From a virus, in the IMG/VR virus record IMGVR_UViG_3300013132_000164, positions 1-31,477 of that record: a stretch of DNA of 31,477 nucleotides; one strand, 5' to 3'. How positions within the stretch are numbered: position 1 is the first letter of the stretch; each line of letters opens with the position of its first letter. This document shows positions 1 through 31,477 of the stretch, piece after piece. The notes under the pieces are model-generated. The model saw nothing but the letters and a program-made list of their open reading frames with translations. It searched no databases and had not been told where the DNA came from. The position numbers were made by a program, and so were the translations under genes.

Positions 1-225
1 AAACTAACTCAATTGATTAATGAAGGAATGACTGTACTTCAAGAAGTTGAGGATTTGAATGCAGGACTCAATGAAACAATTAAAGCCATCGCCGAAGAAC
101 TTGAAATTAAACCAGCGACGCTAAAAAAGGCAATCAAAATTGCACACAAAAGCAAACTACATGAAACAAATCGTGATCATGACGAACTAAACACCATTTT
201 GGAAACTGTTGGTAAAACCCTGTGA
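1..225 (+). CDS. dsbA: DsbA-like dsDNA-binding protein, 5' end cut off by the window
   Basis: The reading frame is open from the first base (K-L-T-Q-L-I-N-E...), so the start codon lies outside the window. The visible 74 residues are helical and charged. The pattern DLNAGLNETIKAI, EELEIKPATLKKA, then an acidic tail ending in TILETVGK resembles the C-terminal half of T4 DsbA, a small dsDNA-binding protein linked to late transcription. This comparison is from memory and the similarity is modest. The stop codon overlaps the GTG start of the DNA polymerase gene, so the two are probably translationally coupled. It could instead be an unrelated small helical phage protein. Confidence 0.5.
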   Translation, partial: KLTQLINEGMTVLQEVEDLNAGLNETIKAIAEELEIKPATLKKAIKIAHKSKLHETNRDHDELNTILETVGKTL

Positions 226-2885
226 GCTACGTAGACGGATTGTTTGATCGGCAGCGTGATCGAATACACGTAGTAGAACGTGTTCAAGGTGAACGTGTAT
301 ATAAAGAATATCCTGCAAATTATATATTCTACTACGACGACCCAAAAGGCAAGCATAGGACCATTTATGGTACTCCGGTTTCTCGATTTTCTACACATAA
401 CAATAAAGAGTTTCAACGAGAACTTAAAATACAAGGTCGTAAGAGACTGTGGGAAAGTGATTTTAAACCTGTGTTCAGATGCCTTGAAGAAAATTATTTG
501 GGTATCGATCCCCCACGTTTACAAACTGCATTCTTCGACATTGAAGTAGATTTCGATCCGGTCCGTGGATTTAGTCCGGTATCTGATCCATTTAATAAAA
601 TTAACGCGGTTAGTGTTTATTTGGATTGGTTAGATAAATTAATAACCTTAGCGATTCCACCGCGGTCAATGTCATGGGAAACTGCTGAAGAAATAGCTGC
701 TAAATTTCCCGACTGCTATATTTTTGAGCGTGAGGAGGATCTATTAGATACTTTTTTAAATCTAATAGATGATGCTGATATATTATCAGGATGGAACAGT
801 GAAGGTTATGATATTCCCTACACAGTAGGCCGTATTACCCGTGTGTTGAGCAAAGACGATACCCGTCGTCTTTGCCTCTGGGGACAGTATCCTAAACAAA
901 GAGAATTTGAACGATTTGGGGCAACTCAAATTACATTCGATTTGGTTGGTCGTGTACATATGGATTATATGCAGTTGTATCGCAAGTATACCTATGAAGA
1001 ACGACACAGTTATAGTTTAGATGCAATCGGTGAGTACGAACTTGACGAAAGAAAAACTGCTTACGAAGGCACATTAGATCAACTATATAATAAAGATTTT
1101 CCTAAGTTTATAGAATACAATCGTCAGGACACAAGACTTCTTGCAAAATTAGATAAAAAGTTAAAATTTTTAGATTTAGCAAATACCATTGCTCATGACA
1201 ACACGGTGTTGCTCATGACAACAATGGGTGCAGTTGCAACTACAGAACAGGCAATTATCAATGAAGCACACAGTCAAGGATTGGTCGTTCCTAATCGGAA
1301 AAGTCGGGAAGAAGATGGAGGAGAAACCCAAGCGGCAGGTGCCTATGTTGCTACGCCCAAAAGGGGTATGCACGAATGGATCGGCGCAATCGACATCAAC
1401 AGTCTCTATCCCTCAGCTATTAGAGCACTCAACATGGGGCCCGAAACAATCGTAGGACAACTACATCCCGTAATGACTGAAAGGTACATTAAAGATAAAA
1501 TTGATTCAGGTACTAGTTTCGCAGAAGCATGGGAAGGATTGTTTGGCAGTTTAGAATATACTGCAGTGATGAACGGAGAAGCGGGGACTGAAATTACCAT
1601 TGATTGGGAATCTGGGGGTAGCGACGTTCTTAGCGCCGCAGATGTTTGGCGTTTGATATTTGACAGCAATAAAGATTGGGTGTTAAGTGCCAACGGCACT
1701 ATCTTTACTACTGATCGTAAAGGTGTAGTTCCGGGATTATTGGAAAGATGGTATGCGGAACGAAAACAGATGCAGGCAAAATTGAAAGAGGCATTGACAC
1801 CCGAAGACCAAGAATACTGGAACAAACGACAGTTGGTTAAGAAAATTAATCTGAACAGTTTGTATGGAGCTATTCTTAATCCAGGTTGTAGATTCTTTGA
1901 TCAACGTATTGGACAATCGACTACGTTAACAGGTCGTGTTATTGCCAGACATATGGATGCATTTGTTAATGAATGTATATTTAACAAATACGATCATGTA
2001 GGAGATTCCATAATTTATGGTGATACAGACAGTGTGTATTTTAGTGCATGGCCTGCTATTCGTGAAGATGTAGAAGCTGGTCGTATGGAATGGAACAAAG
2101 AAATTTGTGTTCAACTATATGATCAAATTGGTGAGCAAGTTAATCAAAGCTTTCCTTCATTCATGGAACGTGCATTTCATTGCCCTAGACAGAATGGTGC
2201 AATTATCAAGGGTGGCAGGGAACTGGTTGCTAGCAAAGGTTTGTTCATAAAAAAGAAACGCTACGCAGTTCTAATTTACGATAAAGAAGGCAAACGTAAA
2301 GATGTAAAAGGTAAACCGGGCGATGTTAAAGCAATGGGACTGGATCTAAAACGTAGCGACACTCCCAAAGTGGTGCAAGACTTTTTAAGTGAAATTCTGC
2401 TCAACGTTCTTACTGGTGCAGAAAGAGATTACATTATTGACAAGGTGAGAGAATTTAAAATAGCATTCAAACAACGTCCAGCATGGGAAAAAGGTACGCC
2501 CAAACGTGTTAATAATCTGACCAAGTATGTTGCAGACGAAGTCAGGCTTGGCAAAGCTAATATGCCAGGGCATGTTCGTGCAGCCATGAATTGGAACAAC
2601 TTGAGACGCATGCATAGTGACAATTACAGTATGCAAATCGTTGACGGAATGAAAGTAATTGTTTGTAAGCTTAAACAAAATCCTCTAAACTATACTAGTA
2701 TGGCATATCCCACCGACGAACTTCATATACCTAAATGGTTTAAGGATTTGCCATTCGACGATGGAGAAATGGAAAGTACCATTGTTGATCAAAAAGTAGA
2801 AAATCTATTAGGTGTACTCAATTGGAAAATTGCAGACAGCACAAATATTTCTTCAACGTTTGATTCTTTATTTTCTTTTGAATAA
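222..2885 (+). CDS. 43: Family B DNA polymerase with 3'-5' exonuclease (T4 gp43 type)
   Basis: This is the replicative DNA polymerase, 887 aa, close to the usual length for T4 gp43. The exonuclease motifs are visible: FFDIEVD at 104-110 (Asp106, Glu108), WNSEGYD at 191-197, and YNRQDTRLL at 299-307 (Tyr299, Asp303). The polymerase motifs follow in order: motif A DINSLYPS at 391-398, motif B KKINLNSLYGA at 540-550, and motif C YGDTDS at 599-604. The block KKKRYAV at 677-683 and the C-terminal part follow T4 gp43. The extreme C-terminus, TFDSLFSFE, looks like the clamp-binding peptide that docks on gp45, and a gp45-like clamp is encoded 1 kb downstream. The start is GTG, chosen because it overlaps the TGA of the previous gene and no ATG fits better. 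No domain is missing. Confidence 0.97.
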   Translation: MSYVDGLFDRQRDRIHVVERVQGERVYKEYPANYIFYYDDPKGKHRTIYGTPVSRFSTHNNKEFQRELKIQGRKRLWESDFKPVFRCLEENYLGIDPPRLQTAFFDIEVDFDPVRGFSPVSDPFNKINAVSVYLDWLDKLITLAIPPRSMSWETAEEIAAKFPDCYIFEREEDLLDTFLNLIDDADILSGWNSEGYDIPYTVGRITRVLSKDDTRRLCLWGQYPKQREFERFGATQITFDLVGRVHMDYMQLYRKYTYEERHSYSLDAIGEYELDERKTAYEGTLDQLYNKDFPKFIEYNRQDTRLLAKLDKKLKFLDLANTIAHDNTVLLMTTMGAVATTEQAIINEAHSQGLVVPNRKSREEDGGETQAAGAYVATPKRGMHEWIGAIDINSLYPSAIRALNMGPETIVGQLHPVMTERYIKDKIDSGTSFAEAWEGLFGSLEYTAVMNGEAGTEITIDWESGGSDVLSAADVWRLIFDSNKDWVLSANGTIFTTDRKGVVPGLLERWYAERKQMQAKLKEALTPEDQEYWNKRQLVKKINLNSLYGAILNPGCRFFDQRIGQSTTLTGRVIARHMDAFVNECIFNKYDHVGDSIIYGDTDSVYFSAWPAIREDVEAGRMEWNKEICVQLYDQIGEQVNQSFPSFMERAFHCPRQNGAIIKGGRELVASKGLFIKKKRYAVLIYDKEGKRKDVKGKPGDVKAMGLDLKRSDTPKVVQDFLSEILLNVLTGAERDYIIDKVREFKIAFKQRPAWEKGTPKRVNNLTKYVADEVRLGKANMPGHVRAAMNWNNLRRMHSDNYSMQIVDGMKVIVCKLKQNPLNYTSMAYPTDELHIPKWFKDLPFDDGEMESTIVDQKVENLLGVLNWKIADSTNISSTFDSLFSFE

Positions 2886-2886
2886 T

Positions 2887-3834
2887 ATGAAACTTTCTGA
2901 ATTAGTAAAATTAAAAAACGATCTATTAGAGATTCAATCCAATTTGAACAAATTTTTAACTTCCAGTGAAGAACTCACATACGCACAGACTTATCTCAAT
3001 GCATTATCTACCTTAGACTTTACTTTTACTAAAGATATTTGCGGATTTTTTGATATTCTTTCTAAAGAAAAAAACACATTACTGTCTAATTTACACAAAC
3101 AAATTAGGCAAATTGAAGAAAAAATCAACAATCAATCTGCAGTAATGTTAACCCGAGGGTATAAAATAAATGATGCTGAAGTTTGCAGTATAACTTCTAC
3201 AGAGATGGAAAGACTTAACAGGATCGAACAAGCAGATCCAGGTGTAAAGAATTTAGTTAAATCGCAAATTGCGTTAAAAACATCTCCAAGATTCCCTTGT
3301 TTAGAAATTGGACCCGGGGATGGACAATGGACTGAATATTTAGTAGCTGCGGATCCCCTTTATCTAGTAGATATTCATCAAGAATTTTTGGACTCTACAA
3401 TTAATAAATTCGAACCTTCATATAGGCCTCGGGTCCGGCCGTATGTGTTTGTTGAATCGGAAGCTAAAAATCATCTATTAGAAAAGTTACCCGAAGGTCA
3501 ATTTGGATTTGTTTTTGCATGGGACGTATTCTCCTTTTTTCCTGCTGATTTTTTTGAAAGTTATCTCAATTCTATTTTTAAGATATTAAAAGCTGGCGGT
3601 ACAGTAATGTTTAATTATAATAATTGCGAAATTTATCAAAATGCCAAATATGCTGAAACAGGCTTTAAAAGTTGGATGCCAAAATATCTAGTAGAACAAA
3701 TAGCTAAACGAATTGGTTACGACATAGAAAGCCAAGGTAATATAGGACACGTCTATTGGATAATTTTAAGAAAACCTGGCAGTTTAACTACTGTAAAAGG
3801 CATGCAAGGACTTAGAAGAATTATATCTTTTTAA
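2887..3834 (+). CDS. Class I SAM-dependent methyltransferase with helical N-terminal extension
   Basis: The protein is 315 aa. Residues 1-130 are mostly helical and charged, with a probable coiled coil near 60-85 (HKQIRQIEEKIN). Residues 135-240 hold a Rossmann methyltransferase core: motif I LEIGPGDGQW at 139-148, the acidic strand end VDIH at 161-164, and FGFVFAWDVFSFFP at 206-219 in the motif IV region, followed by LKAGGTVMF at 234-242. No (D/N/S)PPY motif typical of DNA N-methyltransferases is seen, so the substrate is not clear. The ATG sits 1 nt after the polymerase stop codon. Its place between polymerase and clamp suggests it travels with the replication genes. It could act on DNA, protein, or a small molecule of the modification pathway; none of these is proven. 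Confidence 0.8.
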   Translation: MKLSELVKLKNDLLEIQSNLNKFLTSSEELTYAQTYLNALSTLDFTFTKDICGFFDILSKEKNTLLSNLHKQIRQIEEKINNQSAVMLTRGYKINDAEVCSITSTEMERLNRIEQADPGVKNLVKSQIALKTSPRFPCLEIGPGDGQWTEYLVAADPLYLVDIHQEFLDSTINKFEPSYRPRVRPYVFVESEAKNHLLEKLPEGQFGFVFAWDVFSFFPADFFESYLNSIFKILKAGGTVMFNYNNCEIYQNAKYAETGFKSWMPKYLVEQIAKRIGYDIESQGNIGHVYWIILRKPGSLTTVKGMQGLRRIISF

Positions 3835-3863
3835 TTGCATTTTCTAAATACATTACGTATAAT
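3835..3863 (+). promoter_or_regulatory. Candidate sigma70 promoter with embedded late box, upstream of the clamp gene
   Basis: TTGCAT (3835-3840) is followed by exactly 17 nt and a perfect TATAAT (3858-3863). The spacer contains TCTAAATA (3843-3850), which resembles the late promoter box of T4-like phages. The -35 is weak but the -10 and spacing are ideal. It lies directly after the methyltransferase stop codon and 22 nt before the clamp ATG. Confidence 0.55.
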
Positions 3864-3885
3864 ATTAACATTCATTGGAGAAATT

Positions 3886-4617
3886 ATGAAAGATCATTTA
3901 CTAGACATTGTACAACATACTCACGGCCTGGGTGTGATTGACTTTGTGAAAATTGTTGGGTCAGAAACAGAAACCGCAATCGAAGCTATTGCTGAAAACA
4001 AAAGCGTAATTTTGCAAGCTAAATTTAGCGGCCCTATGGCTGAGTTTATTGGCACGTTTGGCATGCCGAATTTGGGTAAACTTAATACCATTCTTAATAT
4101 TCCTGAATATAAAGACGACGCTGTGATTACAGTGATTCGTCAAAATAAAAATTCCGAAGATGTGCCAGTTGGTATTCATTTTGAAAACAAAACTGGCGAT
4201 TTTAAAAACGATTATCGTTTTATGAGTGCAGAAATTGTAAACGATAAACTAAAATCCGCAAAAATGCGGCCGGTTAAATGGCATATCGACATTGTGCCCA
4301 GCGCGGCCAGTATCCAAAAACTTAAATTTCAAGCCAGTGCTAACAGTGAAGAAACTACCTTCGTAGCAAAAACAGATAAGAATGATCTAAAATTTTACTT
4401 TGGTGATCATAGCAGTCACGCTGGGGATTTTGTATTTCAATCTGGAGTTAGCGGTACATTGTCTAAAGCCTGGCATTGGCCTGTTGCAGTTGTTATCAGT
4501 ATCTTGAATCTGCCCGGCGATAAAACATTTAAAATCAGTGATGAGGGTGCAGCTATGATCACAGTTGACAGTGGTATTTCTCAGTACAATTATATTCTGC
4601 CTGCACAAACAAAATAA
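3886..4617 (+). CDS. 45: Sliding clamp, DNA polymerase processivity factor (T4 gp45 type)
   Basis: The protein is 243 aa; T4 gp45 is 228. Sequence similarity is diffuse, as is usual for clamps. The C-terminal stretch (LKFYFGDHSSHAGDFVFQ, then the strands around ISILNLPGDKTFKISDEGAAMITV and a final YNYILPA) follows the gp45 end, where alternating beta strands close the ring. The polymerase upstream has a clamp-binding-like tail, which supports the call. Clamps encircle DNA, hold gp43, and in T4 also activate late transcription. The start ATG has a good ribosome site (GGAG, 6 nt upstream) and the gene has its own candidate promoter. A gp45 identity is likely but rests on pattern and context. 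Confidence 0.8.
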   Translation: MKDHLLDIVQHTHGLGVIDFVKIVGSETETAIEAIAENKSVILQAKFSGPMAEFIGTFGMPNLGKLNTILNIPEYKDDAVITVIRQNKNSEDVPVGIHFENKTGDFKNDYRFMSAEIVNDKLKSAKMRPVKWHIDIVPSAASIQKLKFQASANSEETTFVAKTDKNDLKFYFGDHSSHAGDFVFQSGVSGTLSKAWHWPVAVVISILNLPGDKTFKISDEGAAMITVDSGISQYNYILPAQTK

Positions 4618-4630
4618 TAACTGAGTAACA

Positions 4631-6199
4631 ATGTTCACTATTCCACAAGACAATTTAACAAAAAAGCAAAACGACTACGCAATATTTTTGCCGGCCTTAA
4701 GTAGTTTTTATTCGAGGGATATCAGTAAGCAAAGACTAGATCCAAATTATATTGATCCGGCAAGAATCCCTGCGGGATTTGAACATGGTATTGAAGGGAT
4801 GAATTGGCTCAATGACCAGATTGGGTATTTTACTTATAAGTGGAATTTATACAGTGCAGGTCATGCTGATTTAGATGTAAACAAACCACCGGGTCGTGAT
4901 GATATGGTTCGTAATCGAGATCCCAATACATTTATTTTAGGTGATAGCGGTGGATTTCAAATAGGTAAAGGGGTGTGGGAAGGCAATTGGAAAGATCCAA
5001 ATTGTCCCAAAGCACAAAAGAAACGATCTCAAGTTCTTTCTTGGATGGATGCTTACATGGATCGGGGCATGATTCTTGATGTTCCAGCATGGGTTGCACG
5101 TAGTCCTGCAGGCCAAGCAGCCACAGGAGTAACTTGTTATCAAGAAGCAGTCGATGCAACTATGATTAACAACGAATACTTTATGCGTAATCGTACTGGT
5201 CGTTGTAAATTTTTAAATGTATTGCAAGGTGAGAATCACTCAGAAGCAGAAGATTGGTATCAGCAAATGAAAAAATTCTGCGATCCTAAACAATATAGCC
5301 AACCGTTTGAAGGTTGGGCTATGGGTGGGCAGAACATGTGTGATGTTCATTTGTTGCTTAAAAGAATTGTGGCTTTGAGGTTTGATGGGTTGTTGGAACC
5401 AGGTTTACATGATTGGATGCACTTTCTTGGCACTAGTAAATTGGAATGGGCTTTGTTGTTAACTGATGTTCAACGTGCTGTGCGTAAGTATCATAATGAA
5501 AATTTCACTATAAGTTTTGATTGTGCAAGTCCTTTTCTTGCAACTGCAAATGGTCAAATTTATTATGATGTTGCAACTCCTGATCGATCAAAATGGAGTT
5601 ACTTCATGCAACCCAGTGTGGATGATAAAAAATACGCTACTGACCATAGGTCTTTACGTGATGCTATTTTACAAGATCAAGTAATGGATTCATTTATGGC
5701 CAGTCCGATTAGTCAAAGATTAACTGTGAAAGATGTTTGCATATACAAGCCTGGCGACCTTAATAAGATTGGTCGAGAAGGTCGTACAAGCTGGGACAGT
5801 TTCAGTTATACTTTACAAATGGCACATAATGTATGGATGCACGTGAATGCAGTTCAAGAAGCTAATAGACAATATGATCAAGGACTATGTCCTGAAATGT
5901 TAGTAGCAACCACTGCCAATAAACGAGATTTTCGACAATACGATCGTAATTTCTTTAAGGATATTGTAAATGATATTTTTGCTACTAGTGATCGAGGACG
6001 AGCAGATGAACTAGTAGAGCATTATTCAAGATATTGGAAAAGTATTATAGGTACACGCGGTACAGTTGGTAAAAAGACTATTAATGCGTCTTATATGTTT
6101 AACAATTTGTTTGAGTCTGATTCAGAGGATTATCCGGCAAGAGATGACAGTGATTTCGATGAGCAAAGACTTAACGATTTAGAATCTACTGTAGAGTAA
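4631..6199 (+). CDS. dpdA: TGT/DpdA-like DNA guanine transglycosylase
   Basis: This 522-aa protein carries the core motifs of the tRNA-guanine transglycosylase superfamily in the right order: LGDSGGFQ at 103-110 (TGT general-acid Asp, here Asp105), FLNVLQG at 194-200 (TGT VQGG region), GWAMGGQ at 228-234 (TGT GLAVGE), HFLGTSK at 264-270, and FDCASP at 296-301 (TGT FDCVMP), whose Asp297 would be the nucleophile. I do not see the CxCxxC zinc motif that follows in tRNA enzymes, and the remaining 220 residues are unlike TGT. That fits phage DpdA, which swaps guanine in DNA for a 7-deazaguanine. FolE, QueD, QueE and YhhQ genes in the next 14 kb make this role much more likely than tRNA modification. 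The subfamily (DpdA1-4) needs a tree. The ribosome site before the ATG is weak (GAG). Confidence 0.85.
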   Translation: MFTIPQDNLTKKQNDYAIFLPALSSFYSRDISKQRLDPNYIDPARIPAGFEHGIEGMNWLNDQIGYFTYKWNLYSAGHADLDVNKPPGRDDMVRNRDPNTFILGDSGGFQIGKGVWEGNWKDPNCPKAQKKRSQVLSWMDAYMDRGMILDVPAWVARSPAGQAATGVTCYQEAVDATMINNEYFMRNRTGRCKFLNVLQGENHSEAEDWYQQMKKFCDPKQYSQPFEGWAMGGQNMCDVHLLLKRIVALRFDGLLEPGLHDWMHFLGTSKLEWALLLTDVQRAVRKYHNENFTISFDCASPFLATANGQIYYDVATPDRSKWSYFMQPSVDDKKYATDHRSLRDAILQDQVMDSFMASPISQRLTVKDVCIYKPGDLNKIGREGRTSWDSFSYTLQMAHNVWMHVNAVQEANRQYDQGLCPEMLVATTANKRDFRQYDRNFFKDIVNDIFATSDRGRADELVEHYSRYWKSIIGTRGTVGKKTINASYMFNNLFESDSEDYPARDDSDFDEQRLNDLESTVE

Positions 6200-6203
6200 T
6201 AAA

Positions 6204-7067
6204 ATGAAAAGTTTAATTATAGGCATGGGTATAGGACAATTATATAAACAAGTCCTTGAAGAACTTAAATTTGAAGTTGTCACTACTGATTTAAACAAAC
6301 CCGCTGACTACAAATTTTGGCAAGATGCTGTTCGAGATCATCAACATTTTGATACGGTTCATATTTGTACACCAAATTTTACACATAACAGTATTGCGTT
6401 TGAAATTGCCCCCCATTGTCGTATTTTGTTTGTAGAAAAACCTGGCTTACAATACCAATCAGACTGGAGGAAATTAGTCAGTCAAAATCCTAAAACCCGC
6501 TGTATTATGGTCAAGAATAATATGTGGAGAGATAACATTGAAGAATTACAAACTCTCTATAAACAAAGCAATGAAATACGATTTCATTGGTTAAATGAAA
6601 ATAGAGTTCCTTACCCGGGTAGTTGGTTCACTGATAAAAAACTTGCATTTGGGGGAGTAAGTAGAGACTTATTTCCTCACTTGTTGAGTTTGTTTATTGC
6701 ACTGGAACCACAGTACGAACATGCTGCTTGGTTATATAAAAATTCATGGCAACAGTGGGAATTAAAAGATTTAACAGATGGTGATTATGGCAGTGTAAAT
6801 TTCGATGGAACTTATAACGTAGACGATAATATCGACCTAGAATGTACTATAAAAAATCGGAGATGCTTTTTCCGTTCGAGTTGGCGCACTCTTAAACCCA
6901 ACGACATCGGTATTCATTTTGATTCGACATTTGTAGAATTAGGTCTTTGTCCAGAATCTGCTTATCGTAATATGATAATGGATTGCATAGACAACATAGA
7001 TAATAGACTATTTTGGGACAAACAGTTTTATATCGACTATTGGATACACGGAAAAATAAATTTATGA
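6204..7067 (+). CDS. Gfo/Idh/MocA-family NAD(P)-dependent oxidoreductase
   Basis: The 287-aa protein has an N-terminal Rossmann fold (LIIGMGIGQLY at 4-14). The family signature follows: HICTPNFTH at 53-61 and EKPG at 78-81, whose Lys79 is the conserved catalytic-site lysine. A second-domain motif GGVSRDLFPH at 150-159 matches the family GG-x3-D-x3-H and gives Asp155 and His159. It is a little shorter than the usual 330-400 aa family member. These enzymes oxidise or reduce sugars, nucleotide-sugars or inositols at a secondary alcohol. The gene starts 4 nt after dpdA and its stop overlaps the next ATG (ATGA), so it belongs to one operon with the MDR dehydrogenase. The substrate is unknown. Confidence 0.82.
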   Translation: MKSLIIGMGIGQLYKQVLEELKFEVVTTDLNKPADYKFWQDAVRDHQHFDTVHICTPNFTHNSIAFEIAPHCRILFVEKPGLQYQSDWRKLVSQNPKTRCIMVKNNMWRDNIEELQTLYKQSNEIRFHWLNENRVPYPGSWFTDKKLAFGGVSRDLFPHLLSLFIALEPQYEHAAWLYKNSWQQWELKDLTDGDYGSVNFDGTYNVDDNIDLECTIKNRRCFFRSSWRTLKPNDIGIHFDSTFVELGLCPESAYRNMIMDCIDNIDNRLFWDKQFYIDYWIHGKINL

Positions 7068-7963
7068 ATAAAGTATTAGTTACAGAAGGTAAGGGCTCAT
7101 TCGAAGAACGAGAATTTACTACAGGTAAATTAACAGACAATAGCATACTAGTCAAAAGTTTAATGACTGGTGTTTGCAGAAGTGATATTGACATGATGTT
7201 GGGGTCATTTGGTCCGTTGCCTGTCAACATGCAAGGACATGAAGGTCTTGGGCAAGTAATTGCTATAGGCGATAGCGTTGAAGATGTCAAAATTGGGGAT
7301 TATGTAGCAACCAGAGGTGAACCGGCATATGCAGATATGTACATTGCAAAACAATGTGAGTATGTACGTGTTCCTGAAGCGCAGCCAAAATATATTATAG
7401 AGCCGGTTGCATGCGGTATCAACATTGTTGGACAATCATTTACTGAATTAGTTAAACATAGCGGAAAAGGAAAAAAACTTTTAATTTTAGGATCTGGTTT
7501 TTTATCTTGGGTAACTTACCATACTATTATTCTTAATAAATTACAATACATGATTGATATTGTAGGATCAAGTAATAAAAATTTGTGGGAATCAGTAGCA
7601 AGATTAAATCAAACACCCTTAGGTCATTATGATGTTGTTATTGACCTAAGTTCTAATAATATATTATTTGAGCAAGATATTATCGAAAATCAATCATTGA
7701 TAATTATGGGAGTACAAAAACCAATTACTACAGATTTTGGTAACTTTCTTTGGAAAGCCTGTACTATAATATTTCCTAGCCCAAGGTCAAATACTTTTTA
7801 TTCATCAATGCAAGATGCTGTGCATTGGATTCAAACTGGTAAACTCAATGTTGACAAATTTTGGACTAAAGGCTATAATAGACAGACTGAATGGCAACAA
7901 GCATTTAGCGATGGTGTAAATCGACCAAAAAATTATAGCCGTGGATACATTTATTGGGAATAA
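7064..7963 (+). CDS. Zinc-type alcohol dehydrogenase-like protein (MDR superfamily)
   Basis: The 299-aa protein shows the MDR catalytic zinc signature: GVCRSD at 36-41 (Cys38), GHEGLGQV at 58-65 (His59, Glu60) and IEP at 112-114 (Glu113). IGDYVATRG at 77-85 is also typical. The four-cysteine structural zinc loop of classical alcohol dehydrogenases is absent, and the protein is about 40-50 residues short. The nucleotide-binding glycine motif is LILGSGFLSW at 140-149, with the last glycine of GxGxxG replaced by Ser148, so cofactor binding may be altered. It probably oxidises or reduces a polyol, sugar or aminocyclitol. The start is an ATGA overlap with the Gfo/Idh gene; the longer reading frame upstream lies inside that gene. 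Confidence 0.8.
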   Translation: MNKVLVTEGKGSFEEREFTTGKLTDNSILVKSLMTGVCRSDIDMMLGSFGPLPVNMQGHEGLGQVIAIGDSVEDVKIGDYVATRGEPAYADMYIAKQCEYVRVPEAQPKYIIEPVACGINIVGQSFTELVKHSGKGKKLLILGSGFLSWVTYHTIILNKLQYMIDIVGSSNKNLWESVARLNQTPLGHYDVVIDLSSNNILFEQDIIENQSLIIMGVQKPITTDFGNFLWKACTIIFPSPRSNTFYSSMQDAVHWIQTGKLNVDKFWTKGYNRQTEWQQAFSDGVNRPKNYSRGYIYWE

Positions 7964-7964
7964 A

Positions 7965-8495
7965 ATGGCAATAGATACAAATGAACGTCAACAAGTTGAT
8001 TATTTTGTTGGTACTGAAGTAGAAAATACTGCAATGAAAGGAGAAAAAACTCTTTTCGTAGTAGGAGTAAAACCTGTAGAAGAAATCATTGCTTTACTTA
8101 ATGAACAAACGATTAAACATGTTTATTTAGGAACCAGTCAAAGTTTTCATCCCCAAAATCCTTACGAGTGGCAAGAATGGAATGAAATGATCACTGGATT
8201 ACTTGTAAAAGATTATTGGGTCACTTTGGATTTTGATGTCGAATATGCAAGGGATTTTCACGAAGAAGGTTGGTGTGAATACAATAATTTCATTCCAATG
8301 ATCAGTGTAAAAATCCCATATATCAAATTGTACAACTATAATACCACTGTCAAAATTGACGATATGACTTGGGGGCACAGTAATCCCGGTGTTTGGTGTC
8401 ATCCACTTAACGAACTTAAAAACAGAAGTGTATATACAGATTGGCGTGAGTATACCGGAGATACTCCTGTACTTCATAAAGGCGAACAAAAGTGA
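7965..8495 (+). CDS. Conserved phage protein of unknown function (176 aa)
   Basis: I do not recognise a named domain. The protein is soluble and aromatic-rich, with well-formed blocks such as YFVGTEVENTAMKGEKTLFV near 18-37 and FIPMISVKIPYI and PGVWCHPLNEL in the second half. This suggests a real fold under selection. From memory, similar proteins occur in other marine T4-like phages. The ATG is 1 nt after the MDR stop and the stop overlaps the GTG of the next gene, so it is part of the operon running from dpdA to folE. Confidence 0.75.
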   Translation: MAIDTNERQQVDYFVGTEVENTAMKGEKTLFVVGVKPVEEIIALLNEQTIKHVYLGTSQSFHPQNPYEWQEWNEMITGLLVKDYWVTLDFDVEYARDFHEEGWCEYNNFIPMISVKIPYIKLYNYNTTVKIDDMTWGHSNPGVWCHPLNELKNRSVYTDWREYTGDTPVLHKGEQK

Positions 8496-8941
8496 ATCAA
8501 GAACAAAGAGAACAAGTAAATAGAATTATGGAATATGCGGATCGAAAGATCTGGGTAACTTTCCAAAAAGAAGGTATGCACTGCTATCCTGCAGCAGCAT
8601 CCGACCCACAATTAGCAACAGGAGATTATTACGATGTGTCGTTTCTTGCAAATCCTCATAGGCATATCTTTCATTTTCGTGTGTGGATTGATGTTCTACA
8701 CAATGATAGAGACATTGAATTCATCCAATTTAAACGATGGCTCGAATCGTTGTATTCTGGCTCATCGAGTGTTTTGCAACTAAATTATAAAAGTTGTGAA
8801 ATGATCAGTGACGATCTATATGTACAAATTGCCGCACGTTATCCAAATCGATCAGTTTGGATCGAAGTCAGCGAAGACGGCGAAAACGGTGCCTTGATCA
8901 AATATGAAATTAGTCAACCTTCACTTTCAGTAGGCATTTAA
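8492..8941 (+). CDS. Conserved phage protein of unknown function (149 aa)
   Basis: No family recognised. The sequence is compact and mixed alpha/beta, with blocks such as MEYADRKIWVTFQKEGMH (13-30) and IFHFRVWIDVLHNDRDIEFI (59-78). The start is GTG, which overlaps the preceding TGA and is preceded by an AGG-containing ribosome site. It lies between the dehydrogenases and the glycosyltransferase, in the same tightly packed operon, so a role near that pathway is possible but not shown. Confidence 0.75.
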   Translation: MNQEQREQVNRIMEYADRKIWVTFQKEGMHCYPAAASDPQLATGDYYDVSFLANPHRHIFHFRVWIDVLHNDRDIEFIQFKRWLESLYSGSSSVLQLNYKSCEMISDDLYVQIAARYPNRSVWIEVSEDGENGALIKYEISQPSLSVGI

Positions 8942-8942
8942 C

Positions 8943-9140
8943 ATGGCAGATAAAAAATTCTCTAAGCATTACGGTATGAAACCTGAAGTAGATAAAATAT
9001 TTACAGACTTGGAAGATTATCTAAATTATTGTAGAGATAATATGTTGAGATACGACGAACGTGATCTATACAAAACAGATCAATGGCGCAAGTTCGAAAA
9101 ACATCGCAATCGTATGCTCAAAGAAGCACAAAATGGCTAA
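8943..9140 (+). CDS. Small charged phage protein of unknown function (65 aa)
   Basis: A short, highly charged, mostly helical protein rich in Lys, Arg, Asp and Tyr (for example LYKTDQWRKFEKHRNRM near 43-59). No domain recognised. It starts 1 nt after the upstream stop and overlaps the glycosyltransferase start by 8 nt, which supports it as a real coupled gene. Confidence 0.65.
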   Translation: MADKKFSKHYGMKPEVDKIFTDLEDYLNYCRDNMLRYDERDLYKTDQWRKFEKHRNRMLKEAQNG

Positions 9141-10236
9141 GGTTTTTCTAATAGACCTAGAACCTGTAGAAACTAGGTACACTGCACAATGGAAAGTGCA
9201 TGTACCCGAATTACTTAAAAAGGCAGGACACGATGTTGCGATACTATCTGGCCCTAAAGATATTCCTAATTCAACCACTCCAGGTGCTTTTCTTAACTTT
9301 GGTGGCACAAATATCTATAAGTCTTTACAAGTTGAGGGCATGGGTAGGTTATTTTGCTCCGGATCAGTTAAGCCTGGTGATCATTTTTTGTTTACTGATG
9401 CTTGGCATCCTGGTATTATAAATCTCAAGTACATGAGCGAATTACTGGATATCCCAGTAATTACTCATGGGTTATGGCATGCTGGCAGTTATGATAACTA
9501 TGACTTTCTGGGTCGATTGGTTGGCCCTAAACCTTGGGTAAGACACGCTGAAAAAAGTTTTTTCTATTCTTTCGATCATAATTATTTTGCAACTGAATTT
9601 CATGTAAAGTTGTTTTTTGATGAGTTGTTGCACGATGGTTGCACTTCGGAAAATCCTTGGTATGCTGAAGAATGGGAAGATAGATACACTGACGACAATT
9701 GCAAAATTGTAAGATCAGGTTGGCCAATGGAATATATGCCAGCACTACTATCAGCATACGCTAATCGACATAAACGTGATTTGATTGTATTTCCTCACAG
9801 AATTGCACCAGAAAAGCAAGTAGAGATTTTTAGGGATTTACAAACATGTTTGCCCGAATTTGAATTTGTAGTTTGTCAAGATCGGGAACTGACTAAAGAT
9901 GAATATCACAGTATTCTATCTGAGGCAAAAATGGTTTTTAGTTGTAGTTTACAGGAGACATTGGGTATCGGTGCATATGAAGGTGCCCTATTAGATGCCA
10001 TGCCTATTGTACCAGACAGACTGAGTTATACTGAAATGTATCCGGAATGTTTCAAATATCCAAGTGCATGGACAGAAAACTGGGCTAGTTATATTCATTA
10101 CCGAGATTATCTTGTTAATCATATAAGAGTAATGATGAAACACTACGATTCATATCGTGGCCGAGTAAAAACTACAGCAGCAAATTTATCCAATAACTTC
10201 TTTTCAGCTAAACAACTTCTTGCTAACATTCGATAA
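9133..10236 (+). CDS. GT4-type glycosyltransferase (queuosine-mannosyltransferase-like pattern)
   Basis: The 367-aa protein has a two-domain GT-B layout. The C-terminal nucleotide-sugar half is clear: VFPHRIAPEKQ at 219-229, then VFSCSLQETLGIGAYEG at 268-284 containing the family E-x7-E, and MPIVPDRLSYTEMYP at 290-304. Recalled from memory, this order (PHR...K, then E..G..x..E, then P..L.Y.E..P) closely follows GTDC1/QTMAN, the GT4 enzyme that mannosylates queuosine in tRNA. No alignment was run. Close relatives also appear, again from memory, in marine T4-like phages. No signal peptide or membrane segment is seen, so it acts in the cytoplasm, on DNA or a small molecule. Its neighbours (two dehydrogenases, an aminotransferase, then folE) suggest a tailored sugar or a decorated base. 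The ATG follows GAAG; the longer upstream frame overlaps another gene. Confidence 0.85.
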   Translation: MAKVFLIDLEPVETRYTAQWKVHVPELLKKAGHDVAILSGPKDIPNSTTPGAFLNFGGTNIYKSLQVEGMGRLFCSGSVKPGDHFLFTDAWHPGIINLKYMSELLDIPVITHGLWHAGSYDNYDFLGRLVGPKPWVRHAEKSFFYSFDHNYFATEFHVKLFFDELLHDGCTSENPWYAEEWEDRYTDDNCKIVRSGWPMEYMPALLSAYANRHKRDLIVFPHRIAPEKQVEIFRDLQTCLPEFEFVVCQDRELTKDEYHSILSEAKMVFSCSLQETLGIGAYEGALLDAMPIVPDRLSYTEMYPECFKYPSAWTENWASYIHYRDYLVNHIRVMMKHYDSYRGRVKTTAANLSNNFFSAKQLLANIR

Positions 10237-10813
10237 AATTTTTGAATTCGAGCAGCAATTAGCTCGATTTACAGGGGCACCTTATGCAATAATGACGGAC
10301 TGTTGCACCCATGCAATAGAACTTTGCTTACGATATGAGCATGTTCATTATTGCGAATTTACAGCATTCACTTATCTAAGTATTCCAATGACTATGCATA
10401 AGTTAGGAATAACTTATAGATTAGTGCCAGAATATTGGACGGGTGAATATAAGTTTCATACTACAAATATTTGGGATAGTGCTCGGCGGTTAGAATCAAA
10501 TATGTATCGCCAAGGAATGATGCAGTGTCTAAGTTTTGGATGGGACAAACCTTTGGCAATTGGCCGCGGTGGTGCTATATTACTGGATAATGAACAAGAT
10601 TATAATTCATTGATTCGCATGCGTTATGACGGTAGAGATTTGTCTGTCAGTCCATGGGTAGATCAAAAAGAATTCTATGTTGGATATCATTATAAACCTA
10701 CGCCCGAAGAAGCTGCGCAAGGGATCGAATTATTGAACAAATTACGTATTGACAAACCTACACCAAAAAAAGTACAATATCCTGACCTTAGACAAATTAC
10801 AATCAAAGATTAA
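10220..10813 (+). CDS. Short DegT/DnrJ/EryC1-type PLP aminotransferase
   Basis: At 197 aa this is about half the usual 370-400 aa, but the fold-type I core is readable: ARFTGAPYAIMTDCCTHAIE at 15-34 (family GvkyavavsSGTaAL), IWDSARRLE at 84-92 (EDaAHa, giving the PLP-pyridine Asp86), and LSFGWDKPLAIGRGG at 104-118 (SFxxxKxxxxGxGG, giving the Schiff-base Lys110). The end retains the block leading to AAQGIELLNKL. The large C-terminal domain is mostly missing. These enzymes aminate keto-sugars or keto-cyclitols. The start is uncertain: TTG at 10220 is the only start that keeps the N-terminal helix, and it overlaps the glycosyltransferase end by 17 nt. There is no strong ribosome site. It may be active as a minimal form or be a degraded remnant; the intact motifs favour function. 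Confidence 0.75.
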   Translation: MLTFDKIFEFEQQLARFTGAPYAIMTDCCTHAIELCLRYEHVHYCEFTAFTYLSIPMTMHKLGITYRLVPEYWTGEYKFHTTNIWDSARRLESNMYRQGMMQCLSFGWDKPLAIGRGGAILLDNEQDYNSLIRMRYDGRDLSVSPWVDQKEFYVGYHYKPTPEEAAQGIELLNKLRIDKPTPKKVQYPDLRQITIKD

Positions 10814-10815
10814 AT

Positions 10816-11508
10816 ATGGCAGAAAAAACTTTAGCACAAGCAATTCGTGAACGTATGAAAAATAATGGGAAAAGATTCTGGGCTGGAGACAACATTAGTG
10901 GCTACATTGCTCCGTCGGATAAAGAACATTTAATCCAAGAAGCTACTACAGCTTTCGAATCTGTATTAGACGCTTTACTAATTGACAGAGAAACAGATCC
11001 CAATAGTCGAGGAACTGCACGTAGATTAGCAAAAATGTACTTTAATGAGATTATGGCAGGAAGATATGATCCTGCTCCTGATTGTACAGCATTCCCTAAT
11101 GACACAGAAGATCGTTACGAAGGTATGCTTGTTGTTCGCAGCGAGCTTCGCAGTATGTGTAGCCATCATCATCAACCCGTTACTGGTGTTGCTTATATTG
11201 GCATTATTGCTGCTCAAAAACTTATCGGACTTTCTAAGTACACAAGGATCGCACAATGGTGTGCAAGACGTGGTACTCTCCAGGAGGAACTTTGTAATGA
11301 TATTGCTCGGGAAATAGGTCTTGCAACTGGTGCAAAAGACATTGGCGTCTACATTGAGGCTCAACATGGGTGTTGCCTTAATAGAGGAATTATGGCACAT
11401 AGTTCTCTAACGCAGACCACTGTGTTAAAAGGTGCGTTTAAAGAAGATAAAGGAACTAAGAAAGAGTTTTTTGATAATATTCTTCTTCAGTCAAGAAATG
11501 GAAATTAA
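10816..11508 (+). CDS. folE: GTP cyclohydrolase I (first step of 7-deazaguanine synthesis)
   Basis: The enzyme converts GTP to dihydroneopterin triphosphate. The 230-aa protein contains the zinc ligands Cys115 and His118 in MCSHHHQP (114-121) and Cys186 in HGCCLNRG (184-191), plus GLSKYTRIAQWCARR at 138-152, which is typical of the FolE core. The ATG follows the aminotransferase stop by 2 nt. In phages this gene usually feeds the QueD/QueE pathway rather than folate, and both partners lie downstream. The last codons are unusual: they overlap, in antisense, the 3' end of an HNH endonuclease gene, and a second copy of the folE end (12154-12209) lies on the far side of that gene. The current C-terminus, after KKEFFDNI, therefore probably arrived with the mobile element. 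Confidence 0.96.
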   Translation: MAEKTLAQAIRERMKNNGKRFWAGDNISGYIAPSDKEHLIQEATTAFESVLDALLIDRETDPNSRGTARRLAKMYFNEIMAGRYDPAPDCTAFPNDTEDRYEGMLVVRSELRSMCSHHHQPVTGVAYIGIIAAQKLIGLSKYTRIAQWCARRGTLQEELCNDIAREIGLATGAKDIGVYIEAQHGCCLNRGIMAHSSLTQTTVLKGAFKEDKGTKKEFFDNILLQSRNGN

Positions 11509-12088
11509 ATCTTTTCTTGAATAGATAAGGAGTAGTGTTAAAATGTCGTGATACGGCTCCTAGAGTAGGAAAGACTAAATCCTCCACTACTATAGGACGA
11601 ACATTGGGATTGTTGTTATTTAAACTCATACGCTGTCGTTGTTCAGGTCGTTTCATAGGATTGTGTTCAATCATCCGTTGTCGAACTTGTTCAACAATTT
11701 CTGGAGTAGAGAATATATTGTCTTTACCTCGTTTGTAAGAGCCCTTAGATTTACGAGTGTTAGACATTTTAACATAAGATTCAGGGGTACAGTATATTTG
11801 AGGCGTAGGAAGGTGCGAAGTATCGTAGTGTTTATTAAACAGTTTATAGGCATACATCATTTTATATTTGTTTATTCCGATGGTCATTCCTATCAATAAA
11901 CGATGGCAAACTCTATGTTCCTTGTAAGTCAGAACAGCAAGATTATCAGTAGAATCAGTTCCGCCAAAACAGCGTGGAATAATATGATGAGTCTGAAATC
12001 CGTCGTGCCGTTTTTTAAGATGATTACGCTCAAGAGCAATGTTGATTATTCTGTAATAAACTTTAGTGTATTTGTTATCTAAGAACAT
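11456..12088 (-). CDS. HNH homing endonuclease inserted at the folE 3' end
   Basis: One of only two clear genes on the - strand. The 210-aa protein has an HNH motif, HHIIPRCFGGTDSTDNLAVL, followed by a further His in EHRVCH. A C-terminal block (VVEDLVFPTLGAVSRHFN) resembles the NUMOD1/IENR DNA-binding helix of homing endonucleases. I chose the internal Met (AGGA, 8 nt upstream of the ATG) over the Met 15 codons earlier, because a late-type promoter box overlaps that earlier start. The 3' end overlaps folE by 53 bp in antisense. Free-standing endonucleases of this kind cut a cognate gene lacking the insertion and spread by recombination. Confidence 0.88.
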   Translation of the reverse strand: MFLDNKYTKVYYRIINIALERNHLKKRHDGFQTHHIIPRCFGGTDSTDNLAVLTYKEHRVCHRLLIGMTIGINKYKMMYAYKLFNKHYDTSHLPTPQIYCTPESYVKMSNTRKSKGSYKRGKDNIFSTPEIVEQVRQRMIEHNPMKRPEQRQRMSLNNNNPNVRPIVVEDLVFPTLGAVSRHFNTTPYLFKKRFNFHFLTEEEYYQKTLS

Positions 12089-12123
12089 TGACTTATTCCT
12101 ATGTAATGTGTTAAACTCAACTA

Positions 12124-12131
12124 TATTTATC
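12124..12131 (-). promoter_or_regulatory. Late-type promoter box of the HNH endonuclease
   Basis: GATAAATA reads on the - strand, one base from the T4 late consensus TATAAATA, about 36 nt before the chosen start codon. Its position and direction fit late expression of the endonuclease. Confidence 0.5.
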
Positions 12132-12153
12132 AAAATGGATGCTGTGACAAATG

Positions 12154-12209
12154 ACTAGAAAGAATTTTTTGACAACATCAAACTTCAACAGGACTGGGCT
12201 CCGAGGTAA
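12154..12209 (+). pseudogene. Displaced original 3' end of folE
   Basis: Read in the frame starting at 12159, this stretch encodes KEFFDNIKLQQDWAPR and a TAA stop. The first nine residues match the current FolE C-terminus (KEFFDNILLQ) except for one Lys/Leu change, and at DNA level most differences are at third codon positions. A one-base loss before the repeat puts a TAG in front, so it cannot be read through from upstream. It appears to be the old end of folE, separated from the gene by the HNH cassette. Its last bases (CCGAGG) supply the ribosome site of the next gene, which may be why it was kept. Confidence 0.8.
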
Positions 12210-12211
12210 TT

Positions 12212-12508
12212 ATGGCACGTAAAAAGAAATCAGAACAAGAAATTATCGTAGAAGTATCCAAACTCAGAGCCGAAGAAACTTTGACTGCAACAGATTGGCC
12301 TATAGTAACCAAAGGCAGTCATCTTACAATTACAGAACACGGAAATGGACGAATTGATATGACGTGGGATTGGGACCAACTTAACAAGGAAATTAACGAT
12401 GCAATACTCCAACACAGCAAGTCAAGCAAAGATACGGTCAGTAAAACCAGTAACAAGACCAGTACCAAGTCAAATGGAAGGAAAGGCAAAAAAAATGAGT
12501 TGGTTTGA
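12212..12508 (+). CDS. Conserved small phage protein, basic C-terminus (98 aa)
   Basis: The first 70 residues look folded (ETLTATDWPIVTKGSHLTI and a WDWDQLNKEI helix) and the last 30 are a Ser/Thr/Lys-rich low-complexity tail. No named domain; similar short proteins are common in marine T4-like phages, from memory. The ribosome site GAGG lies in the folE remnant. The 3' end overlaps the next gene by 14 nt. Confidence 0.7.
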   Translation: MARKKKSEQEIIVEVSKLRAEETLTATDWPIVTKGSHLTITEHGNGRIDMTWDWDQLNKEINDAILQHSKSSKDTVSKTSNKTSTKSNGRKGKKNELV

Positions 12509-12779
12509 TCGTTGGTTATGGAAGAGAGTACAACGTGCTCGAGATATGGCTGAAGTAGCTGAACCCGTTGCTATGCTGGGCGGTCCTTCAGAAGACGTTG
12601 AAACACATAACACAATTAGATTTCATATTACTCCTGCACGAGGGGGGTCAGTTGTTATTGCTTCACGGTATGATCAAAGAAAAGATCATAACGAAAGAAC
12701 AGTATACGTAATTGATGAAAATATGGACATCGGCCAACGTGTTTCAGAAATTGTAACTATGGAAATGTATAGGTCCTAA
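12495..12779 (+). CDS. Small phage protein of unknown function (94 aa)
   Basis: Starts MSWFDRWLWKRVQRARDMAE, an amphipathic basic helix, followed by a beta-rich part (TIRFHITPARGGSVVIASRY). No domain recognised. The ATG was chosen because AAGG stands at a proper distance and the upstream extension lies within the preceding gene in another frame. It may bind nucleic acid or a membrane surface through the first helix, but this is a guess from composition. Confidence 0.7.
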   Translation: MSWFDRWLWKRVQRARDMAEVAEPVAMLGGPSEDVETHNTIRFHITPARGGSVVIASRYDQRKDHNERTVYVIDENMDIGQRVSEIVTMEMYRS

Positions 12780-12780
12780 A

Positions 12781-13101
12781 ATGATACCGTTACCGCCGGG
12801 CTGTTCAGTTAACTATGCTATTACCATAGACTTGTCTGAATTAATCACAGAAATGGTTGAATGGTATAAAATGATAGGTGGTATAATAACAGAAAAACAA
12901 TATTGGACTAGAAATAAAGAAATAACAGTACAATATGTCCAATACGGTAAAAGTAAACCCTGCCACCGTAGACAAGATGGTACCACAGGTGTTAGACTAC
13001 ACTTTCACGGCAATGATGCCAGTGTTGCAAGTATGTTCATTATTAAATTTTTGGACTACGTAGAACAAACAAATCTAAATACTCATATGGAAACAGTATG
13101 A
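12781..13101 (+). CDS. Small phage protein of unknown function (106 aa)
   Basis: No family recognised. Mixed alpha/beta sequence with an aromatic helix (ITEMVEWYKMIGGI) and a His/Arg-rich middle (KPCHRRQDGTTGVRLHFHG). It begins 1 nt after the upstream stop and overlaps the next ATG by 4 nt. Confidence 0.7.
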   Translation: MIPLPPGCSVNYAITIDLSELITEMVEWYKMIGGIITEKQYWTRNKEITVQYVQYGKSKPCHRRQDGTTGVRLHFHGNDASVASMFIIKFLDYVEQTNLNTHMETV

Positions 13102-13592
13102 ATTACATTAATATTACGGAACAAGACCACACTAATTTAGTAGCAGATATTGTAAGACAAATTACTAATTCAGGTTGGCGACCCGATTATGTAGTAGGTA
13201 TTACTAGGGGCGGTTTACCTGCCGCAGTTAAAATCAGTCATTATTTTGACCTAAGAATGGAAGCGTTAAAAGTTAGTTTACGCGATGAAGAAAATTCTTG
13301 TGAAAGCAATCTTTGGATGGCCGAAGATGCATACGAAGGTAAAAACATTCTTGTAGTCGACGACATCAATGATTCAGGTGCCACAATTAACTGGATTATG
13401 ACAGATTGGCCATCAGGGTGTCATCCTTTCGACGAACGTTGGGTGTCAGTATGGAACAACAATGTAAGATTTGCAGTTCTGGTAGACAACACCGCCAGTG
13501 CTTGTAAATTGAAAATGGATTACGTAGGTCGTGAAATTACTAAACAAAAAGACGACTGGATTGTTTTTCCCTATGAATCTTGGTGGCGATAA
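13098..13592 (+). CDS. Type I phosphoribosyltransferase (xanthine/guanine PRT-like)
   Basis: The 164-aa protein has the PRPP-binding signature VVDDINDSGATI at 86-97 and the loop VGITRGGLPAAV at 33-44. The C-terminal YVGREI and DDWIVFPYE blocks resemble bacterial Gpt-type guanine/xanthine/hypoxanthine phosphoribosyltransferases. These join a free purine base to PRPP to give the nucleotide. In a phage that exchanges guanine out of its DNA, it could recycle the guanine that is set free. That role is inference; base specificity cannot be read from the sequence. It starts by ATGA overlap and ends 2 nt before the next ATG. Confidence 0.85.
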   Translation: MNYINITEQDHTNLVADIVRQITNSGWRPDYVVGITRGGLPAAVKISHYFDLRMEALKVSLRDEENSCESNLWMAEDAYEGKNILVVDDINDSGATINWIMTDWPSGCHPFDERWVSVWNNNVRFAVLVDNTASACKLKMDYVGREITKQKDDWIVFPYESWWR

Positions 13593-13594
13593 AA

Positions 13595-14146
13595 ATGCGT
13601 TTCGAAGATATTAATCAATATAATCTGCCAATATATACAATCATATGTGCTAATCTTAACTCTCCTCGTGATATCATTGATTTTTTTACTAAAAAAAGAA
13701 TTGACCGTTATATCTACGAAATTTCAATTGTTTTCAATGGTAAATTAATTACAATAAAATTCGGAATGAGTGCAGATAATGGAAGAGACTTTGGCGATAG
13801 AACATATCGCCAAATGGCACACTTAAAATCATGGGGGGCCCAAAGAATTTTAGGGTCAAGCGGAGCTGACTTTGTGGTAGTTAACGACTTATGGAGAGTA
13901 AAATATAATTGTGATATAGATCATAAACTTTGTTTAATTAAAATTTGGGATCTGACTAATTACCCCTTTAAAACATTAGATCCGCGAGAAGAAATATTGG
14001 CATTCGAAGAAATTATGATCTGGAATTACGAAAATACCTTCGGTGAAAAACCCATTGGAAATCTACTAGAAAAATATTCTCACAAAGATAAAGCTATAAT
14101 TGAAAAGCTTACTTTGCAACGTATATTCGATGGTCTAGTAGACTAA
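13595..14146 (+). CDS. Phage protein of unknown function, faint GIY-YIG-like pattern (183 aa)
   Basis: No firm family. The middle (ITIKFGMSADNGRDFGDRTY, then RQMAHLKSWG and LGSSGADF) recalls the Y-K-x-G-x and R-x3-Q pattern of GIY-YIG nucleases, but the N-terminal GIY tripeptide is not obvious. Low-confidence guess: a nuclease-like domain. The ATG 2 nt after the upstream stop was chosen; the longer frame starts inside that gene. It ends the co-directional run before an 85-nt gap. Confidence 0.6.
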   Translation: MRFEDINQYNLPIYTIICANLNSPRDIIDFFTKKRIDRYIYEISIVFNGKLITIKFGMSADNGRDFGDRTYRQMAHLKSWGAQRILGSSGADFVVVNDLWRVKYNCDIDHKLCLIKIWDLTNYPFKTLDPREEILAFEEIMIWNYENTFGEKPIGNLLEKYSHKDKAIIEKLTLQRIFDGLVD

Positions 14147-14153
14147 CTAAATA
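14146..14153 (+). promoter_or_regulatory. Late-type promoter box upstream of queD
   Basis: ACTAAATA followed by TACTTTTATAG, at the beginning of the 85-nt gap before queD. The sequence fits the CTAAATA late motif known from marine T4-like phages. It is the only candidate in this gap. Confidence 0.4.
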
Positions 14154-14231
14154 TACTTTTATAGTGGACTCAGACTTTCATCCCACTCAAAATATTCTGC
14201 AGGTCATCAAACTTACTCAAAGAGGCAAGAG

Positions 14232-14816
14232 ATGGCAATAAAAATTAAAGCAACAAAAGTTTTTAAATATCTACCTTGCGGTCATGCTCAATATTTTGAT
14301 ATTGATCAAGACGGTAGTCCAGGTAACTGTGCAAGCATTCACGGATATGATCGCGAAGTTGAGTTTACCTTTGCAGGAAACATTGATAATCATGGCTGGA
14401 TTATTCCATTTGGCGAACTTGGTCCAGTTAAAAAATTTTTAGAGTATTATTTTGATCATGTAACGGTGCTGCCAGCAGACGATCCTAGACTAGGACAAAT
14501 TACAGAAGAACTTATAGTACCTGGCGGATTACTAGGCACACTTCGCGTACTGCCTAGTGGTGTATCAATGGAAATGAGTTCTGTGTTTATTTGGGAGCAT
14601 GTAAATTATTATATCTATAAAGTCACTAATGGACGATGCTATGTAGAACGTGTTAGAGTTTATGAACACAATCGAAACGACGCTATGTGTGAAGTTGATG
14701 AAATAACAGCTAAAAAAGATGCCCAGCGTAAGATGTTACAAAATGTTGTACTTCCGATGAAACCCAGATGGGACTGGGAGTCACCAAAAGATCTTGTTAG
14801 CCGATTAGAAAATTAA
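14232..14816 (+). CDS. queD: QueD-like 6-carboxytetrahydropterin synthase with altered zinc site
   Basis: QueD turns dihydroneopterin triphosphate, the FolE product, into 6-carboxy-tetrahydropterin, the QueE substrate. The family pattern is visible: CGHAQYFD at 16-23, NCASIHGYDREV at 32-43 (catalytic Cys33 and zinc-ligand His37), the strand plus IIPFGELGPVKKFLEYYFDH at 57-76 (family Gmv.DF..lK......DH, giving Asp75 and His76), and a late Glu in VYEHNRNDAM. The usual HGH motif reads HGY here, so one zinc-binding His is replaced by Tyr39. At 194 aa it is longer than the typical 120-150 aa. Position between FolE and QueE genes supports the call. The gene is preceded by GAGG and by a late-type box, and is followed at once by a convergent homing endonuclease. 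Confidence 0.82.
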   Translation: MAIKIKATKVFKYLPCGHAQYFDIDQDGSPGNCASIHGYDREVEFTFAGNIDNHGWIIPFGELGPVKKFLEYYFDHVTVLPADDPRLGQITEELIVPGGLLGTLRVLPSGVSMEMSSVFIWEHVNYYIYKVTNGRCYVERVRVYEHNRNDAMCEVDEITAKKDAQRKMLQNVVLPMKPRWDWESPKDLVSRLEN

Positions 14817-14836
14817 GCGAGAAGTGTAAATTAGTT

Positions 14837-15538
14837 TTACAAAGATAACAATTTCTTACAATTAGTATGATGCCATCTTTTATAATTACCCGATGATAGA
14901 TTATTTTTACCACATACTTCACAAATCTTATTTTTAGTGTTTAGCATTTCGGCAGCTTTTTTATTCTGTCCAACTTGTAATTTTCTAGCTATAGATATAC
15001 GCAATGCTGTTTCAGTCCCTTTTAATTTAACACCATACCTAGGATTACGTTCTCCCTGAGAATGTTTCTTTACCTTAAATGTTTCTTTACGTTTTAACAT
15101 TGCAGATTCAGAAGTAAAATTTTTAATACCATTCTGTCGTAATTTTTCTTTAAATTCCGGATCTTCTTCTTTATGACGCATTCTAGAAATATAGCTTAAT
15201 TTGGCTGCTTTTGCACCGCCCGAGCACTCGGGGGCAATAGATTTGTTATCAGTTTTATTAAGCCAATCGTTGTTTTTAACCGCGTCTACTTTTTTAAGAT
15301 AACTGGTTTCGAATTCTCTGCATTCAACTACAGAAGAAAAAACTCTATGTATAACTATATAATCTGGGGGACCGTGTTCTTTCCAAAATTGTTTTACATA
15401 TTTAGAAGAAGTCTTATATTTTCCTAATAGAATGTTTATTGGTGATGCCTTTTTACCATACTGACATCCGTAATATTTTTTATTATATATTTTCCAGAAA
15501 AGGAAATAGGTGTATGGTTGTTGATTATAAATATTCAT
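14837..15538 (-). CDS. GIY-YIG homing endonuclease behind queD
   Basis: The 233-aa protein begins with a GIY-YIG-type domain: YTYFLFWKIYNKKYYGCQYG at 9-28, with the second half YYG in place of YIG, and Glu residues in VECREFETSYLKK (71-83) where the catalytic Glu is expected. A NUMOD3-like motif, GERNPRYG, follows in the C-terminal half. The end is a probable zinc finger (CEVCG...HHTNC). The gene is convergent to queD and ends 20 nt past it. It has its own ribosome site (AAGGA) and an upstream late box on the - strand. Confidence 0.85.
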   Translation of the reverse strand: MNIYNQQPYTYFLFWKIYNKKYYGCQYGKKASPINILLGKYKTSSKYVKQFWKEHGPPDYIVIHRVFSSVVECREFETSYLKKVDAVKNNDWLNKTDNKSIAPECSGGAKAAKLSYISRMRHKEEDPEFKEKLRQNGIKNFTSESAMLKRKETFKVKKHSQGERNPRYGVKLKGTETALRISIARKLQVGQNKKAAEMLNTKNKICEVCGKNNLSSGNYKRWHHTNCKKLLSL

Positions 15539-15599
15539 GCTGTGATTCCTTATTAATCATAGAGTAGTTGGGATTGTCGAGATCCGCGAACTACATTTT

Positions 15600-15607
15600 T
15601 ATTTATC
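15600..15607 (-). promoter_or_regulatory. Late-type promoter box of the GIY-YIG endonuclease
   Basis: GATAAATA on the - strand, identical to the box before the HNH endonuclease, 62 nt upstream of the start codon. Confidence 0.45.
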
Positions 15608-15619
15608 TTTTCTAAATTA

Positions 15620-15648
15620 TTGACTTTTGCCGAAAATGATTGTATTGT
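15620..15648 (+). promoter_or_regulatory. Sigma70-type promoter for yhhQ
   Basis: TTGACT, a 17-nt spacer and TATTGT, in the 191-nt intergenic region between the divergent GIY-YIG gene and yhhQ. It leaves a leader of about 75 nt. No riboswitch-like fold was recognised in the leader. Confidence 0.6.
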
Positions 15649-15729
15649 TTTGGAAAATAAAGGATTATTGCATTCAGGGAAGGGCATCGTGAGTGGTGCG
15701 AAGATTTGTTTAATTAAAAAGGAGAAAAA

Positions 15730-16380
15730 ATGTTAAACAAAATTTTAGGTAGTGTTGATAGATCATTGGCATATAAGCTAATGGCACTACATGTATTCAT
15801 CGTAGCAGTTAGTAATTATCTTGTGCAGTTCAAGATTGACATTTTCGGAAATCCGTTGGCAGTTGCAGCATTTACTTTTCCGTTGGTTGTAGTCCTTACA
15901 GACTTAACTGTTCGACTAATGGGTAAAGAAACAGGTCGAGCAGTAATTACGCTGGCCTTTATTCCTGCTATTTTGGTAAGTATGTTAGTTGTTAAACTAG
16001 GTGGAGCACCAAGTTCAGTTGCATTTAGAATTGGGTTGGGTTCAGGTGTTGCTTATTTTGTAAGTAATCTATTGGATGTTTATGTATTTCAATATCTGCG
16101 TGAAAAATATGCTACTTGGTGGATCGCTCCTAGTCTAAGTGCGGTAGTAAGTACATTTATTGATACCTATGCCTTCTTCTTTACTGCATTCTACAAAGGT
16201 GCAAATGAATTTATGGCTGCTAACTGGCATATTGTTGCAACCAATAACAGTATTAGTAAAATTTTAGTTAGCCTCCTAGTTATTCTTCCTGCCTATGGTT
16301 TGCTGTTGGGCTGGTTGCAGAAGAAATTCGCAAAAAATGCTAGTGAAGAAAATCCTCATATTGTAAAATCTAATAATTAA
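15730..16380 (+). CDS. yhhQ: YhhQ-family preQ0 transporter
   Basis: A 216-aa integral membrane protein with about six hydrophobic segments. The family core is clear: FTFPLVVVLTDLTVRLMGKE near 57-76 and the later acidic/aromatic membrane motif FIDTYAFFFTAFY (family SDTLAFFFIAFW). In E. coli YhhQ imports 7-cyano-7-deazaguanine (preQ0). In a phage it would pull in the precursor, or its direct product, for DNA modification, which agrees with DpdA, FolE, QueD and QueE here. The start has a strong ribosome site (AAGGAG, 7 nt) and the gene has its own promoter and a following terminator, so it is a separate transcription unit. Confidence 0.95.
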   Translation: MLNKILGSVDRSLAYKLMALHVFIVAVSNYLVQFKIDIFGNPLAVAAFTFPLVVVLTDLTVRLMGKETGRAVITLAFIPAILVSMLVVKLGGAPSSVAFRIGLGSGVAYFVSNLLDVYVFQYLREKYATWWIAPSLSAVVSTFIDTYAFFFTAFYKGANEFMAANWHIVATNNSISKILVSLLVILPAYGLLLGWLQKKFAKNASEENPHIVKSNN

Positions 16381-16385
16381 TCATC

Positions 16386-16407
16386 AAAGGGTGTTTTACA
16401 CCCTTTT
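16386..16407 (+). terminator. Intrinsic terminator after yhhQ
   Basis: A perfect 9-bp stem AAAGGGTGT / ACACCCTTT with a TTT loop, ending in TTTT. The next start codon (mazG-like gene) begins 4 nt after the hairpin. Confidence 0.85.
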
Positions 16408-16410
16408 ATC

Positions 16411-16698
16411 ATGAATAAAACACAACAAGATATTTTAGATATTCTGCAAGAAGAATGTGCAGAATTAATTCAAATGGTGAGTAAGTGTCGCAGGTTTGGT
16501 ATAGACGAACAACATTTAAAAGCAGAGAAGCCAAATCGTGACCGCCTTACTGAAGAAATAGGTGATGTATTAGCTATGATTAATTTGTGCATAAGTTATA
16601 ATATAGTAAATAAATCTGCAGTAGCATCTGCACAAGAAAACAAAGTTAACAAACTAAAAAAGTGGTCAACTATTTTTGAGAATCCCGATGAGAATTGA
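16411..16698 (+). CDS. MazG-like nucleotide pyrophosphohydrolase
   Basis: At 95 aa this is a single MazG-type domain. It has the metal-binding pattern EECAELIQ at 13-20 and [10 protein letters not shown] at 48-57 (EExxE ... ExxD). Such proteins hydrolyse nucleoside triphosphates or alarmone-like nucleotides to monophosphates. Phage versions are thought to tune the host nucleotide pool. The ATG lies immediately after the yhhQ terminator and no clear Shine-Dalgarno is seen, so translation is either weak or depends on the hairpin. The 3' end overlaps guaC by 11 nt. Confidence 0.8.
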
Positions 16699-17812
16699 AG
16701 AAGATATTAAATTAGATTTTAAAGACGTACTAATTCGTCCTAAACGTAGTACACTGTCAAGTCGTAAAGAAGTAGAATTAGCAAGAACATACAAATTTAA
16801 ACATAGTGAATTTGAGTGGACTGGCATACCTATAATGGCTGCTAACATGGATGGTGTAGGCACTATTGCCATGGCAAAGGCTTTATATGATCACAGAATG
16901 TTTACTTGCCTTGTTAAATCATACTTAGAAGATGACGTATGCGATTTAGCAACACAAATAAGCGGTAATCATTTTGCAATTAGCACAGGCACTAGTGATG
17001 CAGACTTTTTACGACTGCGAAGAATTATTAATGCTTATCCCGAAGTGCATTTTATTTGCATTGATGTAGCCAATGGATATAGTGAACATTTTGGCGAATT
17101 TGTTAGCAAAGTACGCACTACATTTCCACATTGTACAATTATTGCAGGCAATGTTGTTACTGCAGATATGACTCAGGAGTTAATTTTACGTGGAGCAGAT
17201 ATTGTTAAAGTTGGCATTGGTCCTGGTAGTGTTTGTACTACTCGTATCCAAACTGGAGTCGGCTATCCTCAACTCTCGGCCATTATCGAATGTGCTGATG
17301 CTGCTCACGGCCTCGGTGGGCATATTATTGCTGACGGGGGCTGTACTTGTCCTGGTGATGTCGCTAAAGCCTTTGGCGCTGGCGCTGATTTTGTAATGCT
17401 GGGAGGTATGTTGGCCGGTCACGACGAAGGTGGCGGGACAGTAGTAAAACATGTCTACAAAAGCACAGAACAAGAAGAAATCACTATTGGCAATAATGAC
17501 AAAGACAGTATTCTTATGCCCCATCTGCGATATCATCCAAAATATATTACTAAAAAAACAGTTGAGTTTTATGGAATGAGTTCAAATACCGCAATGAACA
17601 AACATCACGGTGGTGTAGCTGAATATCGGAGTAGCGAAGGCAGAACCGTGTCAGTTCCATATCGCGGACCAGTTAATTCTACAATATTAGACATTTTAGG
17701 CGGACTGCGTAGTACATGCACTTATGTAGGTGCTTCAACTCTAAAACAATTGCCCAAATGTACTACGTTTGTGCGTGTTAATCGTCAAATAAACGATGTA
17801 TTTGTTAAATGA
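16688..17812 (+). CDS. guaC: GMP reductase with an inserted loop
   Basis: The enzyme reduces GMP to IMP with NADPH and release of ammonia. The 374-aa sequence follows E. coli GuaC closely from memory: [15 protein letters not shown] at 9-23, AANMDGVGT at 51-59, STGTSDADF at 99-107, and the catalytic loop [12 protein letters not shown] at 175-186 (Cys183). The phosphate-site block [13 protein letters not shown] (217-229) and [10 protein letters not shown] (294-303) are also intact. Residues about 253-291 hold an extra loop of roughly 25-30 residues absent from the 347-aa E. coli enzyme. The lack of CBS domains separates it from IMP dehydrogenase. The ATG inside the mazG-like 3' end was chosen because [13 protein letters not shown] matches the family N-terminus. 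It may remove GMP or recycle salvaged guanine. Confidence 0.95.
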
Positions 17813-18021
17813 AATTAACAAAAGACACTCAAAAGGATTATAAAGAAGTCAAAATAGAAAACTGTATGCATTATTCACATCCTAGCATTTACTTAAGTGC
17901 ATCAGGAAAATTTAGTGTGTGTTGTTATCAGAGTAAAAAAAATGTTGACTCTATCGATGAATTATTTTATACTAACCAAGAATTAACAGATAATATTTGC
18001 TTAAAAAGTTGCGGATCATGA
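17809..18021 (+). CDS. Stand-alone SPASM/twitch-like cysteine protein coupled to queE
   Basis: A 70-aa protein with a cysteine spacing that matches the start of SPASM/twitch domains, which bind auxiliary 4Fe-4S clusters in radical-SAM enzymes: Cys19, 13 residues, Gly33, 4 residues, Cys38 (followed by Cys39). A CLKSC motif (Cys64, Cys68) follows near the end. Its ATG overlaps the guaC stop (ATGA) and its TGA overlaps the queE ATG, so it is translationally sandwiched between them. It may be an accessory subunit of the radical-SAM QueE, or a remnant of a larger SPASM protein. No homolog is known to me by name. Confidence 0.65.
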
Positions 18022-18890
18022 AAATTAAAGTAAGTGAGATTTTTTATAGTGCCCAGGGTGAAGGTCGTTTCATAGGTGTCCCTAGTGTATTTTTACGTAC
18101 ATTTGGATGTAACTTTACTTGTTCGGGATTTGGGATGCCTAAGGGGCAACGTAGTGTCGAAGCAGACGAAGTTGCTAAAAATGTACATTTGTATAAAGAC
18201 TTTAATAGCTTGCCATTGGTTAACACAGGGTGTGATAGTTATGCAAGTTGGCATCCTGCTTTTAAAAATTTAAGCCCCACATTGTCAACAGACGAAATTG
18301 TAAATAGAATGTTAGGACTTGTACCTGGGCAAAATTGGCTACAACGTAATGGCAATAATGTTCATTTAGTAATTACCGGAGGTGAACCTTTGTTGGGATG
18401 GCAACGTGCTTATAAGGAATTGTTAAGTCATGAGCGTATGGAAGATTTACGAAATTTAACCTTTGAAACAAACGGCACACAATCATTGCAATCGGACTTT
18501 ATAGAATATATGCAAGAATGGAATCAATCAAGATTTCCACACGGCAATGGCGGGGAAATTACTTTTAGTGTAAGCCCCAAGATAAGTGCCAGTGGTGAAT
18601 CGTGGTCGGATGCTATTCGACCCGATGTCGTAGCATCTTATGAAAACTTAGGAACTGTATATCTAAAATTTGTAGTAGAAACTGACGAACATTTTGCAGA
18701 AGTTGATCGGGCAGTTCAAGAATACAGAGCAGCAGGATTTACTGGTGTGGTCTATGTTATGCCCCAAGGAGGCACCAAAGAACAATACGAAGGCAATCTA
18801 ACTAAAGTAGCAGATATGGCTATGGCCAGAGGGTATTATTTAAGTCCACGATTGCATTGTTCCATTTGGGGCAATGGATGGGCTAAATAA
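18018..18890 (+). CDS. queE: Radical-SAM 7-carboxy-7-deazaguanine synthase, atypical cluster motif
   Basis: QueE rearranges 6-carboxy-tetrahydropterin to 7-carboxy-7-deazaguanine. The 290-aa protein begins with the QueE signature FYSAQGEGRFIGVPSVFLR (9-27) and keeps the SAM-binding GGEP (121-124) and ETNGT (150-154). The cluster motif is unusual. Normal CX3CX2C reads Cys31-X3-Cys35-X2-Phe38, but a later CDSY at 72-75, in the expected Cys-Asp-Thr/Ser setting with a following Trp, can supply the third ligand, giving CX3CX36C. The QueE of Burkholderia multivorans has a different expanded motif, so variation has precedent. The start ATG overlaps the upstream TGA. A 13-bp inverted repeat surrounds the stop codon. 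An alternative call, NrdG-type activase, is unlikely given the QueE N-terminus and the neighbours. Confidence 0.9.
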   Translation: MKIKVSEIFYSAQGEGRFIGVPSVFLRTFGCNFTCSGFGMPKGQRSVEADEVAKNVHLYKDFNSLPLVNTGCDSYASWHPAFKNLSPTLSTDEIVNRMLGLVPGQNWLQRNGNNVHLVITGGEPLLGWQRAYKELLSHERMEDLRNLTFETNGTQSLQSDFIEYMQEWNQSRFPHGNGGEITFSVSPKISASGESWSDAIRPDVVASYENLGTVYLKFVVETDEHFAEVDRAVQEYRAAGFTGVVYVMPQGGTKEQYEGNLTKVADMAMARGYYLSPRLHCSIWGNGWAK

Positions 18891-18906
18891 CAACCATTGC
18901 CCCAAA
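18865..18906 (+). terminator. 13-bp inverted repeat around the queE stop codon
   Basis: TTTGGGGCAATGG (18865-18877) pairs perfectly with CCATTGCCCCAAA (18894-18906) across a 16-nt loop. There is no T-run beyond ATTTG, so it is at best a weak or factor-dependent terminator. It may instead stabilise the 3' end or insulate the endonuclease gene behind it. Confidence 0.5.
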
Positions 18907-18910
18907 TTTG

Positions 18911-18918
18911 ACTAAATA
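18911..18918 (+). promoter_or_regulatory. Late-type promoter box of the EDxHD endonuclease
   Basis: ACTAAATA lies between the queE hairpin and the endonuclease start, 18 nt ahead of the chosen ATG. It is the same box as before queD. Confidence 0.5.
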
Positions 18919-18936
18919 AAACAAAGGATGGTCAGA

Positions 18937-19695
18937 ATGGGGCAAAAAGGATATACACACCAAGAGTTTGTTAAATTAGTAGAACTTGTAAATCCAACTA
19001 TAAAAATAATAGGAAAATTTATCAACTCGTCAACTAAAATTTTAGTAAAATGTGAACATTCGGAAAGAGAGATTGTTGCATGGCAACTTTTAAAGCAAAA
19101 AAAATATTGCTGTAATTCTGCATATCACAAACAAAGAGTGCCGGCGCAGTTAAGATCACTAAGTGATCGTATAGAACAATATTCGCCGATATTTAATAAA
19201 TTGTTAGATTTTTCTAATGCATCTCTTGAAAGTTCGCAAAAACTAAACAATATTAAATGTAACAAACACAATATAATATTTTCTCAATGGTTTGATGCGT
19301 TGCGGCAAGGAATCGGTTGTCCACAATGTGGTAAAGAGCATAAACGGAATGCTGGCATTAATATGCTAAAAATAGCAAGGCAGCAACAATTAAATTTAGG
19401 CCATGCGAAATATATATCAAAAAGCGAAACTAAATGGCTCGATAGTTTAAATGTTCCTATTAGGCAGCATTGGTTATCTGACGTGAAATATAATGTAGAT
19501 GGATATGATCCAGTTTCAAATACAGTTTATTTATATCACGGGAGATTTTGGCATGGATGCATCGAAACTTTTGATCCAGAAATGATTCACCCAATTCTTA
19601 AAGTTAAAATGAAACAACTATACGAACAAACACTAGAATGGGAGTCAAAAATAAAAAATGCAGGGTATCAATTAATCGTGCAATGGGGCAAATAA
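18937..19695 (+). CDS. Vsr-like (EDxHD) homing endonuclease behind queE
   Basis: The 252-aa protein has an N-terminal half with zinc-ribbon-like repeats (KCEHS...CCNS, and IKCNKH followed by IGCPQCGKEH). Its C-terminal catalytic part resembles the EDxHD superfamily typified by I-Bth0305I: SETKWLDSL at 163-171 (Glu164), NVDGYDP at 186-192, and YLYHGRFWHG at 198-207. These are free-standing homing endonucleases of phages. The ATG at 18937 was preferred over the one 9 nt earlier because AAGGA then stands at a normal distance. The gene ends in IVQWGK, and the last DNA resembles the end of queE (GCAATGG, then GGC, then AAATAA), which hints at fusion to an old queE end. Confidence 0.82.
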   Translation: MGQKGYTHQEFVKLVELVNPTIKIIGKFINSSTKILVKCEHSEREIVAWQLLKQKKYCCNSAYHKQRVPAQLRSLSDRIEQYSPIFNKLLDFSNASLESSQKLNNIKCNKHNIIFSQWFDALRQGIGCPQCGKEHKRNAGINMLKIARQQQLNLGHAKYISKSETKWLDSLNVPIRQHWLSDVKYNVDGYDPVSNTVYLYHGRFWHGCIETFDPEMIHPILKVKMKQLYEQTLEWESKIKNAGYQLIVQWGK

Positions 19696-19705
19696 AGGAA
19701 CTATA

Positions 19706-20080
19706 ATGGCAACAAGAAAAACAACAACTTCAAAAGACACAACTACTGCTAGACCTAAATTAACAATTAAAGCAAAAGATCCCAAAGCCGAAGCTACCAA
19801 ACGAGGTGAACCCTGGGTCAGTGTTCTTCGTGTAGAAATTGATCCAGAAAATGTCGGAAATGGATCATTTGAACTAGATTGGAATGAACACTTTATTGTA
19901 AAACTATTGCGTTCCGGATATCAAGGCAAAGACGATGTGCAAATTGTAGATCGTTGGTTCCAGGATGTATGTCGTAATGTTGTGCTAGAAACGTTTGAAC
20001 AATACGAAGCAAATAACCCAAGACCCGTTACTGGTGTTAAACGGCGTGATTTAGGTGACGGCAGATCTGAGGTTAGTTAA
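19706..20080 (+). CDS. Conserved phage protein of unknown function (124 aa)
   Basis: A 30-residue Thr/Lys-rich disordered start precedes a folded part (WVSVLRVEIDPENVGNGSFE, DWNEHFIVKLL, IVDRWFQDVCR). No named domain; the type is known to me from marine T4-like phages as hypothetical. AGGA stands 6 nt before the ATG. The stop overlaps the next ATG. Confidence 0.75.
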   Translation: MATRKTTTSKDTTTARPKLTIKAKDPKAEATKRGEPWVSVLRVEIDPENVGNGSFELDWNEHFIVKLLRSGYQGKDDVQIVDRWFQDVCRNVVLETFEQYEANNPRPVTGVKRRDLGDGRSEVS

Positions 20081-20319
20081 TGGAAGCAATAAAGCCTCCT
20101 AAAACTCTTAAATTCTATCAACTAGTAAGAATGTCAACTTCATCTGGTATTTGTTTTAATTCTGCAGGATCAACGAGCGGGACATTTATAGGAACTGGAT
20201 TTTTTAGAACTATTGAAGAAGCAGAATTTAATCGCACCATAGAAGCACTTAAAGACACAGACTCTAATAGTTACCATATCTTTGAGCTAGAATTTCCTAA
20301 TCCCGTATATCAAGAATGA
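20080..20319 (+). CDS. Small phage protein of unknown function (79 aa)
   Basis: No domain recognised. The layout LKFYQLVRMS, then TIEEAEFNRTIEALKD, then YHIFELEFPNP suggests a small ferredoxin-like alpha/beta fold. It overlaps both neighbours by 1-4 nt. Confidence 0.65.
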   Translation: MEAIKPPKTLKFYQLVRMSTSSGICFNSAGSTSGTFIGTGFFRTIEEAEFNRTIEALKDTDSNSYHIFELEFPNPVYQE

Positions 20320-20969
20320 AAATTTACGTTAACGGTGACAGTCATAGTGCCGGCTACGATGCAGGCGGTACTAATCATAGCTATGGCTTTCATTTGTCAA
20401 GATTTCTAAAAACAGATTTTGTTTGCGACGCTAAACCCGGTTGTGCCAATGAAACTATACTTAGAACTACTAAACAATATCTTAATACTAATAGACCAGA
20501 CATTGTTATTATTGGGTGGACCACTTGGGAAAGAGAAGAATGGATTCATGAAAATGAACACATATATGTAACAAGTTCCGGTTTAGATAGTGTGCCAAAA
20601 GACTTGCAATCCAAATACATGCAATGGGTAATAGATTCTGGCAATCGAGATAATCAAAAACAAAAAGAGCTGTACTGGCACAATCGTATTTGGCAATTTC
20701 ATAATGAATTAAAACTGCATCAAATTCCACATTTGTTTTTTAATTGTTACAGTTATTTTCATCATGTAAAACACTGGAATATCCCAAGGTATGATTGGGG
20801 TGAATACTATATTAATCCATACGACGAAAATTACACATATTATTTTTGGTTAGAACGTAAAGGTTTAAAACCAGCAAACCCAAAATATTATCATTATGGT
20901 GCAGATGCCCATTTAATTTGGGCCGAGTTTTTATTACCCTACGTAAGTAGGCAGTTGACAAATATCTAA
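20316..20969 (+). CDS. SGNH/GDSL-like hydrolase
   Basis: The 217-aa protein starts with the SGNH block I YVNGDSHSAG (4-13), with Ser9 as nucleophile. Block II/III-like PGCANETIL is at 41-49 (Gly42, Asn45) and an IIGWTTWER strand at 65-73. The end, YGADAHLIWAEFL (194-206), provides Asp197 and His199; the spacing is D-x-H rather than the more common D-x2-H. Such enzymes remove acyl groups from sugars, lipids or cell-wall polymers. No signal peptide is visible, so it works in the cytoplasm. In a phage with a glycosyltransferase it might act on modified sugar, but no link is shown. The ATG overlaps the previous stop. Confidence 0.78.
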   Translation: MKIYVNGDSHSAGYDAGGTNHSYGFHLSRFLKTDFVCDAKPGCANETILRTTKQYLNTNRPDIVIIGWTTWEREEWIHENEHIYVTSSGLDSVPKDLQSKYMQWVIDSGNRDNQKQKELYWHNRIWQFHNELKLHQIPHLFFNCYSYFHHVKHWNIPRYDWGEYYINPYDENYTYYFWLERKGLKPANPKYYHYGADAHLIWAEFLLPYVSRQLTNI

Positions 20970-20984
20970 ATAATATGCTAGTAT
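20955..20984 (+). promoter_or_regulatory. Promoter of the RNase H gene, early and late elements overlaid
   Basis: TTGACA (20955-20960) and TAGTAT (20979-20984, with an upstream TG giving an extended -10) are 18 nt apart. The spacer begins with the same AAATAT block found in four other promoters here, and contains TCTAAATA (20965-20972). The expected start of the sigma70 transcript is only a few bases before the ATG, so that mRNA would be almost leaderless. Confidence 0.6.
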
Positions 20985-20993
20985 TACGGCACT

Positions 20994-21989
20994 ATGCGAT
21001 ATCTTATTGTTGATACAGCCAATACATTCTTTCGTGCCCGACATAGCGCCCACCGTCAAAGCGATACATGGGACAAGTTGGGTTTTGCAATCCATGTTAC
21101 CCTTGCTTCAGTTAATAAAGCATGGAGAGATCAGAAAGCCGATCATGTAGTATTTTGTTTAGAAGGACGCAGTTGGCGTAGAGATTTTTACCCCCCTTAT
21201 AAGGCAAATCGTGCAGCAGCCAGGGCTGCTTTAACTGAGCGCGAAGCAGAAGAAGATCGCATGTTCTGGGAAGCGTTTGACGATCTTAAAACATTTATCA
21301 CTGACAAAACTAATTGTACTGTTCTAAGACATGAACAGTTAGAAGCAGATGATTTAATTGCAGGTTTTATTCGAAATCATCCCAATGATCATCACACTAT
21401 TGTTAGCAGTGACACAGATTTTCATCAACTTTTAGCAAAAAATGTAAATCAGTATAATGGGGTAGCAGACGAATTGCATACCATAGAAGGTATATTCGAC
21501 AAAAAAGGTCGCCCAGTCATTGACAAAAAAACCAAAGAACCCAAACGCATTCCTAATCCTACTTGGATTCTGTTTGAAAAATGCATGCGCGGCGATCCTA
21601 CCGACAACATTTTTAGTGCATACCCAGGTGTTCGTACCAAGGGAAGTAAAAACAAAGTTGGGTTACAAGAAGCCTATGACGACATGAATCGTAAAGGGTT
21701 CAATTGGAATAATCTAATGTTGCAGAGGTGGACTGATCATAACGGCCAAGAACATCGTGTGTTGGATGATTATAACCGTAATGTACAACTTGTAGATTTA
21801 AATGCACAGCCCGATCATATTAAACAGATCATTGACGAAACAATCCAGCACAATAGTGTGCCAAAAAATCGTCCAATGGTTGGCGCACAATTTCTTAAAT
21901 TTTGCGGAAAATATGAGTTGAATAAACTAAGCGAAAACAGTAGTGCCATTGGAGAAATTCTTAACGCAGGATATCGAAATGAAAAATAA
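20994..21989 (+). CDS. rnh: RNase H / 5'-3' exonuclease of the FEN family (T4 Rnh type)
   Basis: The 331-aa enzyme (T4 RNase H is 305 aa) removes RNA primers and flaps during lagging-strand synthesis. Metal-binding and helical-arch motifs are present: LIVDTANTFFRAR at 4-16 (Asp7), FCLEGRSWRRDFYPPYKANR at 54-73, LEADDLIAGF at 116-125, SSDTDFHQLL at 138-147, and a GDPTDN block followed by a helix-hairpin-helix region (YPGVRTKGS). The N-terminus with Asp7 fixes the ATG. The gene overlaps the next one by 11 nt. Confidence 0.93.
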   Translation: MRYLIVDTANTFFRARHSAHRQSDTWDKLGFAIHVTLASVNKAWRDQKADHVVFCLEGRSWRRDFYPPYKANRAAARAALTEREAEEDRMFWEAFDDLKTFITDKTNCTVLRHEQLEADDLIAGFIRNHPNDHHTIVSSDTDFHQLLAKNVNQYNGVADELHTIEGIFDKKGRPVIDKKTKEPKRIPNPTWILFEKCMRGDPTDNIFSAYPGVRTKGSKNKVGLQEAYDDMNRKGFNWNNLMLQRWTDHNGQEHRVLDDYNRNVQLVDLNAQPDHIKQIIDETIQHNSVPKNRPMVGAQFLKFCGKYELNKLSENSSAIGEILNAGYRNEK

Positions 21990-22233
21990 TCGTATACAAG
22001 AAATTGCAGTTAGAGCATGGCAAGCTCATGCAGACATTAATTTGCCAGCAGAGGAATGGATGGCAGGTTTTATCGAAACTCTATGCCAATATGTAATCGA
22101 AGAATGTTTGATGGTCGTCGACACTGATATCACCGCTACAGATGATTTTGGCACTAACGGCAATAAAGCTATGAAAAGAGCTAGTGAACTAATTAAAAAG
22201 CATTTTGCAGACAATTATGAAAACCTCAACTAA
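21979..22233 (+). CDS. Small helical phage protein of unknown function (84 aa)
   Basis: Mostly helical (RIQEIAVRAWQAHADINLP, MAGFIETLCQYVIEECL). No family assigned; short proteins with a terminal EC-rich helix like this are frequent in T4-like phages. It overlaps both the RNase H gene and the next gene, which supports coupled translation. Confidence 0.65.
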   Translation: MKNNRIQEIAVRAWQAHADINLPAEEWMAGFIETLCQYVIEECLMVVDTDITATDDFGTNGNKAMKRASELIKKHFADNYENLN

Positions 22234-22405
22234 ACAAATTGCATTAGCAGTAGGGGGTAGCCTTTATCCTCAAGTAGGTGGCAATCTGCTAGAGAAAAGT
22301 ATCGAGATGGCTGTTAGCCAATGCGTGGACATTGCATTGGCTAATGATCAGCCTGAAGTTGCTAAACAAATTTTGCAAAAATTTGAATTAGACAAAAATG
22401 ATTAA
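22217..22405 (+). CDS. Small helical phage protein of unknown function (62 aa)
   Basis: Helical sequence (LLEKSIEMAVSQCVDIALAND) after a Gly-rich turn. It shares the general layout of the gene before it (helix, acidic/Cys helix), so the pair may be paralogs, but similarity is too low to be sure. No clear ribosome site; a TTG 12 nt upstream is an alternative start. Confidence 0.55.
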   Translation: MKTSTKQIALAVGGSLYPQVGGNLLEKSIEMAVSQCVDIALANDQPEVAKQILQKFELDKND

Positions 22406-22631
22406 ATATCGAATTCATAAAACTGAAACTAAAACTTTATCCGCCAAAGACGAAGAGTTTTATATTCGATCTAATATCACTCTTGTTCCAAGAGCTGCAT
22501 TTCAAATTGATCAACGTTGTCCTGCAGAATACAAAAACATTATTGCGGTTTGCATTGATCGCGGTTGGTTGCGGCCTGTAGCAAATATTAGAGATAGTGA
22601 GTATACATATGAAAAACTCATTCAATCGTAA
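22398..22631 (+). CDS. Small phage protein of unknown function (77 aa)
   Basis: No domain recognised. The sequence alternates strands and a central helix, with the block IIAVCIDRGWLRPVANI at 48-64. Overlaps both neighbours. Confidence 0.6.
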   Translation: MIKYRIHKTETKTLSAKDEEFYIRSNITLVPRAAFQIDQRCPAEYKNIIAVCIDRGWLRPVANIRDSEYTYEKLIQS

Positions 22632-22797
22632 ATCCTCAGATTTCAGACTCTGGGTCAATAAGATGTGGTATGAACACCTATTAGAACTTGACGGGTATGG
22701 GCAGCCAATAACTTATACTAGCCAAGACTATTTTAAAAAGTATCGATTTTGGTTAAAAAGAGAATATCAATATCAACAAAGGATGCAACGTGGCTGA
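22609..22797 (+). CDS. Small basic aromatic phage protein of unknown function (62 aa)
   Basis: Very rich in aromatic and basic residues (FRLWVNKMWYEHLLEL, YFKKYRFWLKREYQYQ), consistent with a nucleic-acid or protein-binding helical pair. The ATG was chosen; GTG at 22597 is also possible. It overlaps the next gene's GTG. Confidence 0.6.
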   Translation: MKNSFNRKSSDFRLWVNKMWYEHLLELDGYGQPITYTSQDYFKKYRFWLKREYQYQQRMQRG

Positions 22798-23155
22798 CGC
22801 TCTTTACTTGATGTTTTTGTTACAGTTAAAACATTTTTACTTTGATTTTGCCAACCAAACACAAACAGAAATAGATAACAAAGGTTGTTATGGTAGTTGG
22901 CTTGGGATCATTCATAGTTTAAAACATGCAACGTTAACTGGGTTAGCAGTATGGGTTGTTCTGGGATATCCAGGTATTCCATTTGCTATAAGCATGGCTA
23001 TTCTAGACCTGGTTGCACATTACCACATAGATTATGTTAAAATGCGATTCGGTACTAAAGATTCTTCTACTAAAAGATTTTGGGCTGAGTTTGGTGCAGA
23101 TCAGTTTGCCCATCAATTAACTTACATTTTAATTATAGGATTAACTGTATTATGA
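22790..23155 (+). CDS. DUF3307-like small membrane protein
   Basis: The 121-aa protein has three to four hydrophobic segments and a repeated His/Asp pattern near the membrane faces: LLQLKHFYFDF (10-20), IIHSLKHAT, DLVAHYHIDYVK and GADQFAHQLTYI. This resembles DUF3307 membrane proteins found in phages and bacteria, of unknown role. The conserved His and Asp residues suggest a metal or catalytic site in the membrane. The GTG start is preceded by AAAGGA. Confidence 0.7.
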   Translation: MADALYLMFLLQLKHFYFDFANQTQTEIDNKGCYGSWLGIIHSLKHATLTGLAVWVVLGYPGIPFAISMAILDLVAHYHIDYVKMRFGTKDSSTKRFWAEFGADQFAHQLTYILIIGLTVL

Positions 23156-23634
23156 CAGAACTTGTTGCAAAACCTGTATTGAAAAACAAATATTGGATTG
23201 TAGAATCTCAAGGTGCCAAAGTGGCTACTATCCAAGCAGTAGACGATGGTGGATTTGTTTACGTAAACGACAATTATAGAGAAAAGTTTAACACAATTAA
23301 ACTGCTATCTAAAGCGTATAATGTTAAATTTGATAAACCACATAGCACCCAAACTCGAGCTAAACCTGTACAAAAAACAATCTATGACTATCCTATTCAA
23401 GGAACTGCATATAATATAATGTGGGATTTAAAACATAAATTCCCAGTATATTCAAAAAGCAATAAAAGCAAAAGTTTTTTTTGTGCAGGGTATTATGTTG
23501 TAAAATTAAATAATGAATGGACTACTGTATTTTGTCCTAAATTAATTACTCTAAATAGATATGATTTTTTCGGGCCATATCGCACAATTCAAGAAATGCA
23601 GACGAAATTAAATTGTTTATCACATGGAAAATAA
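23152..23634 (+). CDS. Conserved phage protein of unknown function (160 aa)
   Basis: A well-structured protein of unknown function. The N-terminal 55 residues form a beta-rich module (NKYWIVESQGAKVATIQAVD) and the C-terminal part has FFCAGYYVVKL and CPKLITLNRYDFFGPY. Similar proteins are, from memory, widespread in marine T4-like phages. The ATG overlaps the previous stop. Confidence 0.75.
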   Translation: MTELVAKPVLKNKYWIVESQGAKVATIQAVDDGGFVYVNDNYREKFNTIKLLSKAYNVKFDKPHSTQTRAKPVQKTIYDYPIQGTAYNIMWDLKHKFPVYSKSNKSKSFFCAGYYVVKLNNEWTTVFCPKLITLNRYDFFGPYRTIQEMQTKLNCLSHGK

Positions 23635-23851
23635 TCTCACTTTACATTTAAAAAAATTTAATGATCGAGTTAAAGCCATGAATCAAACTGGTAGTAAACA
23701 GTTGATACTTACTGCGCAGGAAGCAAGAAGTTTGCATGCAGATTTTATGGACTTACTAAGTCATTGTGCGTGCCAAAGTCGACAGATTCAGTTGTTACAA
23801 AATCAAGAGCAAGTGATACAAGTCACAGTAGATGGTGGAAAATTTAAATAA
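23624..23851 (+). CDS. Small phage protein of unknown function (75 aa)
   Basis: Helical protein (LILTAQEARSLHADFMDLLS and a Gln-rich second helix), possibly a short coiled coil. No family named. It overlaps the previous gene by 11 nt and is followed by a late-type promoter box. Confidence 0.6.
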   Translation: MENNLTLHLKKFNDRVKAMNQTGSKQLILTAQEARSLHADFMDLLSHCACQSRQIQLLQNQEQVIQVTVDGGKFK

Positions 23852-23867
23852 TATGTGCAGTTAATAT

Positions 23868-23875
23868 GATAAATA
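23868..23875 (+). promoter_or_regulatory. Late-type promoter box
   Basis: GATAAATA, followed by TTG, 18 nt before the next ATG; the same octamer precedes two of the homing endonucleases. Confidence 0.45.
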
Positions 23876-23893
23876 TTGTTAGGTAAAATTATA

Positions 23894-24181
23894 ATGAGCA
23901 GACCCAAGCCAAATGTTCTTATTGAACATGTAAATAAAACAACTTATAAAACAGAACAAATTTTAAGCAGCGAAGGTATTTGGGCTGTGTTCTACGATAA
24001 TCAACCTATTAATCTAAAATCCAGCAATATGTTAGTAAGCTACCCCGGTCCTAAATATAAGAAGACCAGTTTTAGCAATCCCGGGCATGCTATAAACCTT
24101 GCAAAAAAACTAAACAATCTGTTTAAAACAGACCAATTTTCAGTAGTATTGCTGCGTAGCGGTGACAAAATCTTCCCATAA
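23894..24181 (+). CDS. Conserved phage protein of unknown function (95 aa)
   Basis: Contains the conserved-looking blocks SRPKPNVLIEHVNK (2-15), GIWAVFYDNQPINLK and VSYPGPKYKKTSF. No domain named; similar proteins are common in marine T4-like phages, from memory. The ATG was chosen over an upstream TTG because it sits well behind the late box. Confidence 0.7.
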   Translation: MSRPKPNVLIEHVNKTTYKTEQILSSEGIWAVFYDNQPINLKSSNMLVSYPGPKYKKTSFSNPGHAINLAKKLNNLFKTDQFSVVLLRSGDKIFP

Positions 24182-24539
24182 AAGATTTACACAATCTCAA
24201 TTGACTGACATATTTGCTGATATGTCAGGTATTCATCCATCAAAACTGGCCTATGCAATTTGGAACAATCCGAAAGATCCCCATAGCCTTAGGCTAAGTG
24301 TTTCAGGATATCATCACGTTGTCACTTACTGCGGATGTAAATCTTATAATTTTGAAGTCGACCCCCCGCTGACAAATCGTAATTTGTTACAGTTGGAGCG
24401 ATATTTTCAAGGCATGTATTTTATTTTAAGAGACAAATTTGTGGTATTCGACGAAAGTGAAGCCAGCATGATAAATCTCATGGGCGGAAATGTGGCTGCT
24501 TATCTAAGTAATCTTGAGTCTAATTTTAGACAAGATTGA
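24162..24539 (+). CDS. Conserved phage protein of unknown function (125 aa)
   Basis: GTG start overlapping the upstream gene by 20 nt. The protein has blocks such as LTDIFADMSGIHPSKLAYAI and LLQLERYFQGMYFILRDKF. Cys57 and Cys59 in TYCGCKSY might bind a metal. Unknown function. Its stop codon lies inside the -35 element of the next promoter. Confidence 0.65.
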   Translation: MTKSSHKRFTQSQLTDIFADMSGIHPSKLAYAIWNNPKDPHSLRLSVSGYHHVVTYCGCKSYNFEVDPPLTNRNLLQLERYFQGMYFILRDKFVVFDESEASMINLMGGNVAAYLSNLESNFRQD

Positions 24540-24564
24540 CAAATATTCAATATTTCTGCATAAT
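24536..24564 (+). promoter_or_regulatory. Strong early promoter, repeat-family member 1
   Basis: TTGACA, 17 nt, CATAAT. The spacer contains a perfect palindrome AAATATT-C-AATATTT. The -35 overlaps the stop codon of the preceding gene. Confidence 0.85.
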
Positions 24565-24593
24565 ACGGTTATTGTAACTTAAACGGAGTAGCA

Positions 24594-24869
24594 ATGGCTA
24601 CTATTCAAGAAATCAACAGTTCCATTATGTTTGGTAATTTGTCCAATGATCAATTGGACAGTATTATTGCTGCTGTTAAATATAGGCGCAGTCAATTGAC
24701 CAGAGAAGTCAAACGGGGAATCACCGTGGGCAGTCATGTTAAGTTTTATAGCACCAAACGCGGGCAAAATTTCACAGGAACAGTAGAAAAAATTGCTGTG
24801 AAATTTGTCACTGTAAACACAGGAACCATGCGTTGGCGTGTGCCAGCCAACATGCTTGAAGTAGTTTAA
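24594..24869 (+). CDS. Small phage protein with a KOW/SH3-like C-terminal half (91 aa)
   Basis: A helical N-terminus (LSNDQLDSIIAAVKYRR) is followed by a beta-barrel-like segment (ITVGSHVKFYSTKRGQNFTG, then TVEKIAVKFVTVN and MRWRVPANMLEVV) that resembles KOW/SH3-like nucleic-acid or protein-binding modules. Driven by its own strong promoter, with GGAG 6 nt before the ATG. Probably an early protein; function unknown. Confidence 0.7.
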   Translation: MATIQEINSSIMFGNLSNDQLDSIIAAVKYRRSQLTREVKRGITVGSHVKFYSTKRGQNFTGTVEKIAVKFVTVNTGTMRWRVPANMLEVV

Positions 24870-24874
24870 TTTGG

Positions 24875-24903
24875 TTGACAAATATTCCATTATTTCTTAT
24901 AAT
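24875..24903 (+). promoter_or_regulatory. Strong early promoter, repeat-family member 2
   Basis: Perfect sigma70 consensus: TTGACA, 17 nt, TATAAT. The spacer carries AAATATTCCATTATTT, close to the palindrome of member 1. Confidence 0.9.
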
Positions 24904-24937
24904 ATTGGAATAGTAAATACAAACACGGAGAAACTGC

Positions 24938-25156
24938 ATGACCTCTTTTGAAGTTCGTTTTGACTGCGGTGATGATGATCGTAGTCCTGCTTGGATTGTA
25001 GTCCGTTTTGAAAATCTTGGATCTGATCGTGCACGATTTGGTCGAACAGTAGCAGAATTTGCCAGCCGTGAGTTGGCGGACTCTGCAGCCCGTATGTACA
25101 ATCAACATGTTTCTTTCGCAAAGTTTACCATTAGTCCCGCGCTTGTTGCAGAATAA
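24938..25156 (+). CDS. Small early phage protein of unknown function (72 aa)
   Basis: A compact protein with a beta-beta-alpha look: FEVRFDCGDD, AWIVVRFENL, then the helix EFASRELADSAARMYNQH. Strong early promoter and ribosome site (CGGAG). High early expression and small size suggest a host-takeover role, but nothing specific can be read. Confidence 0.7.
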   Translation: MTSFEVRFDCGDDDRSPAWIVVRFENLGSDRARFGRTVAEFASRELADSAARMYNQHVSFAKFTISPALVAE

Positions 25157-25160
25157 CAAC

Positions 25161-25189
25161 AAGACAAATATTCATTTTTCAACTATAAT
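25161..25189 (+). promoter_or_regulatory. Early promoter of moxR, repeat-family member 3
   Basis: AAGACA, 17 nt, TATAAT; the block GACAAATATTC is shared with the other members but the -35 has lost its TT. Confidence 0.75.
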
Positions 25190-25221
25190 TGTTTTTTCAA
25201 CGTTAATCAGGAGCATACATT

Positions 25222-26331
25222 ATGTCTAAAGAAGCCGTTACTGAACATCGTACCGTTACTGCCACTGCTGCTCGCCGCAGTATTTTGGCCTGTTTCAAAC
25301 AAAAGCGTCCCATCTTCCTGTGGGGGCCTCCGGGAATTGGTAAGAGTGAAGTTGTTGCAGGTGTTGCTGCAGAGTTGGGGGGCGCATTTATCGATCTTCG
25401 TCTTGCACAGATGGAGCCTACCGATCTGCGTGGCATTCCGTTCTATAACAAAGAATTGGGCAAGATGGACTGGGCACCGCCCATTGACTTGCCCGACGAA
25501 GAGTTTGCCAGCCAGTATCCCATTGTCTGCTTGTTCATGGACGAAATGAACAGTGCTGCTCCTTCAATTCAAGCGGCTGCTTATCAGTTAGTGTTGAACC
25601 GCCGTATTGGCAAATATGTCCTGCCTGACAATGTTGTGGTTATTGCTGCGGGTAACCGTGAAAGCGACAAAGGCGTTACTTATCGTATGCCTGCTCCGTT
25701 GGCTAATCGTTTTGTGCACTTGGAGATGCGTGTCGATCACGCCAGTTGGGAGACTTGGGCTGTGACTAACAAGATCCACAAAGATGTTGTTGGCTATGTG
25801 GGTTTTGCTAAACAGGATCTGTATGACTTTGATCCGCGTAGTTCCAGCCGTTCGTTTGCTACCCCGCGTTCGTGGACTTTCGTCAGCGAACTTCTTAAAG
25901 ACGACGATATCAGCACCGAGGATCTTACTGATTTGGTTGCGGGTGCTGTGGGCGAAGGTGTTGCTGTTAAGTTTATGGCACATCGTAAAGTTGCCGGACA
26001 ACTGCCTAAGCCTTCCGAGATTCTTGCTGGCAAAGTAAAAGAACTTAAAGTCAAAGAGATCAGTGCTATGTACAGTCTGACCATTGCCATGTGCTATGAA
26101 CTGCAGGATGCTGCCAAGAAAGAAGGCGGCAAAATCAGTGCTGAATGGCACGACATGGCAGACAACTTCTTCAAGTTCATGATGGATAACTTTACCACTG
26201 AACTGACTGTCATGGGTGCGCGGGTCGCGCTGACTACTTACAATCTTCCGTTTGTTCCCGGCAAACTCAAACATTTCGATGAGTTCCACAAACGATTTGG
26301 CAAGTACATTGTTGCTGCAAGCCAGAAGTAA
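25222..26331 (+). CDS. MoxR-type AAA+ ATPase
   Basis: The 369-aa protein has Walker A GPPGIGKS (35-42), Walker B VCLFMDEMN (102-110), sensor 1 IAAGNRESD (141-149) and an arginine-finger region PAPLANRF (158-165). MoxR ATPases act as chaperones that remodel target proteins together with a VWA-domain partner, and such a partner is encoded 0.9 kb downstream under the same promoter type. The gene looks richer in G and C at third positions than its neighbours, by eye, as is the VWA gene; this may reflect high expression or a separate origin. Strong ribosome site (CAGGAG). Confidence 0.92.
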   Translation: MSKEAVTEHRTVTATAARRSILACFKQKRPIFLWGPPGIGKSEVVAGVAAELGGAFIDLRLAQMEPTDLRGIPFYNKELGKMDWAPPIDLPDEEFASQYPIVCLFMDEMNSAAPSIQAAAYQLVLNRRIGKYVLPDNVVVIAAGNRESDKGVTYRMPAPLANRFVHLEMRVDHASWETWAVTNKIHKDVVGYVGFAKQDLYDFDPRSSSRSFATPRSWTFVSELLKDDDISTEDLTDLVAGAVGEGVAVKFMAHRKVAGQLPKPSEILAGKVKELKVKEISAMYSLTIAMCYELQDAAKKEGGKISAEWHDMADNFFKFMMDNFTTELTVMGARVALTTYNLPFVPGKLKHFDEFHKRFGKYIVAASQK

Positions 26332-26337
26332 TCCACA

Positions 26338-26378
26338 GGAGTCGAAGACAACATGGGAATGACTATGTCTTCGACTCC
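26338..26378 (+). promoter_or_regulatory. 13-bp perfect hairpin over the next gene's start codons
   Basis: GGAGTCGAAGACA (26338-26350) pairs with TGTCTTCGACTCC (26366-26378) across a 15-nt loop. The Shine-Dalgarno-like GGAG is inside the stem, and two of three in-frame ATGs are in the loop. No T-run follows, so it is not a standard terminator. It may control translation of the next gene or stabilise the moxR message. Confidence 0.6.
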
Positions 26379-26682
26379 CAAATTTTCAGTTGATAAATTA
26401 GACTCCAGATTCGCTGGACATAAACACTTCAAATATCGTGTAAAAATATTAGGCGATTACGTCGTAAGATATAACAGTTATATTGAAGTTCGGAATTGGT
26501 GTTGGGAAACTTTTGTCACCAGTTGCGAAAGAGATGTCCTGATAGAACTTGCAGATAAAGATGAAAGTTTTGTGCGTAAATGGGCGTGGCATGCTGAAAA
26601 ATATAATAAACGATTTTACGAATTTTACATCTATCTTGCCACAGATGAAGAATATGTGTTATTCAAATTAAAATGGTGTTAA
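26353..26682 (+). CDS. Phage protein of unknown function between moxR and the VWA gene (109 aa)
   Basis: Unrecognised protein, strongly aromatic and charged (YIEVRNWCWETFVTS, KWAWHAEKYNKRFYEFYIYL). Three in-frame ATGs (26353, 26359, 26365) compete as starts; all lie within the hairpin region, so the true start is open. It lies between the ATPase and its likely partner and could belong to that system. Confidence 0.65.
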   Translation: MGMTMSSTPKFSVDKLDSRFAGHKHFKYRVKILGDYVVRYNSYIEVRNWCWETFVTSCERDVLIELADKDESFVRKWAWHAEKYNKRFYEFYIYLATDEEYVLFKLKWC

Positions 26683-26683
26683 T

Positions 26684-27166
26684 ATGAGCGTACAGGATCT
26701 AGAACAAGATTTGCAGTTTAGACGTTATAGTCCAGAAAAACAGGAACAAATTCGGCAACTGGTATGCTATGCCACACTTATGGGCCTCGAAGGCCGAGAT
26801 CTAATCAGTATCGGAGGAACTTGGCAAAGAAGCACCACTGCCAGACAACGTAAAGAAAATATTGCCAACGCAAAATATATTTGGAATAAAGGCCTAGTCT
26901 GGCCAATGGCCCCTGCACATTACTGGGAAAAACTTACCCGATGTCGGTATACTTCGGAATCAGGCATCAATTATGAACTTACTTTTCAATTTGATCATAG
27001 AGTTCAGATAACAAAAATAGTAAAGGCAGATTCAAAACAACAAAAAAACACAAAATCAGACAGCATCAATGTGTTTATTTCCGACTATGACTGTGGTAAT
27101 AGCAAAAAAGAATTCATTTATAAAATGATGGTAGCTATACATAACAAAGAACTTGTGATTCCTTAA
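26684..27166 (+). CDS. Phage protein of unknown function (160 aa)
   Basis: Unrecognised. An N-terminal helical region (YSPEKQEQIRQLVCYATLMG) includes an RDLISIGGTWQRST segment, followed by a beta-rich half (YELTFQFDHRVQITKIV). Starts 1 nt after the upstream stop and ends just before the promoter of the VWA gene. Confidence 0.65.
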   Translation: MSVQDLEQDLQFRRYSPEKQEQIRQLVCYATLMGLEGRDLISIGGTWQRSTTARQRKENIANAKYIWNKGLVWPMAPAHYWEKLTRCRYTSESGINYELTFQFDHRVQITKIVKADSKQQKNTKSDSINVFISDYDCGNSKKEFIYKMMVAIHNKELVIP

Positions 27167-27167
27167 T

Positions 27168-27196
27168 TTGACAAATATTCCAATATTTCTTATAAT
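27168..27196 (+). promoter_or_regulatory. Strong early promoter of the VWA gene, repeat-family member 4
   Basis: Perfect TTGACA, 17 nt, TATAAT; the spacer contains the palindrome AAATATT-CC-AATATTT. Confidence 0.9.
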
Positions 27197-27220
27197 AACG
27201 GTATTGTAAAGGAGAATTGA

Positions 27221-28510
27221 ATGACTACTACTAGCAGCGAAAAACGTCAACCCAAACTTGCTGGCAAACTGTCAGACACTGTTAATCCTCAGCTGGATTC
27301 TGCAGTACGCGAAAAATTGGTTACCGCACGTATTGGCCTACTTCTTAAGGCTCCTTTTTTCGGCAATCTTGCTACTAGGCTTAAGCTGGTTAACGCAGAC
27401 AGCTGGCTTGGTACTGCAGCCACTGATGGTCGTAATTTCTATTACAATACCGAATTTGTTAACAAACTCAAACCGCGTGAACTAGAATTTCTTTTTGGTC
27501 ACGAAGTACTGCACAATGTCTATGACCATATCGGACGTACTGGTGACTTCCGAGATTGCCGACTTTTCAATTGTGCCGCTGACTTCTGTGTCAATTCGGA
27601 TTTGATTGAGCAGAAAATTGGTGATCGCATTAATCCTTGTCTGTATGATGCAAAGTATAAAGGGTGGAGTGCTGAAGAAGTCTACGACGATTTGTACGAC
27701 AAAGCCGAAAAAATCGACATTTCGGACTTGCTGGAACAGATGCTAGACGAACACCTTGACGATCAAGAAGACGACAGTGACGGAGATAAAGATACAGACG
27801 GGAACCGTGAGGGCAAAGGTCGTCCACGATTGTCCGATGCTGAAAAACGACAAATTAAGGACGAAATCCGCGAAGCTCTGATGCAGGCTGCACAGGCAGT
27901 GGGAGCAGGTAATCTGCCGTCAGGCGTCAAACGACTGATCAAAGATCTCACTAAACCCGTTGTCAATTGGCGTGAGCTGCTTCAACAACAAATTCAGTCC
28001 ACTATTAAAGATGACTTTACTTGGATGCGGCCAAACCGACGCAGTTGGCACATGGATGCCGTTATGCCCGGCATGCGGCCCGGAACTCAAATTGATGTGT
28101 GCATTGCCATTGACACTTCGGGCAGTATTGGAGAAGCAGACATTAAAGCATTCCTCAGTGAGATCAAAGGCATCATGGAAGCCTACGATGAATATAAAAT
28201 TCAAGTGTGGAGTTTTGACACTGAAATTTATAATCATCAAACGTTCACCAGTGAAAACATGGATGATATTTCCAGCTATCAACCTGCAGGAGGAGGCGGA
28301 ACAGACTTCATGGCCAATTGGGAATACATGAAAGAAAATAATATCGAGCCTAAGAAGTTTATTATGTTCACTGACGGTATGCCGTTTAGTTCTTGGGGTG
28401 ATCCTGATTACTGCGATACAGTTTTCATCATCAAGGGCAACCAAGATGCCGAACCCCCGTTTGGTGTTTGGGCTATTTATGAAAAAGCTCGAGAACTTGC
28501 AGGTGCGTAA
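27221..28510 (+). CDS. HExxH metallopeptidase-like / VWA-domain protein (DUF2201 type), MoxR partner
   Basis: The 429-aa protein has an N-terminal domain with the zinc motif FGHEVLHNVYDH at 92-103 (HExxH, His94, Glu95, His98). A strongly acidic, low-complexity linker spans about 178-200. A C-terminal von Willebrand A-like domain carries the MIDAS motif AIDTSGSIGEAD at 296-307 and later FTDGMP. This architecture matches the DUF2201 VWA-like proteins that pair with MoxR ATPases. The metallopeptidase motif raises the option of a protease regulated by the ATPase. Promoter and ribosome site (AAAGGAG) are strong, and a terminator follows. Confidence 0.88.
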   Translation: MTTTSSEKRQPKLAGKLSDTVNPQLDSAVREKLVTARIGLLLKAPFFGNLATRLKLVNADSWLGTAATDGRNFYYNTEFVNKLKPRELEFLFGHEVLHNVYDHIGRTGDFRDCRLFNCAADFCVNSDLIEQKIGDRINPCLYDAKYKGWSAEEVYDDLYDKAEKIDISDLLEQMLDEHLDDQEDDSDGDKDTDGNREGKGRPRLSDAEKRQIKDEIREALMQAAQAVGAGNLPSGVKRLIKDLTKPVVNWRELLQQQIQSTIKDDFTWMRPNRRSWHMDAVMPGMRPGTQIDVCIAIDTSGSIGEADIKAFLSEIKGIMEAYDEYKIQVWSFDTEIYNHQTFTSENMDDISSYQPAGGGGTDFMANWEYMKENNIEPKKFIMFTDGMPFSSWGDPDYCDTVFIIKGNQDAEPPFGVWAIYEKARELAGA

Positions 28511-28528
28511 ATACAATTAGCCCAGAAG

Positions 28529-28557
28529 AATACCACCTTCGGGTGGTATTTTATTTT
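28529..28557 (+). terminator. Intrinsic terminator with UUCG tetraloop
   Basis: AATACCACC, loop TTCG, GGTGGTATT, then TTATTTT. A textbook stable hairpin that ends the moxR-VWA transcription region. Confidence 0.95.
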
Positions 28558-28572
28558 GTAAGGACGCGCAAA

Positions 28573-28881
28573 ATGAGCAGACCTGAGGATAAACTAAATC
28601 ATAGTCGTAGACTACACCATGACGAAACTGCTATAGAACGACAAAGCAAAATTTTTAAAAGCCATGTGCAAGATCCCAAACATCCAACATTGGAACAATC
28701 GCATAGATTTTCTAAAAAACATGCAATGAACTGCGGTGACCCCAGGTGTTTTATGTGTGGTAATCCTAGAAAATTTTTTAAAGAACCAACTCAACAAGAA
28801 AAACGATTGTTTCAAGATATAGACACGCCTAATAACAAACACAGTAATGGATTACGAAATGACGAGAAAGACATTTTATGA
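28573..28881 (+). CDS. Conserved phage protein with cysteine knuckle (102 aa)
   Basis: Highly charged with many His and Lys. The block MNCGDPRCFMCGNPRKFF at 52-69 has Cys54-X4-Cys59-X2-Cys62, a possible metal knuckle. This motif is, from memory, conserved in marine T4-like phage proteins of unknown function. AAGGA lies upstream of the ATG. The 3' end overlaps the next gene. Confidence 0.72.
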   Translation: MSRPEDKLNHSRRLHHDETAIERQSKIFKSHVQDPKHPTLEQSHRFSKKHAMNCGDPRCFMCGNPRKFFKEPTQQEKRLFQDIDTPNNKHSNGLRNDEKDIL

Positions 28882-29323
28882 AAAGGTTGGTCGCCGTTAT
28901 GTTCCTGTTCGCGAATATGACAGTGAACTACACAACGCCTATCCACGTGGAACACATGTTACTGTAGTCACCCCGGGAGTCAGCTCTACTAGATACAATA
29001 TAGACCCCGATTATGCTGCACTAATTGCTGCGAGTATGGTAGCATATGATCATATCTGTAAAGTAATAGTAGATCATAGTAGGTTGAAGCCCACTAAAGA
29101 ACCTATTACACGAGAACAAAAAGAACTATGGGATCAACTTTCTCAAAGCTTGGATATTTCTGTATTGCCTTTGTATCGCGCAAGTGTGGCAGAATCAGTT
29201 CGTGTAGGCACTGACGCAATGATTCGGGAAGCAGATAAATTAATGCAACATGATGCTGTACGTCAAGCGTATGAACATTTTATTACGATAGCAAAACTAT
29301 GTTCGAATCAATCTCAACAATAA
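28859..29323 (+). CDS. Conserved phage protein of unknown function (154 aa)
   Basis: The start MTRKTFYEKVGRRYVPV looks like a conserved N-terminus, so this ATG, with GGAT 6 nt ahead, was preferred over the one 12 nt earlier. The blocks PRGTHVTVVTPGVSSTRYNI and DYAALIAASMVAYDHI suggest a structured N-terminal domain; the second half is helical. Function unknown. Confidence 0.72.
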   Translation: MTRKTFYEKVGRRYVPVREYDSELHNAYPRGTHVTVVTPGVSSTRYNIDPDYAALIAASMVAYDHICKVIVDHSRLKPTKEPITREQKELWDQLSQSLDISVLPLYRASVAESVRVGTDAMIREADKLMQHDAVRQAYEHFITIAKLCSNQSQQ

Positions 29324-29430
29324 TCTCAATTGTAATTATAGCTGTAATTATTTTTGCAGGAATACTGGGTTTTTGTTATTTTATTGAAAAAAATCTGGAG
29401 TTAATGGATGTTGAAGACCGGAGAGATTAA
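29299..29430 (+). CDS. 43-aa single-span membrane protein
   Basis: Encodes MFESISTIISIVIIAVIIFA, then more hydrophobic residues and a charged tail ending DVEDRRD. One transmembrane segment (about residues 5-28) with the tail probably cytoplasmic. It overlaps the stop of the previous gene by 25 nt and the start of the next by 23 nt, filling what would otherwise be an 84-nt gap. No clear ribosome site. Possibly a small phage membrane peptide; function unknown. Confidence 0.5.
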   Translation: MFESISTIISIVIIAVIIFAGILGFCYFIEKNLELMDVEDRRD

Positions 29431-29683
29431 CCCATTGAACGTGTTTAGTCTCAGAAATATTAGTCATTGCCCTCCTCATTTCACAAAAGTTTATGTAGAC
29501 TCTTCCGCAGGAACACATAAACAAATTTCTGATTGGATATATGAAAATTTAAAAGGTAGATATTATATAAATGATGCTTATGTAAAAAACGAACGCAATC
29601 ACACTAACTTACAAATTTGCGTAGCATTTGAAATTGCTTCTGAGGCAAGCTTTTTTGGTTTAATGTTAGACAAAATTAATTAA
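29408..29683 (+). CDS. Conserved phage protein of unknown function (91 aa)
   Basis: Contains KVYVDSSAGTHKQISDWIYE (27-46) and a following YYIND, a block that looks conserved. It could be an alpha/beta fold; no function is known to me. GGAG lies upstream of the ATG. Confidence 0.68.
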   Translation: MLKTGEINPLNVFSLRNISHCPPHFTKVYVDSSAGTHKQISDWIYENLKGRYYINDAYVKNERNHTNLQICVAFEIASEASFFGLMLDKIN

Positions 29684-29736
29684 AATTTTAGTTCAATATA
29701 TTTAGATGTAAATAAGTAAGAACTTGGAAACATAAG

Positions 29737-29934
29737 ATGAATCAAGAAACTACTCAACAAAAAGAAGTTCAAATACCGGCTCAAGAATTGCTAACCTTGT
29801 TAAGTTTAATTCAGTTAGCAAGTAGCAGAGGCGCGTTTAGACCTGAAGAATTTGTAGACATCGGGACTGCTTATCAAAAACTTTATTCTTTTCTTGTTGA
29901 TCTTAATGTCATTAATGTGCCCAATAAATCATAA
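29737..29934 (+). CDS. Small helical phage protein of unknown function (65 aa)
   Basis: Two helices (AQELLTLLSLIQLASSRG, FVDIGTAYQKLYSFLVDL) with an FRPEEF turn between them. This type, of unknown role, recurs in marine T4-like phages, from memory. The 53-nt gap before it contains only a doubtful TGTAAATA box. Confidence 0.65.
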   Translation: MNQETTQQKEVQIPAQELLTLLSLIQLASSRGAFRPEEFVDIGTAYQKLYSFLVDLNVINVPNKS

Positions 29935-29945
29935 AAGGACAGTAT

Positions 29946-30638
29946 ATGATAAAACATGTGGGAAAACACAATAATAAAAAATGTGTTATTTTATTTAGAA
30001 CAGTGCCAAACGAAGATCATATGTGTTTGGTTATTTACCCTGACACATTACCACGGCATATTCACGACGACTTAATGACAGCACTAGAAAGCGAATCGGG
30101 TCAGCAAGCTAAAGAATTCAGTGATTATCTTTTCCGATACACTCTATCTGATGGCAATAATGCTTTGGCAACATTGCATAAGGAAGGGATGATTAAAAAA
30201 GTTCCCACCAATCAAGTTATTGTGACACCAAATGTAAAAAGCACCGTGAGACTGGATGAATTAAATGAAATTTTGAATAAAATGGCCATGGGTGAAGAAG
30301 CTGTTAAAGAACTGGCAAATTTAGATAAAAATGCTGGGTATACTGGTAAGCGTAGGCCACAAGAAAAAACACTAGGGGAAGTTCGTGCACCCCGCGAAAG
30401 TCGAAGTCAACCTGCTGAAGTCGATACAAATATTCAACTAACAGATGTTTTAACAGACGAGCAAATTGCTGCACAGCGTTTGGCGCAAGCACAAAAAATG
30501 GCTGCTGAAGCCAAAGCATTGTTAGCCGAAAGTGATCGTCTACAAAAAGAAGCAGCAGAATTGATGGGTACTACAGAAGAACAAAATGGCCGAACAAAAA
30601 CCAAAAAAACCACGAAAGCCAAGACCCAGGAAGCTTAA
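29946..30638 (+). CDS. Conserved phage protein with helical C-terminal tail (230 aa)
   Basis: Residues 1-125 look folded (MIKHVGKHNNKKCVILFRTV, DTLPRHIHDDLMTALES, VPTNQVIVTPN). Residues about 165-215 form an Ala/Glu/Lys-rich coiled coil, followed by a basic KTKKTTKAK tail. Strong ribosome site (AAGGA). Such proteins are conserved hypotheticals in marine T4-like phages, from memory. The gene overlaps the next by 53 nt. Confidence 0.72.
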   Translation: MIKHVGKHNNKKCVILFRTVPNEDHMCLVIYPDTLPRHIHDDLMTALESESGQQAKEFSDYLFRYTLSDGNNALATLHKEGMIKKVPTNQVIVTPNVKSTVRLDELNEILNKMAMGEEAVKELANLDKNAGYTGKRRPQEKTLGEVRAPRESRSQPAEVDTNIQLTDVLTDEQIAAQRLAQAQKMAAEAKALLAESDRLQKEAAELMGTTEEQNGRTKTKKTTKAKTQEA

Positions 30639-30930
30639 TATCAGTGTCAAAAGTACATGGAGAAACATTCTTAAAGAAGTAGAAAAAAAAGAAGTCCCTG
30701 TCCAAGTGCTAGAACGAATGGTAGTGCATTTACTCGACGGCACCAATGTTGAAATTAATATTAAAGAAATTTTAGCAAGAGGTGCAGATCCAGATGTTGT
30801 AGAAATAGAAATTAATAAAAGATTAGAAGAGTTGGATCAATATATTGAGAATGTCGATTTTTTCGTAGACATTGAGTCTGTAGAAAAAACTATTCAACCA
30901 GAGACAGATAGAATCCTTGCTAAATTATGA
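30586..30930 (+). CDS. Conserved phage protein with basic N-terminus (114 aa)
   Basis: Starts with a Lys/Pro/Arg-rich tail (EQKPKKPRKPRPRK), then a folded part (WRNILKEVEKKEVPVQVLER, DGTNVEINIKEIL) and a C-terminal helix. The basic tail suggests nucleic-acid contact. It reads in another frame over the 3' end of the previous gene, where both frames are Lys-rich. Confidence 0.65.
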   Translation: MAEQKPKKPRKPRPRKLNISVKSTWRNILKEVEKKEVPVQVLERMVVHLLDGTNVEINIKEILARGADPDVVEIEINKRLEELDQYIENVDFFVDIESVEKTIQPETDRILAKL

Positions 30931-31436
30931 TAAAAGCAATCTTTGCAGTAGATTGGTGGGGTGGTATGGGGTTAAATGGCAGTTTACCATGGCCCCACCA
31001 TAAAGAAGATCTACAATACTTTAAAGAACAAACAGAAAACAATGTTGTAGTAATGGGCAGAAATACCTGGGATGATCCTAAAATGCCGAAGCCGTTGCCT
31101 AATAGGATCTCATACGTTGCAACTAATAGACCTATACATGGCTATCGCGTAACCAGCATATCCGGAAATGTTACTGAACATATTTTAAACATACAGAAAC
31201 TTTATCCAAATAAAAACGTTTGGATCATAGGCGGTCCCAATTTATTAATGCTTAATAAATCTATTATCGACGAAGTTCATATTACTCATTTCAAAAGTCA
31301 ATATAGAACAGATGTACAAATCGACTTACGTAAATTTTTACAATTATTCAGAGCATGTAGTGCCAAACCCAGCACTGATAAATTATGTAATTGGACTGTT
31401 TACAAAAACATTGACATTTTTCGTTCCTCCAACTAA
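30927..31436 (+). CDS. frd: Dihydrofolate reductase (T4 Frd type)
   Basis: The 169-aa enzyme reduces dihydrofolate, supporting phage thymidylate synthesis. Motifs: GMGLNGSLPW at 13-22, catalytic-site Asp28 in HHKEDLQYFK, VVMGRNTWDDPKMPKPLPNR at 41-60, and the NADPH motif VWIIGGPNLL at 98-107. The ATG overlaps the previous stop. As in T4, a thymidylate-synthase-like start follows directly. Confidence 0.93.
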   Translation: MIKAIFAVDWWGGMGLNGSLPWPHHKEDLQYFKEQTENNVVVMGRNTWDDPKMPKPLPNRISYVATNRPIHGYRVTSISGNVTEHILNIQKLYPNKNVWIIGGPNLLMLNKSIIDEVHITHFKSQYRTDVQIDLRKFLQLFRACSAKPSTDKLCNWTVYKNIDIFRSSN

Positions 31437-31445
31437 AATAATCCA

Positions 31446-31477
31446 ATGGAACAACAATATTTAAATGCACTAAAATT
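31446..31477 (+). CDS. Start of a probable thymidylate synthase, cut off by the window
   Basis: Only MEQQYLNALK is visible. This matches the usual ThyA start (xxQYLxLL/ALK) and the T4 frd-td gene order. Too short for certainty. Confidence 0.5.
   Translation, partial: MEQQYLNALK

Follow-up and report, generated by a model that had tools for sequence, protein, structure and literature searches.

A glycosyltransferase constantly linked to a DpdA-like transglycosylase points to a probable glycosylated 7-deazaguanine in phage DNA

Introduction

Phages such as Enterobacteria phage 9g, CAjan and Vibrio nt-1 carry 7-deazaguanine DNA, produced by DpdA or DpdA2 together with FolE, QueD, QueE and QueC (Hutinet 2019, PMC6884629). 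In the viral DNA analyzed here (IMG/VR record IMGVR_UViG_3300013132_000164; the whole stretch of 31,477 nucleotides is referred to as the window), a glycosyltransferase (GT) and several sugar enzymes are encoded between a dpdA-like gene and folE. To our knowledge, the 7-deazaguanines reported from phage DNA bear small groups only, and the sugar-decorated DNA bases described so far are pyrimidine derivatives. The literature searched contained no report of DNA that carries a glycosylated 7-deazaguanine.

Results

The interval between the dpdA-like gene and folE consists of seven open reading frames that form a single run on the + strand. The run starts 4 nt past the end of the dpdA-like gene and ends 2 nt before folE, in agreement with the gene limits in the first-pass annotation. 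It encodes a Gfo/Idh/MocA oxidoreductase (6204..7067, 287 aa), a zinc-type MDR dehydrogenase (7064..7963, 299 aa), three proteins designated unkA (7965..8495, 176 aa), unkB (8492..8941, 149 aa) and unkC (8943..9140, 65 aa), the GT (9133..10236, 367 aa) and a DegT-type PLP aminotransferase (10220..10813, 197 aa). The Gfo/Idh and MDR genes meet in an ATGA overlap, and the DegT gene begins at a TTG codon within the GT gene. Each cassette gene had a pN/pS of 0.12-0.33 against one relative, a comparison in which synonymous sites are close to saturation, and the gene set was found again in hundreds of contigs; these results indicated that the genes are real beyond chance.

The gene upstream of the run (4631..6199, + strand) encodes a 522-aa protein that we assign to the TGT/DpdA type by its TGT catalytic motifs (D105SGGFQ, D150, Q199G, GG and the nucleophile D297) and its context, and base exchange in DNA is its predicted activity. 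D105, D150 and D297 were conserved in 197-198 of 198 distinct homologues, and the protein aligned with E. coli TGT at an E-value of 0.0017 and 15% probability. It had no relevant match in Pfam (the TGT model included) or PHROGs, and hhalign did not match it to the phage 9g DpdA (probability 0.4).

Genes for precursor synthesis lie downstream, all on the + strand: FolE, GTP cyclohydrolase I (10816..11508; PF01227, E 8e-38), QueD, the CPH4 synthase (14232..14816; PF01242, E 7e-14; phrog_2389, E 7e-27), and QueE, the CDG synthase (17997..18890, with a likely ATG start at 18018; QueE-like radical SAM phrog_2076, E 2e-54). A YhhQ-type 7-deazaguanine transporter (15730..16380; PF02592 Vut_1, E 5e-22) is also present, as are an IMPDH/GMP reductase-type protein that may serve guanine nucleotide supply (16676..17812; PF00478, E 2e-66) and a purine phosphoribosyltransferase of the xanthine/hypoxanthine-guanine type (13098..13592; PF00156, E 3.5e-16), which reached E 3e-9 against the NCBIfam xanthine phosphoribosyltransferase model, under its cut-off. 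FolE, QueD, QueE, a DpdA-type transglycosylase and YhhQ are shared with the systems of 9g, CAjan and nt-1 (PMC6884629). In contrast to those systems, no phage QueC, amidotransferase or QueF was found here, a GT, unkA and unkB are constant, and the DpdA belongs to a subfamily outside PHROGs and Pfam. The preQ1 aminomethyl handle is not obviously made, since QueF is missing.

Linkage was counted over distinct IMG/VR loci with enough flanking sequence. The GT was accompanied by DpdA and unkB in 128 of 128 loci, and DpdA was present in all 39 MDR loci and all 36 DegT loci. The cassette was thus not common without dpdA or queE, and its genes belong to the DpdA system, with the GT as the constant partner; of the 58 loci that extend far enough upstream, 48 encode unkC. 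The DpdA-GT-unkB linkage occurs in phages of Pseudomonas (the PA5oct/Ettore group), Acidovorax, Xanthomonas and Synechococcus; cultivated phages include several propagated on the laboratory strain PAO1, among them Ettore, Paride and Cassandra. The linkage recurs in six alphaproteobacterial genomes, where DpdA lies within a few kb of the GT on contigs that lack the phage replication genes. Strains of Devosia and Aurantimonas carry the DpdA-GT pair, and such bacterial copies suggest a host-encoded counterpart. Gene order varies, from dpdA-GT-unkB in Ettore and DpdA-GT-unkB-QueE in ACP17 to GT-DpdA-unkB-QueE in X1 and DpdA-unkB-GT in BUCT-ZZ01, and in Phosso DpdA lies ~170 kb away from the GT. 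Two DpdA subfamilies share one type of GT and unkB, and in most loci a PolB and a clamp-like protein adjoin the gene. DpdA, the GT and unkB, with unkA, therefore form a real, co-inherited core system.

This constancy bears on whether the DNA carries only a simple 7-deazaguanine (dPreQ0, dCDG or similar) while the GT and sugar enzymes merely share an operon with DpdA and serve elsewhere, for instance in sugar-nucleotide metabolism or on the surface glycan of the host. Known phage systems with FolE, QueD, QueE and DpdA yield unglycosylated bases (PMC6884629), and Gfo, MDR and DegT are sugar enzymes of a generic kind. However, none of the 128 loci showed the GT and unkB without DpdA, and the GT-DpdA link is kept both in bacterial contigs lacking phage replication genes and with the second DpdA subfamily. 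We consider this explanation unlikely, although it survives best among the alternatives. Because the genes sit in a DpdA system of which the GT is a constant partner, they are best read as making a glycosylated 7-deazaguanine.

The GT sequence alone matched neither Pfam nor PHROGs, and PF00534 was matched, marginally, by 9 of 24 family members (best E 2.5e-4). Its AlphaFold2 model (pLDDT 81) showed a GT-B fold, with glycogen synthase 3l01 as the best Foldseek match (E 1.4e-8, probability 1.00) and further matches to BshA, MshA and PglA. The retaining-GT4 motifs (R/K donor site, Ex7E) were conserved among 214 homologues: R223 in all 214, E283 in 213, and position 275 as Glu (127) or Asp (87), with E227 and K228 as further motif residues. 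As judged from the model, the GT is a GT-B enzyme of the GT4 type. T4 glycosyltransferases were absent from its Foldseek top 50. NVP2275O_469 of Vibrio phage 2.275.O, which adjoins DpdA, was rejected as a relative on comparison, and in PhiXhv-15 a distant GT relative occurs together with Gat-QueC, a PIG-L deacetylase and Gfo/Idh.

The GT had been likened to the queuosine mannosyltransferase QTMAN/GTDC1, which acts on tRNA. What the two share is GT4-type sugar transfer in a 7-deazaguanine pathway and general GT4 motifs. Membership of the QTMAN family was rejected: the QTMAN_N domain (PF12038) had no match in 24 GT family members at E-values up to 1, and the GT's partner is DpdA, not a tRNA TGT. 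The QTMAN family itself was found in none of 190 alphaproteobacteria and none of 14 control genomes.

Members of the TGT superfamily modify tRNA, and tRNA contains glycosylated queuosines, so that the DpdA-like enzyme and the GT could target tRNA, giving a glycosylated queuosine-type base, or a protein, instead of DNA. Fold and motifs do not discriminate the substrate, and in type IV CBASS a TGT-like enzyme participates in conjugating 7-deazaguanine to protein (PMC11996544). The PolB and clamp-like neighbors, the missing QueF and a GT without QTMAN_N argue against such a target, which we regard as improbable to nearly the same degree as, or marginally more so than, a simple base.

Of the three proteins between MDR and the GT that had been listed as unknown, unkA and unkC remained without a family, whereas unkB proved QueD-like. 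The unkA model (AlphaFold2 pLDDT 87) is partly TIM-barrel-like; it had no Foldseek match in the PDB at E<=0.001, a PDB profile search gave no assignable family, and its best BFVD match was its ACP17 orthologue, yet E18, E20, K130, D132 and D133 were invariant (n=205). For unkB (phrog_17812), hhalign with deep profiles matched QueD (probability 90.7, P 1.2e-6; all 12 control families P>0.01), whereas single-sequence hhalign found no match. H30, H56, H58, E103 and E128 were invariant (n=225), and the three histidines keep the PTPS/QueD-type His/HxH metal site. The QueD catalytic Cys and Asp-His dyad were missing from the alignment, and PF01242 and the rest of Pfam gave no match. From these profiles unkB is assigned as a QueD-like T-fold paralogue without the QueD catalytic residues, not a sugar enzyme. 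A role as QueD substitute was rejected; of 12 large genomes, 10 encode QueD as well. Such a protein could bind free pterin or 7-deazaguanine, but a GT that acts on a free base or nucleotide to yield a small-molecule decoy or signal is very improbable, as DpdA, by family a polymer-level exchange enzyme, is always present.

The remaining genes form two separate optional modules, seen only alongside the core. In the first, Gfo matched PF01408 at E 2.5e-4 (22.2 bits, narrowly missing the cut-off of 24), its profile hit DgpA best in the PDB (E 1.7e-9), and GxGxG, EKP and DxxxH were retained in 69-73 of 73 homologues. MDR matched PF08240 (ADH_N; E 3e-11, 44 bits, cut-off 23.5), with putative Zn ligands C38, H59, E60 and E113 in 73-74 of 74 homologues. 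The Wroclawvirus (Ettore) copies lack the key Gfo and Zn-MDR motifs, so these proteins may have another role there. In the second module, DegT matched PF01041 (E 1.5e-12, 47.8 bits, cut-off 19.8) and kept the PLP residues Lys110 and Asp86 in 112 of 112 homologues. At 197 aa it is about half the usual length (homologues ~192-226 aa, PDB matches 370-440 aa) and falls short of a full-length enzyme with its C-terminal domain. A SAM methyltransferase (2887..3834, + strand; Methyltransf_23/11/25; no match in the PDB search) accompanied DegT in 74 of 74 DegT loci.

The two modules are mostly mutually exclusive: they occurred together in 14 loci, Gfo+MDR alone in 37 and DegT alone in 60, a negative association (Fisher p 2e-8) among loci sampled by both genes. 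Gfo/Idh with DegT makes aminosugars (NtdC/NtdA, kanosamine), and DegT with an N-methyltransferase makes N-methylamino sugars (DesV/DesVI, desosamine). The enzyme classes are similar here, and NtdA was among the PDB matches of DegT; however, DegT is half-length, Gfo is partnered by MDR, and the modules seldom coincide. Their separateness argues against the earlier suggestion of one fixed route to an aminosugar or aminocyclitol, comparable to deoxystreptamine synthesis, and no carbocycle-forming synthase was present in the ORFs scanned of the window, itself a 31 kb fragment. The glycosylated part of the earlier proposal stands as the best reading; the aminocyclitol part found no support.

Discussion

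We propose, with a probability of roughly two in three, a DNA hypermodification in which DpdA inserts a phage-made 7-deazaguanine, the GT glycosylates it and sugar tailoring varies. FolE, QueD and QueE would yield 7-carboxy-7-deazaguanine, which host QueC probably takes on to preQ0, as no phage QueC was found. DpdA would then swap guanine in phage DNA for the 7-deazaguanine, unkB and unkA may bind or alter the base and thereby expose a nucleophilic handle, onto which the GT would move a sugar from a host nucleotide-sugar. In some phages Gfo and MDR may oxidize or epimerize the sugar; in others DegT could make an amino group that the methyltransferase methylates. The modification probably serves to evade restriction and modification-dependent nucleases. 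The inferred parts of this scheme are that DNA is the target, in which order the steps follow, which handle and sugar are used, and what unkA and unkB do.

The observations behind the proposal are the set of genes present, the fold and motifs of their products, the constancy of the linkage and purifying selection. Counted in its favor were the survival of the DpdA-GT link through changes of neighbors (Ettore, ACP17, X1, BUCT-ZZ01, bacterial contigs), the FolE/QueD/QueE/YhhQ set, the two DpdA subfamilies, the DpdA catalytic residues, the GT fold and motifs, accessory sugar enzymes that retain catalytic residues under purifying selection, and the PhiXhv-15 gene pairing. Absence of QueF, the marginal GT Pfam scores, motif loss in Wroclawvirus Gfo and MDR, and the DpdA-GT distance in Phosso were counted on the other side.

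A close precedent for a sugar on phage DNA is in T-even phages, where a GT-B glycosyltransferase decorates DNA that contains an unusual base (PMC13216743). The glucosylated hydroxymethylcytosine made by alpha-GT and beta-GT likewise involves a GT-B enzyme acting on phage DNA with an unusual base, as predicted here. In T-even phages, however, the hydroxymethyl handle is made on cytosine before replication, whereas here a purine base would be exchanged after synthesis.

More broadly, it is conceivable, at slightly less than even odds, that a widespread phage family and some alphaproteobacterial genomic islands replace guanine with a glycosylated 7-deazaguanine whose sugar is lineage-specific (keto, amino or N-methylamino), through a machinery of DpdA, GT, unkA and unkB whose tailoring modules are interchangeable. 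If true, genetic material would have a chemistry not seen before, a glycosylated purine, and restriction and CRISPR nucleases would face one more barrier. Hundreds of phage genes that now lack annotation, in a group that includes cultivated phages, would then have a function.

Cassette organization

The tight one-strand run from a dpdA-like gene to folE described in the first-pass annotation was confirmed by the ORF list and translations. In this 31 kb virus fragment, the dpdA-like gene (4631-6199) is followed on the plus strand by ORFs for a Gfo/Idh oxidoreductase (Gfo, 6204-7067; Pfam score just under the cut-off), a zinc-type dehydrogenase (MDR, 7064-7963), unkA (7965-8495), unkB (8492-8941), unkC (8943-9140), a glycosyltransferase (GT, 9133-10236), a DegT aminotransferase (10220-10813) and folE (10816-11508), with gaps or overlaps of 1-17 nt between neighbours; MDR, DegT and FolE scored above the Pfam cut-offs. 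Genes for QueD, QueE and a YhhQ-type transporter lie nearby, as do those for a purine phosphoribosyltransferase and an IMPDH/GMP-reductase-type enzyme; the surroundings also encode PolB, a clamp-like protein whose Phosso relative carries a sliding clamp annotation, and a methyltransferase (2887-3834). HNH/homing-endonuclease-like genes are dispersed among the que genes (11456-12133 and 14837-15538, minus strand; 18928-19695, plus strand), and 25222-28510 encodes a MoxR-like AAA ATPase, two small proteins and a DUF2201/VWA metallopeptidase-type protein.

The dpdA-like gene and its partners

The dpdA-like protein had no relevant match in Pfam or PHROGs. Alignment with E. coli TGT indicated that DSGGFQ, the second Asp, QG, GG and the nucleophile Asp are all kept, and D105, D150 and D297 are retained in 197-198 of 198 distinct homologues. 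Because these motifs are kept while the TGT profile alignment is weak (E 0.0017, low probability) and no relation to phage 9g DpdA was detected, the protein is assigned, from motifs and context, to a putative remote DpdA subfamily. Its profile weakly reached another DpdA subfamily, common to phages X1, ACP17 and BUCT-ZZ01.

Searches of annotated phages by tblastn found GT, dpdA and MDR in the PA5oct/Ettore/Paride group, and GT in Phosso, ACP17, X1, BUCT-ZZ01 and PhiXhv phages. Gene order varies: dpdA-GT-unkB-QueE in Ettore, with Gfo-MDR-unkA ~27 kb off; QueD-FolE-unkA-DpdA-GT-unkB-QueE in ACP17; FolE-..-GT-DpdA-unkB-QueE in X1; and QueE-PRT-QueD-FolE-second GT-DpdA-unkB-GT in BUCT-ZZ01. Phosso groups GT, unkB, FolE and QueE, with DpdA at another genome site. 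GT relatives are encoded on 402 candidate IMG/VR stretches. Co-occurrence of the cassette with dpdA across phages held throughout: both DpdA and GT were present in 39/39 MDR-anchored and 36/36 DegT-anchored wide-flank loci, and among 128 distinct, sufficiently flanked loci pooled from four scans, DpdA and unkB occurred in 128 and unkA in 122. The cassette is real, and is part of a DpdA system with a constant GT partner.

The window GT had no relevant Pfam or PHROGs match; some family members scored PF00534 (best 2.5e-4), and a strict R..EK site and [E/D]x7E occur throughout the family. Its AlphaFold2 model (pLDDT 81) matched glycogen synthase, GlgM, BshA, MshA and PglA in Foldseek (E down to 1.4e-8), a predicted fold of the GT-B, GT4/GT5-like type. 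The N-terminal domain of the queuosine mannosyltransferase QTMAN was absent from all 24 family members scanned, so the proposed likeness consists of common GT4 motifs. In Synechococcus phage BUCT-ZZ01, a second, distinct GT4-like protein lies immediately upstream of DpdA (L104:5010-6353) and perhaps adds another sugar.

Comparison of deep alignments (313 and 147 sequences) related unkB to QueD (P 1.2e-6, probability 90.7), with all 12 control families above P 0.01. unkB retains the His and HxH and lacks the QueD catalytic Cys and Asp-His dyad. As a standard QueD is also encoded in 10 of 12 large genomes, unkB is read from its sequence as an additional, putative T-fold protein alongside QueD. 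unkA has a confidently predicted fold (pLDDT 87), no close PDB relative and, as top viral match, its own ACP17 orthologue; six acidic or lysine positions are retained in 203-205/205.

Sugar modules and base supply

Gfo+MDR and DegT are separable modules: 14 loci carry both, 37 only Gfo+MDR, 60 only DegT and 17 neither (Fisher p 2e-8, biased because loci are interrelated and were sampled via MDR, DegT, GT and unkB). The methyltransferase accompanies DegT in 74/74 loci. The window belongs to the minority that has every one of these genes. Catalytic residues are retained in nearly every module protein except in Ettore (L002:6340-8108), where Gfo has lost GxGxG and EKP, and MDR the Cys and His that are its putative Zn ligands; the two copies nonetheless persist beside unkA. 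Compared with a related locus (L008), cassette genes are close to saturation at synonymous sites and have pN/pS of 0.12-0.33. Among PDB entries, Gfo came closest to DgpA (E 1.7e-9), an oxidase acting on glucose units of C-glycosides; action of Gfo on the finished glycoside would fit this relatedness, as a lead only. DegT matches in PDB include perosamine synthase and NtdA. The aminotransferase is half-length (~200 aa) in the window and ~110 relatives, with the PLP site intact and the C-terminal domain absent. The aminocyclitol pathway proposed earlier was not borne out.

FolE, QueD and QueE yield 7-carboxy-7-deazaguanine. Neither QueC nor QueF was found within the window. A search of 12 large genomes turned up a full-length QueC and a QueF in Vibrio phage 2.275.O alone, and no more than short QueC-like stretches in three others. 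In 2.275.O the DpdA neighbour, a 370-aa protein of no assigned family between DpdA and QueF (L089:11723-12835), was rejected as a GT relative. preQ0 could be supplied via host QueC, or 7-carboxy-7-deazaguanine used directly. Xanthomonas phage PhiXhv-15 encodes Gat-QueC, a PIG-L deacetylase, a distant GT relative and Gfo/Idh in one run (L103:5669-9755), an independent sugar and 7-deazaguanine cassette.

Bacterial loci and predicted product

The bacterial and archaeal genome scan yielded 14 GT loci. Six are alphaproteobacterial (L349, Rhizobiales; L350, Devosia; L351, Azospirillum; L352, Aurantimonas; L353, Methylobacterium; L355, Pelagibacterium), with DpdA adjoining GT or within a few kb of it, no folE or queE nearby, unkB in two and a large recombinase in L349; these are possible bacterial DNA-modification islands. 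Full-length QueC was not found in the Devosia and Aurantimonas genomes, though DpdA and GT are present, so their base may be other than preQ0. Four phage-like contigs (L345, L346, L348 and L356) had been assigned to MAGs bearing the labels Neomarinimicrobiota, Euryarchaeota, Pacearchaeota and Deltaproteobacteria; one of them, L346, has the core together with Gfo and MDR.

The literature searched (a collection of freely accessible papers) yielded 7-deazaguanine DNA systems and no report of glycosylated 7-deazaguanine DNA. Simple derivatives are listed by Hutinet 2019 (PMC6884629), the PA5oct paper does not discuss phage DNA modification, and in a 2026 review of jumbo phages deazaguanine incorporation appears solely as a prediction. 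For the Menderavirus queuosine cluster of phage Ps15, ORF137, which resembles myo-inositol-1-phosphate synthase, is reported to lie between FolE and QueC/QueE (PMC9025141). The cassette is best read as a route to glycosylated 7-deazaguanine DNA, and we give this predicted product a probability of roughly two in three.

Follow-up and report, generated by a model that had tools for sequence, protein, structure and literature searches.

The window analysed here, the whole of a 31,477-base viral record, very probably carries a free-standing HNH endonuclease cassette that targets folE, brings with it a recoded 3' end for this gene and leaves the old end stranded downstream. FolE feeds the QueD/QueE pathway that is used by phages to modify their DNA, and the same viral contig also has genes for an exonuclease and for a DNA polymerase of phage type, as well as one QueE-like gene. 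The layout consists of folE, followed by a convergent HNH gene and then by a second, stranded folE end. The folE ORF (10816-11508, plus strand, 230 aa) has the C-terminus KKEFFDNILLQSRNGN and ends in GTKKEFFDNILLQSRNGN before its stop codon. Within it we distinguished a 5' part apparently native to the lineage of the window phage (codons 1-168, 10816-11319), a recoded zone flanking the presumed cleavage site, in which HGCCLNRG replaces HGCCENRG (codons 169-204, 11320-11427), and a 3' end borne by the cassette (codon 185 to stop, 11368-11508, last residues ILLQSRNGN), all on the plus strand. The HNH gene (11456-12088, minus strand) was assigned the ATG start; its ORF is open over 11456-12133 with a TTG at 12133, the first ATG ending at 12088. 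Over 53 bp the 3'-terminal part of the HNH ORF is antisense to the 3' end of folE. In L087 (3172-3837) and similar cassettes the stop codon of the HNH gene lies antisense to the Ser codon in the SRNG tail of folE; one stretch of DNA thus provides the new end of folE as well as the 3' end of the endonuclease gene.

Beyond the HNH gene the right end of the cassette is formed by ATTTATCAAAAT (12125-12136, plus strand), which is common to L082/L083, L084 and other cassettes. The displaced folE copy starts directly after it with a 15-nt piece, GGATGCTGTGACAAA (12137-12151, plus strand), that encodes G-C-C-D-K, the active-site codons 185-189 of folE, and continues with a tail (12159-12209, plus strand) translating as KEFFDNIKLQQDWAPR up to a stop codon; the middle of the copy, between piece and tail, is deleted. 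A preliminary description of this DNA, which had proposed that an HNH cassette replaced the 3' end of folE and left the old end behind, was right in essence. Its second folE end at 12159-12209 was confirmed from the translation, the recurrence of the layout and the ends of related genes, but the old copy is longer than described and also includes 12137-12151. Over their first 11 codons (33 bases) the two folE ends of the window share 22 bases and differ in 11. Of these differences, five are synonymous and at third positions, as had been suggested for the differences at large, a description that holds for the shared residues; the other six make up two whole codons (K/L and Q/S). The remnant is identical to uninterrupted relatives at up to 46 of 51 nt (L098, with an intact folE end), and the uninterrupted folE of L003 has the C-terminus KKEFFDNIKLQQDWAPR, an exact match at the protein level. 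Since the same layout is repeated across dozens of contigs, the remnant does not reflect chance.

A half-site equivalent to the 15-nt piece was found in 25 of 29 cassettes, compared with 0.06 expected by shuffling, and in 13 of 14 cases the half-site matched folE best at codons 182-189; single short half-sites barely exceeded the shuffles, and it is their recurrence and position that carry conviction. Whether the right-end element is simply a promoter or ribosome-binding site of a kind general among phages was also considered, since an ATG often comes after it and the downstream genes differ. This reading was rejected, as the element occurs at these junctions only and grades into complete folE remnants (L166, L220 and L226).

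To place the window among its relatives, viral contigs were scanned for FolE, which yielded 80 loci, nearly all of them uninterrupted. Uninterrupted folE genes end mostly in NIK[LM]QQ[DE]FAPR or a close variant, as does the window remnant, and HGCCENRG occupies codons 184-191 in all 97 non-redundant uninterrupted alleles from related viral contigs. A minority of the loci have the C-terminus Q[SA]RNG[NK] and never HGCCENRG at these codons, HGCC[L/T/I/V]NRG or HGCVENRG being found instead. A DNA pattern search for the QSRNG[NK] end returned 44 stretches, many with an HNH gene, a downstream folE remnant or both. Thus most uninterrupted relatives end like the remnant, as the preliminary description had anticipated, and the current type of end belongs to alleles linked to the HNH cassette. 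Further cassette folE tails include ARNGK, ESNKR, VSHTR, QQDFSPR and GKGVY, among others. The HNH relatives were collected in scans with two HNH alignments, flanking DNA being required for the 28 distinct loci. All 28 of these, similar over most of their length, were convergent to folE, while 101 weaker relatives, mostly matching in the HNH domain only, were without folE nearby. An old folE end past the HNH gene was present in 21 of the 28 distinct cassettes, in addition to the window, a count in which remnants were found by their tails and complete tail loss is under-represented. The source contigs are metagenomic, and the recurrence across dozens of them makes chimeric assembly unlikely for the cassette loci. 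A search of viral contigs with the next gene (12212-12508) returned no relatives and no uninterrupted sister of the window phage; among isolate phages there was no close HNH relative, the best showing about 35% identity.

The cassette junction lies at folE codon 184/185 (11367/11368 in the window), beside a conserved putative metal-site Cys, because remnants start at G-C-C-E-N and the half-site is recurrent. At three loci (L220, L221/L166 and L226) a complete displaced copy directly follows the HNH gene, starts at codon 185 with G-C-C-E-N and runs as GCCEN[R/S]GIMAHSSLTQTTVLKG through to the stop codon; L221 is the same contig as L187, and L166 and L172 match it. L291 and L292 retain GCCENRGI of the displaced copy, and L087 and L027 retain GCCKNSGIKLQQEFAPR with its stop codon. 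The preliminary description had placed the switch at the last 16 codons, a position that the remnants beginning with G-C-C-E-N contradict; the junction at the KKEFF codons that its coordinates imply was rejected, complete remnants beginning at codon 185. With the junction at this position, the cassette comprises the last ~46 folE codons plus the HNH gene. In an alignment with E. coli FolE, Cys186 corresponds to the Cys of HYCVKARG, which we take to be a zinc ligand. Codons 187 and 188 are changed by the cassettes, and since E. coli FolE has V and K there, changes at these positions should be tolerated.

The two parts of the gene have different histories. In 57-codon-window trees up to codon 177, the labels cassette and uninterrupted changed 15-23 times, compared with 3-4 changes in trees covering the junction; the label was defined by the last folE residues, which were left out of the trees while the junction codons were kept. 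SH-aLRT-supported branches of the 5' tree force at least eight cassette-label changes, and the 3' tree groups the cassette alleles with three. For codons 1-120 of the window folE, the top DNA matches were mostly uninterrupted alleles, with cassette and intact labels scattered (19-23 changes). Even without codons 181, 187 and 188, codons 160-192 gave 7 changes versus 17-18 in equal-length controls. Codons 193-225 alone separated the classes weakly (11 changes versus 17-18 in equal-length controls) and the prediction of a fixed boundary failed here, which suggests that the 3' end has recombined or become saturated since. The earlier proposal that the current folE end came from a donor folE together with the endonuclease agrees with these trees, in which the history of the 3' end is unlike that of the 5' part. 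Because 5' trees scatter the same cassette allele that 3' trees group, they indicate that the cassette was acquired horizontally and repeatedly. The folE ORF is open through the junction, the cassette 3' end being in frame with the resident 5' part.

Ordinary homologous exchange between phages, in which a resident HNH gene came in as one block with the folE 3' end, the nuclease playing no driving role, and the remnant arose as a by-product of tandem duplication, seems improbable to us. It would fit the scattered ancestry of the 5' part, which reflects free exchange of folE segments among phages, and the HNH activity is predicted from sequence. Block exchange does not, however, account for a single junction at codon 184/185 that recurs with several HNH variants and in many recipients, for full-length HNH relatives located beside folE only, or for recoding that is focal at the junction.

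This recoding was scored against uninterrupted codon usage for 51 non-redundant cassette and 97 uninterrupted alleles. In 18-codon windows within codons 169-204, 84-96% of the cassette alleles fell below the 5% quantile of the uninterrupted alleles, compared with 4-41% elsewhere; the alleles are related and hence not independent, and as kinship inflates the statistics these figures are descriptive. At codons 178-195 the window allele had a lower score than any of the 101 uninterrupted alleles. Amino-acid and synonymous changes both contribute to the recoding, which is centred on codons 169-204 around the junction and not on the extreme folE end, so that any resistance to cutting would come from there. 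The cassettes are linked to one target site in alleles without an intact target, this region being recoded in almost all of them. An allele that its own nuclease cannot cut would be expected to show such focal recoding, and we infer immunity on this basis. Cassettes with QQDFSPR-type ends have kept HGCCENRG and are recoded less, so that their immunity may be partial or placed elsewhere. Less easily reconciled with the main reading, HGCCENRG was kept, with weak recoding, in L215, L216, L219 and L296. It is conceivable, if rather unlikely, that the recoding of codons 169-204 instead reflects an old donor folE lineage with different protein constraints. The cassette alleles do share ancestry in the recoded region, and the recoding perhaps arose only a few times. 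On the other hand, synonymous changes are among the differences (codons 190-192 and 194), the differences fall off on both sides, and the tail classes SRNG, ARNG, ESNKR, VSHTR, QQDFSPR and GKGVY are each recoded differently, all of which fits immunity to cleavage better.

Cassettes have also lost their HNH gene. L027, L089, L092 and L177 have kept the remnant and lack an intact HNH gene, with HNH fragments still present in L089; the flanks of the other three match those of HNH-bearing loci (L027 with L087, L092 with L017 and L177 with L193). A current-type end plus the downstream repeat at loci without the HNH gene, which the preliminary description had named as evidence against its proposal, was in fact found in L027, L177, L161 and L181. 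L027 and L177 look like HNH-deletion scars beside L087 and L193, while L161 and L181 are without a paired HNH-bearing sister. Current-type (SRNG-end) alleles without HNH gene and without remnant (L002, L006, L042, L101 and L157) fit the main reading less readily; they would require that both were lost later or that the end was passed on by itself.

The retained folE tail probably serves as the translation start region of the next gene (12212-12508, plus strand), which probably explains why the old tail survives. The start ATG of this gene lies 2 nt past the remnant stop codon, and its likely ribosome-binding site, GAGG, is inside the tail. In remnant loci the next gene usually starts with ATGA after CAACAGGA, and the next start was at most 3 nt from the stop codon for 17 of 21 remnants versus 43 of 96 uninterrupted loci. 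The same counts would suit a second copy that was duplicated for its own sake, as a functional small ORF (a folE C-terminal peptide) or a regulatory element (a leader of the next gene), the HNH gene arriving later; several remnants are short ORFs beginning with ATG. We nevertheless regard this as very improbable, given that complete remnants share one starting codon, immediately at the end of the HNH gene, that remnant lengths differ and some are frameshifted from the half-site, and that such a duplicate is absent from every uninterrupted locus, the repeat at loci without the HNH gene being accompanied by a cassette-type folE.

The window HNH protein matches the homing endonuclease family PHROG 655 (1.6e-19), scores 20.2 against Pfam HNH, just under the cut-off of 21.4, and gave weak matches to PDB sequences. 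The motif HH-I-P, GG, N-L, E-H-R-x-C-H is invariant in seven window-type HNH proteins, and dN/dS for proteins of this type is about 0.05-0.18; the gene is thus evidently under purifying selection, with an HNH catalytic motif in an intact ORF. HNH proteins in the same slot of other loci (L166, L189, L087, L193 and L200) are modular mosaics with similar or swapped N-terminal nuclease halves and differing C-terminal DNA-binding modules.

Taken as a mechanism, the HNH endonuclease would target the conserved folE codons H-G-C-C-E-N-R-G, and the cassette would travel with a complete recoded folE 3' end from about codon 185, the recoding extending ~15 codons further 5'. During mixed infection the enzyme may cut or nick an intact folE near codons 185-188. 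Repair off the cassette genome would then have folE 5' DNA for its left arm and, for its right arm, the old folE end past the HNH gene. It would leave the recipient with a hybrid FolE, made of its own 5' part and the donor 3' end, from which the target is gone. The recipient's own 3' end would be stranded downstream and shrink by deletion as far as the last codons, which hold the start of translation for the next gene. On balance we lean towards reading this as a natural home-and-rescue drive in phages, in which the HNH enzyme cuts active-site codons that folE cannot do without and the cassette provides a recoded, uncuttable 3' end, with several classes of different recodings against related enzymes in an ongoing invasion of intact folE genes.

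The closest parallels come from fungal mitochondria, where mORF hybrids of atp6, atp9, cox2 and nad3 in Glomus and of atp6 in Allomyces macrogynus comprise a mobile endonuclease ORF and a host gene whose C-terminal part this ORF has brought in from a foreign source, the hybrid gene being the one in use (PMC3630166). Both in these and at the folE cassette the original C-terminus of the host gene persists beyond the endonuclease gene, and at folE it is complete in L220, L221 and L226; the cassette 3' end is likewise in frame with the resident 5' part. In contrast, mORF enzymes are of the LAGLIDADG or GIY-YIG type and often in frame with the gene (PMC3630166), whereas the folE enzyme is HNH, convergent and on viral contigs. 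The folE cassette further differs in its dsDNA phage setting, its junction-focused recoding and its presence at dozens of loci including stages of decay. By analogy, it appears to work like an mORF, and we do not file it as one. The free-standing Mob/Seg homing endonucleases of T4-like phages, whose targets often encode functionally critical residues and which co-convert flanking DNA (PMC2988022), resemble the folE cassette in this choice of target and putative co-conversion, and in a free-standing HNH gene adjoining its likely target. In the reviewed T4 cases, however, insertion is between genes and the cleavage site lies apart from the insertion site (PMC2988022), while the folE cassette is inserted inside the gene, to which it gives a new 3' end without removing the old one. 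The window HNH protein shows about 31% similarity to T4 MobD over part of the protein. Judged by its ORF, folE bears no group I intron or intein that would have to be spliced out: it is complete and reaches a stop codon of its own ahead of the HNH gene, with no halves to rejoin. Engineered home-and-rescue drives are CRISPR-based and man-made; their nuclease hits a needed gene for which the drive bears a recoded rescue (PMC7968924). The folE cassette resembles them in its recoded, presumably uncuttable rescue and differs in being natural, with a protein-guided nuclease. In the open-access literature we found no phage element bearing a replacement 3' end.

To spare the host gene, a homing endonuclease directed at essential coding sequence has to reside in an intron, in an intein or between genes. 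A recoded replacement 3' end that is carried along would be a fourth solution in phages, and would account for mosaic folE genes in the pathway to QueD/QueE. With more than 50 non-redundant natural alleles at complete, partly deleted and HNH-less stages, the proposed cycle of gain, immunity and loss can be read directly, and the recoded stretch predicts, in a form open to direct testing, where the enzyme would cut.

Several further features were observed. The window encodes a 429-aa protein (27221-28510, plus strand) that matches PHROG 1314 (HNH endonuclease, 2e-108), which gives at least two HNH-type genes in the window, as well as a second endonuclease-like ORF (14837-15538, minus strand) with weak PHROG homing-endonuclease matches and an N-terminus that is GIY-YIG-like by eye. 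An ORF downstream of the scarred folE of L027 (about 4270-4805) is also GIY-YIG-like by eye, which suggests that this neighbourhood draws several nuclease types. In L209 the folE adjoining the HNH gene gives a broken match (31%) and looks rearranged or frameshifted, which may point to damage in a recipient gene or to an error of assembly. A small gene is located between cassette and folE remnant in L161, L180, L189, L200, L286, L291 and L292; it often begins with MNE[RK]I and ends with HFGVEE, the remnant then starting with ATG-(Q)TTVLKG.
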